Origin: Bacteroidales bacterium
GTDB lineage: Bacteria > Bacteroidota > Bacteroidia > Bacteroidales > VadinHA17
Direction: 5' to 3'
Assembly (NCBI GenBank): GCA_003141895.1
Contig: PLNT01000016.1
Span: forward strand, 1-64,000
Length of the DNA stretch: 64,000 bases
The translations under genes and the position numbers were made by a program. Of this stretch, positions 1 through 64,000 are shown piece after piece (the stretch's first letter is position 1; each line of letters begins with the position of its first letter). The notes below the pieces were generated by a model. The model had not been told where the DNA came from, ran no database searches, and saw only the letters and a list, made by a program, of their open reading frames with translations.

Positions 1-16
1 AGTATAAAGAAATAGG

Positions 17-3000
17 ATGCTCAGAAAAGATCATTTTAATCTACCCCCTAAATCCCCCATATGGGGGATTTTTAGACACACCAAGCCCCCTATATGGGGG
101 GTTGGGGGGTTGAAACTTCTCATATGGAGGGTTGGAGGGTTGAAGTTCATATGGCTACTGCTGCCATTGTTCATTTGCTCTTGTGGCAAAAAGTCGGGCG
201 ATCATCTTTTTACTCTTATGCCCGCATCGGTAACCCATGCAGATTTTATTAACCAGCTTGACTATGAGAAGCAACTCAAAAGCAAATTCAATGTTTACAC
301 TTTTCGTAATTTTTACAATGGCGCCGGAGTTGCCCTGGGAGATATCAACAATGATGGTTTGATTGATATATTCATGACATCGAATATGGGGACTAATAAG
401 CTGTATCTGAATAAGGGAAATTTTGAGTTTGAAGATATTTCTAAAAAGGCAGGTATAGAAGGTAAAGGATGGTCAACAGGAGTCAGTTTCGCTGATGTAA
501 ATGGAGATGGACTTATAGATATTTATGTATGCAAATCGGGAAATATATACGGTAGTCAAAGCCGGAATGAATTGTATATCAACAATGGTGATCTTACATT
601 TACCGAAAAGGCAAAAGAATATGGACTGGATGAACAAGGTAATTCAACCCAGGGAGTGTTTTTTGATTATGACAAGGATGGCGACCTTGACCTATTTCTA
701 CTGAAAAATTTTCCAAAAGCGATAGGAAGTTTTAACGTCAAAGAGAATCAGCGTCTGGTGCGCGATTCTATCGGAGGTGATAAACTATTCAGAAACGATG
801 GTGGAAAATTTACTGATGTCAGTGAATCAGCCGGCATATATGGCAGCACAATCGGATTTGGTCTGGGTGTTTCAGTTGGAGACATTAATCAGGATGGGTG
901 GATGGATATTTATGTGTCAAATGATTTTTTTGAACGTGATTATATCTACCTCAATAATCACGACGGAACATTTAAGGAATCGCTGGTTGACATGATAAAG
1001 TCTACTTCTGCAGCCTCAATGGGTGGTGATATGGCTGACATAAACAATGATCACTATCCTGAAATATTTACTACAGATATGCTTCCCGAACATAACGACC
1101 GCTTAAAGACAAAAACAACATTTGATAACTGGGAGAATTATAAAATAGGTGTTGATTTTGGCTACCACAGCCAGTTTACTCGTAATATGCTGCAGTTAAA
1201 CAATACTGACGGTACCTTCAGTGAAATCGGGAGAATGGCAGGAGTATATGCAACTGACTGGTCGTGGGGTGCATTAATGACTGATCTCGATAACGACGGG
1301 TTGAAAGATATATTTGTTGCAAACGGTATTTACAAGGATCTTACTGATCAGGATTATATCAGGTATTTCTCAAACCGTGACGTAGTCATGTCTATTGTAT
1401 CAGGTAATAATGTAGATTATAAAAAGCTTATTGATGCGATTCCATCAGTTAAACTCCCGAATTACGCTTTCAAAAATATGGGAAACGACAGGTTTCAGAA
1501 CATGGCAACCGAGTGGGGACTCGGGGATCCAGGTTTTTCGAATGGAGCTGCATATGGTGATCTTGATAATGACGGGGATCTTGATCTGGTGATAAACAAT
1601 GTGAACGAACCAATGTCGATATACCGTAATGAAACAAATCATATGTTACCTGATAATCATTATCTTAAGGTGGTACTAAAAGGAAATCCCGGTAATACAC
1701 AGGCTATAGGTTCAAAGATTACAGTTAAAAATAAAGGTAAGTTTATATATCTGGAACAGATGCCAATGCGCGGATACCTGTCAACAATGGATCCCCGCCC
1801 AAATCTCGGTCTCGGTCCGTTGACAGTGGTAGATTCGCTTATTGTTGAATGGCCTGATGACAGGATAACAATTATGACCAATGTAAAAACAAATCAGATT
1901 CTGACTCTGTATCAGAAAGATGCTATGAAAATGTCATATCACGTTGTCGGTCCTGTAAGCTCAAAACACGAATACTTTGAGAATATAAGCAAGGAAAACC
2001 GGATAAATTTCGTCCACAAAGAAAGTGACTTCAATGATTTCGAGCAGCAACCTCTATTACATCAGATGATGTCTACAGAAGGTCCCCATATGTGTAAAGG
2101 GGATGTAAATGGAGATGGACTTGAGGATATCTATATATGCGGGGCAAAGGGACAACCTGGGGCTCTGATGATACAACAAAAAGATGGCACTTTTAAATCT
2201 GTTCAAAAATCATTATTTGAGGAAGATAAAATCTCTGAGGAGATCGATTGTGCTATGTTCGATGCAGATGGAGATGGCGATCTGGATCTTTATGTGGCTT
2301 GCGGGGGAAATGAATTTCCCGAGAGTTCATCAGCTTTAAGCGACAGGTTATATCTGAATGATGGGAAGGGAAATTTTATTAAGTCTTCACAAATTCTTCC
2401 GGTGGGAAAATATGAGAGTACTTCCTGTGTCAGACCTTCAGACTACGATAAAGATGGTAAAATAGAACTATTTGTGGGGATTCGGCTTAAACCGTTTGCG
2501 TACGGAGTTCCCGTAAATGGCTATATTTTAAAGAGTGACGACAAAGGAAAATTCAATGATATTACTGCCCAGGTCGCTCCCGGGTTGCTGAATATTGGCA
2601 TGATCCACGACATGGTTTGGGCAGATGTCGACGGAGACGGTGATCTGGACATGATCATAGCAGGGGACTGGATGTCTTTAAAAATATTTATTAACGATAA
2701 CGGTAAGTTCAAGGAGAAGAAGGATGCTTTCGGCACAGAAAAAACTGAAGGATGGTGGAACTGTCTTGCCGTCGGCGACTTTAATGGCGATGGAGCTATC
2801 GACTTTATTGCTGGAAATCATGGCCTTAACTCGAGGTTTAAAGCTTCCCCTGAAAAACCTGTGACCATGTATGTAAGCGATTTCGATCTGAATGGCACAG
2901 TTGAACAGGTAATATGCACTTATGACGGCGATAAATCATATCCGCTTGCTCTCAGACATGATCTGATAAATCAGATTCCTTATTTGGAAAAAAAATATCC

Positions 3001-3460
3001 TACTTATGAATCATATAAAGATCAGCAGATTACAGATATTTTCACTCCTGAACAATTGAAAAATTCTTTCCGTCTCGACGCTAACCTTCTCGAGACATCT
3101 GTTTTTATAAATGATGGAAAAGGACATTTCACAAGGAAACAATTGCCGGTTGAAGCACAGTTTTCCCCGGTTTATGCTGCGGCAATCGGAGACTATAACG
3201 GTGACGGGAATCTGGATATTCTGCTTGGAGGAAATCTATACAATGTAAAACCGGAACTGGGACGATACGATGCCAGTTACGGGGCATTCCTGGCAGGCGA
3301 TGGTCATGGTAATTTCAGATATATTCCAGCTAAAACATCAGGCCTGCATCTTGATGGAGAAATAAGGGATTTTAAACAGGTTAAAACTTCAGGCGGTAAT
3401 ATATTAGTGGTTGCACGAAGCAACGATTCGTTGCAGGTTTTTAAAGTTTTGGGCCATTAA
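17..3460 (+). CDS. FG-GAP/VCBS repeat lipoprotein with ASPIC/UnbV domain (CRTAC1-like); real start probably TTG at about 140 because the first ~40 codons lie in a palindromic repeat
   Basis: ORF 1147 aa; many D-x-[DN]-x-DG FG-GAP motifs (DINNDGLIDIF, DVNGDGLIDIY); UnbV-like GYLSTMDPRPNLGLG; lipobox LFICSC. Confidence 0.9.
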   Translation: MLRKDHFNLPPKSPIWGIFRHTKPPIWGVGGLKLLIWRVGGLKFIWLLLPLFICSCGKKSGDHLFTLMPASVTHADFINQLDYEKQLKSKFNVYTFRNFYNGAGVALGDINNDGLIDIFMTSNMGTNKLYLNKGNFEFEDISKKAGIEGKGWSTGVSFADVNGDGLIDIYVCKSGNIYGSQSRNELYINNGDLTFTEKAKEYGLDEQGNSTQGVFFDYDKDGDLDLFLLKNFPKAIGSFNVKENQRLVRDSIGGDKLFRNDGGKFTDVSESAGIYGSTIGFGLGVSVGDINQDGWMDIYVSNDFFERDYIYLNNHDGTFKESLVDMIKSTSAASMGGDMADINNDHYPEIFTTDMLPEHNDRLKTKTTFDNWENYKIGVDFGYHSQFTRNMLQLNNTDGTFSEIGRMAGVYATDWSWGALMTDLDNDGLKDIFVANGIYKDLTDQDYIRYFSNRDVVMSIVSGNNVDYKKLIDAIPSVKLPNYAFKNMGNDRFQNMATEWGLGDPGFSNGAAYGDLDNDGDLDLVINNVNEPMSIYRNETNHMLPDNHYLKVVLKGNPGNTQAIGSKITVKNKGKFIYLEQMPMRGYLSTMDPRPNLGLGPLTVVDSLIVEWPDDRITIMTNVKTNQILTLYQKDAMKMSYHVVGPVSSKHEYFENISKENRINFVHKESDFNDFEQQPLLHQMMSTEGPHMCKGDVNGDGLEDIYICGAKGQPGALMIQQKDGTFKSVQKSLFEEDKISEEIDCAMFDADGDGDLDLYVACGGNEFPESSSALSDRLYLNDGKGNFIKSSQILPVGKYESTSCVRPSDYDKDGKIELFVGIRLKPFAYGVPVNGYILKSDDKGKFNDITAQVAPGLLNIGMIHDMVWADVDGDGDLDMIIAGDWMSLKIFINDNGKFKEKKDAFGTEKTEGWWNCLAVGDFNGDGAIDFIAGNHGLNSRFKASPEKPVTMYVSDFDLNGTVEQVICTYDGDKSYPLALRHDLINQIPYLEKKYPTYESYKDQQITDIFTPEQLKNSFRLDANLLETSVFINDGKGHFTRKQLPVEAQFSPVYAAAIGDYNGDGNLDILLGGNLYNVKPELGRYDASYGAFLAGDGHGNFRYIPAKTSGLHLDGEIRDFKQVKTSGGNILVVARSNDSLQVFKVLGH
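44..138. repeat. C/G-run palindromic repeat with two hairpins, partly inside the annotated first ORF
   Basis: aaatcccccatatgggggattt palindrome (50-71) and cccccTATATggggg hairpin (86-100). Confidence 0.75.
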
Positions 3461-3469
3461 GGCTTGTAT

Positions 3470-6400
3470 ATGAAAAAATCTTATCCTGTTATTTTTCTTA
3501 TCTTTTTAGTGTTTTCCTGTAAACCTGACGGAAAAAAAGGAGAGCAGTTATTCACTTTGCTGCCCCCCTCCTCCACTCATGTAAATTTTAAAAACCAGCT
3601 GACAGAAACCGAACAATCAAATATCATTGAATACCTGTATTTCAATAATGGTGCAGGAGTTGCCGCAGGTGACATCAATAATGACGGACTGGTTGACCTC
3701 TATTTCACTTCAAACCAGAATTCTAACAAATTATACCTGAACAAAGGGAATTTTAAATTTGAGGACATAACCGAAACCGCCGGAGTGGCAGGAACTGGCG
3801 ACTGGAAAACCGGCGTCACCATGGCTGATGTAAACGGTGACGGATTACTGGATATCTATGTTTGCCAGGTTGGTAATTACAAGAACTTACATGGAAAAAA
3901 CCAGTTATTTATTAACCAGGGTAATCTGACATTCAAAGAGGAAGCACATGAATATGGACTTGATTTTCAGGGTTTTTCTACACAGGCTGCATTTTTTGAC
4001 TATGATATGGATGGAGATCTTGATATGTACCTTCAAAACCATTCGATACACACATCCCGCAGTTATGGCAATGCTTCATTGCGCTTTGACCACGATTCAC
4101 TTTCAGGTGGCAGGTTATTCCGAAATGATGAAGTAAATGGAAGGCATGTTTTTCATGATGTTACCCAGGAGGCAGGAATTTACAACAGTCAGATCGGATA
4201 TGGTTTGGGTGTGAATATCTGTGACATAAACAACGATGGTTTACCTGATATCTATGTGTCAAATGATTTCCATGAAAATGATTATTTGTACATCAACAAC
4301 GGGAATGGCACTTTCTCAGAAAGGCTGACAGATTTTATTGCACATACCAGCAGATCATCGATGGGTAATGATGTTGCAGATATTAATAATGATGGCCTTC
4401 TCGACATAATGGTCCTGGATATGCTACCGGATGATCAGAAAATAAGAAAACAATCAGGTGGTGAGGATGATTATGAGCTCTCTGAAATGAAATTGAAAGA
4501 TGGCTATAATCACCAGTTTGTCCGAAATACACTACAACTCAATCTCGGAGGAGGAATGTTTAGTGAGATTGGCCAGCTTGCCGGCGTTGCAGCTACCGAC
4601 TGGAGCTGGTCCCCATTGCTTTGCGATGTCGATAACGATGGATGGAAAGATCTGTTTATCACAAACGGAATATACCGCAGGGCGAATGATCTTGATTACG
4701 TAAAATTTCTGACAGGCGGGAACGAAATGTATCCCTCCCGCGATCTTTCAAAATACACTGATAAGCAGCTGTATGAAAAGATGCCGCTTTATCCGAATTA
4801 TAACTGTATTTTTAAAAATAATGGAGATCTCACATTTTCGAATATGGACAAATCATGGGGATTTAATACCCGTTCATTTTCCAACGGATCCACATATGCT
4901 GATCTCGACAATGATGGTGATCTTGACCTTATTGTCAATAATATCAATGCTTCTGCTTATATCTATCGGAACAATGCCAGTGCTCTGACAGGTAACCATT
5001 TTTTATCTGTGGTATTGAAAGGAAAAGGTATGAACACCCGCGGAATCGGAGCCCGTGTTACAGTATACAGTGGAGGTCATGAACAAATTGAGGAGCAATT
5101 TCCTACCAGAGGTTTTTTATCCGCTACCTCCGATGTATTGCATTTTGGGCTTGGTAAAACAGGGGTCATTGATTCTGTTTTGGTTCGCTGGCCTGATCTT
5201 TCTGAACAAATTATTAAAAATGTCCAAGCAGACACAACTATCACATTAAAAATAATAAATGCAAGTAAACCCAAACATGCAACTCTTAAAGACAACGAGA
5301 ATACAAAGTTGTTCTCCCCTACCCATATCCCGGGACTGGAATTCAGGCATAAAGAAGACGAATGGGTTGATTTCTACCGTGAACAATTGATTCCGCACAG
5401 CCTTTCGGCAGAAGGACCTGCTCTTGCAGTCGGGGATGTAAATGGTGATGGATTGGACGATCTGTTCATTGGCGGAGCCAAAGGGCAACCGGCTAAAATA
5501 TTTGTTCAACAAAAAAACGGATCTTTCAAAGCTTTGGATATTCCGCTGCTGTCCAGGGAGCGGTTTGCAGATGATGTTGATGCGGTTTTTTTTGATGCTG
5601 ACGGAGACGGTGATCTTGATCTTTATATAGTAAGAGGAGGAAATGAACTTGCAATAGGAAATCCTCTTCTTAGCGATTTATTGCTTATAAATGACGGAAA
5701 AGGGGGATTTTCTAAAGGTGCATTGCCTTTCATGTCCCACAATGGTTCATGTGTAAGACCCTGCGATTTTGACGGTGATGGAGATATTGACCTGTTCGTT
5801 GGTTCAAGATCAGTGCCCGGGGCATATGGATTATCGCCTGATCAATTCCTTCTTGAAAATGATGGACATGCTCATTTTAAGATTGTAGCAGACGATAAAA
5901 TAAAAGCATTTAAGAATGTGGGCATGGTTACAGATGCAGCCTGGATGGATTGGGATAAAGACGGGCAACAGGATCTGATAATAACAGGTGAATGGATGAA
6001 TGTATCGATTTTCAAAAATGATAAAGGACATTTTACAGATGTAACCAGGACTTCTGGTCTCAGTGAAACCTCAGGATGGTGGAACTGTATTCGTGCTGCG
6101 GATGTTGACGGTGATGGTAATATGGATTTAATATGCGGGAATCTTGGTCTGAATTCATATCTGAAAGCATCGGTAAAAGAACCGGTGGAAATGTATCTGA
6201 ATGATTTTGATAACAACGGATCACTCGATCAGGTTATCTGCACTTATCAGGATGGGAAAAGTTATCCCTTTGCATCTCTGGATGAATTATCTGCTCAGAT
6301 AGCCGGTTTGGATAAGAAATATCCCAAATACTCTGATTTTGGAGGAAAAACTGTTGAAGATATTTTTGGCAGAAGTGCAATTGAAAAATCTCTTGTAAAA

Positions 6401-6781
6401 AAAGCGGTGCTTTTTGAAAGTTGCCTGTTTCATAACAAAGGTGACGGTACCTTCGAAATTAAAAAACTCCCGACAGAAGCACAATTTTCTCCGGTAAGGA
6501 GTATTATCACCGGAGACTATAATAAAGATGGAATCTCCGATATTGTTATTGCAGGTAACAATTATGTTGTCAGGCCTTCATATGGCCGTTATGATGCAAG
6601 TTTCGGATGGTGCTTACTCGGAAATACTAATCATGAATTTACTGCACTTATGCCAGTCAGAAGCGGTCTCAGAATTAATGGTGATGCAAGGAAAATAGTA
6701 CCGATAGATATAGCAGGGAAGCACTATCTCGTAGCTGCGGTAAATAATGGTGATTTACAGGTTTTCCAATTCTTAAAATAA
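3470..6781 (+). CDS. FG-GAP/VCBS repeat lipoprotein with ASPIC/UnbV domain, paralogue of the preceding gene
   Basis: Same domain layout and motifs; ORF track starts at TTG 3464 but ATG 3470 gives a clean lipoprotein signal (MKKSYPVIFLIFLVFSCKPDG). Confidence 0.9.
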   Translation: MKKSYPVIFLIFLVFSCKPDGKKGEQLFTLLPPSSTHVNFKNQLTETEQSNIIEYLYFNNGAGVAAGDINNDGLVDLYFTSNQNSNKLYLNKGNFKFEDITETAGVAGTGDWKTGVTMADVNGDGLLDIYVCQVGNYKNLHGKNQLFINQGNLTFKEEAHEYGLDFQGFSTQAAFFDYDMDGDLDMYLQNHSIHTSRSYGNASLRFDHDSLSGGRLFRNDEVNGRHVFHDVTQEAGIYNSQIGYGLGVNICDINNDGLPDIYVSNDFHENDYLYINNGNGTFSERLTDFIAHTSRSSMGNDVADINNDGLLDIMVLDMLPDDQKIRKQSGGEDDYELSEMKLKDGYNHQFVRNTLQLNLGGGMFSEIGQLAGVAATDWSWSPLLCDVDNDGWKDLFITNGIYRRANDLDYVKFLTGGNEMYPSRDLSKYTDKQLYEKMPLYPNYNCIFKNNGDLTFSNMDKSWGFNTRSFSNGSTYADLDNDGDLDLIVNNINASAYIYRNNASALTGNHFLSVVLKGKGMNTRGIGARVTVYSGGHEQIEEQFPTRGFLSATSDVLHFGLGKTGVIDSVLVRWPDLSEQIIKNVQADTTITLKIINASKPKHATLKDNENTKLFSPTHIPGLEFRHKEDEWVDFYREQLIPHSLSAEGPALAVGDVNGDGLDDLFIGGAKGQPAKIFVQQKNGSFKALDIPLLSRERFADDVDAVFFDADGDGDLDLYIVRGGNELAIGNPLLSDLLLINDGKGGFSKGALPFMSHNGSCVRPCDFDGDGDIDLFVGSRSVPGAYGLSPDQFLLENDGHAHFKIVADDKIKAFKNVGMVTDAAWMDWDKDGQQDLIITGEWMNVSIFKNDKGHFTDVTRTSGLSETSGWWNCIRAADVDGDGNMDLICGNLGLNSYLKASVKEPVEMYLNDFDNNGSLDQVICTYQDGKSYPFASLDELSAQIAGLDKKYPKYSDFGGKTVEDIFGRSAIEKSLVKKAVLFESCLFHNKGDGTFEIKKLPTEAQFSPVRSIITGDYNKDGISDIVIAGNNYVVRPSYGRYDASFGWCLLGNTNHEFTALMPVRSGLRINGDARKIVPIDIAGKHYLVAAVNNGDLQVFQFLK

Positions 6782-6799
6782 CAACATACACTTGCTGTT

Positions 6800-6890
6800 C
6801 CCGAGTCGCTTTGCTCTCGGGATTTGGCTTCGCCGAGCTCTCCCGCTTCGTGGGATCGGTTCGTCACTTCCCCGCTTTGCAGGGCAGGCT
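6800..6890. repeat. Mosaic of short hairpins in the intergenic region
   Basis: cccgagtcgctttgctctcggg, ggcttcgcc, cccgcttcgtggg, ccccgctttgcaggg in succession; shares 20 nt exactly with 29255-29274. Confidence 0.7.
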
Positions 6891-6999
6891 GTTCCTCAAC
6901 TTGCAGTCTTGCGGTCGTGCGGTATGATATTGTCATGATCAATGGCATTGTATCTTTCAGAAAAATGATGTATTTTTAATTTGACTTAACTGCCTGAGA

Positions 7000-9795
7000 A
7001 TGAGAAATACTAATTTTTTATGGAAGAAATGTTTTTTAACTTCTCTTCTTATCATTTTGTCACTTCAATTTGCCTATGGACAGCAGACAGGTTCAGATTC
7101 TATTCCTTCAAGGAAAGGAACATTTGACGATTTGATGGATATAGGTTATGGCTACCTGAAGAAAAGAGAAGTTACCAGTTCCATTACTTCAGTTCAATCG
7201 GAAGAGTTCAACAAAGGAAATATAAACAATCCCTGGCAATTGATTCAAGGTAAAGTTGCCGGATTAGATATCAGTAAACCGGGTGGTGACCCTAATGGTT
7301 CGTTTTATTTACGATTGAGGGGACTAAATACGATTAATGCCAATACGCAGCCTCTTGTGGTGGTAGACGGAATAATCGATGCTTCTATTAATAATATCGA
7401 TCCCATGGATATTGAGTCCATGAGCATACTAAGAGACGCATCTGCAGCAGCAATATATGGAGTAAGGGGTGCTAATGGCGTAATTCTTGTGACTACTAAG
7501 AAAGGCACAAAAGGAACTGCCCTGATTGATTACAATGTTTATACATCTGCTGAGATGGTTGCCAAAAATGAACCTGTTATGAATGCCACAGAATGGCGTA
7601 CCCTGTCGGCAGAATTAGGATTAGGAACGGATTTTGGTACAACTACTGACTGGTTTAAGCAAATAGAACAAACAGCTTTTTCACAGGCACATAACCTATC
7701 AATATCAGGAGGAACGGATAAGACGAGTTACCGTGCTTCAATCAACTACCATCAGGGTGAAGGTGTTGAGATTAATACAGGATACGATCAGCTTAACGGC
7801 AGAATAAACATTACTCAAAAAGCATTTAATGACAAGCTTACCCTGGATATGAACATGGGGGCTACAGAAAGGCAATCAAAGTATGGTTTCACCGAAGGAT
7901 TCCGGTACGCTTCCATCTTCAATCCGACTTCCCCGGTAAAAAGCGATGACCCGGCATACGATCAATACGATGGATACTTCCAACAGACAATATTCGATTA
8001 TTATAACCCTGTTTCCCTTGTGAAATTAAATACAAATGAAGGGAAGAACAGAATCCTGAATCTCTCATTGAAGGGGACCTATGAAATCGCTAAGGGGCTG
8101 AGTATTGACGCTTTTTATTCTATCCAAAACAGTGGTGATTTGACTGATATATATTATTCCAAAGCCGATTACTGGGAAGGAATTAACAGGAACGGGTTAG
8201 CCTCAAGAACTGCGAATAATTATGCCAGCAAGCTTTTTGAATCTAACATGCATTATAATGGTGACGTAACTTCTACTCTTAATATCAGCGCTTTGGGAGG
8301 ATATTCGTTCCAGGATTTTACCAATGAAGGTTTCTACGCACAGGGTGGCAATTTCCTTACAGATGATTTTTCTTTTAATAATCTCAGCGCTGCACTTGAT
8401 TTTAAAAATGGGAAAGGCACAATTACCAGTTATAAAAATTCAAATAGAATGATAGCATTTTTTGGAATGGTTAATCTGAATTTCAATAGTCTCTGGTTTG
8501 TCTCTGCAAGTGCAAGGTATGATGGTTCATCGAGGTTTGGTGCAAACAACAAGTGGGGTTTGTTTCGGTCCATAGGAGGTGGTATCGATCTTACCAGAGC
8601 ATTAAATATCAGATTTATGGACTACCTCAAATTGCGGGTTGCTCATGGTATTACCGGCAACCAGCCCTCAGAAAGTTATACATCATTACTAATCATGGGG
8701 CAGCAAGGCATTAACTTCTATAACGGAAATTTCTATCCGTCATATACTCCCGTAAGCAATGCTAATTCAGATCTTAAACGGGAAAAGAAAAATGATTTTA
8801 ATCTGGGAATTGATTTCTCAATCTTCAAATCAAGATTATCCGGTTCGTGGGAATATTACACTAGTACAAGTTCAGATTTATTGTACCAATATAATGTTCC
8901 TGTCCCACCAAATCTTTATTATCAGGCATGGATGAATATTGGGAAAATAAAAAGCAGTGGTCTGGAATTGACACTAAGCTACAATGTAATAAAAAAAACA
9001 GATTTCTCTTACAGTATAACACTTACCCGTTCCCGCAATCTTAAAAACATTCTGGTTTCCCTGTCAGGTATTTATAATGGAACTTCATTAAAGTACGGGA
9101 ATTGGGAACTTGGCGACCTGGGTTCTCCCGGGATGTGTTGCGCATCTCTAATAAGATCAGAGGATGGCAAACCAATAGGTCAGCTGATTGCTTATGTTGA
9201 TAAAGGAATTGATGAAAACGGGAGAATTATTCTGGCAGATCAAAACGGAGATGGTGTAGTAAATTCTGCAGATAGGGCTGTAGTTGGAAACGGACTGCCT
9301 GAATCTCTGACTGGATTTGACAACAAGTTTACTTATAAAAACTGGGATTTTGATATCTTCTTTCGTGGTGTATTCGGTCACGACCTTCTCAATTCCTATC
9401 GGGCATTTTATGAAGTTCCTGGTTATATTACATCTTATAATCTGCCTAAAACAGCAGCAAATATGAGAAATCCTGCAACAGGGCTATTATTACAAAACTA
9501 TTCAGGAGTACTGACAAATAAAGACATTGAAAATGCATCTTTTGTATCTCTGGATAACTTAAGTTTTGGTTATAACTTCAACCTGCCTGAAAGTTCCCAA
9601 TTCAGCAAGATCCGGCTGTATGTTACTGGTAATAATTTATTCTATATAACAGCGTATAAAGGTACTGATCCGAATCCTAGATATTCAGACAATAATTATG
9701 GTACAGTTGATTCACCCCTTATGCCTGGTATAGACAGAAGGGACACATGGCCCAGAACAAGATCCTACACATTTGGTGCGAATGTTGTGTTTTAG
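7000..9795 (+). CDS. SusC/RagA-like TonB-dependent outer membrane receptor, short form without N-terminal CarboxypepD_reg-like domain
   Basis: Signal peptide, GYGYLKKREVTSSITSV, plug motif LRLRGLNTINANTQPLVVVDG, SILRDASAAAIYGVRGANGVILVTTKKG, C-terminal TonB barrel. Confidence 0.9.
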   Translation: MRNTNFLWKKCFLTSLLIILSLQFAYGQQTGSDSIPSRKGTFDDLMDIGYGYLKKREVTSSITSVQSEEFNKGNINNPWQLIQGKVAGLDISKPGGDPNGSFYLRLRGLNTINANTQPLVVVDGIIDASINNIDPMDIESMSILRDASAAAIYGVRGANGVILVTTKKGTKGTALIDYNVYTSAEMVAKNEPVMNATEWRTLSAELGLGTDFGTTTDWFKQIEQTAFSQAHNLSISGGTDKTSYRASINYHQGEGVEINTGYDQLNGRINITQKAFNDKLTLDMNMGATERQSKYGFTEGFRYASIFNPTSPVKSDDPAYDQYDGYFQQTIFDYYNPVSLVKLNTNEGKNRILNLSLKGTYEIAKGLSIDAFYSIQNSGDLTDIYYSKADYWEGINRNGLASRTANNYASKLFESNMHYNGDVTSTLNISALGGYSFQDFTNEGFYAQGGNFLTDDFSFNNLSAALDFKNGKGTITSYKNSNRMIAFFGMVNLNFNSLWFVSASARYDGSSRFGANNKWGLFRSIGGGIDLTRALNIRFMDYLKLRVAHGITGNQPSESYTSLLIMGQQGINFYNGNFYPSYTPVSNANSDLKREKKNDFNLGIDFSIFKSRLSGSWEYYTSTSSDLLYQYNVPVPPNLYYQAWMNIGKIKSSGLELTLSYNVIKKTDFSYSITLTRSRNLKNILVSLSGIYNGTSLKYGNWELGDLGSPGMCCASLIRSEDGKPIGQLIAYVDKGIDENGRIILADQNGDGVVNSADRAVVGNGLPESLTGFDNKFTYKNWDFDIFFRGVFGHDLLNSYRAFYEVPGYITSYNLPKTAANMRNPATGLLLQNYSGVLTNKDIENASFVSLDNLSFGYNFNLPESSQFSKIRLYVTGNNLFYITAYKGTDPNPRYSDNNYGTVDSPLMPGIDRRDTWPRTRSYTFGANVVF

Positions 9796-9820
9796 ATTTT
9801 AGTTGCGTAAATCTGCGTGA

Positions 9821-10942
9821 TCAGCGGGAAAAATGTTCCAGAAATTTTATTAGATTTTCCACATCAGGACTGGTGCCTGTTTTTACATATGCGCCCGAAA
9901 CAGCATTTGCAACTATCAAAGATTGAGCGAGATTAAGCTTATGAAATAACGCATAACAAAATCCGGCATTAAAATTATCCCCGCCACCTGTCAGAATTTT
10001 TGGTTCCTTACAAAAAAATGTATCAGATTTTTCGTAATCGATCCCATTGTACGCCAGTGCATCATTTGTTCTGTGAATAACCAGGATATCGGTGTTTGTG
10101 AGTCTGTAAAGCTTCTGAATAAATTCTTCATCTGAATTATGATCATCGAGATCAAGAGCTTTGGCGATCAGAGCAGCTTCATTCTGGTTAAGACTCAATG
10201 TAACTTTGAAATAATTTCTAAATCTGCCAAGTAAATTTACTGCAAGTTGAATGTCTTGTTTTGATTTGCGGGAACAATCCGAAAAATCGGAGAAAAAGTA
10301 TGGCAGGTGACCCTTTAATTCAACGTAAGGAAGTACATCCCTGAGAAACCCATCCCAAATCTCGGAAGAATTCTCAATCTCACTCCAGTTAAGGAATGAA
10401 ACCAATTGTTTGCCTTCCACCAGCTGCTTTATCTTTTCAATCCCAATAATATCTCTAATATCCTGCCAGGTCAGATTATTATATGGACCGGGATCAAACA
10501 TAATTACTTTGGAGTTGTCAAATTCAAGCGCTGTCGCGGATATGGTATCCCCAATTGTATGAAGAGAACAGTTTTCTGACATGGTCCTGAAGACAGGCAA
10601 TATCTCAGGCAAGCCGAAAGTCCCGACGCACTCTACTTTAACTCCCAGATTCCCTAAGGCATTTGCGGTGATAACCATATTGCCACCAGGTTTTGAAAAT
10701 TTTGTCTGAAGCTCAACGCCGGCACTCTTATTATTAAGATTTACAAGAAATTCTCCAAACCTGCTGCTTTCAGTAAAATATTCAGATATTTCATTTTTAT
10801 CTTTTCCATTTACTATCCTGACAATTATGTCAATACAGGCATCAAAACCCAAAAAAGCAGTTGGCTCGACCAGACCGGACTGGCTGAGTTGATACACAAT
10901 ATCTGCAATTGTATCTTTGATCTGCTTATTCACACCTTTCAA
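9821..10942 (-). CDS. PfkB-family carbohydrate kinase-like protein
   Basis: GFDACIDIIVRIV start, KPGGNMVITANALGNLG, C-terminal LTGGGDNFNAGFCYAL (PfkB signature). Confidence 0.75.
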   Translation of the reverse strand: MKGVNKQIKDTIADIVYQLSQSGLVEPTAFLGFDACIDIIVRIVNGKDKNEISEYFTESSRFGEFLVNLNNKSAGVELQTKFSKPGGNMVITANALGNLGVKVECVGTFGLPEILPVFRTMSENCSLHTIGDTISATALEFDNSKVIMFDPGPYNNLTWQDIRDIIGIEKIKQLVEGKQLVSFLNWSEIENSSEIWDGFLRDVLPYVELKGHLPYFFSDFSDCSRKSKQDIQLAVNLLGRFRNYFKVTLSLNQNEAALIAKALDLDDHNSDEEFIQKLYRLTNTDILVIHRTNDALAYNGIDYEKSDTFFCKEPKILTGGGDNFNAGFCYALFHKLNLAQSLIVANAVSGAYVKTGTSPDVENLIKFLEHFSR

Positions 10943-10943
10943 A

Positions 10944-11666
10944 TTAGATTAGGCCGGCTGCTTCTTTATCGAGAAGAAGAAAAGAATTTGAATGTGATTT
11001 TATTGCTGAAGCAGGAAATGCAGGAGACACTTCGCTCTCCATTAACCTTTTAACTACCTCAGCTTTTCTGCTTCCATTTAATTGCAAAATTGCCGTTTTT
11101 GCTTCCATGATATACTTCACACCAAGAGTAATGCCTGCTGTAAGATTTACTTTACCTGAAAAGTATTTCTGCCCGACAATTTTAGTTGTCTCATCAAGGT
11201 GTACAATATGAGAGTAAAGATCAAATGAGGTCCCAGGCTCATTTAGTCCAAGATGACCGTTCATCCCGGCACCAAGCAGAATCATATCTATGGGACCATT
11301 TTTTTTAATAAAAGCATCAGTCTTATAACATTCCTTTATCAGATCAGAAGCTTCACCATCAAAAAAACAGAAATTCTCTTTAGAATAATCTATATGATCA
11401 AACAGGTGTTTTTTGAGGAAAGAAAAACAATTTTCGCTCTTCATCTCTCCAATGTTCGCCCACTCATCGAGCCCGACTATTTTACATTTTTTGAAGCTTA
11501 TCTTACCTGATTTATTAAGTTTTATCAGTTGGTCGAATGTTCCTACAGATGTTTCTCCGGCTGGGAAACAAAGCAGAGCGTCTGGTTTTTTAGAAATTAT
11601 ACCGGCAATTAGTTCTGCAGTTTTTACAGATAATTCAGTATAGTCTTTATAGATTATTTGTTCCAT
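10944..11666 (-). CDS. Glucosamine-6-phosphate deaminase / NagB-family sugar isomerase
   Basis: CFPAGETSVGTF, VGLDEW, GAGMNGHLGLNEPG; one base from the downstream PfkB-like gene. Confidence 0.8.
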   Translation of the reverse strand: MEQIIYKDYTELSVKTAELIAGIISKKPDALLCFPAGETSVGTFDQLIKLNKSGKISFKKCKIVGLDEWANIGEMKSENCFSFLKKHLFDHIDYSKENFCFFDGEASDLIKECYKTDAFIKKNGPIDMILLGAGMNGHLGLNEPGTSFDLYSHIVHLDETTKIVGQKYFSGKVNLTAGITLGVKYIMEAKTAILQLNGSRKAEVVKRLMESEVSPAFPASAIKSHSNSFLLLDKEAAGLI

Positions 11667-11710
11667 TTTGAATAATAATAAACTAAATGATTTTGTTAAT
11701 ATTTATTGAG

Positions 11711-11815
11711 ATGGAGATTACCTCCGGTGAGCTCGTCCCGCTAAAGCAGGACTCGGTTCCTCATTTCTCCGCCTAACGGCGGATTCATTCCGAGCGTTAG
11801 CGAGGAATCTCCTAC
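11711..11815. repeat. Interspersed intergenic repeat copy (pair with 16264-16345)
   Basis: 57-nt block differs from 16264-16320 at 5 positions; includes ccgcctaacggcgg and ttccgagcgttagcgaggaa hairpins. Confidence 0.8.
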
Positions 11816-11843
11816 TCATTTTGTCCTGAACTTTTATCGTTAT

Positions 11844-13370
11844 TTACAATTTTAGCTCACTCCACCCTTTTCTGTACTCTCTTTTTACAAACTGATTGGC
11901 TTGTTCGAAATTTGTTATTCTCATGTTAGGCCCATCCCATTTGTAATTGATATACCTGCCTGGAAAACTAAATCCTTCCATCTTTCCGTAAACAGGGTCT
12001 GTCCTGCTAATTTTTTCACGGATATTGAAACTCCTCAACAGTAAATTGCCCATCAGCACAGTTTCAGTCAATGGACCTGCATATCCGACAAACGGTGAAT
12101 CAACTTCTGCATTTCCATATCCGGCAATACAGGCATCAATCCACTGCCACCAGTGACCATCCATATCACCTTCGACACGCGGATATTTTTTTGGCACGGA
12201 AATTTCTTTATTTCTCGATAATGGTAAAAGAATAGGGTTACGTCCACCCCATCCACAGGCTGCTTTCCCTTTCGTTCCTATGAATAATGTTCCGCCTTCA
12301 TAATCGTTCAGCCCCAGCGGGTAATCGCATAATATTTCATTCATATTAATACTTGGATCAATCTCAAGAGGACGCTCAGGAGTAATTCCACCATCCATCC
12401 AGTACAGATCCAATTTTTTTCCATTATCAAGGGTGTATGTAAAACGGACTGAACTCGAAACAGGCCCGCTATCCGGATAGAGTCCTTCTTTAAATATGCC
12501 GTTGTAAACAGTACTTGCACTGCAGGACACATCTGTTGGATAGCCCAGTTTAAGCAACTTAAACGGAGGTCCCATAATATGGCAACCCATGTCACCGAGA
12601 GCACCAGTTCCGAAACGCCACCATCCCCGCCAGTTAAAAGGGACAAGATTGTCAATATAATTTGTGTCCTGTGCTGTACCCAGCCAGAGATCCCAGTTCA
12701 GTTCCTTTGGCACTTCTGGTTTAGCAGTCGGCCATGGAATACCTTGTGGCCATACAGGCCGGTCAGTCCAGCAAAAAACTTTCTCAATCTGACCTAATAG
12801 ATCAGCCTCAATCCATTCCCTCAGGGTTCGCATACCGTCGCATGATGCACCCTGGTCGCCCATCTGTGTTACAACTTTATACTTTTCAGCTGCCTGTGTA
12901 AGGATACGAGCTTCATAGATATCGTGAGTGAGAGGTTTTTGAAGATAAAGATGCTTTTTGAGCTGCATTGCAGCTAATCCAACAATAGCATGATTATGGT
13001 CAGGAATAGCTACTGTAACAGCATCGAAGTTTTTACTTTCCTTGTCGAACATCTCACGCCAGTCATGATAGAATGAAGCTTTAGGAAACTGTTTTATCCT
13101 TGGTGCTGCAGGCCTATCGTCGACATCGCACAAAAAAGCAATTTCTGCATTTTTCTTTGGAGCTATTGCATAATGACGGATATCATCTGCAGCTTCTCCT
13201 CCACAGCCAACGGCTGCAATCAGCAGTTTATCGCTTGGAGCCTTATGTCCCAGTCCACTTACAGTGAAATTTGGCAGAATGGTTAAAGCGGCTGCTCCTG
13301 AAGCAGCCGTTTTAACAAAATTCCGCCTTGAAATACCGTATACTCTTGACTTATTTTTAATTGTTCTCAT
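11844..13370 (-). CDS. Gfo/Idh/MocA-family oxidoreductase with Tat-type signal
   Basis: SRRNFVKTAASGAAALTILP leader, AAVGCGGEAADDIRHY, AVTVAIPDHNHAIVGLAAMQLKKHLYLQKPLTHDIYEA. Confidence 0.9.
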   Translation of the reverse strand: MRTIKNKSRVYGISRRNFVKTAASGAAALTILPNFTVSGLGHKAPSDKLLIAAVGCGGEAADDIRHYAIAPKKNAEIAFLCDVDDRPAAPRIKQFPKASFYHDWREMFDKESKNFDAVTVAIPDHNHAIVGLAAMQLKKHLYLQKPLTHDIYEARILTQAAEKYKVVTQMGDQGASCDGMRTLREWIEADLLGQIEKVFCWTDRPVWPQGIPWPTAKPEVPKELNWDLWLGTAQDTNYIDNLVPFNWRGWWRFGTGALGDMGCHIMGPPFKLLKLGYPTDVSCSASTVYNGIFKEGLYPDSGPVSSSVRFTYTLDNGKKLDLYWMDGGITPERPLEIDPSINMNEILCDYPLGLNDYEGGTLFIGTKGKAACGWGGRNPILLPLSRNKEISVPKKYPRVEGDMDGHWWQWIDACIAGYGNAEVDSPFVGYAGPLTETVLMGNLLLRSFNIREKISRTDPVYGKMEGFSFPGRYINYKWDGPNMRITNFEQANQFVKREYRKGWSELKL

Positions 13371-13406
13371 CTTATTTTTGTCAAAAAGTTATAACATGCT
13401 GTTCAA

Positions 13407-14099
13407 TTACTTTTTCAGAGGTTTTACAGAAACTTCTTTAAAGAATACTACATCAGCATCTGAATGATTCTGGATACCCATGTAGCCTGATAATGGACGA
13501 GGGCCACGTTCTGGTTCGAAATCAAACTTCTTTGCAGGTACAGGATCACCCTCTTTAAAATCAGTGACTTTTACTCCATTCAGAAAAACAATTGTCCTTG
13601 GTCCATCCAAAGTGATTTCCATGGTATTCCATTGTGGACCTGGTTTTCCGGTTTTAGCCAGAGGTTTTGTCAGTGAATAAAGCATCCCGGTATAGTGATA
13701 CTCATCTTCTTTAGATTTTTCAGGAGCATTATCAATCTGTACTTCATAGCCTTTGTTTACCGGCATCCATTCTTCCGTTGGCATGGTAGGGATACGTATA
13801 AAAACACCTGAATTACTATTTGAATCACGCATTGCCCATACGACCCTGATTGTGCAATCCTGGAATTTTTCGCCTTGCCACACCAACAGACCCATCCCAC
13901 CTTTTGACTTTATCAATCCATTTTCTACATAATGAGACCCCGGGCCAACCTGTTTCCACCCTGTAAGATCCTTACCATTAAATAATTGTCTCCATTCTTT
14001 TTTACCAGCCTGACCTGAAACGGAGTTAGCCAGGAGTAACAGGCACAATGTAACGCCAAACACTAAGAAGGAGCATTTCCCATTCAAATTCTTTTTCAT
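13407..14099 (-). CDS. DUF1080 (3-keto-disaccharide hydrolase family) secreted protein
   Basis: WRQLFNGKDLTGWKQVGPGSHYVENGLIKSKGG, GVFIRIP, GYEVQIDN, GYMGIQNHSDADVVFFKEVSVKPL. Confidence 0.9.
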   Translation of the reverse strand: MKKNLNGKCSFLVFGVTLCLLLLANSVSGQAGKKEWRQLFNGKDLTGWKQVGPGSHYVENGLIKSKGGMGLLVWQGEKFQDCTIRVVWAMRDSNSNSGVFIRIPTMPTEEWMPVNKGYEVQIDNAPEKSKEDEYHYTGMLYSLTKPLAKTGKPGPQWNTMEITLDGPRTIVFLNGVKVTDFKEGDPVPAKKFDFEPERGPRPLSGYMGIQNHSDADVVFFKEVSVKPLKK

Positions 14100-14117
14100 G
14101 ATTTTTGATTTTTTAAA

Positions 14118-15368
14118 TTAATTAGTAACTTTTTTATTTATTGTTGCGTTCTGAACCAAAGGTTTTGCCCAGAAACTTAAACTAAGGATATATGCCAAAG
14201 GTACATACAAAATCATCATACCTGCCTGTAATCCAATAACATCTTTCAACTTCCCGATAAAAAGCGAGAATATTGCACCACCTGCAATTGCAGTACACAG
14301 AATTCCGGCAAAAGAACCATGGAACCGGGTTATACTGTTAAGTGCAAGTGAAAAAATTATTCCATACATTACTGAAAGACAAAAACCCAGGGCCGGAAAT
14401 CCAAACAGCGCAATTCTTGCATTCCCAAAAAGAGTAAAAGTCAGAACAACAAATGTTGCAGAAGCGAAAATGCGCAATACAATTTTACTGTCAATGATCT
14501 TCAATAATACGAGTCCAAGAATACAACCTACTGTCATCATTCCCCAAAATAAGCCAACTGTAGAAGCTCCTTCTGTTTCAGGATTAATTCCATGGTAAGT
14601 TCTCAGAAACTCTGAAATCCAGTTTGAAATTCCCTGTTCCATACCTACATAGGCAAATATTCCAAGGAAAAATAATATTACAGTTTTCTGTTTAAAAAGT
14701 TCAACATGGGTTTCCCAGGCTCCAACTATCTCATCTTCCTTCCTTACTACTTTCGGAAACCGGACAAATAAAATGATTGCCACCATCAGGAAACTGATAA
14801 AAGCAAAAACCCAATAGATTGATACCCATGCCAAATGTTGTGGAGTCAACCACGCCATCAGTTTTATAAAATGTCCCTGTCCTCTATGTTGATTATTGAG
14901 ATTTGAAACAAGAAATGAATAAACAAAAGGACTCAGGAATGACCCAATTCCAAAAACCAGTTGAACAATGACATTGTTAAAGGCGAAGTGCTCCTCTCCT
15001 CCTGTTACTCTTAATAGAGGGAACAATGCAACCTGAAGGAGAGCCATGCCACAACCAATAAGAAACAACGAACATAAGAATACAGGGAAAACCGGAACCA
15101 GAGAGAACAAGAGAGCGCCTGAGAAAGCAAGGATCCATGCAAATACGAGGCTTTTCTTCTCGTCGTATTTCTGAACAATCATACCGGATGGAATTGACAT
15201 TAAAGCATATGCAATAAAAAATGAAAATGGAAGCAGTCCTGTCATTGTACCGTTCAGGGAAAAACTATCGCTTACATTTGGATTTATTGCGCCAAGAATG
15301 TTTGTCAGAAATGAAATTGCAAAAAAGATGAAGAAAATAAAGGATACGAGATAATATTTTCGTTTCAT
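14118..15368 (-). CDS. MFS sugar transporter (FucP/GluP-like)
   Basis: 12-TM hydrophobic profile; SFFIAYALMSIPSGMIVQKYDEKKSLV, FFLGIFAYVGMEQGISNW. Confidence 0.85.
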   Translation of the reverse strand: MKRKYYLVSFIFFIFFAISFLTNILGAINPNVSDSFSLNGTMTGLLPFSFFIAYALMSIPSGMIVQKYDEKKSLVFAWILAFSGALLFSLVPVFPVFLCSLFLIGCGMALLQVALFPLLRVTGGEEHFAFNNVIVQLVFGIGSFLSPFVYSFLVSNLNNQHRGQGHFIKLMAWLTPQHLAWVSIYWVFAFISFLMVAIILFVRFPKVVRKEDEIVGAWETHVELFKQKTVILFFLGIFAYVGMEQGISNWISEFLRTYHGINPETEGASTVGLFWGMMTVGCILGLVLLKIIDSKIVLRIFASATFVVLTFTLFGNARIALFGFPALGFCLSVMYGIIFSLALNSITRFHGSFAGILCTAIAGGAIFSLFIGKLKDVIGLQAGMMILYVPLAYILSLSFWAKPLVQNATINKKVTN

Positions 15369-15387
15369 ATGTCGATTATAACAAATA

Positions 15388-16161
15388 TCAAATTCTGTTC
15401 ACAACTATAACATTAACGCCCAACTCTTTTATATCCTGGAGAATAGATGATGGAATTCCATCATCTGTTATTATTGTATCGACTTCAGTAAGCTGCGCAA
15501 TAGTAGTTATTCCTTTGGTTAGAAATTTCGAAGAATCAATCAGTGCAAAAACTTTCTTTGAATTCTTTATGTTTATTCTTGCAAGTGAAGCCTCCTCAAT
15601 GTTTGTGGTCATCATTCCCCTTCGAATATCTACACTATCAGCGCTTAGAAAGTACTTGTCACAATAGAAACCTCTTAATGATTCAGCAGCCTGCTCACCA
15701 ACCAGGGCTAGAGAATTTCTTCTTAATATTCCTCCCGGCATAATAACCCGAATATTAGGATGTTCAGCTAATCTGAACGTAATATCTACAGAATTGGTTA
15801 TTACAGTAATATCAATCTTTTTAGGAAGATGTTTTGCAAGTTCCATGATGGTAGTCCCTGTATCAAGCAAAATAGTTTCGCCATTTGAAATCATTTTGGC
15901 AGCAGCAGCTCCAATAACTTCTTTAAGTTTGATGTTTTGACGGCGCCGGTCATAGATTGACAAGTCAACATTTATCAAACTGTGCTTCATCGCACCACCC
16001 CTTGATCTGATCAGAATATTCTTCTTCTCGAGATGTTTAAGGTCTTTACGTATTGTTACCTCACTAACATTGAATTGCCGGCTGAGCTCTAAAACATTTA
16101 CCTGATCATCTTTTTCAAGTTGTCTAAGAATAATTGTCCGGCGATCAACACAGGAGCTCAT
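15388..16161 (-). CDS. DeoR/GlpR-family transcriptional regulator
   Basis: RRTIILRQLEKDDQVNVLELSRQFNVSEVTIRKDLKHLEKKNILIRSRGGA, LDTGTTIMELAKHL. Confidence 0.9.
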   Translation of the reverse strand: MSSCVDRRTIILRQLEKDDQVNVLELSRQFNVSEVTIRKDLKHLEKKNILIRSRGGAMKHSLINVDLSIYDRRRQNIKLKEVIGAAAAKMISNGETILLDTGTTIMELAKHLPKKIDITVITNSVDITFRLAEHPNIRVIMPGGILRRNSLALVGEQAAESLRGFYCDKYFLSADSVDIRRGMMTTNIEEASLARINIKNSKKVFALIDSSKFLTKGITTIAQLTEVDTIITDDGIPSSILQDIKELGVNVIVVNRI

Positions 16162-16194
16162 ATTGGAATTGAGGGGTTTCGTTTTATTTCATAG

Positions 16195-16202
16195 CAAAAT
16201 TA
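16195..16202 (-). promoter_or_regulatory. Candidate Bacteroidetes -7 box (TAATTTTG) upstream of the DeoR-family gene
   Basis: Minus-strand match to TAnnTTTG about 35 nt upstream of the start; no convincing -33 box seen. Confidence 0.3.
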
Positions 16203-16263
16203 AATAAATAATATTTGAAATGTAATGAAACTTAAATATTAATTTACCAGTGCTGAAGAGTGA

Positions 16264-16345
16264 TATGGAAATTACCTTCGGTGAGCTCATCCCGCTTAAG
16301 CGGGACTCGGTTCCTCATTTCGCTCTGCTTCATTCGGAATGACAA
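16264..16345. repeat. Interspersed intergenic repeat copy (pair with 11711-11815)
   Basis: Includes perfect palindrome tcccgcttaagcggga. Confidence 0.8.
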
Positions 16346-16505
16346 ATGTAGGTGGGAAACAAGGGATGGCGAAGAAGGCAATTACCTTAAAGGGTCCTTA
16401 ATCAGATGCTGTATCAGTTAAATGATTATGATATGCTTTGTTATATGACACTACTGGTATTTTGGATTCTTCTTAAAAAAGGAATAAATTGCCGGAAAAT
16501 CGTAA

Positions 16506-16979
16506 ATGGGAAAGAAATATTATTTTCTGGGTTCTGTCGAAAACAGCAAACTGGTAAAAATTATTCAGGTAATATTTGGTATTCTTTGCTTCGCAGTTGC
16601 TATTTACTGGCTGAGCTTTAATGTAAGATCATTAAAGACCGACAGAACTCTCTGGATCACAATTATATTTCTGGTAGGGTTCGGATTTTATCAGATATGG
16701 TCAGGGCTAGGCAGGGCAACACGATTCATTGAAATAAGCTCCGATAAAATACGACTTAAAAAAACAGTACTTCTTCCATTTGTTGACTTAACAAGAGAAG
16801 AGATTGAAAAAATCGAGATTTTCCCATTTAATCTGAAATTCTTTTTGAAATCGGGGGAAACTTCAATTCTCAGATTGAGCAGCTCTTATTATGAAACAAA
16901 TGCAGCAATAAAAGATGCAATAATCGATTTTGCAGAATTAAACTCGATAAGTATTGAGTTAAAGGAAGAAAAAATATAA
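16506..16979 (+). CDS. Hypothetical two-TM membrane protein with PH-like C-terminal region
   Basis: ORF 157 aa; two hydrophobic helices followed by RFIEISSDKIRLKKTVLLPFVDLTREEIEKIEIFP. Confidence 0.6.
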   Translation: MGKKYYFLGSVENSKLVKIIQVIFGILCFAVAIYWLSFNVRSLKTDRTLWITIIFLVGFGFYQIWSGLGRATRFIEISSDKIRLKKTVLLPFVDLTREEIEKIEIFPFNLKFFLKSGETSILRLSSSYYETNAAIKDAIIDFAELNSISIELKEEKI

Positions 16980-17008
16980 AAAACTCTCTGTAGTCTTTCT
17001 TCTCCTTT

Positions 17009-17086
17009 TACCCCCTTTCTTATTTCCCCCAAGGGGGAAAAGATAGTTCACTCCTTCCCCTTTGGGGGAAGGTTGGGAAGGGGGTA
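17009..17086. repeat. Composite nested inverted repeat: outer arms plus two 8-bp hairpins
   Basis: taccccctt (17009-17017) / aagggggta (17078-17086) enclosing tttcccccAAgggggaaa and ccttccccTTTGggggaagg. Confidence 0.75.
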
Positions 17087-17142
17087 ATACCTTATCAGAG
17101 AAGCACATCTTGTTACCTAAGGCGTGAGAGTTGCACAGAGGT

Positions 17143-18162
17143 TTATAGCTGCAGTAATCTTTCCCATGCTAATTTATTTACAGATATTCCCTTTTCCATA
17201 TTTTCATTTCTCAGCTGAAGTACATTTTCTCCGGGATAACGGATCTTATTAGCAGGATCAATAGGAGTTGAATTGTGCAGATCGCTAATTATCTTATTTA
17301 TTGAGTTATTAATAGAAGGAAAGTTATTCAGCATTTTAATATTAATTGCTATAAACACCTGAGATACACTATGTTCTGTATTACAACTCTCAATTTCATG
17401 TGTAGAAAGTCCTCCCGAGAGGATTGTCGCAAGAATATCGAGCAATACAGATAAGCCTGATCCCTTCCAATACCCGACCGGCAAAACCCTCCACGATTCA
17501 AGTATCTCTTCCGGATCATTGGAAAGCTTTCCATCTTTGTTGAATCCCCCCGGATAAGGAAGTTTATGGCCTTCCTTTTTTACTGCATCAAGTTTTCCGT
17601 ATGAATATTGTGACATTGCGAAATCGAGAACAATTGCTTCATCCTCATAAGGCACGGCAATTACGAGAGGATTATTTCCGATCCGTGGATCTGATGCTCC
17701 CCATGCCGGCATATTCTGACAGGTATTGGTCCAGCAAATAAGAACAAATCCTTTCTTTGCTGCTTGCCACCCATAAGTTCCTGCACGCATCCAGTGATTT
17801 GTATTTGAAAGAGTGGCTATCCCAATCCCATTTATTAAAGCGAGTTCCATAGACCTTTCTGTTGCAAATTCAGCATTAAGTGGACCTGGTCCAAGATTAC
17901 CATTCCATTGTTCGATAGAGCCAATTTTTTGTGTAATAGATGGTACTGCTTCCGGCTTAACATAACCTTCCATAATGTTTTTGATAAAGCGAGGAAATCT
18001 GTTTAGTCCGTGAGAATTGACGCCATCGAGACTATTCATTGTAAATATTTCTGCGCACTTTTCTGCTTTCACTTCCGTGAATCCAAACTTCAAAAGAATT
18101 CTGAAAAATTCAGATTTCATTTTTTCATATGGTATCCGGATAGTTTGTTCAATACTTTTCAT
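17143..18162 (-). CDS. Ldh/DlgD-family (malate/L-lactate/ureidoglycolate-type) NAD(P)-dependent oxidoreductase
   Basis: DGVNSHGLNRFPRFIKNIMEG, ATLSNTNHWMRAGTYGWQAAKKG, KLPYPGGFNKDGKLSNDP. Confidence 0.85.
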   Translation of the reverse strand: MKSIEQTIRIPYEKMKSEFFRILLKFGFTEVKAEKCAEIFTMNSLDGVNSHGLNRFPRFIKNIMEGYVKPEAVPSITQKIGSIEQWNGNLGPGPLNAEFATERSMELALINGIGIATLSNTNHWMRAGTYGWQAAKKGFVLICWTNTCQNMPAWGASDPRIGNNPLVIAVPYEDEAIVLDFAMSQYSYGKLDAVKKEGHKLPYPGGFNKDGKLSNDPEEILESWRVLPVGYWKGSGLSVLLDILATILSGGLSTHEIESCNTEHSVSQVFIAINIKMLNNFPSINNSINKIISDLHNSTPIDPANKIRYPGENVLQLRNENMEKGISVNKLAWERLLQL

Positions 18163-18270
18163 TTGAATTTAATAACTATTGAATAATATGGCTGGTGTGA
18201 GCCGCCGTATGATAAGTTTCAGAAAATTGTCGCGCCCTAACCTGAACATGGTAAATGAGTTGTCTGCCCG

Positions 18271-18298
18271 GTAGGGAACAGTCGCGACTGTTCCCTAC
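18271..18298. repeat. 28-nt perfect palindrome gtagggaacagtcgcgactgttccctac at the pncA stop codon
   Basis: Read directly; related degenerate copy at 39497-39520. Confidence 0.9.
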
Positions 18299-18921
18299 TA
18301 AAGTGTTGCCGATTTCACTAATTCATTACTGTTTATTATATGTGCACCAAGTTTTGCAAGCTCACATTTAACATCATCAATTTTGTCGGGGTATAACGGG
18401 CAGCTGGCATCTTCTATGAGTGTTGCGGAAAAGCCTTCCAGGATTGAATCAAGAATTGTATAATAAACACAAATATCTGCAGCTAACCCGCAAAAAAACA
18501 GATCAACGGCGCCTTTATCTCTCAGACACCCGGCCAGCCCTGTACTTAACTGATGATTATTGTCGTAGAAACCGCTGTAGCTGTCTATTTCAGGATCCAT
18601 CCCTTTACGGAAAATTGCTGAAAACTTATCTGTTATGAGATCACTATAAAACTCCGCTCCTACTGTCCCCTGCACGCAATGATCTGGCCATAAAGTCTGA
18701 TGCATTCCATGCAATATCATTCTGTCAAATGGTTTTTTTTCTGCATGATTAGAAGCGAAACTCTTATGATTTTTAGGATGCCAGTCCTGTGTAGCTATAA
18801 CAACGTCAAAATAATCCTGTAACTTATTAATAACAGTAACTATAGTATCACCATGAGGTACAGCAAGTGCACCTCCAGGCATAAAATCTTTCTGAACATC
18901 AATAATTATAAGTGTATTCAT
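18298..18921 (-). CDS. pncA: Nicotinamidase
   Basis: MNTLIIIDVQKDFMPGGALAVPHGD, TQDWHPKNHKSFASNH, WPDHCVQGT, GLAADICVYYT. Confidence 0.92.
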   Translation of the reverse strand: MNTLIIIDVQKDFMPGGALAVPHGDTIVTVINKLQDYFDVVIATQDWHPKNHKSFASNHAEKKPFDRMILHGMHQTLWPDHCVQGTVGAEFYSDLITDKFSAIFRKGMDPEIDSYSGFYDNNHQLSTGLAGCLRDKGAVDLFFCGLAADICVYYTILDSILEGFSATLIEDASCPLYPDKIDDVKCELAKLGAHIINSNELVKSATL

Positions 18922-18926
18922 TAAAA

Positions 18927-20330
18927 TTACTTTTTATATTCATTTATAAGTTTATCCCTTTCTGATTGCAATTTTGTACTTATACCTACTTTATAGATAT
19001 GCGGATTATCAAAACGCTTATATTCTTCAGGAAGTTTTGCCAATCGCTGGCGACTGTATTGAGCAACTTCTGACAGCGATTCAGAATCAATTAATCTTTG
19101 TCCTTTTTCCATAACCTTTAATAGAAGAGGTTCTTTTGCATATTTGGCTAAGGACAAGGATTTAAGGGGATACATAGCGTGATGCATTATATCCAGATCA
19201 GGTTCTCCGTCAATTGCTACAGCATCGGCACCGACAAACCTGTCATCATTTTCAGATATTCTGAAGACTTGCTTTTTATGTGGCAATGTTATTTTGCTGA
19301 CATTTTCAGACAACTTGATCCGTGGCTTGCCATTCGCGAACGCCAGTTTATAAACTCCATCAAGTGCTCCGTCGGGATGACCAGTTACAAGACTGGTTCC
19401 AACTCCAAAAGCATCAATCGGTGCCTGTTGATCCAACAGACTTTTAATAATATATTCGTCCAACTGATTTGAAACTGCAATTTTTACATAATTAAGATTC
19501 TCATTATCTAGCCTCACCCTGGTTTCCTTAGCCAGATAGGCAAGATCACCGCTATCGAGTCTTACTCCGTAAAGACGCTGACCTTTTTCTTCCATTTTTT
19601 TTGCAACTGTAATTGCATTTGGTAACCCGCTTTTTAATGTTTCATATGTATCGAGTACAAGAATACAATCATTTGGATTCACTTCTGCAAAGTGGTTAAA
19701 TGCAGCTAGCTCATCATCATAGCTCTGGATAAACGAATGGGCCATAGTGCCCGAGACAGGGATATGAAAATCCATGGCAGCACGTACGTTACTTGTACTA
19801 TTAATCCCGCCTATAAAAGCAGCCCTGCTTGCATAATAACCACCTGGGCCCTGCGCCCTCCTTAATCCGAAATCAGTAAGATTTCTATCTCCGGCAGCAC
19901 GCCTCATACGGCTGGCTTTCGTAGCAACAAGTGTTTGAAAATTAAGTATATTGAGTAGCAAAGTCTCAATAATCTGAGCCTCTATAATATTGGCTTCAAC
20001 CTGAAGAACCGGACGTATGGGAAAAACAAGATCGCCTTCACGGGAACTGTAAATATTGCCTGTAAATCTGAAATCTTTAAGAAAACTCAGAAAATCAGGA
20101 TGAAAGCCCACATCTTTCAGATATTCAAGATCCCGTTGATCAAATCTTAATATTTCAAGAGTTTTAAGCAGGTCATCCAATCCGGCAAAAATGGCATAAC
20201 CACCGTTGAATGGTAGTTTCCTGAAAAAATAATCGAAAACGGCTCTTGTTTCCCGTTGTCCTTTAAGAAAGTATACCTGCGCCATCGATAATTGGTACTT
20301 ATCAGTATAAGTAGCAGTGTAGTTAATCAT
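18927..20330 (-). CDS. pncB: Nicotinate phosphoribosyltransferase
   Basis: YTDKYQLSMAQVYFLKG, DFGLRRAQGP, GTMAHSFIQSYDDELAAF, GVRLDSGDLAYLAKE, FGVGTSLVTG. Confidence 0.92.
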   Translation of the reverse strand: MINYTATYTDKYQLSMAQVYFLKGQRETRAVFDYFFRKLPFNGGYAIFAGLDDLLKTLEILRFDQRDLEYLKDVGFHPDFLSFLKDFRFTGNIYSSREGDLVFPIRPVLQVEANIIEAQIIETLLLNILNFQTLVATKASRMRRAAGDRNLTDFGLRRAQGPGGYYASRAAFIGGINSTSNVRAAMDFHIPVSGTMAHSFIQSYDDELAAFNHFAEVNPNDCILVLDTYETLKSGLPNAITVAKKMEEKGQRLYGVRLDSGDLAYLAKETRVRLDNENLNYVKIAVSNQLDEYIIKSLLDQQAPIDAFGVGTSLVTGHPDGALDGVYKLAFANGKPRIKLSENVSKITLPHKKQVFRISENDDRFVGADAVAIDGEPDLDIMHHAMYPLKSLSLAKYAKEPLLLKVMEKGQRLIDSESLSEVAQYSRQRLAKLPEEYKRFDNPHIYKVGISTKLQSERDKLINEYKK

Positions 20331-20542
20331 TAATTCGGGTTTTTAATTTGTTCGCCCAGATGTCCAAAGTCCCTTTCGAGAGTGAAAGCTTTTATCAGTT
20401 CACTGAAAAAAAAATCGCTGTTCTCTAATATGAGCTCGTACGCTTTTCTGATTATATCCATTTCTGAAAATCCGGTCTTTTTTTCCTCAGGTTCAAAAGA
20501 CGAGTCTTCATTCCTGCTTTCCGATTCCACTGAATTGTTCAT
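20330..20542 (-). CDS. Small hypothetical protein, start of a pncB-pncA operon
   Basis: 70 aa ORF whose stop overlaps the pncB start by one base; helical acidic composition. Confidence 0.55.
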   Translation of the reverse strand: MNNSVESESRNEDSSFEPEEKKTGFSEMDIIRKAYELILENSDFFFSELIKAFTLERDFGHLGEQIKNPN

Positions 20543-20714
20543 ATTTCTCTAATTCTAAGTTCCTAAAGATTCAAATGTAAAATTAAAGAACGCCTGATCA
20601 GATCAGCTTAACAATAGATTAATATTAAATTAAGATTTGATTAAAACAGTATTACATTTCTGGTCGTCAGAACCGTTCCCTGATTTGAAGGTAAACCCTG
20701 TTATATTATTCGTG

Positions 20715-21389
20715 TTAATCTTCGCTCAGGATGTAGCCAAAACCTTTTTTTGTCTGTATAAGCTTATGGGTATGATCCTTGTCAATTTTATTTCTGAGCG
20801 AGTTTATATGAACATCGATGACATTTGTGCCTGAATTAAATGAGTATCCCCATATTTTCTCTGCAATATGGATCCGGCTTAATACCTTGTTCTTGTTACT
20901 CATCAATAACTCAAGAATCTTATATTCTGTAGCAGTGAGTGGTATTTCTTTATTGTTCCTCATTACTTTTTTACTGATTGAATCTATTTCAAGATCAAGG
21001 ACTTTAATTACAGGTGTTACATTATCGTTTTTATTTCTTCGTACCAGAGCTTTTATCCTTGCAAGCAGTTCCTGAAAACTGAATGGTTTTGTTAGGTAAT
21101 CATCCGCTCCGCAATCAAAACCCATGATTTTATCTTCAACAGTATCAAGCGATGTCAGCATTATTATTGGGGTGAAATTATTGCAATTCCTTATTTTTTT
21201 GCATAATTCAAACCCGGTGATACCAGGAATTACAACATCAAGAATCATAACTTCGAATTTCTTGGATAAAGCAAGCTTCTCACCCATTGTGCTGTCATAC
21301 GCATTATCGACAATATAACCGTTACTCTCTAAACCTATCTTAACGAAGGCAGTTATTTTAGGATCATCTTCTACCAGCAGGACTCTCAT
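20715..21389 (-). CDS. OmpR/PhoB-type response regulator
   Basis: VLLVEDDPKITAFV, VMILDVVIPGITG, GADDYLTKPFSFQELLARIKALVRR, winged-helix NVIDVHINSLRNKID. Confidence 0.92.
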   Translation of the reverse strand: MRVLLVEDDPKITAFVKIGLESNGYIVDNAYDSTMGEKLALSKKFEVMILDVVIPGITGFELCKKIRNCNNFTPIIMLTSLDTVEDKIMGFDCGADDYLTKPFSFQELLARIKALVRRNKNDNVTPVIKVLDLEIDSISKKVMRNNKEIPLTATEYKILELLMSNKNKVLSRIHIAEKIWGYSFNSGTNVIDVHINSLRNKIDKDHTHKLIQTKKGFGYILSED

Positions 21390-21641
21390 CAGCTAAATTG
21401 TTTCATCTTTTTAAATCGTAATATCAAGACTTATAAAAGTACTATCAAATTACTAATTATTTGAATAAAAAAAATAATAGGTTATCATTTAAAAAAAACT
21501 TAAAATATCAAAGGAATAAATCAGGTATAAATTTGGTCATTATATTATAATACGAATAAGAAATCTGTAATTAATTATTTATATTTTTGGTTACTCTTTT
21601 GATTCATGAATGTCAATTAAATTAAACTGATATTTTCGCAA

Positions 21642-21752
21642 ATGAATCACCATAAAATCACAAAACGTTCTAAAATATTCCTGAGGGCAATATTAAAAAC
21701 TATCATACAAGAATCCTACGGAATTAGGCTGACCTGGGCGCATAAACTGTAA
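21642..21752 (+). CDS. Candidate 36-aa small ORF upstream of the PAS kinase (MNHHKITKRSKIFLRAILKTIIQESYGIRLTWAHKL)
   Basis: Intact ATG-to-TAA frame, basic amphipathic peptide, ends 10 nt before the kinase ATG; not in the ORF track (too short). Confidence 0.3.
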   Translation: MNHHKITKRSKIFLRAILKTIIQESYGIRLTWAHKL

Positions 21753-21762
21753 ACAAATTTAT

Positions 21763-24700
21763 ATGGCAGACAATAGAAAATCACTTGATCAGCTTCTTCT
21801 TGAAAATGAGGAGTTAAGGCTGCGTCTTACTGCAAAAGAAGCCCTAAATGAAACTTTCCGTGAAAGCGAAAACAAATATACTGCAGTCTACAATTCTATG
21901 TCAGAAGGTCTTGCCATTCATGAACTCATATATGATACTTCAGGTAAGGTAATCGATTATATAATAACCGATGTAAATCCTGCATACGAGCAAATTATAG
22001 GGCTGAAGAAGAAGAAAGTTGTTGGACGTAATGCAACTGATGTCTATAATGTAAGTACGGCTCCGTATTTAGACATCTACACTGATGTTGCATTAACAGG
22101 TGATCCTCAAACATTCGAGACCTATTTCCCTCCGATGGACAAACATTTCCAGGTGTCAGTTTTCTCCCCATCAAAAGGAAAGTTTGCAACTGTTTTTCAG
22201 GACATAACTGAGCGTATCAGGCTGGAAGGAGAGAGAGAAAATTTATTGCATGAGATTGAGAGACAGGCTGCATGGCTCAATGCTTCTATCTCCTCAATCG
22301 CTACAGGGATCATTTTGTATGGGCTGGATGGTAAGGCGATCCACATGAATGAAACTGCGAAAAAGCTGTTGCCGGAGGAACTGTTTTTCAATACGAATAT
22401 TGAAGATAGGTCGAAGTTAATAAACTGGGAAACTGAGGAAGGCAAACCTTTTCCTGTTGAAGAAATCCCTGTGAAGCGGGCATTTAATGGCGAAACAAAA
22501 CATAATGTGGTTTTGGTTGGCACTTTTCACGATCATAAACTCTGGATTTCTGTCAATGCAGCACCAATATTAGCCCCGGATGGCAAGATGATGGGTGTCG
22601 TGGCATCATTCCTCGATATTACAGAGAACAAGAATGCTGAGAATATACTCCGGAAGAGCGAGCAACGGCTTAAATATCATCTTGAAAATTCTCCCCTTGC
22701 AGTAGTCGAATGGGATAAAGAATTCAATATTATACAATGGTCTAATGAAGCGGAAAGAATATTCGGAATGAAAAGAGAAGAAGTAATTGGCATCCGGATT
22801 GACATGCTTAATATTATTTACCCTGAAGACATTCCTTTAGTCGAAAAAACTATTTCGAAGTTAACCGGGGGAAAAGAGCTGAAAGTAGTCTCTCAAAACA
22901 GGAACATAACAAAAACTGGCAAGGTTCGGGAGTGCATCTGGTATAATTCAGTTCTGCTGGATGAAAAAGGTGAAATGAGTTCCGTTATGTCTCTTGTTGA
23001 GGATATTACTCAGCTCAGACAAATTGAGAGTGAATTAATGGAAAGCCGGGAAAGTTACAGGGAACTCGTGTCAAATGCCCGAAGTATGATTTTGAAATTT
23101 GATAACGAGGGCCGATTTACGTTTATTAATGAATTTGCACTCGACTTCTTCGGTTATAAAGAAGAAGAGTTAATTGGAAAATCGGTTATGACCATAATAC
23201 CTAAAACAGATAGTACAGGACGGGATCTGAATGAAATGGTTGATAATATAGTTAAAAATCCCGATAATTATTCAATCAATATTAACGAAAATATCAAAAA
23301 AAACGGAGAAAAAGTATGGGTAGAATGGCACAATAAAACCCTGTTTGATCAGGCAGGAAAAAAGACCGGTCATATTGCTATTGGTATCGACATCAGCAAA
23401 AGGAAAAAAGCAGAAGGGGCACTGAAAGAAAGCGAGCGCAAATTAAGATCTGTTCTGGATGCAACGCAAGAATCAATATATATGTTTGATAAAGAGGGCA
23501 TGATCGTCATGTCTAATGCAACAGGGATAAGAAGATTGAAGAGAAAAGAGGAAAATGAAGTTGTTGTACATCATATTTCAGAATTTATGGCTCCTGAAAT
23601 AGCCAGAAAAAGACTGCTGAAAATAAATGAGGTGTTCAAAAGCGAAATTCCCCTGACCTATGAAGATGAACGTGAATCATCAGCTTATCAGCATAATTTG
23701 TTCCCTGTTTTCAAAGATGATGAAGTCCTTTATGTGGTGACTTACAGTACTGATATTACCGAACAGAAGAGGGCGGAAATATCTCTGAAACAAAGCGAAG
23801 ACAGATTCAGAACAATAGCCGAATCGCTTACAGTAATAGTATCTATTACAAAAATAAGTGACTCTACAATGACCTTTCTGAACGAACCATTTGAGAAGTC
23901 ATTCGGATATAAAAAAGATGAAATCTTTGGAACAAGAATGCCCGATATTTACTACTATCCCGATGATAATAAATTTCTCGTTGATTCATTAAAGGTCAAG
24001 GGTTTAGTAGAAAATGTGGAAGTAAGGGTTAAGAAGAGAGATGGAACACTATTCTGGATTATGACATCCATAAGGAAAATAAATTACATGAATGAACCTT
24101 CCTATCTTACTGCATCAATAGATATTTCAGAAACTAAGAAGGCACAGGAAGAACTTCTTCGCTTAAATCGAACGCTCGATGCCCAGAGAAAAAGTAGCCA
24201 GGCAATGATGCATTCAAAAAATGAGCAGGAATATCTTAATGAAATCTGCAAAATAATTATTGAAGACTGCGGACATGCAATGATTTGGGTCGGGTATGCT
24301 CAATATGATAAACTCAAAAGTGTAAAACCGGTTGCACACTTTGGATTTGACAAGGGATATATTGACAAGCTGAATATTACCTGGGATGATAGCGACAGAG
24401 GCAGCGGTCCCACCGGGACTGCTATCAAAACAGGTAAACCATCAATCTGTAGAAATATGCTTACGGATCCTTGCTTTGAACCATGGAGAGAAGCTGCAGT
24501 TAAAAGAGGTTATGCATCTTCAGCGGTACTCCCTTTAAAATCTGAAGGGAAAGCTTACGGAGCTATTTCAATCTATTCAAAGGAGTTTGATCCATTTACA
24601 GATTCCGAAATAGATCTTCTTACTGAACTTGCTGACGACCTGGCATATGGAATTTTGTTTATCAGGTTAACCGAATATGAAAAAGAGGCAACTAGAGCAA

Positions 24701-25428
24701 TAAAGGAGAATGAGATAAGGTTGAAAGAACTGATCACAACAAAGGATAAGTTTTTCAACATTATTGCGCACGATCTGAAAAATCCTTTCACCAGTCTCCT
24801 GGGTGCCTCAGAATTGCTATATGACAATATTACTCAAATGTCGGGCGAAAATGTAAAAAAGCTGGCTCTGATATTAAATGATTCTGCAAAAGGAGGCTAT
24901 TCTATACTTCAGAACCTTCTCGACTGGTCAAGATCACAGACTGGACAATTAAGATTTAATCCGGAAAATGTAAATCTTAAAACCATTATTGACGAGAACA
25001 TCGATAATCTGCAATTACAGGTGAACAATAAAGAAATAAATCTTAAATCAGACCAGGGCGACGACCTATTTATAACTGCCGACAAGAACATGATCAATAC
25101 TGTTTTACGGAATCTTCTCAGTAATGCTGTAAAATATACATCTAAAAACGGGATTATCCGTGTTATGGTTGCTCAGAATAAAGGCAAGATTACCTTGTCA
25201 GTAAAAGATACCGGAATAGGAATTTCAAAAGAGAAAGCCGATTCACTTTTCAAGCTTGAAAATTCCTTATCCCTGCCGGGTACGGAAAAGGAACAGGGAA
25301 CTGGTCTGGGGTTAAAACTGTGCAAGGAATTTACTGAAAAAATGGGCGGAAGGATATGGGTTGAAAGCAAGTTAGGAGAAGGAAGCGAGTTCAAGTTTAC
25401 GATACCAATAAACGGCGTAACGGGGTAA
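21763..25428 (+). CDS. Multi-PAS, GAF-containing sensor histidine kinase
   Basis: Repeated PAS/PAC blocks, GAF region with HFGFDKGYIDKLNITWDDSDRGSGPTGTAIKTG, H-box FFNIIAHDLKNPFTSLLG, NLLSNAVKYT, GTGLGLKLCKEF. Confidence 0.93.
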   Translation: MADNRKSLDQLLLENEELRLRLTAKEALNETFRESENKYTAVYNSMSEGLAIHELIYDTSGKVIDYIITDVNPAYEQIIGLKKKKVVGRNATDVYNVSTAPYLDIYTDVALTGDPQTFETYFPPMDKHFQVSVFSPSKGKFATVFQDITERIRLEGERENLLHEIERQAAWLNASISSIATGIILYGLDGKAIHMNETAKKLLPEELFFNTNIEDRSKLINWETEEGKPFPVEEIPVKRAFNGETKHNVVLVGTFHDHKLWISVNAAPILAPDGKMMGVVASFLDITENKNAENILRKSEQRLKYHLENSPLAVVEWDKEFNIIQWSNEAERIFGMKREEVIGIRIDMLNIIYPEDIPLVEKTISKLTGGKELKVVSQNRNITKTGKVRECIWYNSVLLDEKGEMSSVMSLVEDITQLRQIESELMESRESYRELVSNARSMILKFDNEGRFTFINEFALDFFGYKEEELIGKSVMTIIPKTDSTGRDLNEMVDNIVKNPDNYSININENIKKNGEKVWVEWHNKTLFDQAGKKTGHIAIGIDISKRKKAEGALKESERKLRSVLDATQESIYMFDKEGMIVMSNATGIRRLKRKEENEVVVHHISEFMAPEIARKRLLKINEVFKSEIPLTYEDERESSAYQHNLFPVFKDDEVLYVVTYSTDITEQKRAEISLKQSEDRFRTIAESLTVIVSITKISDSTMTFLNEPFEKSFGYKKDEIFGTRMPDIYYYPDDNKFLVDSLKVKGLVENVEVRVKKRDGTLFWIMTSIRKINYMNEPSYLTASIDISETKKAQEELLRLNRTLDAQRKSSQAMMHSKNEQEYLNEICKIIIEDCGHAMIWVGYAQYDKLKSVKPVAHFGFDKGYIDKLNITWDDSDRGSGPTGTAIKTGKPSICRNMLTDPCFEPWREAAVKRGYASSAVLPLKSEGKAYGAISIYSKEFDPFTDSEIDLLTELADDLAYGILFIRLTEYEKEATRAIKENEIRLKELITTKDKFFNIIAHDLKNPFTSLLGASELLYDNITQMSGENVKKLALILNDSAKGGYSILQNLLDWSRSQTGQLRFNPENVNLKTIIDENIDNLQLQVNNKEINLKSDQGDDLFITADKNMINTVLRNLLSNAVKYTSKNGIIRVMVAQNKGKITLSVKDTGIGISKEKADSLFKLENSLSLPGTEKEQGTGLGLKLCKEFTEKMGGRIWVESKLGEGSEFKFTIPINGVTG

Positions 25429-25465
25429 AGGCACAAAGGTGGAGAAGTGTCGTTTCGCTATTTAG

Positions 25466-25500
25466 AACCCCTCTGTCAGCTTCGATGACAGCTCCCCTAA
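25466..25500. repeat. Intergenic hairpin repeat, possible terminator (ctgtcaGCTTCGAtgacag)
   Basis: 6-bp stem within gaacccctctgtcagcttcgatgacagctcccct. Confidence 0.5.
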
Positions 25501-25589
25501 AGCATGCCTGCCGTGTAATTAAAAAACATTATTCCACTAAAAATGTTATATAAACATTAGTTGTACTGATATTTGAATAGATTTATCAT

Positions 25590-26606
25590 ATGATTCCTCT
25601 CACTAAAAAAACCGGCGATAAACTTGAATGCCTGCTTTGCCCCCACCACTGCAAATTAGCGAAAGGCAAAACTGGTATTTGCGGAGTGAGAAAAAATACA
25701 GGCGATAAAATTGAGCTGATTACATATAACGTTCTGTCAGCTTATTCAGTAGATCCTATTGAAAAGAAACCTTTATACCATTTTTTCCCCGGAAGTAACG
25801 TGCTATCAATCGGATCGTATGGATGCAATATGCGATGTGATTTCTGTCAGAACTATCACATCTCTCAGAATATTCCGGAAAGCATTAATCCTGGGATGTC
25901 TGTTAAAAGTATAATTAAGGATGCGTTAAGTACAGATAATAATATAGGTATAGCTTTTACTTATAATGAGCCAACCATCTGGTTTGAGTATATAAGAGAT
26001 GTCGCCAGAACAGCGAACAAGGAGGGATTATTCACCGTGTTGGTAAGCAATGGATACGTGAACAGTGACCCTCTGAATGAAATAATCAAATTTATCGATG
26101 CTTTTAATATTGATCTGAAAGCATTCAATAATAGTTTTTATAAGAATCTGACTGGCGCTGAATTAGAACCAGTCAAGTCGAGTTTAAAACAGATAGCTGA
26201 CTCAGGAAGACATCTCGAAGTAACAACACTCATCATTCCCGGTCAGAATGATGATGAAAAAGAAATGGCTTTGCAGACTGAATGGATGGCAAATGAGCTT
26301 GGCCCTGATATCCCGCTTCATCTCAGCAGATATTTTCCGACATATAAAAGGGACAACCCATCGACTTCAGATCAATCGCTGGAGAAATTATTTAATATTG
26401 CTTCAAAGAATCTCAACTATGTATATATGGGAAACACTAATTCACATGAGGGGCAGAATACTTCCTGCCCTGTATGCGGAACTGTTGTAACTACAAGATC
26501 GGGATATAAAACGCGGTTGGTTAACCTCGACGATGAAGGAAAATGTAACAACTGCGGTAACCTTATCTACAGGAATTTTATTTCTTCTTTGCCGAAATTG
26601 CACTAA
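25590..26606 (+). CDS. AmmeMemoRadiSam-type radical SAM enzyme (AmrS-like) with C-terminal zinc ribbon
   Basis: CLLCPHHCKLAKGKTGICGVR, radical SAM SYGCNMRCDFCQNY, C-terminal CPVCG...CNNCG. Confidence 0.88.
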   Translation: MIPLTKKTGDKLECLLCPHHCKLAKGKTGICGVRKNTGDKIELITYNVLSAYSVDPIEKKPLYHFFPGSNVLSIGSYGCNMRCDFCQNYHISQNIPESINPGMSVKSIIKDALSTDNNIGIAFTYNEPTIWFEYIRDVARTANKEGLFTVLVSNGYVNSDPLNEIIKFIDAFNIDLKAFNNSFYKNLTGAELEPVKSSLKQIADSGRHLEVTTLIIPGQNDDEKEMALQTEWMANELGPDIPLHLSRYFPTYKRDNPSTSDQSLEKLFNIASKNLNYVYMGNTNSHEGQNTSCPVCGTVVTTRSGYKTRLVNLDDEGKCNNCGNLIYRNFISSLPKLH

Positions 26607-26871
26607 GTCTTTCAAAGAATTTATCTACTCCGGTAAGCAGATCCTTTTGGACTGACTTATAATAAGCTTTTACGATTTTGGGATTATCTTTTCCATCAGG
26701 ATTATTAACCCTGGTGATCAGATCATTTCTGAATTCAACTGCTTCCGAAATGAGCGCTGATAACTCATCCGTTTTATTATCGGGATGGATATTTGAATAT
26801 ACAAAACAATCAGAAATCACTTCATAAATAAGGTAATCGATATCCTTTTTCAGTTCTCTTATACTTGCCAT
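26578..26871 (-). CDS. Conserved-looking hypothetical helical protein
   Basis: 97 aa ORF, convergent 29-bp overlap with the preceding gene; coding-like composition. Confidence 0.6.
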   Translation of the reverse strand: MASIRELKKDIDYLIYEVISDCFVYSNIHPDNKTDELSALISEAVEFRNDLITRVNNPDGKDNPKIVKAYYKSVQKDLLTGVDKFFERLSAISAKKK

Positions 26872-26935
26872 ACTACACGGATTTGAATTAATGAGTGTAC
26901 AAATATAATAAATTATTTTTCAGTTTGATACAGCA

Positions 26936-27766
26936 TTACTTTAACGACCTGAACAGGCTGATACTCTCTTCAACTTTTGCTCGATATAACTTCCGTAAGC
27001 TTTCAATCAAAGGGAACTTTACATTAAATAAATCATTGCCTATACTCGAAAACGGAAGAACTATTGGTGAAGTCCCGGTCATAAATACAGCATCATAATC
27101 TTTTAGATCGCTCACTTTCACACAATCCATTTCTACTTTGATTTTATTTTCAGCACAGATTTCAAGAATATTTTTTCTGGTAATACCATTAAGAACCATA
27201 TTATCCGGAGCAGTTATCAGAGAACCGTTTTTCAGGAAAAAGATATTCGTTCTACTGCCTTCGGTAATAAGATTATCTTCGTTAACCAGGATGGCTTCAT
27301 AAGCGCTTTCGGCAATTAATTTATTACAGATGGAGGATCTGAGTTTGTGATTTATCACTTTTGCCTCAGGATCCTTCCGCTCTGCAAAAAACAATATCCC
27401 TTTTACTCCTTTTTGATATTGAATTTGTGTAGGATAGACGGACTCGATAAAATAAACCAGAAAATTATTGAAAGATTTCTTGTAGTTAAAAACTATTTTC
27501 AGATTTGAGTCACGCTTTTTTTCAAGTTTAGTGAGACAAATAATTGCTTCCCTCAGTAATGATGCATCTGCAAGAAGCTCCTTTTTCTGAAGTTTTACAC
27601 TTGTCATGAGCCGTTCCATATGATCATGAAAAAAGATAGGACACCCATTCACGAGTCTTATAACTTCGTAAACAGAGTCTCCTTCATAAACAAGTGATTT
27701 ATCAAATAATTCAGCCGGTTGAAGTTCACCGTTCAGCAGGAATTTTCTGGCCACACACTCATTCAT
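26936..27766 (-). CDS. Aminotransferase class IV (BCAT/DAAT-like fold); ORF track start 27820 is probably too far upstream
   Basis: FLNGELQPAELFDKSLVYEGDSVYEVIRLVNG, AILVNEDNLITEGSRTNIFFLKNGSLITAP, NGITRKNILEIC. Confidence 0.82.
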   Translation of the reverse strand: MNECVARKFLLNGELQPAELFDKSLVYEGDSVYEVIRLVNGCPIFFHDHMERLMTSVKLQKKELLADASLLREAIICLTKLEKKRDSNLKIVFNYKKSFNNFLVYFIESVYPTQIQYQKGVKGILFFAERKDPEAKVINHKLRSSICNKLIAESAYEAILVNEDNLITEGSRTNIFFLKNGSLITAPDNMVLNGITRKNILEICAENKIKVEMDCVKVSDLKDYDAVFMTGTSPIVLPFSSIGNDLFNVKFPLIESLRKLYRAKVEESISLFRSLK

Positions 27767-27827
27767 GGTAAATAATTTTTGCGGTACAAAAATACAAAGT
27801 AACAAATAATTTGCCCCCAATTCTCAT

Positions 27828-27835
27828 TATATTTG
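27828..27835 (+). promoter_or_regulatory. Candidate Bacteroidetes -7 box (TATATTTG) upstream of the DnaQ/GIY-YIG gene
   Basis: TAnnTTTG match about 30 nt before the ATG at 27865. Confidence 0.35.
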
Positions 27836-27864
27836 TCATTGAGAGTTGAAGGAGGTTCCGATAT

Positions 27865-29235
27865 ATGTATGCGATTGTTGATATTGAAACTACAGGAGGG
27901 AGTTCACAGTTTGAAAAAATTACTGAAATTGCTATATATCAGCACGATGGAAAAAAAATAACAGAAGAATTCATTTCACTTGTTAATCCCGAAAGGAATA
28001 TCCCTTATTTTATTACCAATCTTACAGGAATAACCAATGAAATGGTTGAGTGTGCACCTCGCTTTTTTGAGATTGCCAGGAAGATAATTGAGATGACAGA
28101 AGGACGGACTTTTGTAGCTCATAATGCGCGTTTCGATTATTCATTCATCAGGCAGGAATACAAATCTCTTGGTTTTAATTTTAAACGGAGCATTCTTGAT
28201 ACAGTCGCTCTCAGCAGGAAACTTCTCCCCGGGCATGCTTCTTACAGTCTTGGTAATATTTGCCAGGACCTTAATATTAGCATAAACGGGCGCCACAGAG
28301 CCGGGGGGGATGCACTGGCAACTGTCAGACTTCTGGAGATTCTGATTGCAAAGGATACCGAGCTCAATGAAATAGGATCGTCTCTTCTTAAAAATGCAAG
28401 AGTATCGAAGTTAAATCCGAAGCTCGATCTTGCTAAAATAGAAACCATTCCGGAAGAGCCGGGAATATACTATTTCTATAATGAAAAGGGAGATCTTATA
28501 TACATCGGGAAAAGTCGTAATCTGCAGCAAAGAATAAGCACGCATCTTTCAAATAATACAACTAATCGTGCAATGGAAATGCGCGATATCATAGCTGACA
28601 TAGACTGGGAGATTACAGGAAGCGAGCTTATTGCTCTCCTTAAAGAATCATTTGAGATAAAGCGTAATAAACCTGTGTATAACAGGGCACAACGAAGGAC
28701 ATCCTTTCAATGGGGAATTTTTAGTAATTACGATAATAATGGTTATCTCAATTACCGGTATGGTCAGGTAAATGATCATGAAATGCCTGTTTCAGTATTT
28801 ACCTCAAAAGACAAGGCGAAATCAAAATTAAGTTCTTTCATTGAAACTTTTGGGCTCTGTCAGAAACTAACCGGATTATATGATACTGAAGGACCCTGCT
28901 TCCATTATCATGTGGGCCTGTGTAAGGGCGCCTGCATAGGGAAAGAGTCTGCGGAAGAGTACAATTTAAGGGCAGTAAAAGCAATTGAGGAATTCAGTTT
29001 CACAAGGCGTAACTTTTTCATTATTGATAAAGGACGTGACAATGAAGAACGATGTGCTGTGAAGATCATTAACGGGAAATACACAGGTTGGGGATATTTT
29101 AATATCAATGATATGGGCTTCGGACTTTCGGCGGTTCATGAATGCATAACGCCATCAGCAGATAACCGGGATATTCAGGTTATATTGAAATCATATCTCA
29201 AAAGTAATAAGGTAGAGAAGATCATTGAGTTTTGA
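27865..29235 (+). CDS. DnaQ-like DEDDh 3'-5' exonuclease fused to a GIY-YIG (UvrC/Cho-like) nuclease domain
   Basis: YAIVDIETTGGSSQFEKITEIAI, FVAHNARFDYSFI, HRAGGDALAT, then GIYYFYNEKGDLIYIGKSRNLQQRISTHL. Confidence 0.9.
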   Translation: MYAIVDIETTGGSSQFEKITEIAIYQHDGKKITEEFISLVNPERNIPYFITNLTGITNEMVECAPRFFEIARKIIEMTEGRTFVAHNARFDYSFIRQEYKSLGFNFKRSILDTVALSRKLLPGHASYSLGNICQDLNISINGRHRAGGDALATVRLLEILIAKDTELNEIGSSLLKNARVSKLNPKLDLAKIETIPEEPGIYYFYNEKGDLIYIGKSRNLQQRISTHLSNNTTNRAMEMRDIIADIDWEITGSELIALLKESFEIKRNKPVYNRAQRRTSFQWGIFSNYDNNGYLNYRYGQVNDHEMPVSVFTSKDKAKSKLSSFIETFGLCQKLTGLYDTEGPCFHYHVGLCKGACIGKESAEEYNLRAVKAIEEFSFTRRNFFIIDKGRDNEERCAVKIINGKYTGWGYFNINDMGFGLSAVHECITPSADNRDIQVILKSYLKSNKVEKIIEF

Positions 29236-29254
29236 ATAAATAAATGCTGGCGCA

Positions 29255-29306
29255 GATTTGGCTTCGCCGAGCTCGCATCGCTGGCGCGGATTTGTAATCC
29301 GTGCCC
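29255..29306. repeat. Nested palindromic intergenic repeats (GGCTTCGCC hairpin module next to GGCGCGGATTTGTAATCCGTGCC hairpin)
   Basis: gatttggcttcgccgagctc identical to 6821-6840; adjacent 10-bp-stem hairpin. Confidence 0.7.
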
Positions 29307-29329
29307 ATTTCCTTTGCTAGCGGCAGTGG

Positions 29330-30013
29330 TTATTCGTGAAACCTATACCCTATCCCAGATTCAGTAATGAGTAATGTAGGTTTGGCAGGGTCGTCTTCGA
29401 TTTTTTTCCTTAGTTGAGCAACAAATACCCGTAATATCTGTGTTTGTCCGACATATCCGAAACCCCAGATTTCCTTTAAAATATTCTGATGAGTCAATAC
29501 TCTCCCCGAGTTCTTTGCAAGCAGGGCAAGCAAAGAAAATTCGGTAGAGGTTAATTTCAAAATACAATCATTCTTCCTGGCTATATGATTCGCAAGATCA
29601 ATGGTGAAATTGCCAAAAGTAAGGATTGAACTGATATCCCCTCCGGTGGCAGCTCTTAAAGCAACGCGTATTCTTGCAAGCAGTTCCCCGGTTCTGAATG
29701 GCTTTGTGAGAAAATCATTTGCCCCGTTATCGAGGGCTATTATTATATCATCTTCGGAATTTTTTACAGAAAGAATAAGTATTGGTTTCTGATACCATTC
29801 CCTTATCTTTTTCAGTACTTCCATCCCATCAGCATCGGGTAATCCCAGGTCGAGTATGATAAGTGCAGGATGCTGCGTGGCAGCTGCTATCAACCCGTCT
29901 TTCCCCGTACCAGCTTCAAAAATTTTAAATCCGTTTGATGAAAGTGTAATCTCAAGCAACCGTCTTATTTGCACCTCATCATCAATGATAAGTATTGTAT
30001 CGGGTAAATTCAT
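29330..30013 (-). CDS. kdpE: KdpE response regulator
   Basis: TILIIDDEVQIRRLLEITLSSNGF, ALIILDLGLPDADGMEVLKKIREW, NDFLTKPFRTGELLARIRVALR; follows kdpD. Confidence 0.92.
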   Translation of the reverse strand: MNLPDTILIIDDEVQIRRLLEITLSSNGFKIFEAGTGKDGLIAAATQHPALIILDLGLPDADGMEVLKKIREWYQKPILILSVKNSEDDIIIALDNGANDFLTKPFRTGELLARIRVALRAATGGDISSILTFGNFTIDLANHIARKNDCILKLTSTEFSLLALLAKNSGRVLTHQNILKEIWGFGYVGQTQILRVFVAQLRKKIEDDPAKPTLLITESGIGYRFHE

Positions 30014-30016
30014 CTT

Positions 30017-32689
30017 TTATGACTTTATAGCTACTTCTGGTATTTCAGTAGGAGTTTTAATAGTAAATTTTGCTCCACCATTTTGCCTGTTTTCAACTGT
30101 GATTGTCCCTTTATGCGCTTCTACAAATCCTTTCGCAATTGAAAGACCCAATCCTGTACCACCTGCTTTTGAACCCTCTACTCTATAGAATTTGTTAAAA
30201 ATAAGCGAAATTTCTTTAGGAGGAAATCCCGGACCTCTGTCCATGACCTGTATTATCAAAAACCCATTATCATAAAAAGCTTTAACACGTAAATTAGTTG
30301 ATGTACTTGCGTATTGAGTCGCATTGTAGATAAGGTTATAGAGAACCTGTTCCATCAATCCGAAGTCGATTTTCACAAATGGCATATTTTCAGGTATAAC
30401 TATCTGCAATTTAAATGGTTTGAGCTCATCCTGTAAACTTTCAATCACTTTATTTATCAGATCATGAATATCGCACCAGTCGAGCCGCGGACTTATCCTC
30501 CCGCTCTCAAGACGCGACATATTAAGAAGGTTCTCTATCAGACGGTTTAATCTTTTAGAAGCGTTGAATATTTCATTCGTAAGTTCCTTTCTTATCTCCT
30601 GTGGATGTTCAGTAATAATTAAAGAGTCTGAGGCACCCATGATTGTTGCCACAGGTATCCTCAGTTCATGTGAGATGGAGTTAAAGAGAGTTTTATAAAG
30701 TTTATCCGATTCGTTTAAAAGGAAGGCCTGTTTAGCCATATTGCGAAGATACTCCCGCTCAAATTTACCAGATATTTGGGAGATAAAAGTCTCCCAGAAT
30801 TGTTCCTCACCCTGGGTAAATACAATTTCCTGTTGAATCGCAATGACCCCAAGGTTCATCTGATTTCCTTTTAAAGGATAAAATGTATAATTCGATGAGG
30901 GTAACGTGTCGGTATGCTTACCAGCCTTTGTAGAGTGCTGGAAGGTCCAGGAAGCAACACTCATGTCATTTTTTGAAATGGTGAAGTTTCCATTTTTCTT
31001 GCTTGTATATTCAAGCTCATTTGAATCGCTTTTAAGCAATATCCGGCTTTCCAGATTAAAATATTTCTTAATGTCATTTTTTGCAATAGTAATAACCTCT
31101 TCTATTCCAGTGGCAGTAGAGAGTTCCCTTGTAAGCTGGTACAGAGCATTTGTACGTTCCTCACGAACCCTGATCTTCTTCTCCTGTCTCCTTATCCTTG
31201 ATGTAAGAACCCCGCTCAATAAAGCGATAATAAAAAACATTATGAGCATCAGCATGTCCTCCGGTTTATCAACATGCAAAGTATATGGAGGGGGTATGAA
31301 AAAGAAATCCCAGATAAGTGCGCTCATTGTTGCAGCCATAAGTATCGGTCCTGTACCGATAAAAAATGCAAGGGCCGAGACAACAAATAGCAAAACATAT
31401 GATACAACCTGGTAACCAATAAATCTTTTTAGAAGTAAACAGATGAGAGTAGTCAGGATAACGGTTAATGCGGCGACTAAATATTGCCGGATATTGGAGG
31501 TGAAAGATGGCAATGAGACTTTTTCCTTATACCTGTCTTTCGATTGAATATCTGAACCTAAAATATAGACATCAATGTTGCCGCTATAGCGTATCAGCCG
31601 GTTCACAAAATTGCCAAGCCGCAACAAGGTGAGAAGATTACGCACCCGTGGTTTGCCTATGATTATATGTGTAATGTTTTCTTTTTGTGCAAAATCCACG
31701 ATAGCTTTAACCATATCGTTATTGGTGATAAACCTGAATTTGATACCCAATTGCCTCGACAGAGCGATATTTTTGTTTAGTTGTTCACTTTCTTTTACAT
31801 CGGGTTTGTAGGATGTCTCGACATAAACTGCCTGCAGATCTGCCCCCATTGTGTAAGAAAGGTTTTTAGCCCATCGGAGTAGTTTGGCAGATTGCTGGGT
31901 ATGACTTACCGCTACCAGCAGATGTAATCCGGATTTCCATGGGCCTTTGATCCGCTTGCGTTGCATGTATTCGTGCAGCTGTTTGTCGACACGGTCAGCT
32001 ACTATACGCAATGCCATTTCCCTAAGCGCCGTAATATTCCCTTTCCGGAAAAAACTCCCGACAGCTTCTTTTGATCTTTCAGGTGCATATACTTTCCCTT
32101 CTGCAAGCCTTTGCAGCAGCTCATCAGGTGTAAGATCAATCACTTCAATTTCATCAGCATTTTCAAAAATTTCATCCGGTAATGTTTCCCTGACAATAAT
32201 ACCCGTAATCTGTGCAACAGTATCGGACCGGCTTTCGAGATGTTGTACGTTGACCGTAGTATAAACATTTATACCATTATCAAGTATCTCCAGGACATCC
32301 TGATATCGTTTTGCGTGCCTGCTGCCAGGCGCATTTGTATGAGCAAGTTCATCAACCAGAACAAGAAGTGGTTTTCTGGCAATTATAGCATCGAGATCCA
32401 TTTCGGTGACACTGGTTGTTTTGTACTGATAAACTTTTCGTGGTATCACTTCAAAACCATTAACCAGGTCGGCTGTTTCCTTCCGGTTGTGTGTTTCAAC
32501 ATAGCCAATGACAATATCGCAACCCTTAGACTTCTCTGCCTGTGCTGTCTGAAGCATAGTATAAGTCTTGCCTACTCCGGCGCACATTCCAAAGAATATT
32601 TTCAGTTTGCCCCGTTTACTTTTTTCTTCTTCTAATTTCAGAGAAGCAAGAAGTTCATCGGGATCAGGACGATTATCATCGTTGTCCAT
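30017..32689 (-). CDS. kdpD: KdpD osmosensitive K+ channel histidine kinase
   Basis: RGKLKIFFGMCAGVGKTYTMLQTAQ, DELAHTNAPGSRHAKRYQDV, four TM block, HELRIPVATIMGASDSL, GTGLGLSIAKGFVEAHKG. Confidence 0.95.
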   Translation of the reverse strand: MDNDDNRPDPDELLASLKLEEEKSKRGKLKIFFGMCAGVGKTYTMLQTAQAEKSKGCDIVIGYVETHNRKETADLVNGFEVIPRKVYQYKTTSVTEMDLDAIIARKPLLVLVDELAHTNAPGSRHAKRYQDVLEILDNGINVYTTVNVQHLESRSDTVAQITGIIVRETLPDEIFENADEIEVIDLTPDELLQRLAEGKVYAPERSKEAVGSFFRKGNITALREMALRIVADRVDKQLHEYMQRKRIKGPWKSGLHLLVAVSHTQQSAKLLRWAKNLSYTMGADLQAVYVETSYKPDVKESEQLNKNIALSRQLGIKFRFITNNDMVKAIVDFAQKENITHIIIGKPRVRNLLTLLRLGNFVNRLIRYSGNIDVYILGSDIQSKDRYKEKVSLPSFTSNIRQYLVAALTVILTTLICLLLKRFIGYQVVSYVLLFVVSALAFFIGTGPILMAATMSALIWDFFFIPPPYTLHVDKPEDMLMLIMFFIIALLSGVLTSRIRRQEKKIRVREERTNALYQLTRELSTATGIEEVITIAKNDIKKYFNLESRILLKSDSNELEYTSKKNGNFTISKNDMSVASWTFQHSTKAGKHTDTLPSSNYTFYPLKGNQMNLGVIAIQQEIVFTQGEEQFWETFISQISGKFEREYLRNMAKQAFLLNESDKLYKTLFNSISHELRIPVATIMGASDSLIITEHPQEIRKELTNEIFNASKRLNRLIENLLNMSRLESGRISPRLDWCDIHDLINKVIESLQDELKPFKLQIVIPENMPFVKIDFGLMEQVLYNLIYNATQYASTSTNLRVKAFYDNGFLIIQVMDRGPGFPPKEISLIFNKFYRVEGSKAGGTGLGLSIAKGFVEAHKGTITVENRQNGGAKFTIKTPTEIPEVAIKS

Positions 32690-32695
32690 CTGATC

Positions 32696-33586
32696 TTACT
32701 TTTTTTCGAATTTTGAAATTAACGCTGCTGCCTGTTCTTCTGTGGTTTTTAAACGAAACAACATTTTTTTCAGCTCTTCGATATCGTTAGGATTTATATC
32801 TTCTATAGATTCTTTCTGCAAAGTTACTGACATTTTCTGCTTGTTTTTCTTAATATTATCTGCCATTTCGTTCACAACTACCGAAATCTCAGAAAATTCA
32901 TCATTCCCGTCGAAATACAACCGCTGATTAAAATCGCTTGAAACAATTTCCTTCAGTCCATGGTACAGTTGAAAAAAACGCCTGTTAAAATAAGCGGCAA
33001 AACTAAAAGCAAAACTCATTCCAATTAAAAAACACATGGTTGCAAGGATTGTCATCTTTGTAAGAGCACTTTGTGACGAAGCCTTGGCGTCATCTGTTTT
33101 TACTTCTAGTGCTTTCCCGTTCATCTGTGAAAGTAAAGACAACTGCTGATAAAGATTTCCAGATTTATTTTGAAGATAAAACAAACCTGCAGCTGATTTT
33201 GGTGATTTTATTATGGTTTGCAAAGAATCTCTGTATTCAATATAATCAGCCTCGATACCCGATACAAGTTTATCTTCCCCGGGCTCTGTGATGTTATTCT
33301 TTTCAGATAGTAGTGACTGATTTATCTGTTTAAGTTCTTTTGCAATTTTCAAACTATCATGAACCCTTTTTGTTAAAAAGGAGGTAGTGATTTCCTGATT
33401 TATGTTCATCAGACCTTCCGACATCTCGCGTGCATAAACAACAGACAAGTAATTTTCCTTCAGAATTGCACTGGTCTTGGATGACAGTTTATTAAGATAA
33501 TAACCTGAAAAAACAGCCAACACAGATATGATTATAAATAAAAAAATCATACCAAGGGTAAATCGTGTGCGGATTGAATGTTTCAT
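32696..33586 (-). CDS. 4HB_MCP-like sensor plus HAMP protein without a kinase domain, inside the kdp operon
   Basis: Two TM helices flanking a helical periplasmic domain; HAMP-like GLKEIVSSDFNQRLYFDGNDEFSEISVVVNEMADNI; ends before any HisKA/HATPase motif. Confidence 0.75.
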   Translation of the reverse strand: MKHSIRTRFTLGMIFLFIIISVLAVFSGYYLNKLSSKTSAILKENYLSVVYAREMSEGLMNINQEITTSFLTKRVHDSLKIAKELKQINQSLLSEKNNITEPGEDKLVSGIEADYIEYRDSLQTIIKSPKSAAGLFYLQNKSGNLYQQLSLLSQMNGKALEVKTDDAKASSQSALTKMTILATMCFLIGMSFAFSFAAYFNRRFFQLYHGLKEIVSSDFNQRLYFDGNDEFSEISVVVNEMADNIKKNKQKMSVTLQKESIEDINPNDIEELKKMLFRLKTTEEQAAALISKFEKK

Positions 33587-33624
33587 AACATTTATGTTAG
33601 TGGTTACTGGTTATTGGGTGCTGG

Positions 33625-34236
33625 TTACTGGTGGATTTTATTTAGTTCTAAATTTAACAATAATACGTTAATGCGGGATTCACCTAAACATAAAAACTGT
33701 GGATCTTCAGTCATTTCCTTAATTATTTTCAGAAGTTTTTCTTTTTGAGTGCTATCGAAATGCCTGGCTGATGCGACTCTTTCTACCTGCATTAAAGCTG
33801 CTTCAGGGGAGATATGGGGATCCAGACCACTTCCCGAGGCAAATGCCATTTCTTTTGGAGTTAACAAGGGGTCTGGCAAAGAATTCATTTTTGCAAAAAG
33901 GACACGTCGGGCAGTAACCTGTTTTTTTAATGTATCGCTTGTAGGTCCATAGTTTGATGCTCCCGATGGAATTGGATTATAACCAATGGCAGAAGGTCTC
34001 GACCAGAAATAGATAGTGCTGTCAAATTTTTGGCCAATGAGTTCCGATCCTATAATTTTTCCATCCTTCATAATCAGGCTGCCATTGGCTTTGGAGTGGA
34101 AACCCAACTGTGCCAGGCCGGTCATTAAAAGCGGATAGATAATACCTGTAAGTATAGTCATTACAAGCAAAAATTTTAAGGCTATTATAGTTTGTGTTTT
34201 CATAATGAGTTTAATTTTTGTTTTTAATTGTTGCAC
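33625..34236 (-). CDS. kdpC: KdpC K+-transporting ATPase subunit C
   Basis: LTGIIYPLLMTGLAQLGFHSKANGSLI, SELIGQKFDSTIYFWSRPSAIGYN, GSGLDPHISPEAALMQVERVA. Confidence 0.95.
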   Translation of the reverse strand: MQQLKTKIKLIMKTQTIIALKFLLVMTILTGIIYPLLMTGLAQLGFHSKANGSLIMKDGKIIGSELIGQKFDSTIYFWSRPSAIGYNPIPSGASNYGPTSDTLKKQVTARRVLFAKMNSLPDPLLTPKEMAFASGSGLDPHISPEAALMQVERVASARHFDSTQKEKLLKIIKEMTEDPQFLCLGESRINVLLLNLELNKIHQ

Positions 34237-34239
34237 TTT

Positions 34240-36330
34240 TTAAATCATATGTACAGAAACAAGTAACATATCTATCAGCTTGATGCCAATAAATGGTACA
34301 ATAATTCCTCCGATTCCATAGATAACAATATTCAAAGCCAGCACACGGTTGGCCGAGATGGGTCTGTACTTCACACCTTTCAGTGCGAGCGGAATAAGAG
34401 CCACAATAATAAGTGCATTAAAAATCACAGCGCTTAATATTGCGCTTTCAGGTGAATGAAGTTTCATAATATTCAGTACTCCCAGCGGAGATATACCAGA
34501 AGCTGTAACATATAGGGATGTAGCGATAGCGGGTATTATGGCGAAATATTTAGCAACATCATTGGCAATACTGAAGGTAGTCAATGCTCCACGTGTCATA
34601 AGTAACTGCTTGCCAGTTTCAACCACTTCTATGAGTTTTGTCGGATTACTGTCGAGATCAACCATATTTCCTGCTTCCCTGGCCGCCTGGGTACCGGTAT
34701 TCATTGCAAGACCCACATCGGCCTGGGCGAGTGCCGGCGCATCATTTGTTCCATCGCCTATCATTCCAACCAGATGACCATTTGCCTGTTCTTCTCTTAT
34801 ACGGTGAAGCTTATCTTCTGGTTTAGCTTCTGCAAGAAAATCATCAACACCGGCTTCAGCAGCAATGGCAGCTGCAGTCTGCGGATTATCACCTGTTATC
34901 ATAATTGTGCGGATACCCATCATTCGAAGCTGTGCGAACCGTTGCTTAATTCCTCCCTTAACAATATCCTTAAGATGAATAACACCCATTACCTGATTAT
35001 TTTCAGCTACAACCAACGGGGTTGCTCCCTGACGTGAAAGTTCCGTTACAGTCTCTTCTACATTTTTTGGGAAAAATCCATTATTGTTTTCTATGAATTT
35101 TTTTATAGCGTTTGAAGAGCCTTTTCGAATACTTCTAAGTTGACCATCAGGATTTCTGAAGTCAAGACCGCTCATACTGGTTTGCGCGGTGAAGGGGACA
35201 AATACACTGTCCATAGGCTGCATTTCCCTGGCTCTTATATTAAACTGTTCTTTTGCCAAAACAACAATCGACCGGCCTTCGGGCGTTTCATCAGCCAGTG
35301 ATGCCAGTTGTGCTGCATCAGCAAGTTGTTCTTTAGTAAATCCTTCGGCTGGGATAAATTCTGTAGCCATCCGGTTACCCAATGTAATTGTTCCTGTTTT
35401 ATCAAGAAGTAACACATCTGTATCTCCGGCAGCTTCAATTGCTTTTCCGCTGGTGGCTATAACATTTTTTCGCAGTAATCTGTCCATACCACTTATTCCA
35501 ATAGCACTAAGCAAACCCCCAATAGTTGTAGGAATGAGGCAGACAAGAAGTGAAATCAGAACAGGCAGCGTCAGGTTGTGATTTGCGGAAACACCAGAAG
35601 CTTTCAGACTATATCCGAAGTACGCCGGCAGGGCAACAACTACTAAAAGGAAAATAATAGTAAGACCTGAGAGAAGAATGATCAAAGCAATCTCATTCGG
35701 TGTTTTCTGCCGTTTTGCACCCTCAACCAGGGCAATCATCCGGTCAAGAAATGTAAAACCGGGTTCGGAAGTTATTTGAATAGTAATAGTGTCGCTGATC
35801 ACTTTGGTTCCTCCTGTTACGGCACACCTGTCACCACCGCTCTCGCGGATTACGGGAGCAGATTCTCCTGTAATGGCAGATTCATCGACACTGGCAATAC
35901 CTTTTATGACATCACCATCAGCAGGAATTACATCTCCGGCATCACATATCACTACATCACCTTTCCTCAGATCATTGGCAAGAACTATTTCTTCCTTATT
36001 ATTGATAAGCTTACGAGCTTTTGTCTGAGTGCGGCTCTTACGTAAACTGTCAGCCTGAGCTTTACCCCGGCCTTCAGCAACTGCTTCGGCAAAATTGGCA
36101 AATAAAACTGTAAACCAGAGCCAGAGTGTAATCTGAAAGTTAAAGTTTGAAAAATGACTGTTTAATATATCAGTAAATACGACTACCGTCGTCATTAATG
36201 CTCCAATACCAACAATGAAAATAACCGGGTTTTTAACAAGAACACCAGGGTTCAGTTTGATAAAAGAATCCTTTAATGCCTGGACAGCTATTTCCCTGGT
36301 AAAAAGCTGATTCATATTTCGTTTTTCCAT
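34240..36330 (-). CDS. kdpB: KdpB K+-transporting P-type ATPase
   Basis: [71 protein letters not shown]. Confidence 0.97.
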
Positions 36331-36348
36331 AATATTTATTTTGAAAAT

Positions 36349-38034
36349 TTAAAAAGTAACACCCAGATTCATCAAAAAATGTTCGACAATAGGACCAAGT
36401 GCAAGAGGCGGGAAAAAAGTCAATCCTCCAACTATAAGAATAACACTTATCAACAGCATGACAAACAGCCAGTTGTCGGTTCTGAAGGTACCTGATGAAA
36501 CAGGGGTGATCTTTTTCTTTGCCATGCTCCCTGCTATAGCCATAACAGGAACAATTATTCCAAAACGACCTATAAGCATGCCAAATCCAATCATCAGGTT
36601 ATAAAAAACTGTGTTTGCGTTGAGCCCGGCAAAAGCGCTGCCATTATTTCCGGCTGCCGAGCTAAAAGCATATAATATTTCTGAAAGACCATGTGGACCT
36701 GCATTATTCAGTCCCGCCAGTCCGGCGGGCACCGAACAGGCAACTGCGGAAAATAATTTTATGACAATACTTGGAGCTAAAACTGCAAGAATAGCCATTT
36801 TCATCTCAAAAGCTTCAATCTTTTTGCCCAGGTACTCCGGAGTTCGGCCAACCATGAGTCCTGCAATAAAAACAGTCAGTATTATAAAAATTATTATACC
36901 ATATAAACCCGATCCCACTCCACCAAAAATTATCTCACCCAGCATGAGGTTGAACATTGCTACGAGACCTGACAATGGTGACAAACTATCATGCATTGCA
37001 TTTACTGAACCATTCGAGGTAACAGTGGTAGTGACTGACCAAAGTACACTGTTCATCACTCCAAACCTGGTTTCCTTTCCTTCCATAGAACCAGCAACAT
37101 TCAATACATTGTTGTGACTATATTCCGCCCAGAGCGATATGGCCAGACCCAATGCAAAGAGGATAAACATAGTAATAAATATCGCCCTTGCCTGGCGTTT
37201 GGACTTCATATAATATCCGAATGTAAACACAAGACCAGCTGAGATAATGATAAGTGAAAACATTTCCAGCAAGTTGGAAAAAGGTGTCGGATTTTCAAAT
37301 GGATGAGCACTGTTGGCATTAAAAAATCCTCCTCCGTTTGTACCAAGTTGTTTTATCGCAATTTGAGATGCAGCAGGTCCAAGTGGAATAATCTGTTGCG
37401 TTCCCTGTAGGGTAGTTGCTTTGACATAATGCGAAAATGTTTGTACTGCTCCCTGTCCTACTAATATAATAGTGAGAAGAATTGAAAGAGGTAATAACAC
37501 ATAAAGAACACTTCTGGTCATATCAGCCCAAAAATTACCCAAAGCATCAGTAGTTTTCCTGGTCAGCCCACGTATAAGGGCCAATACCACTGATATACCG
37601 GTTGCCGCACTGACAAAATTCTGAACAGTAAGACCCATCATCTGAACCAGGTAACTCAAAGTATTTTCGCCGCTATAAGATTGCCAGTTTGTATTTGTTA
37701 TAAAGCTCGCAGCTGTATTAAACGAAAGATGCCATGAAACATTCGGCAGCTTTTCTGTATTCAGGGGCAGATATGCCTGAAACATCTGTATTAGAAATAA
37801 AAATACCATACCAAAAAGATTGAAAAGGAGAACGCCATACAAGTAGGTTTTCCAGTTCATCTCCTCCTCGCTTTTAAGACCTGAAACCTTGTATATTGAT
37901 GTTTCAAGCCAACCAAAGACTGGCTTCATAAAATGTTTTTCACCCATGAATACTTTTGCCATATACTTACCTAACAAAGGCGAGAGTACTATAAGCAGTA
38001 CCATGAAAATGATCAGTTGAATCGCTTCGTTCAT
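36349..38034 (-). CDS. kdpA: KdpA K+-transporting ATPase subunit A
   Basis: NTAASFITNTNWQSYSGENTLSYLVQM, LGTNGGGFFNANSAHPFENPTP, GRTPEYLGKKIEAFEMKMA. Confidence 0.97.
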   Translation of the reverse strand: MNEAIQLIIFMVLLIVLSPLLGKYMAKVFMGEKHFMKPVFGWLETSIYKVSGLKSEEEMNWKTYLYGVLLFNLFGMVFLFLIQMFQAYLPLNTEKLPNVSWHLSFNTAASFITNTNWQSYSGENTLSYLVQMMGLTVQNFVSAATGISVVLALIRGLTRKTTDALGNFWADMTRSVLYVLLPLSILLTIILVGQGAVQTFSHYVKATTLQGTQQIIPLGPAASQIAIKQLGTNGGGFFNANSAHPFENPTPFSNLLEMFSLIIISAGLVFTFGYYMKSKRQARAIFITMFILFALGLAISLWAEYSHNNVLNVAGSMEGKETRFGVMNSVLWSVTTTVTSNGSVNAMHDSLSPLSGLVAMFNLMLGEIIFGGVGSGLYGIIIFIILTVFIAGLMVGRTPEYLGKKIEAFEMKMAILAVLAPSIVIKLFSAVACSVPAGLAGLNNAGPHGLSEILYAFSSAAGNNGSAFAGLNANTVFYNLMIGFGMLIGRFGIIVPVMAIAGSMAKKKITPVSSGTFRTDNWLFVMLLISVILIVGGLTFFPPLALGPIVEHFLMNLGVTF

Positions 38035-38046
38035 ATTTTTAAGGTA

Positions 38047-38211
38047 TTAAAATTTATCAGGTCTTAATAAAGTATAAACTAAATAGCCCAATATCAGGAG
38101 TGCAATAATTCCTCCGATAAGATAACTAAGTGGACCGTTAGAAACATTCGTACCCGATTGTATAGGTACAACTAAAAGAGACAGTAGCGATGTTGAAGCT
38201 TTTGAGTTCAT
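38047..38211 (-). CDS. kdpF: KdpF-like small membrane subunit (54 aa: MNSKASTSLLSLLVVPIQSGTNVSNGPLSYLIGGIIALLILGYLVYTLLRPDKF)
   Basis: Translated by hand; absent from the ORF track; hydrophobic helix ending YTLLRPDKF as in KdpF; directly upstream of kdpA. Confidence 0.82.
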   Translation of the reverse strand: MNSKASTSLLSLLVVPIQSGTNVSNGPLSYLIGGIIALLILGYLVYTLLRPDKF

Positions 38212-38269
38212 AATATTTTCTGTATAATTTTGATATTAATTAAACCTGTAAATTATTGATTGTCTTTGA

Positions 38270-39346
38270 TTAAAAAGCAACAGCTAATGATGTCGTTACA
38301 AAATAGTTTCGACTTGAAACCTTATTATCTAATGTGAATATCTTGTCTTTACTGTTAAGTGCTCTTCCTTCAATTCTCCACATTACGTTGTCGCTAATTT
38401 TGTAATCGAAATTTAATGAATAACCGTACGTCTGGAACCCGTTGGGAGTACCTGTGGCAATGATAATTCCATTTTTGTCATTATAATATTCTCCTCGAAC
38501 AGCAACCGCCAGCTTATTGCAGCATTGATAATGAAAAATAACTACTGGGCTGTACAGTGTGTTATACTTAGTGCTGCCTTTACTCTTTTGTTCCATACCA
38601 TAATCAAAACCCAGGGTGATCCTGAATTTATCCGTTGCATTAAGTATTGCGTAGAAATTATGATAGTAGCGCATTTGAGAAACAGAATCCGGTTTATCGT
38701 TCCCTATAAATGTACTATAGTTAAAGGTAATTTTACCGTTTGGAGTAAATGTAATTTGTGTTCCGAGAGCAGGGGTGTTGTTTCCATTGACACGCGCAAT
38801 CCTCTGCCAGCCATTTACAACTAATCCGGAGAGAAACCATTTGCTGTTGTCAGAAGTGTAACTGATTTTAATTCCACTTTCCCAACTTGGTGTGTCGTCG
38901 CCTATAATGCAACGTGTAAGTGCATCGCAAGTTTTTCCAACCGGGCTTTCAAATCCAATATGTGATGGAAATACTCCTGCATCTAACCATAAATTTTTAT
39001 TTTTGGACAATTTCACTCCAATATTTGCCTGCCATAAATTTTTGAGTAAGGGTTGTTCTGCAGATGAGTTATACTGGGCCCAGGTTCCCTCCATCAATCC
39101 GAAGTTTGCACGGACATTTTTTGCAGTATAACTCGCATTGATGAATCCGAGATTCAGATTCGCTTCATTATGCCTGTTAAAATTGTAGAAAAAAGAGGGT
39201 CGCTCATGATTACCGGGATTACCGAAATCATAACTGTAATACACTTCAGCATAACCTGAAAATGTAAGCAAAGCTTTACTGCTGTCTGCCTGAGCAAATG
39301 ATGCTGATGTTATCAGTGAAAACATTGCAATAAGAAATTTTTTCAT
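38270..39346 (-). CDS. Putative outer membrane beta-barrel porin, head of the kdp locus
   Basis: Signal peptide ending SFAQA, alternating beta-strand pattern (SGYAEVYYSYDFGNPGNHERPSFFYNFNRHNEANLN), C-terminal aromatic strand NYFVTTSLAVAF. Confidence 0.8.
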   Translation of the reverse strand: MKKFLIAMFSLITSASFAQADSSKALLTFSGYAEVYYSYDFGNPGNHERPSFFYNFNRHNEANLNLGFINASYTAKNVRANFGLMEGTWAQYNSSAEQPLLKNLWQANIGVKLSKNKNLWLDAGVFPSHIGFESPVGKTCDALTRCIIGDDTPSWESGIKISYTSDNSKWFLSGLVVNGWQRIARVNGNNTPALGTQITFTPNGKITFNYSTFIGNDKPDSVSQMRYYHNFYAILNATDKFRITLGFDYGMEQKSKGSTKYNTLYSPVVIFHYQCCNKLAVAVRGEYYNDKNGIIIATGTPNGFQTYGYSLNFDYKISDNVMWRIEGRALNSKDKIFTLDNKVSSRNYFVTTSLAVAF

Positions 39347-39496
39347 TCTATTATAAATAAAAGACCAAACATTTTTATAAGATTAATTACGATACAAAAT
39401 TGCACCCTAATTCATAAGGGTTTAATAAAAACCATACCTAAAACCGTTAAGATTTTATAAATATGGAATTAAAAAACCTGAGGAATTGGAATATGT

Positions 39497-39520
39497 TGGG
39501 AACGGTCGCGACCATTCCTA
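39497..39520. repeat. Degenerate second copy of the GTCGCGAC palindrome (tgggaacggtcgcgaccattccta)
   Basis: Shares gggaac-n-gtcgcgac and ttcc arms with 18271-18298. Confidence 0.75.
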
Positions 39521-39557
39521 CACATAACCGAATAAACGATTGGGATGCAGGCGTATA

Positions 39558-41579
39558 TTATTCAATTTTTATAGGAAAAATTACAATCGGGATCCCGAAT
39601 TTGAAGAATCTCTTCTGAATGGAAAAGATTGTATGATTGTGTAATAATTTGGAAAGGTAGAATGTTTTGGAAAAGACAAGCTGTCCGCCGAAAAAGGCTG
39701 CGCCCGATAGTCTTGGTCGTAACCTTTTGATAATACGGTAAATTTCATTCACAGGGTCAGTTCCTATTGTCCAGAAACTCTTGCCATACAGCCCAAACTG
39801 ATTTGCAACAGTTACATACTTTTCTCCATCTTCTTTCACCTGTTTCGTAAAGTGATCCAGTTCTATGGTTCCCCTGTAAATTTTTGAATTAATAATACCA
39901 ATTCGCACAAAAACAATATTATTATATACCCCTTTGAAGTTTTCAAGAATTCGCAGAAACGTATATAATCCTGTTCCGCCAAAACCACTGACTAAAATAA
40001 TGGCTGTTCTCCCATTTTTGTCAAACGCGATTTTTTTAAGGTTACGGTCAGCACAAGGCCTCTGGCCGATAAGTTTTTCAATTTCCTGGAAAGCTTTCAA
40101 TCTCAGTTTCTGTAGTTTTATGGCTGTATTAAAATAATGGCGTTTAATATTGATAGCTAATAAGATCAGCAACCCTGTAATAAACAACGTTGCCCAGCCC
40201 CCCTGGCCGAATTTCAGAATAATAACAGATACCAGAATGAAGGAAGTAAGTATCAGACCTATTCCATTTATAGCTAATTTCCGCTTCCATGGAACATGTT
40301 TTGCTCTCATCTGCCACCAGTGTTTTACCATACCAACCTGGGAAATGGTAAACGTGATGAACACATTAATACTATACAGAACAACAAGCAATGCAACGGA
40401 TCCTTTAGATAAAACCATCATTATTAGAGCTCCAGTGCCCATCAATAAAACCCCGTTCATTGTAACAAGCCGGTCGCTGAGAGAAGCGAATCTTTTTGGC
40501 AGCCAGTGATCTATTGCCATATTTGCCATAATTCTCGGGCCATCTATAAATCCGGTTTGTGCGGCAACAAATAAAAGTGCAGCTTCCGAAATCAGGGTTA
40601 TAAGAACAAAACTCCTCGACCAGAAATAACCCCAGCCTGCAGTAAGGTTATCAAGTAATACGGCATTTAATGTTTTATGAGTATCGAGCTGAACATTAAA
40701 AAGCATGTAACAAATCATTAGTCCCATTACCATGAATGATAATGAGATAACCATCAGGAACATTGTCTTGCGCGCAGTCGCTACTTTAGGTTCCCGCAGA
40801 ATTGGCATGCCATTGCTAACCGCTTCAATACCCGTATATGTTCCGGCACCCATGCTATAAGCCCGCAGAATAATAAAGAATGTTGCAAAAAAACCAAACT
40901 GGTTAACAGTCTGGTGAATATCGTTTGACGTTTGAGCGGCAACAGCTGCAATATTTGAAGAATGAATTAAAATCCCATATAAAATCGCAGCAACATGTGT
41001 AATAATGAAAATCATGAATATCGGAGTAAGGGAGAGTACCGATTCTTTTACCCCCCTGAGGTTTAAAAGAATCATAAAACAAACCCCTATAAGAGCGAAT
41101 GTAAGCTTGTATGGTTGCCAGGTAGCAGGAAAATAGCTGAACAGTGCATCAGCACCACTGGATATTGAAAGTGTAATTGTAAGAACATAGTCGATTATAA
41201 GAGCAGAACCGGAAATCATCCCCGTCGTTGGTGACAATAATTTACTGCCCACCAGGTATCCTCCTCCTCCATGCGGAAAAAGACGAACTATCTGGTTATA
41301 ACTTGAACTAATAATGACAATTGTAAAAACTGTACCAAGTGCGACAAATATGGCTAAGCTGGGGTGCCCTAATAAGTTTCGGTATGCTTCCTCGGGACCG
41401 TAACAGGATGATGATACTCCGTCTGCTCCTAGACCAATCCATGCAAAAAAAGCAACTAATGTTAATTTATGGAATAACCCTTTATCCTGGATCAACTTGG
41501 CTCTGCCTATGAATGTATTTTTAATTTTTTGATTAAAAGTAAATCCTTCAGTTGATTCCACTCTTTTTTCGCTCTTCAT
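39558..41579 (-). CDS. APC-superfamily permease with cytosolic C-terminal domain (amino-acid/K+ transporter-like)
   Basis: FFAWIGLGADGVSSSCYGPEEAYRNL, LFPHGGGGYLVGSKLLSPTTGMISGSALIIDYVLTI; ~12 TM. Confidence 0.82.
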   Translation of the reverse strand: MKSEKRVESTEGFTFNQKIKNTFIGRAKLIQDKGLFHKLTLVAFFAWIGLGADGVSSSCYGPEEAYRNLLGHPSLAIFVALGTVFTIVIISSSYNQIVRLFPHGGGGYLVGSKLLSPTTGMISGSALIIDYVLTITLSISSGADALFSYFPATWQPYKLTFALIGVCFMILLNLRGVKESVLSLTPIFMIFIITHVAAILYGILIHSSNIAAVAAQTSNDIHQTVNQFGFFATFFIILRAYSMGAGTYTGIEAVSNGMPILREPKVATARKTMFLMVISLSFMVMGLMICYMLFNVQLDTHKTLNAVLLDNLTAGWGYFWSRSFVLITLISEAALLFVAAQTGFIDGPRIMANMAIDHWLPKRFASLSDRLVTMNGVLLMGTGALIMMVLSKGSVALLVVLYSINVFITFTISQVGMVKHWWQMRAKHVPWKRKLAINGIGLILTSFILVSVIILKFGQGGWATLFITGLLILLAINIKRHYFNTAIKLQKLRLKAFQEIEKLIGQRPCADRNLKKIAFDKNGRTAIILVSGFGGTGLYTFLRILENFKGVYNNIVFVRIGIINSKIYRGTIELDHFTKQVKEDGEKYVTVANQFGLYGKSFWTIGTDPVNEIYRIIKRLRPRLSGAAFFGGQLVFSKTFYLSKLLHNHTIFSIQKRFFKFGIPIVIFPIKIE

Positions 41580-41750
41580 AATCCCGTAGCTCTGTTTATT
41601 CAGCTAAAGCTTTAATTACCCAACGATACAGTTTGACCGCGCGAAATTAATTAAATTTGTGTAAAGATGATAGAAAGATTATATAAGATTTTAATGGAGA
41701 CAGAGGAAATGTGGAATTGTTCGCATTGGATTTGGGAAGAGAAGTCTTTT

Positions 41751-41858
41751 GGATTTCCTTCGCCAATACTAAGGATGACAATGCTTATTATTTTTCTTTC
41801 ATAATTTTATTCAGAATTGGCTCCGGAGATCCTTCGCTAACGCTCAGGATGACAACGC
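41751..41858 (+). repeat. Two decayed direct copies ggatttccttcgccaatactaaggatgacaatgc / ggagatccttcgctaacgctcaggatgacaacgc
   Basis: 41751-41784 and 41825-41858 align over 34 nt with scattered differences. Confidence 0.7.
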
Positions 41859-41888
41859 ATTTTATATAAAATAAGACAAGGAAGGGTT

Positions 41889-41940
41889 GGCGATTTGCAG
41901 AGCAAATCGCCGAATGAAGCGTAGCGAAATGAGGAATCCC
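41889..41940 (-). repeat. Inverted copy of the TTCCTCATTTCGCTnnGCTTCATTCGG repeat carrying a perfect 10-bp hairpin
   Basis: ggcgatttgcAGAgcaaatcgcc at 41889-41911; reverse complement matches the right part of 16312-16336. Confidence 0.75.
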
Positions 41941-42047
41941 CAATAGTTGTAAGTAAGTTTTTATTATAGAAATTATATATTGAATCACCAGCAGGTAATG
42001 ACGTTGCATGCGTCCCTACAATATATAATTGCACGATGAATTAGAGT

Positions 42048-44012
42048 TTACAGAAACGAATAGTTCTTTCCATAATACAACATTTGTCCCAGATAATCAT
42101 CTGCATATTCAACCTTTAAATCTGTCATTTCACCATTATTATCAAAAACTGGAACCAGGGTTGGATTTACAAACCCTGTGTAAGGAGCAAGATTCAGTTT
42201 TTTATAGCGTTCGAGAATCTCAGAATGCAATTGGGAATTAACTTTTACACCATAATTTTCGATCAGATTTTTACCTGCCTGAAAATCTCCCTCTGACTTT
42301 ATTCTCTGGATTTCTTTCAGCAACTCTCCAAAAAGGTTTCTGAGCTTCAGGTAATCATTGATTTTTACGTAGCTTTTTCCTTCCTGACTGAAAAACTCAA
42401 CAACATTTTCTGATTTACCATTTTCATAAACCCAATGACATATGGCTGATCTGTTTCGCATGTGAGCTTCCTCAATATCTTTACCCGGCTTTATCCTTAC
42501 TAATTGTGTTAATAATCCGTTTCTGAGATAAGTGTCATATGAGGCTTTTGCAGCATCCTCATCCGGCAGGAGACCAAGCTCCATGACTTTCTTATCAATT
42601 ATGTAGTAAAGGGCAAAGAGATCTGCCCTTGCTTCTTCGAGAGCAGAAGCATAATTTTTAAGAGCATTTGGATCGGTACCTTCTGCAAGCTTGCCACTTG
42701 CATGCCCGACACACTCGTGAAGGTCGGTATGCAATGCATCAGAAAGAGCACCGAATTTTCTTATCCGCTCCGCCTCATTAATATCTGCTGCGAATTCTTC
42801 CAGAAATCCATTGCCCTGCGATGTGATATCGTAAGCGTTTGTTATATTTCCCAGTGTAACTGATTTTGATCCAACTTCTTTCCTTATCCAGTTGGCGTTA
42901 GGAAGATTAATACCAAGAGGTGCTGCGGGATAGCAGTCTCCCCCCAGCATAGCAATATTAATAACTTTAGCAGCTACACCTTTGACCTTTTCTTTCCTGT
43001 ATTTTTGCTGAACAGGTGAATTGTCTTCAAACCACTGTGCATTGTCTGTAATTATTTTGGTCCTTTTGGTAGCTTCAGCATCTATATAATCAACAATTGC
43101 CTCCCACGTTGCTTTCATTCCAAGCGGGTCACTGTACGTTTCTATGAACCCATTAATATAATCGACATCCCCATCGCTGTCCTGAGCCCAAAGGATATTG
43201 AATTGATCCCATACGTTAAGATCCCCCGTTTTGTAGAAACTAATAAGAAGTCTGATTCCTTCTTTCTGTTTTCCGGAACCGGCAATATCAATAGCCTTTT
43301 CAAGCCAGTAAATTATCTGATCGATTGCCGGGCCATATAAACCTCCTGATCTGTAAACATCTTCAAACAATTTCCCTTCCATTTTTATAACCTTTGAGTT
43401 TAATCCAACTGATATGGGTCTTGGATCATTTGAATCAATTTTGCCAGAATAGAAATCTTCAACCTCTTTCTGATTTACCCCTTCATACACGTTTACAGCG
43501 GAACCGGCAATAATATCAATGTCAGCTTTCAGCTCAACTTTCCTTGCAAAAAGTTTTTCATCAAAAATTACTGTCTTCAGAACAGATACTAAACTATTAA
43601 CGTCTTGACTATTTGCCAGAGGAAGCAATTTCTGATCAATTGATCTTATCATACTTTCAAAATAGTTTCCGGAAAACCCGGGTATTAATTTATCGGTCGA
43701 ATAGTGGTGATGTATACCATTAGCAAAAAAGACTCTCCTGGCATAAACCAGAAAGGTTTTATATTCGATGGAATCTTTGTCCCCTTTAAAATTTTCAATA
43801 ATTGCTTCAAGGGTTTTTCTGATCTGAATATTAAATTTAAAATTCTGGTCCCATAATATATCTCTTCCCGACAGTGCGGCCTGGCTTAAAAAGTAAATGA
43901 ACTTCTTTTGTTGCAGGGTTAATGATTCAAATCCGGGAAGCCTGTATTTCAGTACCCTCATATCGTCAAACTGATCTACAAAATAATTAAAATCGTTGTT
44001 GCTCATTACCAT
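42048..44012 (-). CDS. Peptidase family M49 (dipeptidyl-peptidase III-like)
   Basis: HECVGHASGKL (HEXXXH-type zinc motif of M49), EEARADLFALYY. Confidence 0.88.
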   Translation of the reverse strand: MVMSNNDFNYFVDQFDDMRVLKYRLPGFESLTLQQKKFIYFLSQAALSGRDILWDQNFKFNIQIRKTLEAIIENFKGDKDSIEYKTFLVYARRVFFANGIHHHYSTDKLIPGFSGNYFESMIRSIDQKLLPLANSQDVNSLVSVLKTVIFDEKLFARKVELKADIDIIAGSAVNVYEGVNQKEVEDFYSGKIDSNDPRPISVGLNSKVIKMEGKLFEDVYRSGGLYGPAIDQIIYWLEKAIDIAGSGKQKEGIRLLISFYKTGDLNVWDQFNILWAQDSDGDVDYINGFIETYSDPLGMKATWEAIVDYIDAEATKRTKIITDNAQWFEDNSPVQQKYRKEKVKGVAAKVINIAMLGGDCYPAAPLGINLPNANWIRKEVGSKSVTLGNITNAYDITSQGNGFLEEFAADINEAERIRKFGALSDALHTDLHECVGHASGKLAEGTDPNALKNYASALEEARADLFALYYIIDKKVMELGLLPDEDAAKASYDTYLRNGLLTQLVRIKPGKDIEEAHMRNRSAICHWVYENGKSENVVEFFSQEGKSYVKINDYLKLRNLFGELLKEIQRIKSEGDFQAGKNLIENYGVKVNSQLHSEILERYKKLNLAPYTGFVNPTLVPVFDNNGEMTDLKVEYADDYLGQMLYYGKNYSFL

Positions 44013-44183
44013 TTGTTTGTAAGACTAACAAAGATCATAAAGATTTTATTAATAATTCTGAAAACTTTTTTGGGTTGTAACTTACACTCTCCCTCTTTTC
44101 ATGTTGAATGCAACATCCCTCTACAAAGAATTCTTTGTGTACCTTCGTGGTAAAGAACATAAACCTTAATTCCATTTATAACA

Positions 44184-44891
44184 ATGTCGGATATTATTGA
44201 AAGTATCAGGAAAGAACTTATACAGAGCGCTAATGGAAAGGCAAAGTTGTCGGCTGAACGATACTTTATAGGAGGAATAAAGCTATATGGTGTTATAACG
44301 CCTGAAGTAAACAGAATCAGTAAATCGTATTTCAAAAATATCGAAGACAAATCAAAGTCAAATATTTTCTCGTTATGTGAAGAATTATGGAAATCAGGTT
44401 TTGTTGAAGAATCAATTGTAGCGTGTCACTGGGCATATAATATTTATAAAGAATACATTCCGGTTGATTTCAAGGTCTTTGATAAATGGGTGAAGAACTA
44501 TCTGAATAATTGGGCATCATGCGATACACTGTGCAATCATGCTGTTGGTACTTTTGTAGAAATGTTTCCGGAATATTTGACCAGTTTGAAAGAGTGGGCA
44601 AAATCGGAAAACCGGTGGGTAAAACGTGCTTCGTCTGTTTCTCTGATCATACCTGCCAGAAGAGGAAAATTTCTTAAGGACATCTTTGACATAGCAGATA
44701 TTCTTCATTCGGATAAAGATGATATGGTTCAGAAAGGATATGGCTGGATGCTGAAAGCAGCGAGCCAGGCCCATCAGAATGAGGTCTTCAATTATGTTAT
44801 GAAAAGGAAATCTACGATGCCCAGGACTTCGCTCCGGTACTCTATTGAGAAAATGTCGCCTGAATTAAAAGCACAGATAATGTTAAAATAG
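44184..44891 (+). CDS. DNA alkylation repair (AlkD-like HEAT) protein
   Basis: GVITPEVNRISKSYFK, LWKSGFVEESIVACHWAY, WASCDTLCNHAVGTF, EKMSPELKAQIM. Confidence 0.8.
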   Translation: MSDIIESIRKELIQSANGKAKLSAERYFIGGIKLYGVITPEVNRISKSYFKNIEDKSKSNIFSLCEELWKSGFVEESIVACHWAYNIYKEYIPVDFKVFDKWVKNYLNNWASCDTLCNHAVGTFVEMFPEYLTSLKEWAKSENRWVKRASSVSLIIPARRGKFLKDIFDIADILHSDKDDMVQKGYGWMLKAASQAHQNEVFNYVMKRKSTMPRTSLRYSIEKMSPELKAQIMLK

Positions 44892-44906
44892 TAATTACGG
44901 TTTTTC

Positions 44907-44914
44907 TACCTTTG
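44907..44914 (+). promoter_or_regulatory. Candidate Bacteroidetes -7 box (TACCTTTG) upstream of the GGT gene
   Basis: TAnnTTTG match about 22 nt before the ATG at 44936. Confidence 0.4.
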
Positions 44915-44935
44915 TTCCGGAGATAATAATTTGTA

Positions 44936-46621
44936 ATGAGAAGAACTGTTTCTATAATCCTTTCGATACTGCTTCCGTCAGTTGCATTTTCACAGGATAG
45001 AATTACCGGTCATGATTTTGCTACAAGATCAGAAGTAATTGCGCGTAACGGAATGGCAGCAACCAGTCATCCGCTTGCGACTCAGGTGGCTCTCGATATT
45101 TTAAAAAAAGGCGGAAATGCAATTGATGCTGCGATAGCTGCAGATGCAGTTCTTGGTGTTGTTGAGCCAACAGGTGCCGGTGTAGGTGGTGACCTGTTTG
45201 CTATAATCTGGAGCGCCGACAAAGGTAAATTATATGGATTAAACGGAAGCGGGAGATCCCCACGCTCATTAAAGCTTGAATACTTTAAAGAGAACGGATA
45301 TGAATTTATTCCATCTTTTGGTCCCCTTCCGGTTTCAGTCCCGGGATGTGTCGATGGCTGGTACGAAATGCACGATATGTTCGGCCATCTGCCAATGAAT
45401 GAAGTACTTCAACCGGCAATCACTTATGCAAGAGAAGGGTTTCCTGTTACAGAAGTAATTGCTTTTGCTCTCAAACAAGCTGAGACTTTAAAAGAGTATC
45501 CAAATATAAAAGAGGTTTACATGTCTTCAGGGCATCCACCGATAAAAGGTGAAATTTTCAAAAACCCATTACTGGCCAACACTCTTGAAAAAATAGCCAA
45601 AGGAGGCAGATATGAATTTTATAAGGGATCAATTGCAAAGGACATAGCTGCCTTTATGAAAAAACAGGGAGGCTTCCTTTCATACGATGACATGTACAGG
45701 CATCATTCAGAATGGGTAGAACCTGTCAGTACGTCTTATCGTGGTTATGAAGTCTGGGAACTACCTCCAAACGGACAGGGCATTGCAGCCCTGCAGATGC
45801 TTAATATACTTGAAGGATATGATATTGCTGCAATGGGTTTTGGTTCAGCTGATTACATACATGTTTGGACTGAGGCGAAAAAACTGGCCTTTGAAGACAG
45901 GGCAAAATATTATGCTGACCCATTTTTCAATAAAATTCCTGTATCTCAGCTCATTTCAAAAAAATATGCTGCTGAGCGGCGCAAGCTTATTGATATGAAT
46001 AAAGCTGCCAAGATTTATGATCCTGGAAAAATAGAGGGCCCGAATACAGTTTATCTGACAGTTGCTGACAAAGCAGGAAACATTGTTTCTCTCATTCAGA
46101 GTAACTACAGAGGAATGGGATCAGGTATGTGCCCTACGGGTTTGGGATTTGTTCTGCAGGACAGGGGTGAAATGTTCAGTCTCGAGGAAGGACATATGAA
46201 CGTTTATGCACCAGGCAAAAGACCTTTTCATACTATAATTCCATCATTCATAACAAAAAACGGCAAGCCCTGGGTAAGTTTTGGTGTGATGGGTGGTGAT
46301 ATGCAACCACAGGGGCAGGTTCAGATTATCGTTAATCTCATTGACTTTAAAATGAATCTCCAGGAAGCAGGTGACGCTCCCAGGATGCATCATATCGGAT
46401 CGTCCGAACCAACCGGTCAGCAAATGACAAATGGAGGCATTCTTCTTCTTGAAAGCGGTTTCCGTACCGAGGTCATCCAGAATCTTATGTCAAGAGGTCA
46501 TACAATTCAATGGGATCTTGGGGGTTATGGTGGTTACCAGGCCATAATGTGGGATGATAAGAATAAAGTGTGGTTCGGGGCTTCTGAATCGAGAAAGGAT
46601 GGTCAGGCTGCGGGATATTAA
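44936..46621 (+). CDS. Gamma-glutamyltransferase family protein, secreted
   Basis: Signal peptide, ATSHPLATQVALDILKKGGNAIDAAIAADAVLGVVEPTGAGVGGDLFAI, NTVYLTVADKAGNIVSLIQSNY. Confidence 0.92.
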   Translation: MRRTVSIILSILLPSVAFSQDRITGHDFATRSEVIARNGMAATSHPLATQVALDILKKGGNAIDAAIAADAVLGVVEPTGAGVGGDLFAIIWSADKGKLYGLNGSGRSPRSLKLEYFKENGYEFIPSFGPLPVSVPGCVDGWYEMHDMFGHLPMNEVLQPAITYAREGFPVTEVIAFALKQAETLKEYPNIKEVYMSSGHPPIKGEIFKNPLLANTLEKIAKGGRYEFYKGSIAKDIAAFMKKQGGFLSYDDMYRHHSEWVEPVSTSYRGYEVWELPPNGQGIAALQMLNILEGYDIAAMGFGSADYIHVWTEAKKLAFEDRAKYYADPFFNKIPVSQLISKKYAAERRKLIDMNKAAKIYDPGKIEGPNTVYLTVADKAGNIVSLIQSNYRGMGSGMCPTGLGFVLQDRGEMFSLEEGHMNVYAPGKRPFHTIIPSFITKNGKPWVSFGVMGGDMQPQGQVQIIVNLIDFKMNLQEAGDAPRMHHIGSSEPTGQQMTNGGILLLESGFRTEVIQNLMSRGHTIQWDLGGYGGYQAIMWDDKNKVWFGASESRKDGQAAGY

Positions 46622-47376
46622 CCCCCAACCCCCAGCAAATCCATAACCCCATTAATATATGTAAGCGGATGAATGGGATTTCCGGGCACATACAAGTCAA
46701 TGTGATTTTTCTCAATAAATCTTCTGTCTATTGCAGGACTTCCTTCAAAGATGCCTCCGCTTATAGCGTCAGTACCTGCCAAAATAATGATTTTAGGTGA
46801 AGGAATAGCTTTGTAAGTAATTTCCAGCGCTTCAGCCATATTCTCCGAGATGGGTCCTGTTATCACTATTCCATCGGCATGACGAGGTGAAGCAACAAAT
46901 TCAATACCAAAACGTCCAAAATCAAAATTCACATTCCCGGTAGCGGCAAGTTCCATTTCACAAGAATTATCTCCCCCGGCAGATACCTGACGCAGCTTCA
47001 ATGCACTTTTAAAAAGTCTTCTTATCTCTTTTCTAATAAGGTTTTCATCAAGTTGTAACGGAGTTTCAGAACCCGGTTTGATAATAAGTGCTTCCCTGAC
47101 ATTGGATGATATCCTGTAATCATTTGTGAACCTGATCTTATTGGGGAGCAGGAACGAACATTCTTTACAGAAAACACATCTGCCCATATCTATAGATCCT
47201 GAGTTACCATTAATGGCCATTACCGGGCAGGCAGAAAAGACAGTTTTGATTTCATCTTTTGTTATATCATCTGAAATGACCGGTCTCCCTCTGAACAACT
47301 CGGAAACAGGCTGCATACGAAGGTTTTTGACATATTGTATGCCGTGACTCTTCAGAACATTTATCTCTTTAAACAT
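46618..47376 (-). CDS. Fused degenerate ferredoxin (HyfH/NuoI-like) plus HyfI/NuoB-like small subunit lacking N2-type ligands
   Basis: ACPVMAI...GRCVFCKEC then GGDNSCEMEL...RFGIEFVASPRHADGIVITGPISENMAEAL...GTDAISGGIF...LYVPGNPIHP. Confidence 0.85.
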   Translation of the reverse strand: MFKEINVLKSHGIQYVKNLRMQPVSELFRGRPVISDDITKDEIKTVFSACPVMAINGNSGSIDMGRCVFCKECSFLLPNKIRFTNDYRISSNVREALIIKPGSETPLQLDENLIRKEIRRLFKSALKLRQVSAGGDNSCEMELAATGNVNFDFGRFGIEFVASPRHADGIVITGPISENMAEALEITYKAIPSPKIIILAGTDAISGGIFEGSPAIDRRFIEKNHIDLYVPGNPIHPLTYINGVMDLLGVGG

Positions 47377-47399
47377 TATAGTTCACTTACTGAATAAAA

Positions 47400-48920
47400 T
47401 TATAAATCGTTTCCGCAATACGACAGGTTAAAACTCTTATTACAGATCGGGAAATCCGATATTTCCTGATTACGCACTGCCAAAGCTAAAGCCATCCAAT
47501 TATGCATGGAAGGATCTTTGACTTTATAATGTGCAATATTTCCGCTATTATCAGTGATAGCGATATGACAAATTTCACCTCTCCATCCTTCGACCATGGA
47601 GATTGCAAAGCTGTCTGGCTTTAAGTTATAGTCATAAACAGGCTTCCTGAAGTCTTTAATTTTTTGTTGCCATATCTCAATAAGTTCATGAATAATTTTC
47701 ACCGATTCGTGTACCTCAAGAACACGTTCCATCCCTCGCGCAAGGACATCGCCTGTTTCAAGAATTACCGGTCGGACCAAATAGTTTTTATAGTATTGAA
47801 AAGGATGCGTTTTACGTATATCACGTAAAATCCCGCTTGTACGGGCAGTCATTCCAACGGTACCCAGGCTTAAAGCTTGTTGTCTTGTAAGGATCCCGAT
47901 ATCATCAAAACGGCCAAGAACGCTTGGCAGTGAATAAATAAGATCAGTTACTTCAAAAAATCGTCTGCCTGTATCATCAAGTACACGGAGTATCTCGTTT
48001 ACAACTTCATTATTCAGGGGATAATTACTGCCACCGGGGCGGATAAGCCCTTTGCCAAAGCGATTCCCGCACCAAAATTGGGTAGTATTTATTATTGTGG
48101 TTCTCAGAGCCTCGCATACTACTTGTCCAAGCTGGTAAGCTACATCGCCACATAAAGCAGAAGTGTCGCCGATGTGAATAGCGAGCCTTTCCATTTCCAA
48201 AGCGATGCACCTTTCGATCTGTAATGCTTCGCTGACCTGAATACCAGCTAATGATTCAATAAGTTGCGAATGAGCCATAGAGTGTCCGATTGAAGTATCG
48301 CCGGCAATACTTTCTGAAAGGATACATCTTTGTAATGCATTGCATTTCGTAATAAATAACTCTTCAATTCCACGATGCTGATACCCTAATTGAATTTCGA
48401 GGTGTAAAACCTTTTCACCGTTACAGATAAACCTGAAATGCCCTGGTTCAATAATACCTGCATGTACCGGTCCTACTCCTACTTCATGAAGCTCTTCACT
48501 CTCAATATTATAAAAAGGATAATTATCCATAATCTCTGACACGTCTTTACGATTATACGGATATCTAACAGGCTTCAGCCATGGATGGCCCACAAATTCA
48601 ACTCCGAAATTTTCGTGAATTTCACGTTCAAAAATATGAAGCGGTACGCATTCCGGAGTAAGAGATTTTAGCACGGGATGATCCTTATTAAGCTCATGAG
48701 CAAATAATACCACAATATTATTGTTATCATCAGCTATACAACAATAAAGTTTCAGATTGCCCGCTGACTCAACTCCGTAATAGGCAACGCAGTGCTTTCC
48801 TTCCTCTTTTAAAAAAGCCAAAACACGATCATAAAAAATCTCATATTTTAAAATGGGTATTTCTTTTAGGTCAAGCGGTAGTGAATTGTTTTTTATTTCC
48901 ATATATAGTTTTTGATCCAT
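47400..48920 (-). CDS. HyfG/NuoCD-like large subunit without NiFe-binding cysteines
   Basis: HIFEREIHENFGVEFVGHPWLKPVRYP (NuoC part), GPVHAGIIEPGHFRF, SESIAGDTSIGHSMAHSQ where hydrogenases have RxCGxC, DPSMHNW where hydrogenases have DPCxxC. Confidence 0.88.
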   Translation of the reverse strand: MDQKLYMEIKNNSLPLDLKEIPILKYEIFYDRVLAFLKEEGKHCVAYYGVESAGNLKLYCCIADDNNNIVVLFAHELNKDHPVLKSLTPECVPLHIFEREIHENFGVEFVGHPWLKPVRYPYNRKDVSEIMDNYPFYNIESEELHEVGVGPVHAGIIEPGHFRFICNGEKVLHLEIQLGYQHRGIEELFITKCNALQRCILSESIAGDTSIGHSMAHSQLIESLAGIQVSEALQIERCIALEMERLAIHIGDTSALCGDVAYQLGQVVCEALRTTIINTTQFWCGNRFGKGLIRPGGSNYPLNNEVVNEILRVLDDTGRRFFEVTDLIYSLPSVLGRFDDIGILTRQQALSLGTVGMTARTSGILRDIRKTHPFQYYKNYLVRPVILETGDVLARGMERVLEVHESVKIIHELIEIWQQKIKDFRKPVYDYNLKPDSFAISMVEGWRGEICHIAITDNSGNIAHYKVKDPSMHNWMALALAVRNQEISDFPICNKSFNLSYCGNDL

Positions 48921-48928
48921 GACATTTA

Positions 48929-50356
48929 CTATTTAAGAAAAATGGAAATACTCTGGTTAATAAGATCAACCAGGATGGGAGGTTGATAAAAACACATAAC
49001 GAAAACAACCCCAAGGAATAGAAATTGGCTGACAGTCTCAACAGGATTAATTTTTTCCGGGGACTTTTGATAATTCTCATTACGAGGATTCGAAAATACA
49101 ATATGCATAATTCTTGTGCTCATGGCATAAATAACAAAGCACAGCAGCAGAATTACAGTTACCAATACAAACCATTGGTTATTGAAAACGGCTGCTTTAA
49201 ATATCATAAACTCAGTAATAAACAGACCTGAAGGAGGAATGGCAAGAATGCAGATCATTCCCGTAATAAGTACTAAAGCGCCGGCAGGATATAGTTTCAT
49301 ATACCTGCCACATTCATCTAATTTGAATGTATGAAGTACCCTTGATAATTGTCCCATTTGATAAAAAAGACTCGATTTTGTTAATGAATGCAACACCAGG
49401 AGAAGCAACGCTGCATAATAACCAACTCCACCCACACCAATCGCAATAGCTACCAGTCCCATGTTTTCCAGACTTGAATATGCAAGCATTCTCTTAAGGT
49501 GTTTTGCTTTAAGCATGTAACCCGCAGCAATTAAGATAGACAAGACCCCTGACAGGATAAGAACATGATTCATAAAAGGCAAAATAGATGATAAAGAAAA
49601 TAAAGTATAAACACGAAAAATAGCCAGAAAACCGACATTCATCAATGTAGTGGAAATTAAGGCGCTGATTGGAGGCGGTGCTACAGAATGTGCATCAATG
49701 GTAACAGTATGCATGGGAAAAAGACCCATCTTTGTGCTGAAGCCAACCAGAACAAAAATAAATGCAATTTTCAGATACATGGGATTGGCCTGATTAATAA
49801 TATTCGCTAAAGATTCAAAAGAAAGATTGGCAGCATCTTCCCGGCCATAAATAAATCCTAAAAACAAAATACCAAGATAAGCCATAGCTATCCCGGTTGA
49901 ACAGATAAAAACATACTTCCATGTTGCTTCAAGCGCCATTTCCGTGCGATCGTGATATATCAGGGCTGCCACAGCCAGGGTGGTAGCTTCAACAAAAATC
50001 CATAGAACAGTCATGCCATTTGCCAGGTATGCACCCGACATAAAAGTCATTAAAGCAATCAGGGCAGCATGGTATATATTATATTTTTTCACATCGTCAC
50101 CGGCTGCATAAATAAATCCATGGTAAACAGTTGGAATAGCTAAAAACGATAAAACGGAAAGTAATAACACACCGGCGCTGTTATAAGTGAAATAGCTCAA
50201 TTCGGTTTTATTTAAGTTAGTCCAGCAATAGAAAGTAAAACCAATGTGCATTAATGCGAAACTAAGGCTTATAATTTTAGTAATAGTTTTACTTTTAAGT
50301 AAGACTATCGAGATGCACATAAATGATGAAATGATAAAAAATAATAAAAGTGTCAT
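48929..50356 (-). CDS. hyfF: HyfF/NuoN-like antiporter-type membrane subunit
   Basis: STKMGLFPMHTVTIDAHSVAPPPISALISTTLMNVGFLAIFRVY, MLAYSSLENMGLVAIAIGVGG. Confidence 0.88.
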   Translation of the reverse strand: MTLLLFFIISSFMCISIVLLKSKTITKIISLSFALMHIGFTFYCWTNLNKTELSYFTYNSAGVLLLSVLSFLAIPTVYHGFIYAAGDDVKKYNIYHAALIALMTFMSGAYLANGMTVLWIFVEATTLAVAALIYHDRTEMALEATWKYVFICSTGIAMAYLGILFLGFIYGREDAANLSFESLANIINQANPMYLKIAFIFVLVGFSTKMGLFPMHTVTIDAHSVAPPPISALISTTLMNVGFLAIFRVYTLFSLSSILPFMNHVLILSGVLSILIAAGYMLKAKHLKRMLAYSSLENMGLVAIAIGVGGVGYYAALLLLVLHSLTKSSLFYQMGQLSRVLHTFKLDECGRYMKLYPAGALVLITGMICILAIPPSGLFITEFMIFKAAVFNNQWFVLVTVILLLCFVIYAMSTRIMHIVFSNPRNENYQKSPEKINPVETVSQFLFLGVVFVMCFYQPPILVDLINQSISIFLK

Positions 50357-50359
50357 CCT

Positions 50360-50974
50360 TTAATCTTTTAGCGTGGTTAACTCGTTTGTATGCGGTTTGA
50401 GTCGTAATCCGAAAAAACCAAGAATTAAAACTCCCACAAAAATGTCAAGCAATATTCCAATATTGATCAGCATAGGCATTTTATTTCCTACGGCAAGTGA
50501 AAACATAAAAACTGAATTCTCAATAACTAAAAAGCCTATCAGATGCGAGATTATCAATTTGTGTGTTACAATAAGCAACATTCCGGTAAATAAAGTAAAA
50601 AGAGCAATGGCCATGTAAATAGTATTGATATAAGGATTCACCAGAGAATTTGCCAATATAACACTTATCAATAATGCAAAAATTGATAAAATGAGTAAAT
50701 AGAAACCTGGCATTGCCAGTCGGGACACTTTAGATACTGCAGAACGGTCAACAATCCTGAATAGCAGATACGGTATTAAAATAGTCTTAAAAATCAAAGT
50801 TTCCGAAGCAATAAACAGCAGATTTACACTATTTATTTCTTTAAGCTCGAATATAGCAATACCAAACAGTAATAACCCCTGAATTCCAATAAGCCTGATA
50901 TATGTAATTAATCGCTCCGCAGATGAAAAATACATAAGAGTTATTGAAAACAATACTATCAGATAATTTACCAT
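50360..50974 (-). CDS. hyfE: HyfE-like membrane subunit
   Basis: Small polytopic protein between HyfC- and HyfF-like genes; LIISHLIGFLVIENSVFMFSLAVG. Confidence 0.82.
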   Translation of the reverse strand: MVNYLIVLFSITLMYFSSAERLITYIRLIGIQGLLLFGIAIFELKEINSVNLLFIASETLIFKTILIPYLLFRIVDRSAVSKVSRLAMPGFYLLILSIFALLISVILANSLVNPYINTIYMAIALFTLFTGMLLIVTHKLIISHLIGFLVIENSVFMFSLAVGNKMPMLINIGILLDIFVGVLILGFFGLRLKPHTNELTTLKD

Positions 50975-50983
50975 GTTTTGTTA

Positions 50984-51895
50984 TTAGATTAATTTGTCGG
51001 TTAATATTAAAATTACCACAAAAGCTATCCAAGCAATTGCTGAAATGGTAAGGATGAATTTGGGATTTTTGTTCATCTTGTTCCTGGCTCTGAACGATTC
51101 TGTAAGGCCAATGATTACTGCAAATACCACCTGAACTGTCAAGAACAAAACAATCTGCAGAAATATGTTCCATCCGGCAGGCACAATAACATTATACATC
51201 AAAGCACCATAAATTGCAAATTTCAGGTACGTACCAATATGAATCAATGCTTTATCAAAACCGCTGTTATCCAGTATCATAACCTCATGTATCATGGTGA
51301 GTTCGAGATGCGTTCTGGGGTCATCGACCGGGAGTCTGCTGTTTTCGATCATGGCTATCTGAACAAATATATAAAATCCTATAATGCTGTATATCAACAC
51401 ATAATGAGTTCCTGCAAGAAAAAAATGACTAAAAATGCCCGAGAAAGAAGTATAACCGGTAAGCATTGCAAAAGTAGCCAGCAAAATAAAGAATGCCGGT
51501 TCCACGAGCATTGAGAAAAATGCTTCACGATTGGCGCCCATTCCCCCGAAACTGCTCCCGGTATCGAGAGCAGAAAGAATGGTAAAAAACTTTCCGAAAG
51601 CGAGAAGGTAAGCGAAAAAAACAAAATCACCTTCAAATGATATAACAGCACTCTGAGTGGCAAATGGTATTACCAGCAAAACACACAAAACACTTGACAA
51701 TGCAACAACCGGAGCAATTTGAAATATTCTTCCTGAGGTCTTGCTGAAAACACTTCCTTTTCTCATCAACACTCCTATATCTTTGATTGGCTGAAGTATT
51801 CCCTGACCTTTACGTCCCGATGATATGCTTTTTGTACGTAATATTATTCCGGGAAAAAAGAAAGCTGCAATTAAGATCAGAACAAACGACATCAT
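50984..51895 (-). CDS. hyfC: HyfC/NuoH-like membrane subunit
   Basis: GRKGQGILQPIKDI, GGMGANREAFFSMLVEPAFF, ENSRLPVDDPRTHLELTMIHEVMILDNSGFDKALI. Confidence 0.92.
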   Translation of the reverse strand: MMSFVLILIAAFFFPGIILRTKSISSGRKGQGILQPIKDIGVLMRKGSVFSKTSGRIFQIAPVVALSSVLCVLLVIPFATQSAVISFEGDFVFFAYLLAFGKFFTILSALDTGSSFGGMGANREAFFSMLVEPAFFILLATFAMLTGYTSFSGIFSHFFLAGTHYVLIYSIIGFYIFVQIAMIENSRLPVDDPRTHLELTMIHEVMILDNSGFDKALIHIGTYLKFAIYGALMYNVIVPAGWNIFLQIVLFLTVQVVFAVIIGLTESFRARNKMNKNPKFILTISAIAWIAFVVILILTDKLI

Positions 51896-51897
51896 GT

Positions 51898-53961
51898 TCA
51901 GATAAGGTTAAAATAGGTTAACAAAAACACAAGGAGCATATAAACAAATGCATATAATATGTAATGCTGAATCTGCCCGGTTTGCATAACTGCAATTTTT
52001 TTCAGAAGTGATGAAAACCAATCTATCGGCTTGTCAATAAGTAACTTTTTGATAATATCGTCACTATGCGACTCAAAGGTTCTCTTCACGGGGAATATTT
52101 CGTCATCCCGGAAGTCATCCATTATTTTTTTTGTCTGGAGCAATGGTTTTGCAAGATGGTTGTAATTATAGGTATACGATGTTGCAGTATATTGTTGTTT
52201 ACTGGTGCCGGCAGTATAGCCACAGCCCCATGTGGGCCCAATGTCAATTTGTTTCGTCTTAAGATAAAAGTGCCTGTAAACAAGTAATATAACGATAGTA
52301 ATAACAAATATTCCACTCAAAATACTTATTTGGGCGAGGTTATTTACAGAAGAATTAGCTACCATTGTCATATCGGGTAGCCTGAACGCCTGGAATACTA
52401 TATTAAAAACAGGTTTCACAAATAAGACCGATGCCAATCCTATCAGTATTATAAAAGCGACGGTTATAAATTGAGGAAAAATCATCACCCGGCTGACTTC
52501 CTTAGCCTTTGATGCTTTTTCTGAACGGGGCTCTCCAAGAAAGACTATTCCAAAAGCTTTTGTAAAACAGAAAATTGCCAGTCCCCCTATGAGAGCAAGT
52601 CCGACAATGCTTGACAGTATAACGATAGACTGATATAAGTTAGCGGCTGACAGGCTTTTAAACATGCCCATGTAGATAAGATATTCAGATATAAAGCCAT
52701 TGAAGGGAGGTAAGCCGCAGATTGCCAAAGAACCAATTAAAAAGAAAATAGCGGTATATGGCATTTTCTTCATCAACCCTCCCAGCTGTTCAATGTTTCG
52801 TGTATGTGTGGCCTGATATACCGAACCTGCATTAAAAAAGAGAAGCGATTTAAAAAGGGAATGATTCATAACATGGAGCAAGCCCCCGCTAAAACCAAGC
52901 AGGCTCAACGCGGTATTATTTGTTGCAAGGCCAATCACCCCCAGTCCAATTCCGATACCTATGATGCCTATATTCTCAATGCTATGATAGGCCAACAAGC
53001 GTTTAAGATCATGTTGAACGATAGCCATCATTACACCAAACACACCTGACGCAATAGAAATTGACAGTACAATAAGACCTATTAAAAGCAAATCATTTTG
53101 TACCGACATGATCACACGCAAAATACCATAGATGCCCATTTTTATCATTACCCCTGACATTACTCCCGATACATGCGATGGAGCCGCTGGGTGAGCCTCA
53201 GGGAGCCATGTATGCAAGAGAATAAAACCGGCCTTTATGCCAAACCCGATAAAAAACAGGATAAAAAGCAGAAAATTAGAATGACTTGCAAAATATAGTC
53301 TAAGAGCGTCAAAGCTCATTTGTCCGGTTGCTTTATCAACTATTAAAAAGCTTATTAAGATAAAAAACATGCCAACATGCATCTGTATAAGGTAACTGAT
53401 ACCAGTTTTCATTATAGTGCGGTCTTCTGCATCAAAAATCACAAGGAGGAACGATGACAGAGCCATTAATTCCCAGACAATTAGAAACGACAAGCCATCG
53501 CGTATCATCACTACCATTATCATCGAAAGGTAGAGCCACAGGTACGAGAAGTAATGAATCGAAAAACGTAAAGCATTTTTGCTTTGATAATATGGTTGAA
53601 GGTACCCTCTGGCATAAAGGAAACCTATAAAAACCGTTATATTAACCACGACTATAAAAAATGCTGAAAGGCTGTCTATCGTTAAGAGGAAATTCCTATT
53701 AAAAAAAGATGTATATAACTGTATATTAAGCTGTTGATTATTACCGTTAAGCACTCCAAAACACCATAAAGAAGTTAAAATTATACCACTTGTAAGTAAA
53801 AACAAAGTATAATAATATTTTAAAGACTTGGGGATAAAAAAAACCAGGAACGAGAGAGATAAAATAATAAGAAATAATATAGCATTCATCATCAGTGGTA
53901 AATAATATAAAGTCTTTATAGTTTTTTTGTTGTCATTAGATGATTTCTTGTTTGACAACAA
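51898..53961 (-). CDS. hyfB: HyfB/NuoL-like antiporter-type membrane subunit
   Basis: GFGIKAGFILLHTWLPEAHPAAPSHVSGVMSGVMIKMGIYGILRV, LLAYHSIENIGIIGIGIGLG. Confidence 0.92.
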   Translation of the reverse strand: MLSNKKSSNDNKKTIKTLYYLPLMMNAILFLIILSLSFLVFFIPKSLKYYYTLFLLTSGIILTSLWCFGVLNGNNQQLNIQLYTSFFNRNFLLTIDSLSAFFIVVVNITVFIGFLYARGYLQPYYQSKNALRFSIHYFSYLWLYLSMIMVVMIRDGLSFLIVWELMALSSFLLVIFDAEDRTIMKTGISYLIQMHVGMFFILISFLIVDKATGQMSFDALRLYFASHSNFLLFILFFIGFGIKAGFILLHTWLPEAHPAAPSHVSGVMSGVMIKMGIYGILRVIMSVQNDLLLIGLIVLSISIASGVFGVMMAIVQHDLKRLLAYHSIENIGIIGIGIGLGVIGLATNNTALSLLGFSGGLLHVMNHSLFKSLLFFNAGSVYQATHTRNIEQLGGLMKKMPYTAIFFLIGSLAICGLPPFNGFISEYLIYMGMFKSLSAANLYQSIVILSSIVGLALIGGLAIFCFTKAFGIVFLGEPRSEKASKAKEVSRVMIFPQFITVAFIILIGLASVLFVKPVFNIVFQAFRLPDMTMVANSSVNNLAQISILSGIFVITIVILLVYRHFYLKTKQIDIGPTWGCGYTAGTSKQQYTATSYTYNYNHLAKPLLQTKKIMDDFRDDEIFPVKRTFESHSDDIIKKLLIDKPIDWFSSLLKKIAVMQTGQIQHYILYAFVYMLLVFLLTYFNLI

Positions 53962-54035
53962 ATTAAGAATTGCAAACCGTTTGAAAATAATTACTTACAT
54001 TAATTTTTACTCACGTAATTGCAATTTTGTGTCAG

Positions 54036-54043
54036 CAAAAGTA
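54036..54043 (-). promoter_or_regulatory. Candidate -7 box (TACTTTTG) for the Hyf-like operon
   Basis: Minus-strand TAnnTTTG about 75 nt upstream of hyfB-like start; no -33 partner at normal spacing. Confidence 0.25.
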
Positions 54044-54155
54044 AAAATTTATCTCCTATTTTTTACTTTTCGCAGCATATTCGACAAAAAAACTTAGTAA
54101 TCTATGCCAATCCGCAAAATCAAAAATAATGAATACAATATTCGATTAACACACG

Positions 54156-54881
54156 TTAGGCTGATTCTGCCTGCCTAAAGTTTGACCTGGGAGCTTCCTT
54201 TCGATTCTTGCTTTTTATGCAATAGATAAAATGGTTGTCCTTATAAACTGATTCGATCAATCTAAAATATATTAAATCAGCTAAAATATTCTCAGCAGCA
54301 CTTTTTGGCAAAAATGCCATTCTGCAGAACTTAGAAATTGAGATTGATGAATTTAATTCCAGATATTCCATAAGCTTCTTCACCTTATCGCTGTATTCGA
54401 TTAATATACCCCGGTTGTGGGTTTTATTTTTCCAGACTTTCAGATGAACTGCCGTTGCGAGTATGTTTTCATCTTTTACCCTTATATAAGCTAACCATTT
54501 ATCTGGCTCAATCTGCGCAAAATAAGGATAATCTAAGCCTTTTGGTATCGTTATTTCAAGAACCGTTTTCCCTTCAACTGTCCACCGTTTTGATTCAAAT
54601 AATACCTCGGGTTTACAATACATTCCGGCTGCTGCCTGAACCATAAAAAATTCCTCATCAGTTCGGACACCTGCTATTTTACCATTGTCTTTTACACCAA
54701 TTAGCAGAGTGCCTCCATCAGTATTTGAAAATGCAACCAGGGTTTTGGCAATTTTTCGCGAATCGGATATTTCAAACTTAAAATCCAACTGCTGATTTTC
54801 GCCAGACTGAATCAATCTTTTAATATATGAATTCAGTTCCTGTGGAAGAACGTTTAATGATCCTTTATTATATCTAGCCAT
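54156..54881 (-). CDS. AlbA_2 (Schlafen-like) domain protein with C-terminal winged-helix-like region
   Basis: SGENQQLDFKFEISDSRKIAKTLVAFSNTDGGTLLIGVKDNGKIAGV. Confidence 0.85.
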   Translation of the reverse strand: MARYNKGSLNVLPQELNSYIKRLIQSGENQQLDFKFEISDSRKIAKTLVAFSNTDGGTLLIGVKDNGKIAGVRTDEEFFMVQAAAGMYCKPEVLFESKRWTVEGKTVLEITIPKGLDYPYFAQIEPDKWLAYIRVKDENILATAVHLKVWKNKTHNRGILIEYSDKVKKLMEYLELNSSISISKFCRMAFLPKSAAENILADLIYFRLIESVYKDNHFIYCIKSKNRKEAPRSNFRQAESA

Positions 54882-55067
54882 TAAATTAACCTGACTTAAC
54901 CTGTTGAAGTAAGCAAATTCAAAAAATAAAGCAAAATTACTAATTCCTGAAATAACAATTATACCCGTTGATTTACCTTCATACTAATTTTCACATTAAT
55001 ACAGATAAATTCATTGTAATTCTCCATATTTTGTAGTAATTATGCTCATGAGTTAATAAGTTCATAC

Positions 55068-58000
55068 ATGAAATCACCATTCAAATTTCTCGATTCATAT
55101 ACCAAAGAAGATCGTGAAATATTTTTCGGCCGTGAAAAGGAAATTGATGAATTATTCAGGCGTCTTTTTGAAAGCCGGATATTGCTGGTTTACGGAGAAT
55201 CTGGTACAGGAAAATCCTCACTTGTCAACTGCGGTTTATTAAACAAGCTTAACAACACTGAACATATTCCTGTTTATATACGAAGATTTGACAACATACT
55301 TGAGAGTCTTTCAGAAACGATACAGGTATTATTACAGGAATCTTCTCCCCGCCAGATGCTGACTGCTCTCATGTTTAAAAAAGCATTGAGGGAGGTCTCA
55401 GATGATACGCATAAACAGTTAATCTTCATTTTTGACCAGTTTGAGGAATTGTTTATTTTTGGAACAAAGGAAGAAAGACAAAGCCTTATCCAGGTACTAA
55501 AAGTCCTGGGAGAATCTGACATCGATTGCAGATTTATCTTTATAATCCGTGAGGAATATTTTGTTAACATAGCCGAATTTGAGAAACAGATTCCGAATTT
55601 CCTTTCAAACAGGTTGCGTATTGAAAAAATGAACCGGTCAAATGCTATTGAGGCAATAAAAGGGACATGCAATGTTAACGAAATTCAGGTTGAAGAAGGG
55701 TTTGCGGAAAACCTGCTGATGAAACTTAATCCGGAAAGTCCGGGTGTAGAACTGACCTATCTGCAAATCTTTCTTGACAGGGTATTCAATCTTGCTGTTC
55801 ACGATAAGAAAAACGATAAGGAGCCAATTATTTTCACAAAAGAATTAATTGAAAAAACAGGGAATGTCTCTGATTTGCTTGGATCCTTTCTCGATGACCA
55901 GATCTCAATTATACTCAAACCCGAAACAGCCCTGGCCATTTTAAAATCATTCGTTTCATATAAAGGGACCAAGAGGCAGCTTAATCTTGCAGATGTTAAA
56001 GATTATGCAAACACCCTGGGCGAAAATGTCAAAGAAAAGGATGTTCTGGAAATAATAAGAACTCTGGTCCTTTTAAGGATACTATGTGATGTTGATGGAA
56101 ACGGTTACTATGAACTTCGTCATGATGCTCTGGCAGCTAAGATCTTCGAAAAAATATCTGCCTCTGAAATAGAGATTCTGGAGATAAGACAATTTATTGA
56201 AAGTTCTCATTATTTCTGGAAGAAACGTGGTGTATTGCTATCAGATGATGATCTTAATTATATAAGCCCGTTTGAAAAGAAACTTGCACTTTCCACTGAC
56301 CTGTCGGGCTTTATTGAAATGAGTAAAGTGAAATTAAATAATTCCAGGATCAGGAAAAGGAATGTCATGGTTTCAGGGGGTATAATCATTATTCTTTTAC
56401 TCAGCATTTTTTCGGTATGGGCATTAAAAGAACGAAACAGGGCAGAAGATCTGAAGACAAAGGCTTTAGCCGAAAAATATAATCTCCAGGCTGCAAATCT
56501 GGCAATTCACGATCCTACAAAGGGATTGAGGCTTGCTGAGTATGCATATTCAATTGATTCATCTAACCAGAACATTTTAAGCAATATCACGAGGATCTAT
56601 TCAGATAATATTTTCTATACACTGATTGCTAAACAGGAGGACGCATTTGCAAAAGAGGAAGACGCAATTCATGCTTTAGCATTCTCTCCTGACAGTAAAT
56701 CTATTCTTACCGGATCAGGTGATGGTACCGCAAGACTGTGGGACCTGAATGGCAATATGATTAAAATGTTCATTGGCCATTCAGGATTTGTTAATTCGGT
56801 CGCTTTTTCTCCCGATGGACAAACAGTTCTGACAGGTTCATCAGATCGTTCTGCACGACTGTGGGATCTTAACGGGAAAGTCGTTACGGATTTTAAAGGG
56901 CATGGGATGGCTGTTAATTCGGTCGCTTTTTCTTCTGATGGCAAGAGAATTCTTACAGGATCAATGGATAAAACTGCCCGTCTTTGGGATTTAAATGGGA
57001 ATGTACTCCAGGAATTCAGAGGACATAGCTCATCAATTTCAGCAGTAGCTTTATCAAATGATTGTCAATACATAGTTACCGGGTCGTCTGATTCAACTGC
57101 CAGACTTTGGAATATAAAAGGGAAACAATTAAGAGTCCTAAGCAAAAATCTTGATATTGTCACCACAGTTGCTTTTTCACCTGACGGGAAAAATATACTT
57201 GTAGGATCGAATGATAAAACAATAAAACTTCTCGATCTGGATGGAAAGATTATCAGGATTTTCACCGGATATCCCGGAGAAGTTAATGATGTGGTTTTTT
57301 CTCCTGATGGGGGGAAAATACTTGCGGGTGCCAGTGCTGGTTATGCCATGCTCACGGATCTGAATGGAAATGAAATTAAAGAATTCAAAGGGCATACATT
57401 GCTTGTAAAAGCAGTTGCTTTTTCACCTGATGGTACTAAAATAGCAACCGGTTCAGGTGATTGTACGGCAAAACTCTGGGATTTGAACGAAAATATATCA
57501 CAGGTATATAATGGCCATACAGGGAAAATTACTTCAGTTAAGTTCTCCAGGAACGGGAAAGAATTTCTAACCGGTTCTTCCGATAAAACGGCCCGACTCT
57601 GGGATCTCAGCGGAAACACAATTGAAATTTTCAAAGGACATAGAAACGGTATTAATAATGTCGCATTTTCACCGGATGGTGCAAAAGTATTGACCGGGTC
57701 TGATGATGGCACTGCAAGGCTTTGGAATCTGCAGGGAAATGTGATAAAGATATATACGGGTCATACAAAGGCAATAATGAGTGTTGCTTTTTCTCCTGAC
57801 GGTCGGAAAATACTTACCGGATCAATGGATGCTACAGCCCGGCTATGGGACATCAGTGGGAAAACGCTCATGATTTTCAGGGGACATAATACATCTGTCA
57901 ATTCAGTTGCATTTTCACCTGATGGTAAAACAATCCTTACCGGGGGAAGCGACTATTCTGCCCGGCTCTGGGATCTCAATGGAAATGTTCTGACAATATT

Positions 58001-59186
58001 AAAAGGACAATTGAGCAGGATTAATTCTGTAGCATTCTCCCCGGACGGACAAAGTTTTTTGACCGGATCATTTGGGTCAGACCCAACTGCAAAGCTTTGG
58101 GATCTTAAAGGAAAATTATTAAAAGTCTTTAAGGGACATACTACTTCAATATTATCTGTTGCCTTTTCACCTGATGGTAGTAAAGTGCTCGCAGGCTCGG
58201 CAGACCAGACAGCAGTACTTTGGAATATTCAGGGAAATATCGAACAGGTATTCTCAGGAGACAATTCGTATGTCAGATCTGTTGCATTTTCTCCTGACGG
58301 ACAGAATATTCTTATAGGTCTTGACAATGGCAATATAAGAATGTATCCGGTGAAAATGCCTTTTCAGAGTTTTTACAAAAAAAATAAATATGAACAACTG
58401 AATTCATTTGATAAACTATTATACAATATAACTGATATCAACAAAATAAAAAGTTCTGAAAACGAAAGTGCAATTCTGCAAGCTTCTGAGTACTATGTTA
58501 ATGAAGCTATACAGAGTGGAGGCAATGAAAAAAGTAAGTACTTGAATAATGCAATAGATTTATATAACAAGTTACTAAAAGAATATCCCGGGAAAAAAGA
58601 ATACTTGTTCAATCTTTTAAGGGCAAGCATTTATAGTTATATGACAAACCCGACTGATCAGACTAAAAAAGAAGTAGCAAAACTAAATGAACAAATTATT
58701 GGGTTCACTTCCCTTGAAGATCTTACCCTTTCAGCTTATACTTACCTTTTAGTCTGTTTCAAGAATGATTTCGCAATTGACCAGCTAAATATCCCCGAAA
58801 GCTTCTTCGAAATTTGCAGAAAAATATTGAATCATCCTCAACTGACTGAAGTTGAGCGTAAGGATGTTAGTCTATGGTGTTCATCTATTGCACGCGATTT
58901 TATCCAGAAGAAAGAATTCACACAGGCCCTTCATGTAATTCAGCTATCTCAACTTTCAGACAGTACCAATAAAGAGATGCAGATTATTCTTCCAATTGTT
59001 TATATATTTAACAATCAGTATGATAAAGCAGAATTAATAATAAGAAAATTCAGAGATAAATCGCTCACAGGTATCGATAATTTTAAAACATATAAGGATT
59101 TCTACAAATATGCTATAGATTTATTTGAAGAACAAGCAATTACTCATCCTGATTTTGCAAAAGCAAAAGAGCTTCTGAAGAATTAA
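55068..59186 (+). CDS. nSTAND-type NTPase, one TM helix, 14 WD40 repeats, helical C-terminus
   Basis: FFGREKEIDELFRRL, Walker A YGESGTGKSSLV, Walker B LIFIFDQFEELF, TM IIIILLLSIFSVWAL, 14 copies of VxSVAFSPDGxxxLTGSxDxTARLWDL. Confidence 0.93.
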   Translation: MKSPFKFLDSYTKEDREIFFGREKEIDELFRRLFESRILLVYGESGTGKSSLVNCGLLNKLNNTEHIPVYIRRFDNILESLSETIQVLLQESSPRQMLTALMFKKALREVSDDTHKQLIFIFDQFEELFIFGTKEERQSLIQVLKVLGESDIDCRFIFIIREEYFVNIAEFEKQIPNFLSNRLRIEKMNRSNAIEAIKGTCNVNEIQVEEGFAENLLMKLNPESPGVELTYLQIFLDRVFNLAVHDKKNDKEPIIFTKELIEKTGNVSDLLGSFLDDQISIILKPETALAILKSFVSYKGTKRQLNLADVKDYANTLGENVKEKDVLEIIRTLVLLRILCDVDGNGYYELRHDALAAKIFEKISASEIEILEIRQFIESSHYFWKKRGVLLSDDDLNYISPFEKKLALSTDLSGFIEMSKVKLNNSRIRKRNVMVSGGIIIILLLSIFSVWALKERNRAEDLKTKALAEKYNLQAANLAIHDPTKGLRLAEYAYSIDSSNQNILSNITRIYSDNIFYTLIAKQEDAFAKEEDAIHALAFSPDSKSILTGSGDGTARLWDLNGNMIKMFIGHSGFVNSVAFSPDGQTVLTGSSDRSARLWDLNGKVVTDFKGHGMAVNSVAFSSDGKRILTGSMDKTARLWDLNGNVLQEFRGHSSSISAVALSNDCQYIVTGSSDSTARLWNIKGKQLRVLSKNLDIVTTVAFSPDGKNILVGSNDKTIKLLDLDGKIIRIFTGYPGEVNDVVFSPDGGKILAGASAGYAMLTDLNGNEIKEFKGHTLLVKAVAFSPDGTKIATGSGDCTAKLWDLNENISQVYNGHTGKITSVKFSRNGKEFLTGSSDKTARLWDLSGNTIEIFKGHRNGINNVAFSPDGAKVLTGSDDGTARLWNLQGNVIKIYTGHTKAIMSVAFSPDGRKILTGSMDATARLWDISGKTLMIFRGHNTSVNSVAFSPDGKTILTGGSDYSARLWDLNGNVLTILKGQLSRINSVAFSPDGQSFLTGSFGSDPTAKLWDLKGKLLKVFKGHTTSILSVAFSPDGSKVLAGSADQTAVLWNIQGNIEQVFSGDNSYVRSVAFSPDGQNILIGLDNGNIRMYPVKMPFQSFYKKNKYEQLNSFDKLLYNITDINKIKSSENESAILQASEYYVNEAIQSGGNEKSKYLNNAIDLYNKLLKEYPGKKEYLFNLLRASIYSYMTNPTDQTKKEVAKLNEQIIGFTSLEDLTLSAYTYLLVCFKNDFAIDQLNIPESFFEICRKILNHPQLTEVERKDVSLWCSSIARDFIQKKEFTQALHVIQLSQLSDSTNKEMQIILPIVYIFNNQYDKAELIIRKFRDKSLTGIDNFKTYKDFYKYAIDLFEEQAITHPDFAKAKELLKN
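56669..58362 (+). repeat. Coding tandem repeat: 14 WD40 blades of ~41-43 codons
   Basis: Counted by eye in the translation, consistent with two seven-bladed propellers. Confidence 0.85.
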
Positions 59187-59248
59187 AAATGGTATTCGGC
59201 AACCGGTTTGCGGCGTAAGGAAAACCGCCTACCGCATGCCAATATATG

Positions 59249-60718
59249 CTATACCTTAGGTTCAGGATGGTCAAGCACCTTAGTCGTTCCTCCTGTTTCG
59301 AGGTTTATTCCATGAGGTTTATTTGTCTTCCACGATCCGCCTGTGAAATCCGGTACATCTATTGATTGAGATCTGTTTGCTACTGACCATTCGCTTAAAG
59401 GAGCCACTGAACTCCAGACAGCACCATCATAAACAGGTTGATCGATTGGCAGACCGTTTCTTAAACAATCTATTAAACGCCAGTCCATTATGAAATCCAT
59501 CCCGCCATGTCCTCCAACTTTTTTAGCCATCTCCCCTACTCTTTTCACGATCTCTGGTGAATATTGAGCATATAGTTCTTTCATCTTAGCATCATCAGCC
59601 CATTCTTCACCAAGTGCAATATGCTCGATCGGAAATTTCCGCACCATTCCTTTAGTTCCCTGAAGAAGATGTATTCTTGAATAAGGATGTTCGGATGATA
59701 CATCATGCTGAATCATCATGGTTTTTCCAAGCGTTGTCTTAACTATTGTAGTATTCATATTGCCCCTGAATTTGGAGTCTTTCCATGGAGCATAGAACTG
59801 ATCTTGAGAAACGAGTTCTTTTTCTTTAGGGCCCATAGTAAAATCGAATGTTGAAACAGAGGATAGATGCTCCATCTTATCTCCATAGTTTATGTTCAGA
59901 GCCTGGCAAACAGGTCCTAATCCATGAGTAGGGTAAAGATTGCCATTCCTGGTTGCATTTTCTTTTAGTCTCCACATATCGGTATATGCTCCGTCAGCCT
60001 GTTTGTCATCGAGGGGCTTTTTAAAATTATACCCCATAAGATTATGAATATACGCTCCTTCACCATGAATGATTTCACCGAACATACCCTGTCGTGCCAT
60101 ATTGAGTGTGAGCAGTTCAAAGAAATCATAACAGCAGTTTTCGAGCATCATGCAATGTTTCCTGGTCCTTTCCGATGTTTCAACAAGCTGCCAGGCTTCT
60201 TCGATTGTCCGTGCAATGGGAACCTCACAGGCAACATGTTTTCCATGCTCCATTGCATAAAGAGAAACAGGAGTATGTATTATCCATGGAGTGCAGGTAT
60301 AGATAAGATCAAGATCCGGTAGCTCGACGAGCTTTTTCCAAATATTTTCATCTCCGGTAAATTCCTGAGCCGCAGGTCTTCCAATCCCAGTCAGGTATTT
60401 ATTGGATTCTTTTACGCAGATTTCTCTTTTATCGCCTAATGCTTTAATTTCTACTCCGTCAATATATGATAATCTTTGAACTGCATCACTCCCCCGGTCG
60501 CCAAGACCAATTATACCTATTCTTATAATTGGAATTGGGGGTGCAGCGTAACCTGCCATATTAAACTTTTGTGAATGTATCTTTTTGACTGCTTCAACTA
60601 TACCTGCAAGATTAGATTCTGCCTGTATCGGTTTGCATTTCGATATTAAGCTACCAGCCATTGCACCAGCCCCGGCAAGTGTTGCTGTTTTCAGAAAATT
60701 ACGACGATTTGTTGCCAT
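59249..60718 (-). CDS. Gfo/Idh/MocA-fold protein of GH109 (alpha-N-acetylgalactosaminidase) type
   Basis: NRRNFLKTATLAGAGAMAGSLI leader; TCTPWIIHTPVSLYAMEHGKHVACEVPIARTIEEAWQLVETSERTRKHCMMLENCCYDFFELLTLNMARQGMFGEIIHGEGAYIHNL. Confidence 0.88.
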   Translation of the reverse strand: MATNRRNFLKTATLAGAGAMAGSLISKCKPIQAESNLAGIVEAVKKIHSQKFNMAGYAAPPIPIIRIGIIGLGDRGSDAVQRLSYIDGVEIKALGDKREICVKESNKYLTGIGRPAAQEFTGDENIWKKLVELPDLDLIYTCTPWIIHTPVSLYAMEHGKHVACEVPIARTIEEAWQLVETSERTRKHCMMLENCCYDFFELLTLNMARQGMFGEIIHGEGAYIHNLMGYNFKKPLDDKQADGAYTDMWRLKENATRNGNLYPTHGLGPVCQALNINYGDKMEHLSSVSTFDFTMGPKEKELVSQDQFYAPWKDSKFRGNMNTTIVKTTLGKTMMIQHDVSSEHPYSRIHLLQGTKGMVRKFPIEHIALGEEWADDAKMKELYAQYSPEIVKRVGEMAKKVGGHGGMDFIMDWRLIDCLRNGLPIDQPVYDGAVWSSVAPLSEWSVANRSQSIDVPDFTGGSWKTNKPHGINLETGGTTKVLDHPEPKV

Positions 60719-60895
60719 TATAAGCGTATTTTCAGATTAAGATCAATTAAAAGAATTATCTGCAAATTAGTATTTTATTCAGTAGAAATGATTTTCTTCC
60801 AGCCAATTCCGCCACTCCTCACTCGTTTTAACATACAGTTCCATCTCTTTTTTAAAGGAAAGGTAAAATAAATTATTTTTACAAAAAATATTCCA

Positions 60896-61915
60896 ATGAC
60901 TATTTATGAAAATGCCCCTCTGAAAAAATTCAACACTTTCGGTCTGGATTATTTCGCAAATAAATTGATCCATATAAAGACTGAAGAGGAAGCTGTCTCT
61001 CTTTTCAATGGAAAAACTAAATGGGAAAAACCTCTCCTTATTTTAGGCGGTGGAAGCAATATTCTATTTACCAGTGATTTTAACGGCACAATACTGTATC
61101 CTGAAATGAAGGGAATAAAAATTGAAGAAAAAAATAATGAATCTGTAATTGTCTCAGCAGGTGCAGGATTAAACTGGGACGAATTTGTTTCCTGGACTGT
61201 TACCAGAGGTTTTGGTGGATTGGAGAATCTTTCGTTGATTCCGGGTAATGTCGGTGCAACGCCTATACAGAATATTGGTGCGTATGGAATTGAAGTAAAG
61301 GATCTGATTGTAAGGGTCAGAACTATTAATACAATTGATGCCACTACAAGGATTTTCAGCAACAGTGAGTGCGAATTTGGTTACAGAAACAGTATTTTCA
61401 AAAATAAGGAGAAGGGGAAGTACCTTGTAACCAGGGTATACTACAGATTAAATCTTAGTCCGGTATTAAATCTAAGCTATGGATCTCTTATAGAAGAAGT
61501 GAATAAACTTGGTCAGGAGAGTTTGGAAAACGTCAGGCAGAGTGTCATTAACATACGAAGGAGTAAATTACCCGATCCTGAATTAATCGGAAATGCCGGA
61601 AGCTTTTTTAAGAACCCTGTTGTATCAAGTTCCTTTGCCGATGGTCTTAAAAATAAATTTCCTGAAATGCCTATTTATGATGATAAGGATGGTTATAAAA
61701 AGCTTGCAGCAGGATGGTTAATAGATCAGTGCGGATGGAGAGGAAAAAGAAAAGGGAATGCCGGTGTTCACGATAAACAGGCCCTGGTCCTGATAAACAA
61801 TGGAAAAGCGACAGGAAAGGAAATCTACGACCTTTCATGCGAAATCAAGAAATCAGTTCACGAGAAATTTGGTGTTGATCTTGAAAGAGAAGTTGAAGTT
61901 ATTGGAACTATCTGA
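60896..61915 (+). CDS. murB: UDP-N-acetylmuramate dehydrogenase
   Basis: LKKFNTFGLDYFANKLI, LGGGSNILFTSDFNGTIL, LSLIPGNVGATPIQNIGAYGIEVKD, GNAGSFFKNPVV. Confidence 0.95.
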   Translation: MTIYENAPLKKFNTFGLDYFANKLIHIKTEEEAVSLFNGKTKWEKPLLILGGGSNILFTSDFNGTILYPEMKGIKIEEKNNESVIVSAGAGLNWDEFVSWTVTRGFGGLENLSLIPGNVGATPIQNIGAYGIEVKDLIVRVRTINTIDATTRIFSNSECEFGYRNSIFKNKEKGKYLVTRVYYRLNLSPVLNLSYGSLIEEVNKLGQESLENVRQSVINIRRSKLPDPELIGNAGSFFKNPVVSSSFADGLKNKFPEMPIYDDKDGYKKLAAGWLIDQCGWRGKRKGNAGVHDKQALVLINNGKATGKEIYDLSCEIKKSVHEKFGVDLEREVEVIGTI

Positions 61916-62939
61916 ATATCTTCCTTTTGTCCAGCTCTTTTTGATATAATAAGGCATACTTGTTATGCTCAGATAATGTCCGCGAAAAGTTATGATACCC
62001 TGAAAAATCAGCCTTTGCAGCAAAAAACAGGTAATCGTGGTTTTCTGCATTCAGAACAGCATCAATTCCTTCAATAGTAGGGCATCCTATCGGACCAGGA
62101 GGAAAACCGGAATGTTTGTAAGTATTATAAGGGGAATCAACTAGCAGATACTTTTTTAACACACGTGTAATTGTAAAATCATTCAGAGCAAACTTAATTG
62201 TCGGACACGACTGCAGAGGGATCCCTCTTTTCAGTCTGTTAATGTAAACCCCGGCAATCCGTGGTTTTTCATCACGCTTAACGACTTCATCATCAATTAT
62301 TGAGGCAAGAATTGATACCTCAATCTGAGTCATTCCTTCAGCTTTTGCTTTTGAAAGCCGGGTATCATTCCAGAATAATCTAAACTCCTTAAGCATCCTT
62401 ATATATATACCTCTGGCGTCGGTATTCCAATAAAATTCATAAGTATTGGGAAGAAAAATTGAAATGATGTTTTCCTTTTTGAACCCATCATTCAAAAAAT
62501 TCGAATCATCAGAGAAAAAACTTACAATCCGGGCTGAATCAGATTCCAATTGTTTTCCGAATTTCCCCGCAATGTCATTCAATGTCCTGACATTACTGAA
62601 AGTTACTTTAACCGGTGACTGTCTTCCTGATCTCAATAGGTTTATCAGCCCGTTATAACTAAGTTTCTTTCCAACTAAATAACGACCCGGCCTTATCGCC
62701 CCAGTATAGTTTTTCTTTCGCGCAATCCAGTTGAAGGCATTAATGTTTTTTATTGAGAGTTTTGATTTAAGGGTATCAAGTACCTGTGTATAAGAAGAAC
62801 CGGTAGGAATAAAAATAACCTGATTTGCTTTATCCGATGTTATGTTTAAGCCAAAGATTATAGTGAATCCGATAATAAGCAGAACAATGCATAAAATTCC
62901 TGCACAGGATAAAATAATAAGTATTTTTTTTCTTTTCAT
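61908..62939 (-). CDS. mltG: MltG/YceG-like endolytic transglycosylase
   Basis: IFIPTGSSYTQVLDTLKSK, EVSILASIIDDEVVKRDEKPRIAGVYINRLKRGIPLQSCPTIKFAL, YNTYKHSGFPPGPIGCPTIEGIDAVLN. Confidence 0.93.
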   Translation of the reverse strand: MKRKKILIILSCAGILCIVLLIIGFTIIFGLNITSDKANQVIFIPTGSSYTQVLDTLKSKLSIKNINAFNWIARKKNYTGAIRPGRYLVGKKLSYNGLINLLRSGRQSPVKVTFSNVRTLNDIAGKFGKQLESDSARIVSFFSDDSNFLNDGFKKENIISIFLPNTYEFYWNTDARGIYIRMLKEFRLFWNDTRLSKAKAEGMTQIEVSILASIIDDEVVKRDEKPRIAGVYINRLKRGIPLQSCPTIKFALNDFTITRVLKKYLLVDSPYNTYKHSGFPPGPIGCPTIEGIDAVLNAENHDYLFFAAKADFSGYHNFSRTLSEHNKYALLYQKELDKRKIFR

Positions 62940-63094
62940 GGTCTGTTGTTCAACGCAAATTTAATCATAAAAATGGCTTACTGGCTTAAAGAGACAACGG
63001 TTTGACGGCAAAAATGTCTTTCCCTATTAAACCTTTGAGCCTTTATGCCTTTAAGCCAATTTTTAAATATTGCGAAGTTTACAAATTAAAGCTT

Positions 63095-63102
63095 TAATTT
63101 TG
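63095..63102 (+). promoter_or_regulatory. Candidate Bacteroidetes -7 box (TAATTTTG) upstream of the TauE-like gene
   Basis: TAnnTTTG match about 29 nt before the ATG. Confidence 0.35.
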
Positions 63103-63130
63103 TAATAGTACATTAATAAACTAATATCCA

Positions 63131-63505
63131 ATGAAAATGTCGACATCTATAGTACTGATTCTTATAGTAATAGGAATAATAACCGGAATAATGGCCGGGA
63201 TGCTTGGGATAGGAGGTGCAATAATAATGATACCGGCCCTGGTTTTCTTACTGGGGATCAGCCAGCAGACTGCACAGGGAACCAGCCTCGCAGTTATGCT
63301 GCCACCAATCGGTGTAATTGCTGCCTACAACTATTATAAAGCGGGTTTTGTAAACATAAAATTTGCAATAATACTTGCGGTGTTTTTCCTTGTCGGTTCG
63401 TATTTCGGATCGAAGTTTGCGCTTAATATACCACAGAATATACTGAAAAAAATATTTGGTCTTCTTCTGCTGCTTGTTGCAGCTAAAATGCTGTTATCAA
63501 AATAA
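63131..63505 (+). CDS. TauE/SafE-type sulfite exporter family protein (half-length, 124 aa)
   Basis: GIMAGMLGIGGAIIMIPALVFLLGISQQTAQGTSLAVMLPPIGVIAAYNYYKAG. Confidence 0.82.
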   Translation: MKMSTSIVLILIVIGIITGIMAGMLGIGGAIIMIPALVFLLGISQQTAQGTSLAVMLPPIGVIAAYNYYKAGFVNIKFAIILAVFFLVGSYFGSKFALNIPQNILKKIFGLLLLLVAAKMLLSK

Positions 63506-63767
63506 CTCCTTCCCTCTTTGTTTTACCCCCACCCCCCCCTTAGGGGGCTATAGGCGTCAGAATAACACCTAGTTCCATAATATAAACCTATTTAGTGGGG
63601 TTACCTCTTAGCGAACTTTGTGGTCAAATAACTTCCAATGCAGTCACCATTTCACTGTTGGATAAATATTTTTCAATAAAAGATTTTTACAGCAAATTAT
63701 AATAAATAATTACCTTAGTAGGATCAACATAATGGGGGAATTTATTAAGCATTAAATATCTTATTTT

Positions 63768-64000
63768 ATGAAATCAATTATTTCTATAATTCAGATCGCC
63801 TTGCTTTTAGTTGTGATGCCAAAACTGCAGGCGCAGGACAAACAGAATCAGAAATTGCACATTATTATTATCGGAGCACATCCCGATGATGCGGAAGAAG
63901 CTGGTGGAGTAGCCTGTTTATGGGCAAAAGCAGGAAATGATGTTCTGCTGGTTTCATTAACAAACGGTGACGCAGGACATCAGTCAATACCTGCAGAAAA
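63768..64000 (+). CDS. LmbE/PIG-L-like deacetylase, truncated by the window end
   Basis: Translated by hand: MKSIISIIQIALLLVVMPKLQAQDKQNQKLHIIIIGAHPDDAEEAGGVACLWAKAGNDVLLVSLTNGDAGHQ; AHPDDAE motif. Confidence 0.85.
   Translation, partial: MKSIISIIQIALLLVVMPKLQAQDKQNQKLHIIIIGAHPDDAEEAGGVACLWAKAGNDVLLVSLTNGDAGHQSIPAE

Follow-up and report, generated by a model that had tools for sequence, protein, structure and literature searches.

What can a protein built like the large subunit of a hydrogenase do once the cysteines that should hold its NiFe centre have gone? The question is raised by positions 47400-48920 of the window, by which we mean the whole stretch of 64,000 nucleotides that was analysed. 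This segment holds, on the minus strand, an intact open reading frame of 506 amino acids, in which Pfam finds the 30-kDa (NuoC) domain at the N-terminus and the 49-kDa (NuoD) domain at the C-terminus, and the protein scores far under the NuoD and NuoCD equivalog cut-offs. It belongs, as the large subunit, to an Ehr (energy-converting hydrogenase related) complex of six subunits: the six genes, all on the minus strand, stand in the order HyfB-like, HyfC/NuoH-like, HyfE-like, HyfF-like, large, small (Table 1), and Mrp/NuoLMN-like and NuoH-like membrane subunits are encoded together. Ehr is a known family without NiFe ligands and of unknown function, as Marreiros et al. 2013 are cited in PMC6349859. 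It is also treated in PMC10284858 and PMC4378227, and PMC6728331 deals with the M. tuberculosis Rv0081-Rv0087 operon.

Table 1. Subunits of the Ehr operon in the window and the sites discussed in the text
Feature	Positions	Strand	Basis
HyfB-like antiporter-type subunit, 687 aa, TTG start as called; E164, K243, K274, K371, E426 conserved	51898..53961	-	NF005086
HyfC/NuoH-like membrane anchor, 303 aa; E-channel E124, E132, E184, E204 kept	50984..51895	-	
HyfE-like membrane subunit, 204 aa	50360..50974	-	NCBIfam NF008556
HyfF-like antiporter-type subunit, 475 aa; transmembrane Glu/Lys conserved (E123, K209, E382)	48929..50356	-	
Ehr large subunit, NuoC+NuoD-like, 506 aa, no NiFe cysteines	47400..48920	-	ORF; Pfam PF00329+PF00346; AF2/Foldseek
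L1 position, residues 203-213 ESIAGDTSIGH (A206, T209 replace two Cys; D208 invariant)	48282..48314	-	HycE alignment; residue counts
DPSMHNW, residues 469-475; conserved PSF.N segment upstream of L2	47496..47516	-	Alignment; counts
True L2, residues 499-503 LSYCG (S500, G503 replace two Cys)	47412..47426	-	Alignment to HycE SLDPCYSC; counts; Cys531 numbering PMC9474812
Ehr small subunit, 252 aa: one-cluster ferredoxin-like domain fused to NuoB-like domain	46618..47376	-	AF2 pLDDT 94.9; Foldseek
Sole remaining [4Fe-4S] ligand set C50, C67, C70, C73	47158..47229	-	69/69 in clade
Former proximal (N2-type) ligands 1 and 2: D136, C139, in GGDNSCE	46957..46971	-	
Former N2-type ligand 3: D203 in GTDAISGG	46768..46770	-	
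Former N2-type ligand 4: N233 in PGNPIHP	46678..46680	-	

The large subunit keeps its fold and lacks all four NiFe cysteines

A sequence-only reading of the window had reported that all four NiFe cysteines are lost within an otherwise retained fold, and it had located L1 at ESIAGDTSIGHS. The phmmer alignment bears out this position: it pairs with HycE DRVCGICGFAHS, ESIAGDTSIGH stands opposite DRVCGICGFAH, and the first two cysteines become A206 and T209. The motifs GPVHAGIIEPGHFRF (150-164) and HRGIEELF (182-189) are intact, as had been stated. DPSMHNWMAL (469-478), however, had been taken for L2, and this is the wrong place. The segment pairs with HycE ATYANWPTL and Nqo4 PSFVNLQSL and lies upstream of the true L2, which is the extreme C-terminus of the subunit, where HycE SLDPCYSC is found opposite SFNLSYCG. 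The terminal nickel ligand of HycE is Cys531 (PMC9474812); it is chain position 543 in the alignment and pairs with S500, and the second HycE cysteine pairs with G503. Cys502, a cysteine in 55 of the 69 scored members of the clade described below, is close to L2 but out of register. The statement that there are no NiFe cysteines is thus right, although one of the two pieces of evidence given for it was misplaced.

A NiFe cysteine pattern was found at L1 or L2 in none of the 69 + 40 relatives scored, which include both MAGs and isolates, so the loss is neither chance nor a sequencing error. Ehr from other phyla have the same L1 and L2 replacement sequences. The fold itself is retained, since the AlphaFold2 model of the large subunit reaches a pLDDT of 91.8 and matches HycE of E. 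coli formate hydrogenlyase, its best solved match both by sequence and by fold, at a TM of 0.86.

The electron wire is cut to one [4Fe-4S] site

A further loss, absent from the sequence-only reading, lies in the small subunit (46618-47376), whose predicted structure matches MbhJ at 1.7 A rmsd. In the comparison group of 40 Ehr outside the clade, scored as full, all four positions of the N2-type proximal cluster are cysteines in every member (GGCNxCE, GACAISGG, PGCPPHP). In the window's clade the motifs read GGDNSCE, GTDAISGG and PGNPxHP, with D136 in 66, C139 in 49, D203 in 66 and N233 in 64 of 69 members. Because Asp/Asp/Asn is near-uniform here while Cys is kept in 40/40 elsewhere, we regard the change as a consistent replacement and not as drift. 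The residues E140, R165 and H166 beside these positions are invariant. The second ferredoxin-cluster motif was found in 1/69 members of the clade, versus 22/40 of the other Ehr. What remains is the C50/C67/C70/C73 set, which we take to resemble N6a of Nqo9 by its ligand order. The NiFe, N2-type and second ferredoxin ligands are thus all lost, and the electron wire of this Bacteroidota Ehr clade is shown to be cut to one ferredoxin-type [4Fe-4S] site. The published Ehr definition that was consulted does not include the full set of four proximal-cluster cysteines, which Ehr from other phyla carry and the small subunit of the window lacks.

The relatives came from a scan of genome contigs, which yielded 80 loci spread over Bacteroidota, Ignavibacteriota, Spirochaetota, Verrucomicrobiota, Planctomycetota, Myxococcota, Thermodesulfobacteriota, Melainabacteria and other groups. 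Variovorax, Rhizobium, Azospirillum and Burkholderia were contributed by plasmid records, together with Salmonella HycE, which served as the true-hydrogenase control. Within the order of the host, orthologs at E < 1e-80 were present in 48 of 198 genomes, all with open frames, and about three quarters of the sampled genomes had none; three of these order-level large subunits are identical to ones from named Bacteroidota loci. In the large-subunit tree, loss of the N2 ligands marks one clade of 82 (SH-aLRT 100), window included. Of its members, 69 were scored as lost and 12 had no small subunit that could be scored, while L070 alone shows four cysteines; the clade statement rests on this tree together with the residue counts. 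L127 (Verrucomicrobiota), which lies outside the clade and reads C/A/C/W, was left out of both scored groups.

Two loci stand apart from this pattern. L070 (4275-6579) belongs to the N2-less clade by its large subunit, yet none of the four proximal-cluster cysteines is missing from its small subunit. It has no adjoining membrane-arm genes, and a gene for a DUF349 protein lies before it; its state may be due to reversion or to recombination, or may be a distinct one. In another Ehr lineage, L075 (7225-7752) encodes a small subunit without the ferredoxin domain and with Asp at three of the four cluster positions. It is a second, independent loss, seen in a single MAG with intact relatives (L162 and L163), and possibly represents an Ehr without any Fe-S cluster.

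Loss of the NiFe ligands was already known for Ehr, and the new point is the N2-type loss across a Bacteroidota clade. No earlier report of it in Ehr was found in the open-access literature searched, and priority is not certain, Marreiros et al. 2013 having been outside that search.

The chamber is conserved and does not appear to suit its known chemistries

Glu158, which occupies the proton-donor position of HycE Glu193 and MbhL Glu21, is kept in 109/109 relatives. Asp208, Asn494, Lys495, Tyr501 and Asp505 are likewise invariant, and Ser500 is present in 108/109, so the cavity is not degenerate and could still hold a ligand other than a quinone, the second possibility raised in the sequence-only reading. 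The five invariant residues, with Ser500, form a new invariant polar set. The canopy residue Arg447 (HycE Arg478 in alignment numbering) is conserved in the alignments, and D259 pairs with Nqo4 Asp139. The known chemistries of the chamber (H2, quinone, polysulfide) each miss a required element here.

Turnover of H2 is disfavoured because the NiFe ligands are absent. Genome-wide absences rest on family searches of the host assembly (4.0 Mb, 96% complete), in which neither PF00374 (NiFe hydrogenase large subunit) nor PF01924 (HypD) had a match and the E. coli control was positive for both. The earlier verdict that this is not a hydrogenase therefore stands; a look for hypA-F had been proposed alongside it, and HypD, the only Hyp maturation gene searched, is missing from the genome.

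The quinone-like pocket that had been considered is not supported. Nqo4 His38 is replaced by Ile157 in 109/109 relatives and Tyr87 by Gly207 in 108/109, and the cluster that would reduce the quinone has lost three of its four ligands. The same genome has two ordinary complex I sets, in which both NuoD keep His38 and Tyr87 and both NuoB keep the tandem cysteines and the other N2 ligands. Quinone reduction is thus disfavoured, since the N2 ligands and the His38/Tyr87 pair are both absent. Polysulfide reduction of the MBS type is disfavoured because three of the four proximal-cluster ligand positions are changed; in MBS the reaction occurs at the proximal cluster itself, which catalysis needs (PMC7684303). 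In complex I, the R121M variant, with N2 lost or damaged, is inactive (PMC8042128). Even without N2, however, electron transfer need not be wholly blocked, since earlier reports, cited in the same paper, describe N2-depleted complex I mutants with 40-50% activity.

The operon is under purifying selection

We compared close pairs with unsaturated dS and obtained dN/dS values of 0.05-0.16 for both subunits. In the membrane arm, E164, K243, K274, K371 and E426 of the HyfB-like and E123, K209, E297, K327 and E382 of the HyfF-like subunit are 97-100% conserved in the clade, and 87-100% in cluster-bearing Ehr. The E-channel of HycD includes Glu130, 138, 189 and 206 with Glu199 and Glu201 (PMC9474812). 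The first four correspond to E124, E132, E184 and E204 of the HyfC-like subunit, and the last two are replaced by R194 and H196. Since the dN/dS values are low, the operon is conserved and the ion-pathway residues are kept as in other Ehr, decay of the operon is unlikely.

Neighbourhoods of the operon

The gene order B-C-E-F-large-small is constant among relatives and across many families, and the flanks are variable. No oxidoreductase partner or electron donor recurs beside the operon in the loci examined, and the operon in the window includes neither a formate dehydrogenase nor an NADH module. Inserted genes are sporadic (unrelated genes in L049, L096 and L139, and the DUF349 gene adjoining L070). 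In L043, a Na+/H+ exchanger gene (PF00999; 6025-7242) lies between the large- and small-subunit genes.

Potassium uptake genes are found near the operon of the window, namely a kdp operon and an APC-family gene (29330-41579) whose product we take to resemble KimA. As KdpA and the KimA-like protein lie beside none of the other examined Ehr operons, and KdpB beside one, we treat this proximity as coincidence. Positions 42048-44012 of the window encode a 654-aa peptidase of family M49 (dipeptidyl peptidase III), for which the best stretch covers only part of the Pfam model.

A gene for a fused HTH_17 + PTS_EIIA_2 regulator accompanies 18 N2-keeping Ehr loci from several phyla (L108:528-1217, L115, L119, L122, L123, L126, L128, L134, L138, L140-L143, L146, L147, L150, L152 and L154) and also L127. 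In many loci it lies directly upstream of the hyfB-like gene, and no N2-less locus carries it. Its place beside the N2-keeping operons suggests a PTS-Ntr-type control of Ehr.

A possible redox-decoupled transporter and its rivals

The simplest mechanism consistent with the retained residues is, we infer, a pump that is no longer driven by chamber-bound electrons. The route by which electrons enter the chamber in hydrogenase, MBS or complex I would be closed and, because it seems lost, the membrane arm probably does not draw its power from redox chemistry at that site. Gated cation/proton transport of the Mrp type would be its more likely work. The chamber (Glu158, Asp208, Lys495, Ser500, Tyr501) may form, together with the small subunit's Asp/Asp/Asn site, a conformational switch that responds to a ligand or to protons and acts on the E-channel. 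The one [4Fe-4S] site left, provided that it is filled, could be a redox sensor or purely structural. On the sequence evidence, an Ehr with a truncated wire, whose membrane arm is not electron-powered at the classical site and acts as a gated or sensing Mrp-type transporter, is the reading that we tentatively favour, at a little under an even chance. We are more hesitant about the evolutionary claim that a complete complex I-type machine became a redox-decoupled ion transporter in which the chamber and the former N2 site serve as a ligand or conformational switch; this is possible, and may well be wrong. Several points count against decoupling. The invariance of the retained cluster suggests some redox role, the Asp/Asp/Asn pocket could house another cofactor, position 139 has kept its Cys in most of the clade, and L070 is a member with four N2-site cysteines.

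The main rival to the decoupled reading is a remodelled cofactor site. The redox-driven pump would persist, with the Asp/Asp/Asn(+Cys) site binding another cofactor, either a single metal ion or a cluster with ligands other than Cys, and relaying electrons from the [4Fe-4S] cluster to some acceptor within the chamber. The substituted residues are polar and near-invariant, they stand beside the invariant E140, R165 and H166, and the retained cluster is itself invariant, all of which fits a remodelled rather than a dead site. However, position 139 has drifted from Cys to Ala, Val, Gly or another residue in 20/69 members, Alistipes relatives (L110, L112-L114) have Ala at N233, and no electron-donor gene recurs next to the operon in the loci examined. 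We consider this explanation rather unlikely, if the strongest of the competitors to decoupling.

It is improbable that the complex is a membrane-bound ferredoxin-type oxidoreductase, with the retained cluster feeding a soluble partner and the pump coupled at the cluster domain. Such an enzyme would account for the invariance of C50, C67, C70 and C73, but no partner gene recurs in the neighbourhoods examined, and we know of no coupling that acts from the position of the cluster domain. A quinone- or H2-active enzyme with unusual ligands is disfavoured, and we give it very little chance: the NuoCD-like fold and the match of D259 to Nqo4 Asp139 would agree with it, but Ile157 and Gly207 stand in place of His38 and Tyr87, and the proximal-cluster ligands, the NiFe ligands and HypD are all missing. 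A degenerating relic is scarcely credible, for although cofactor sites have been lost progressively and about three quarters of the sampled genomes of the order are without an ortholog, the dN/dS values contradict decay, the frames are intact in all listed orthologs and the whole operon is kept across many families.

Comparison with known systems

In complex I, the control of the distant membrane arm by the chamber is still debated. A natural relative in which both the substrate chemistry and the feeding cluster are gone, while the chamber acid, the pump residues and most of the E-channel remain, would separate coupling machinery from redox chemistry. It would mark out the residues that are conserved solely for moving ions, and would make a decoupled complex I-like machine open to experiment. 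The labels 'hydrogenase 4 subunit' and 'NADH-quinone oxidoreductase' are misleading for such operons, those of gut Alistipes included.

The system is closest to other Ehr, with which it shares the six genes hyfB-C-E-F-large-small and the lack of NiFe cysteines; unlike them, the window's clade has neither the proximal N2-type ligands nor the second ferredoxin cluster. Formate hydrogenlyase (Hyd-3, Hyd-4; E. coli 7z0s) provides the closest solved large-subunit fold, the Glu193 equivalent and several E-channel acids of HycD. However, the window's system lacks its NiFe ligands, proximal cluster, HypD and an operon-borne formate dehydrogenase, and it falls outside the group 4 [NiFe] hydrogenases by the four L1/L2 cysteines and by HypD, the sole Hyp gene searched. 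P. furiosus MBS (sulfane sulfur reductase) likewise has no Nqo4 His38/Tyr87, and belongs with its antiporter-like subunits to the complex I superfamily. Its site-differentiated proximal cluster is held by three cysteines, whereas the window's clade has one variable Cys at most, and MBS lacks the MbhL Glu21 that is kept here. Complex I (Nqo4/Nqo6) shares the fold, the Asp139 equivalent and the HRGxE motif, but its quinone residues (I157 and G207 here), its N2 cluster with the tandem NuoB cysteines and an NADH module in the operon are all missing. Mrp antiporters have homologous antiporter-like subunits, which move ions without a redox reaction; unlike Mrp, which has no peripheral arm, the system described here has retained a NuoBCD-like one.
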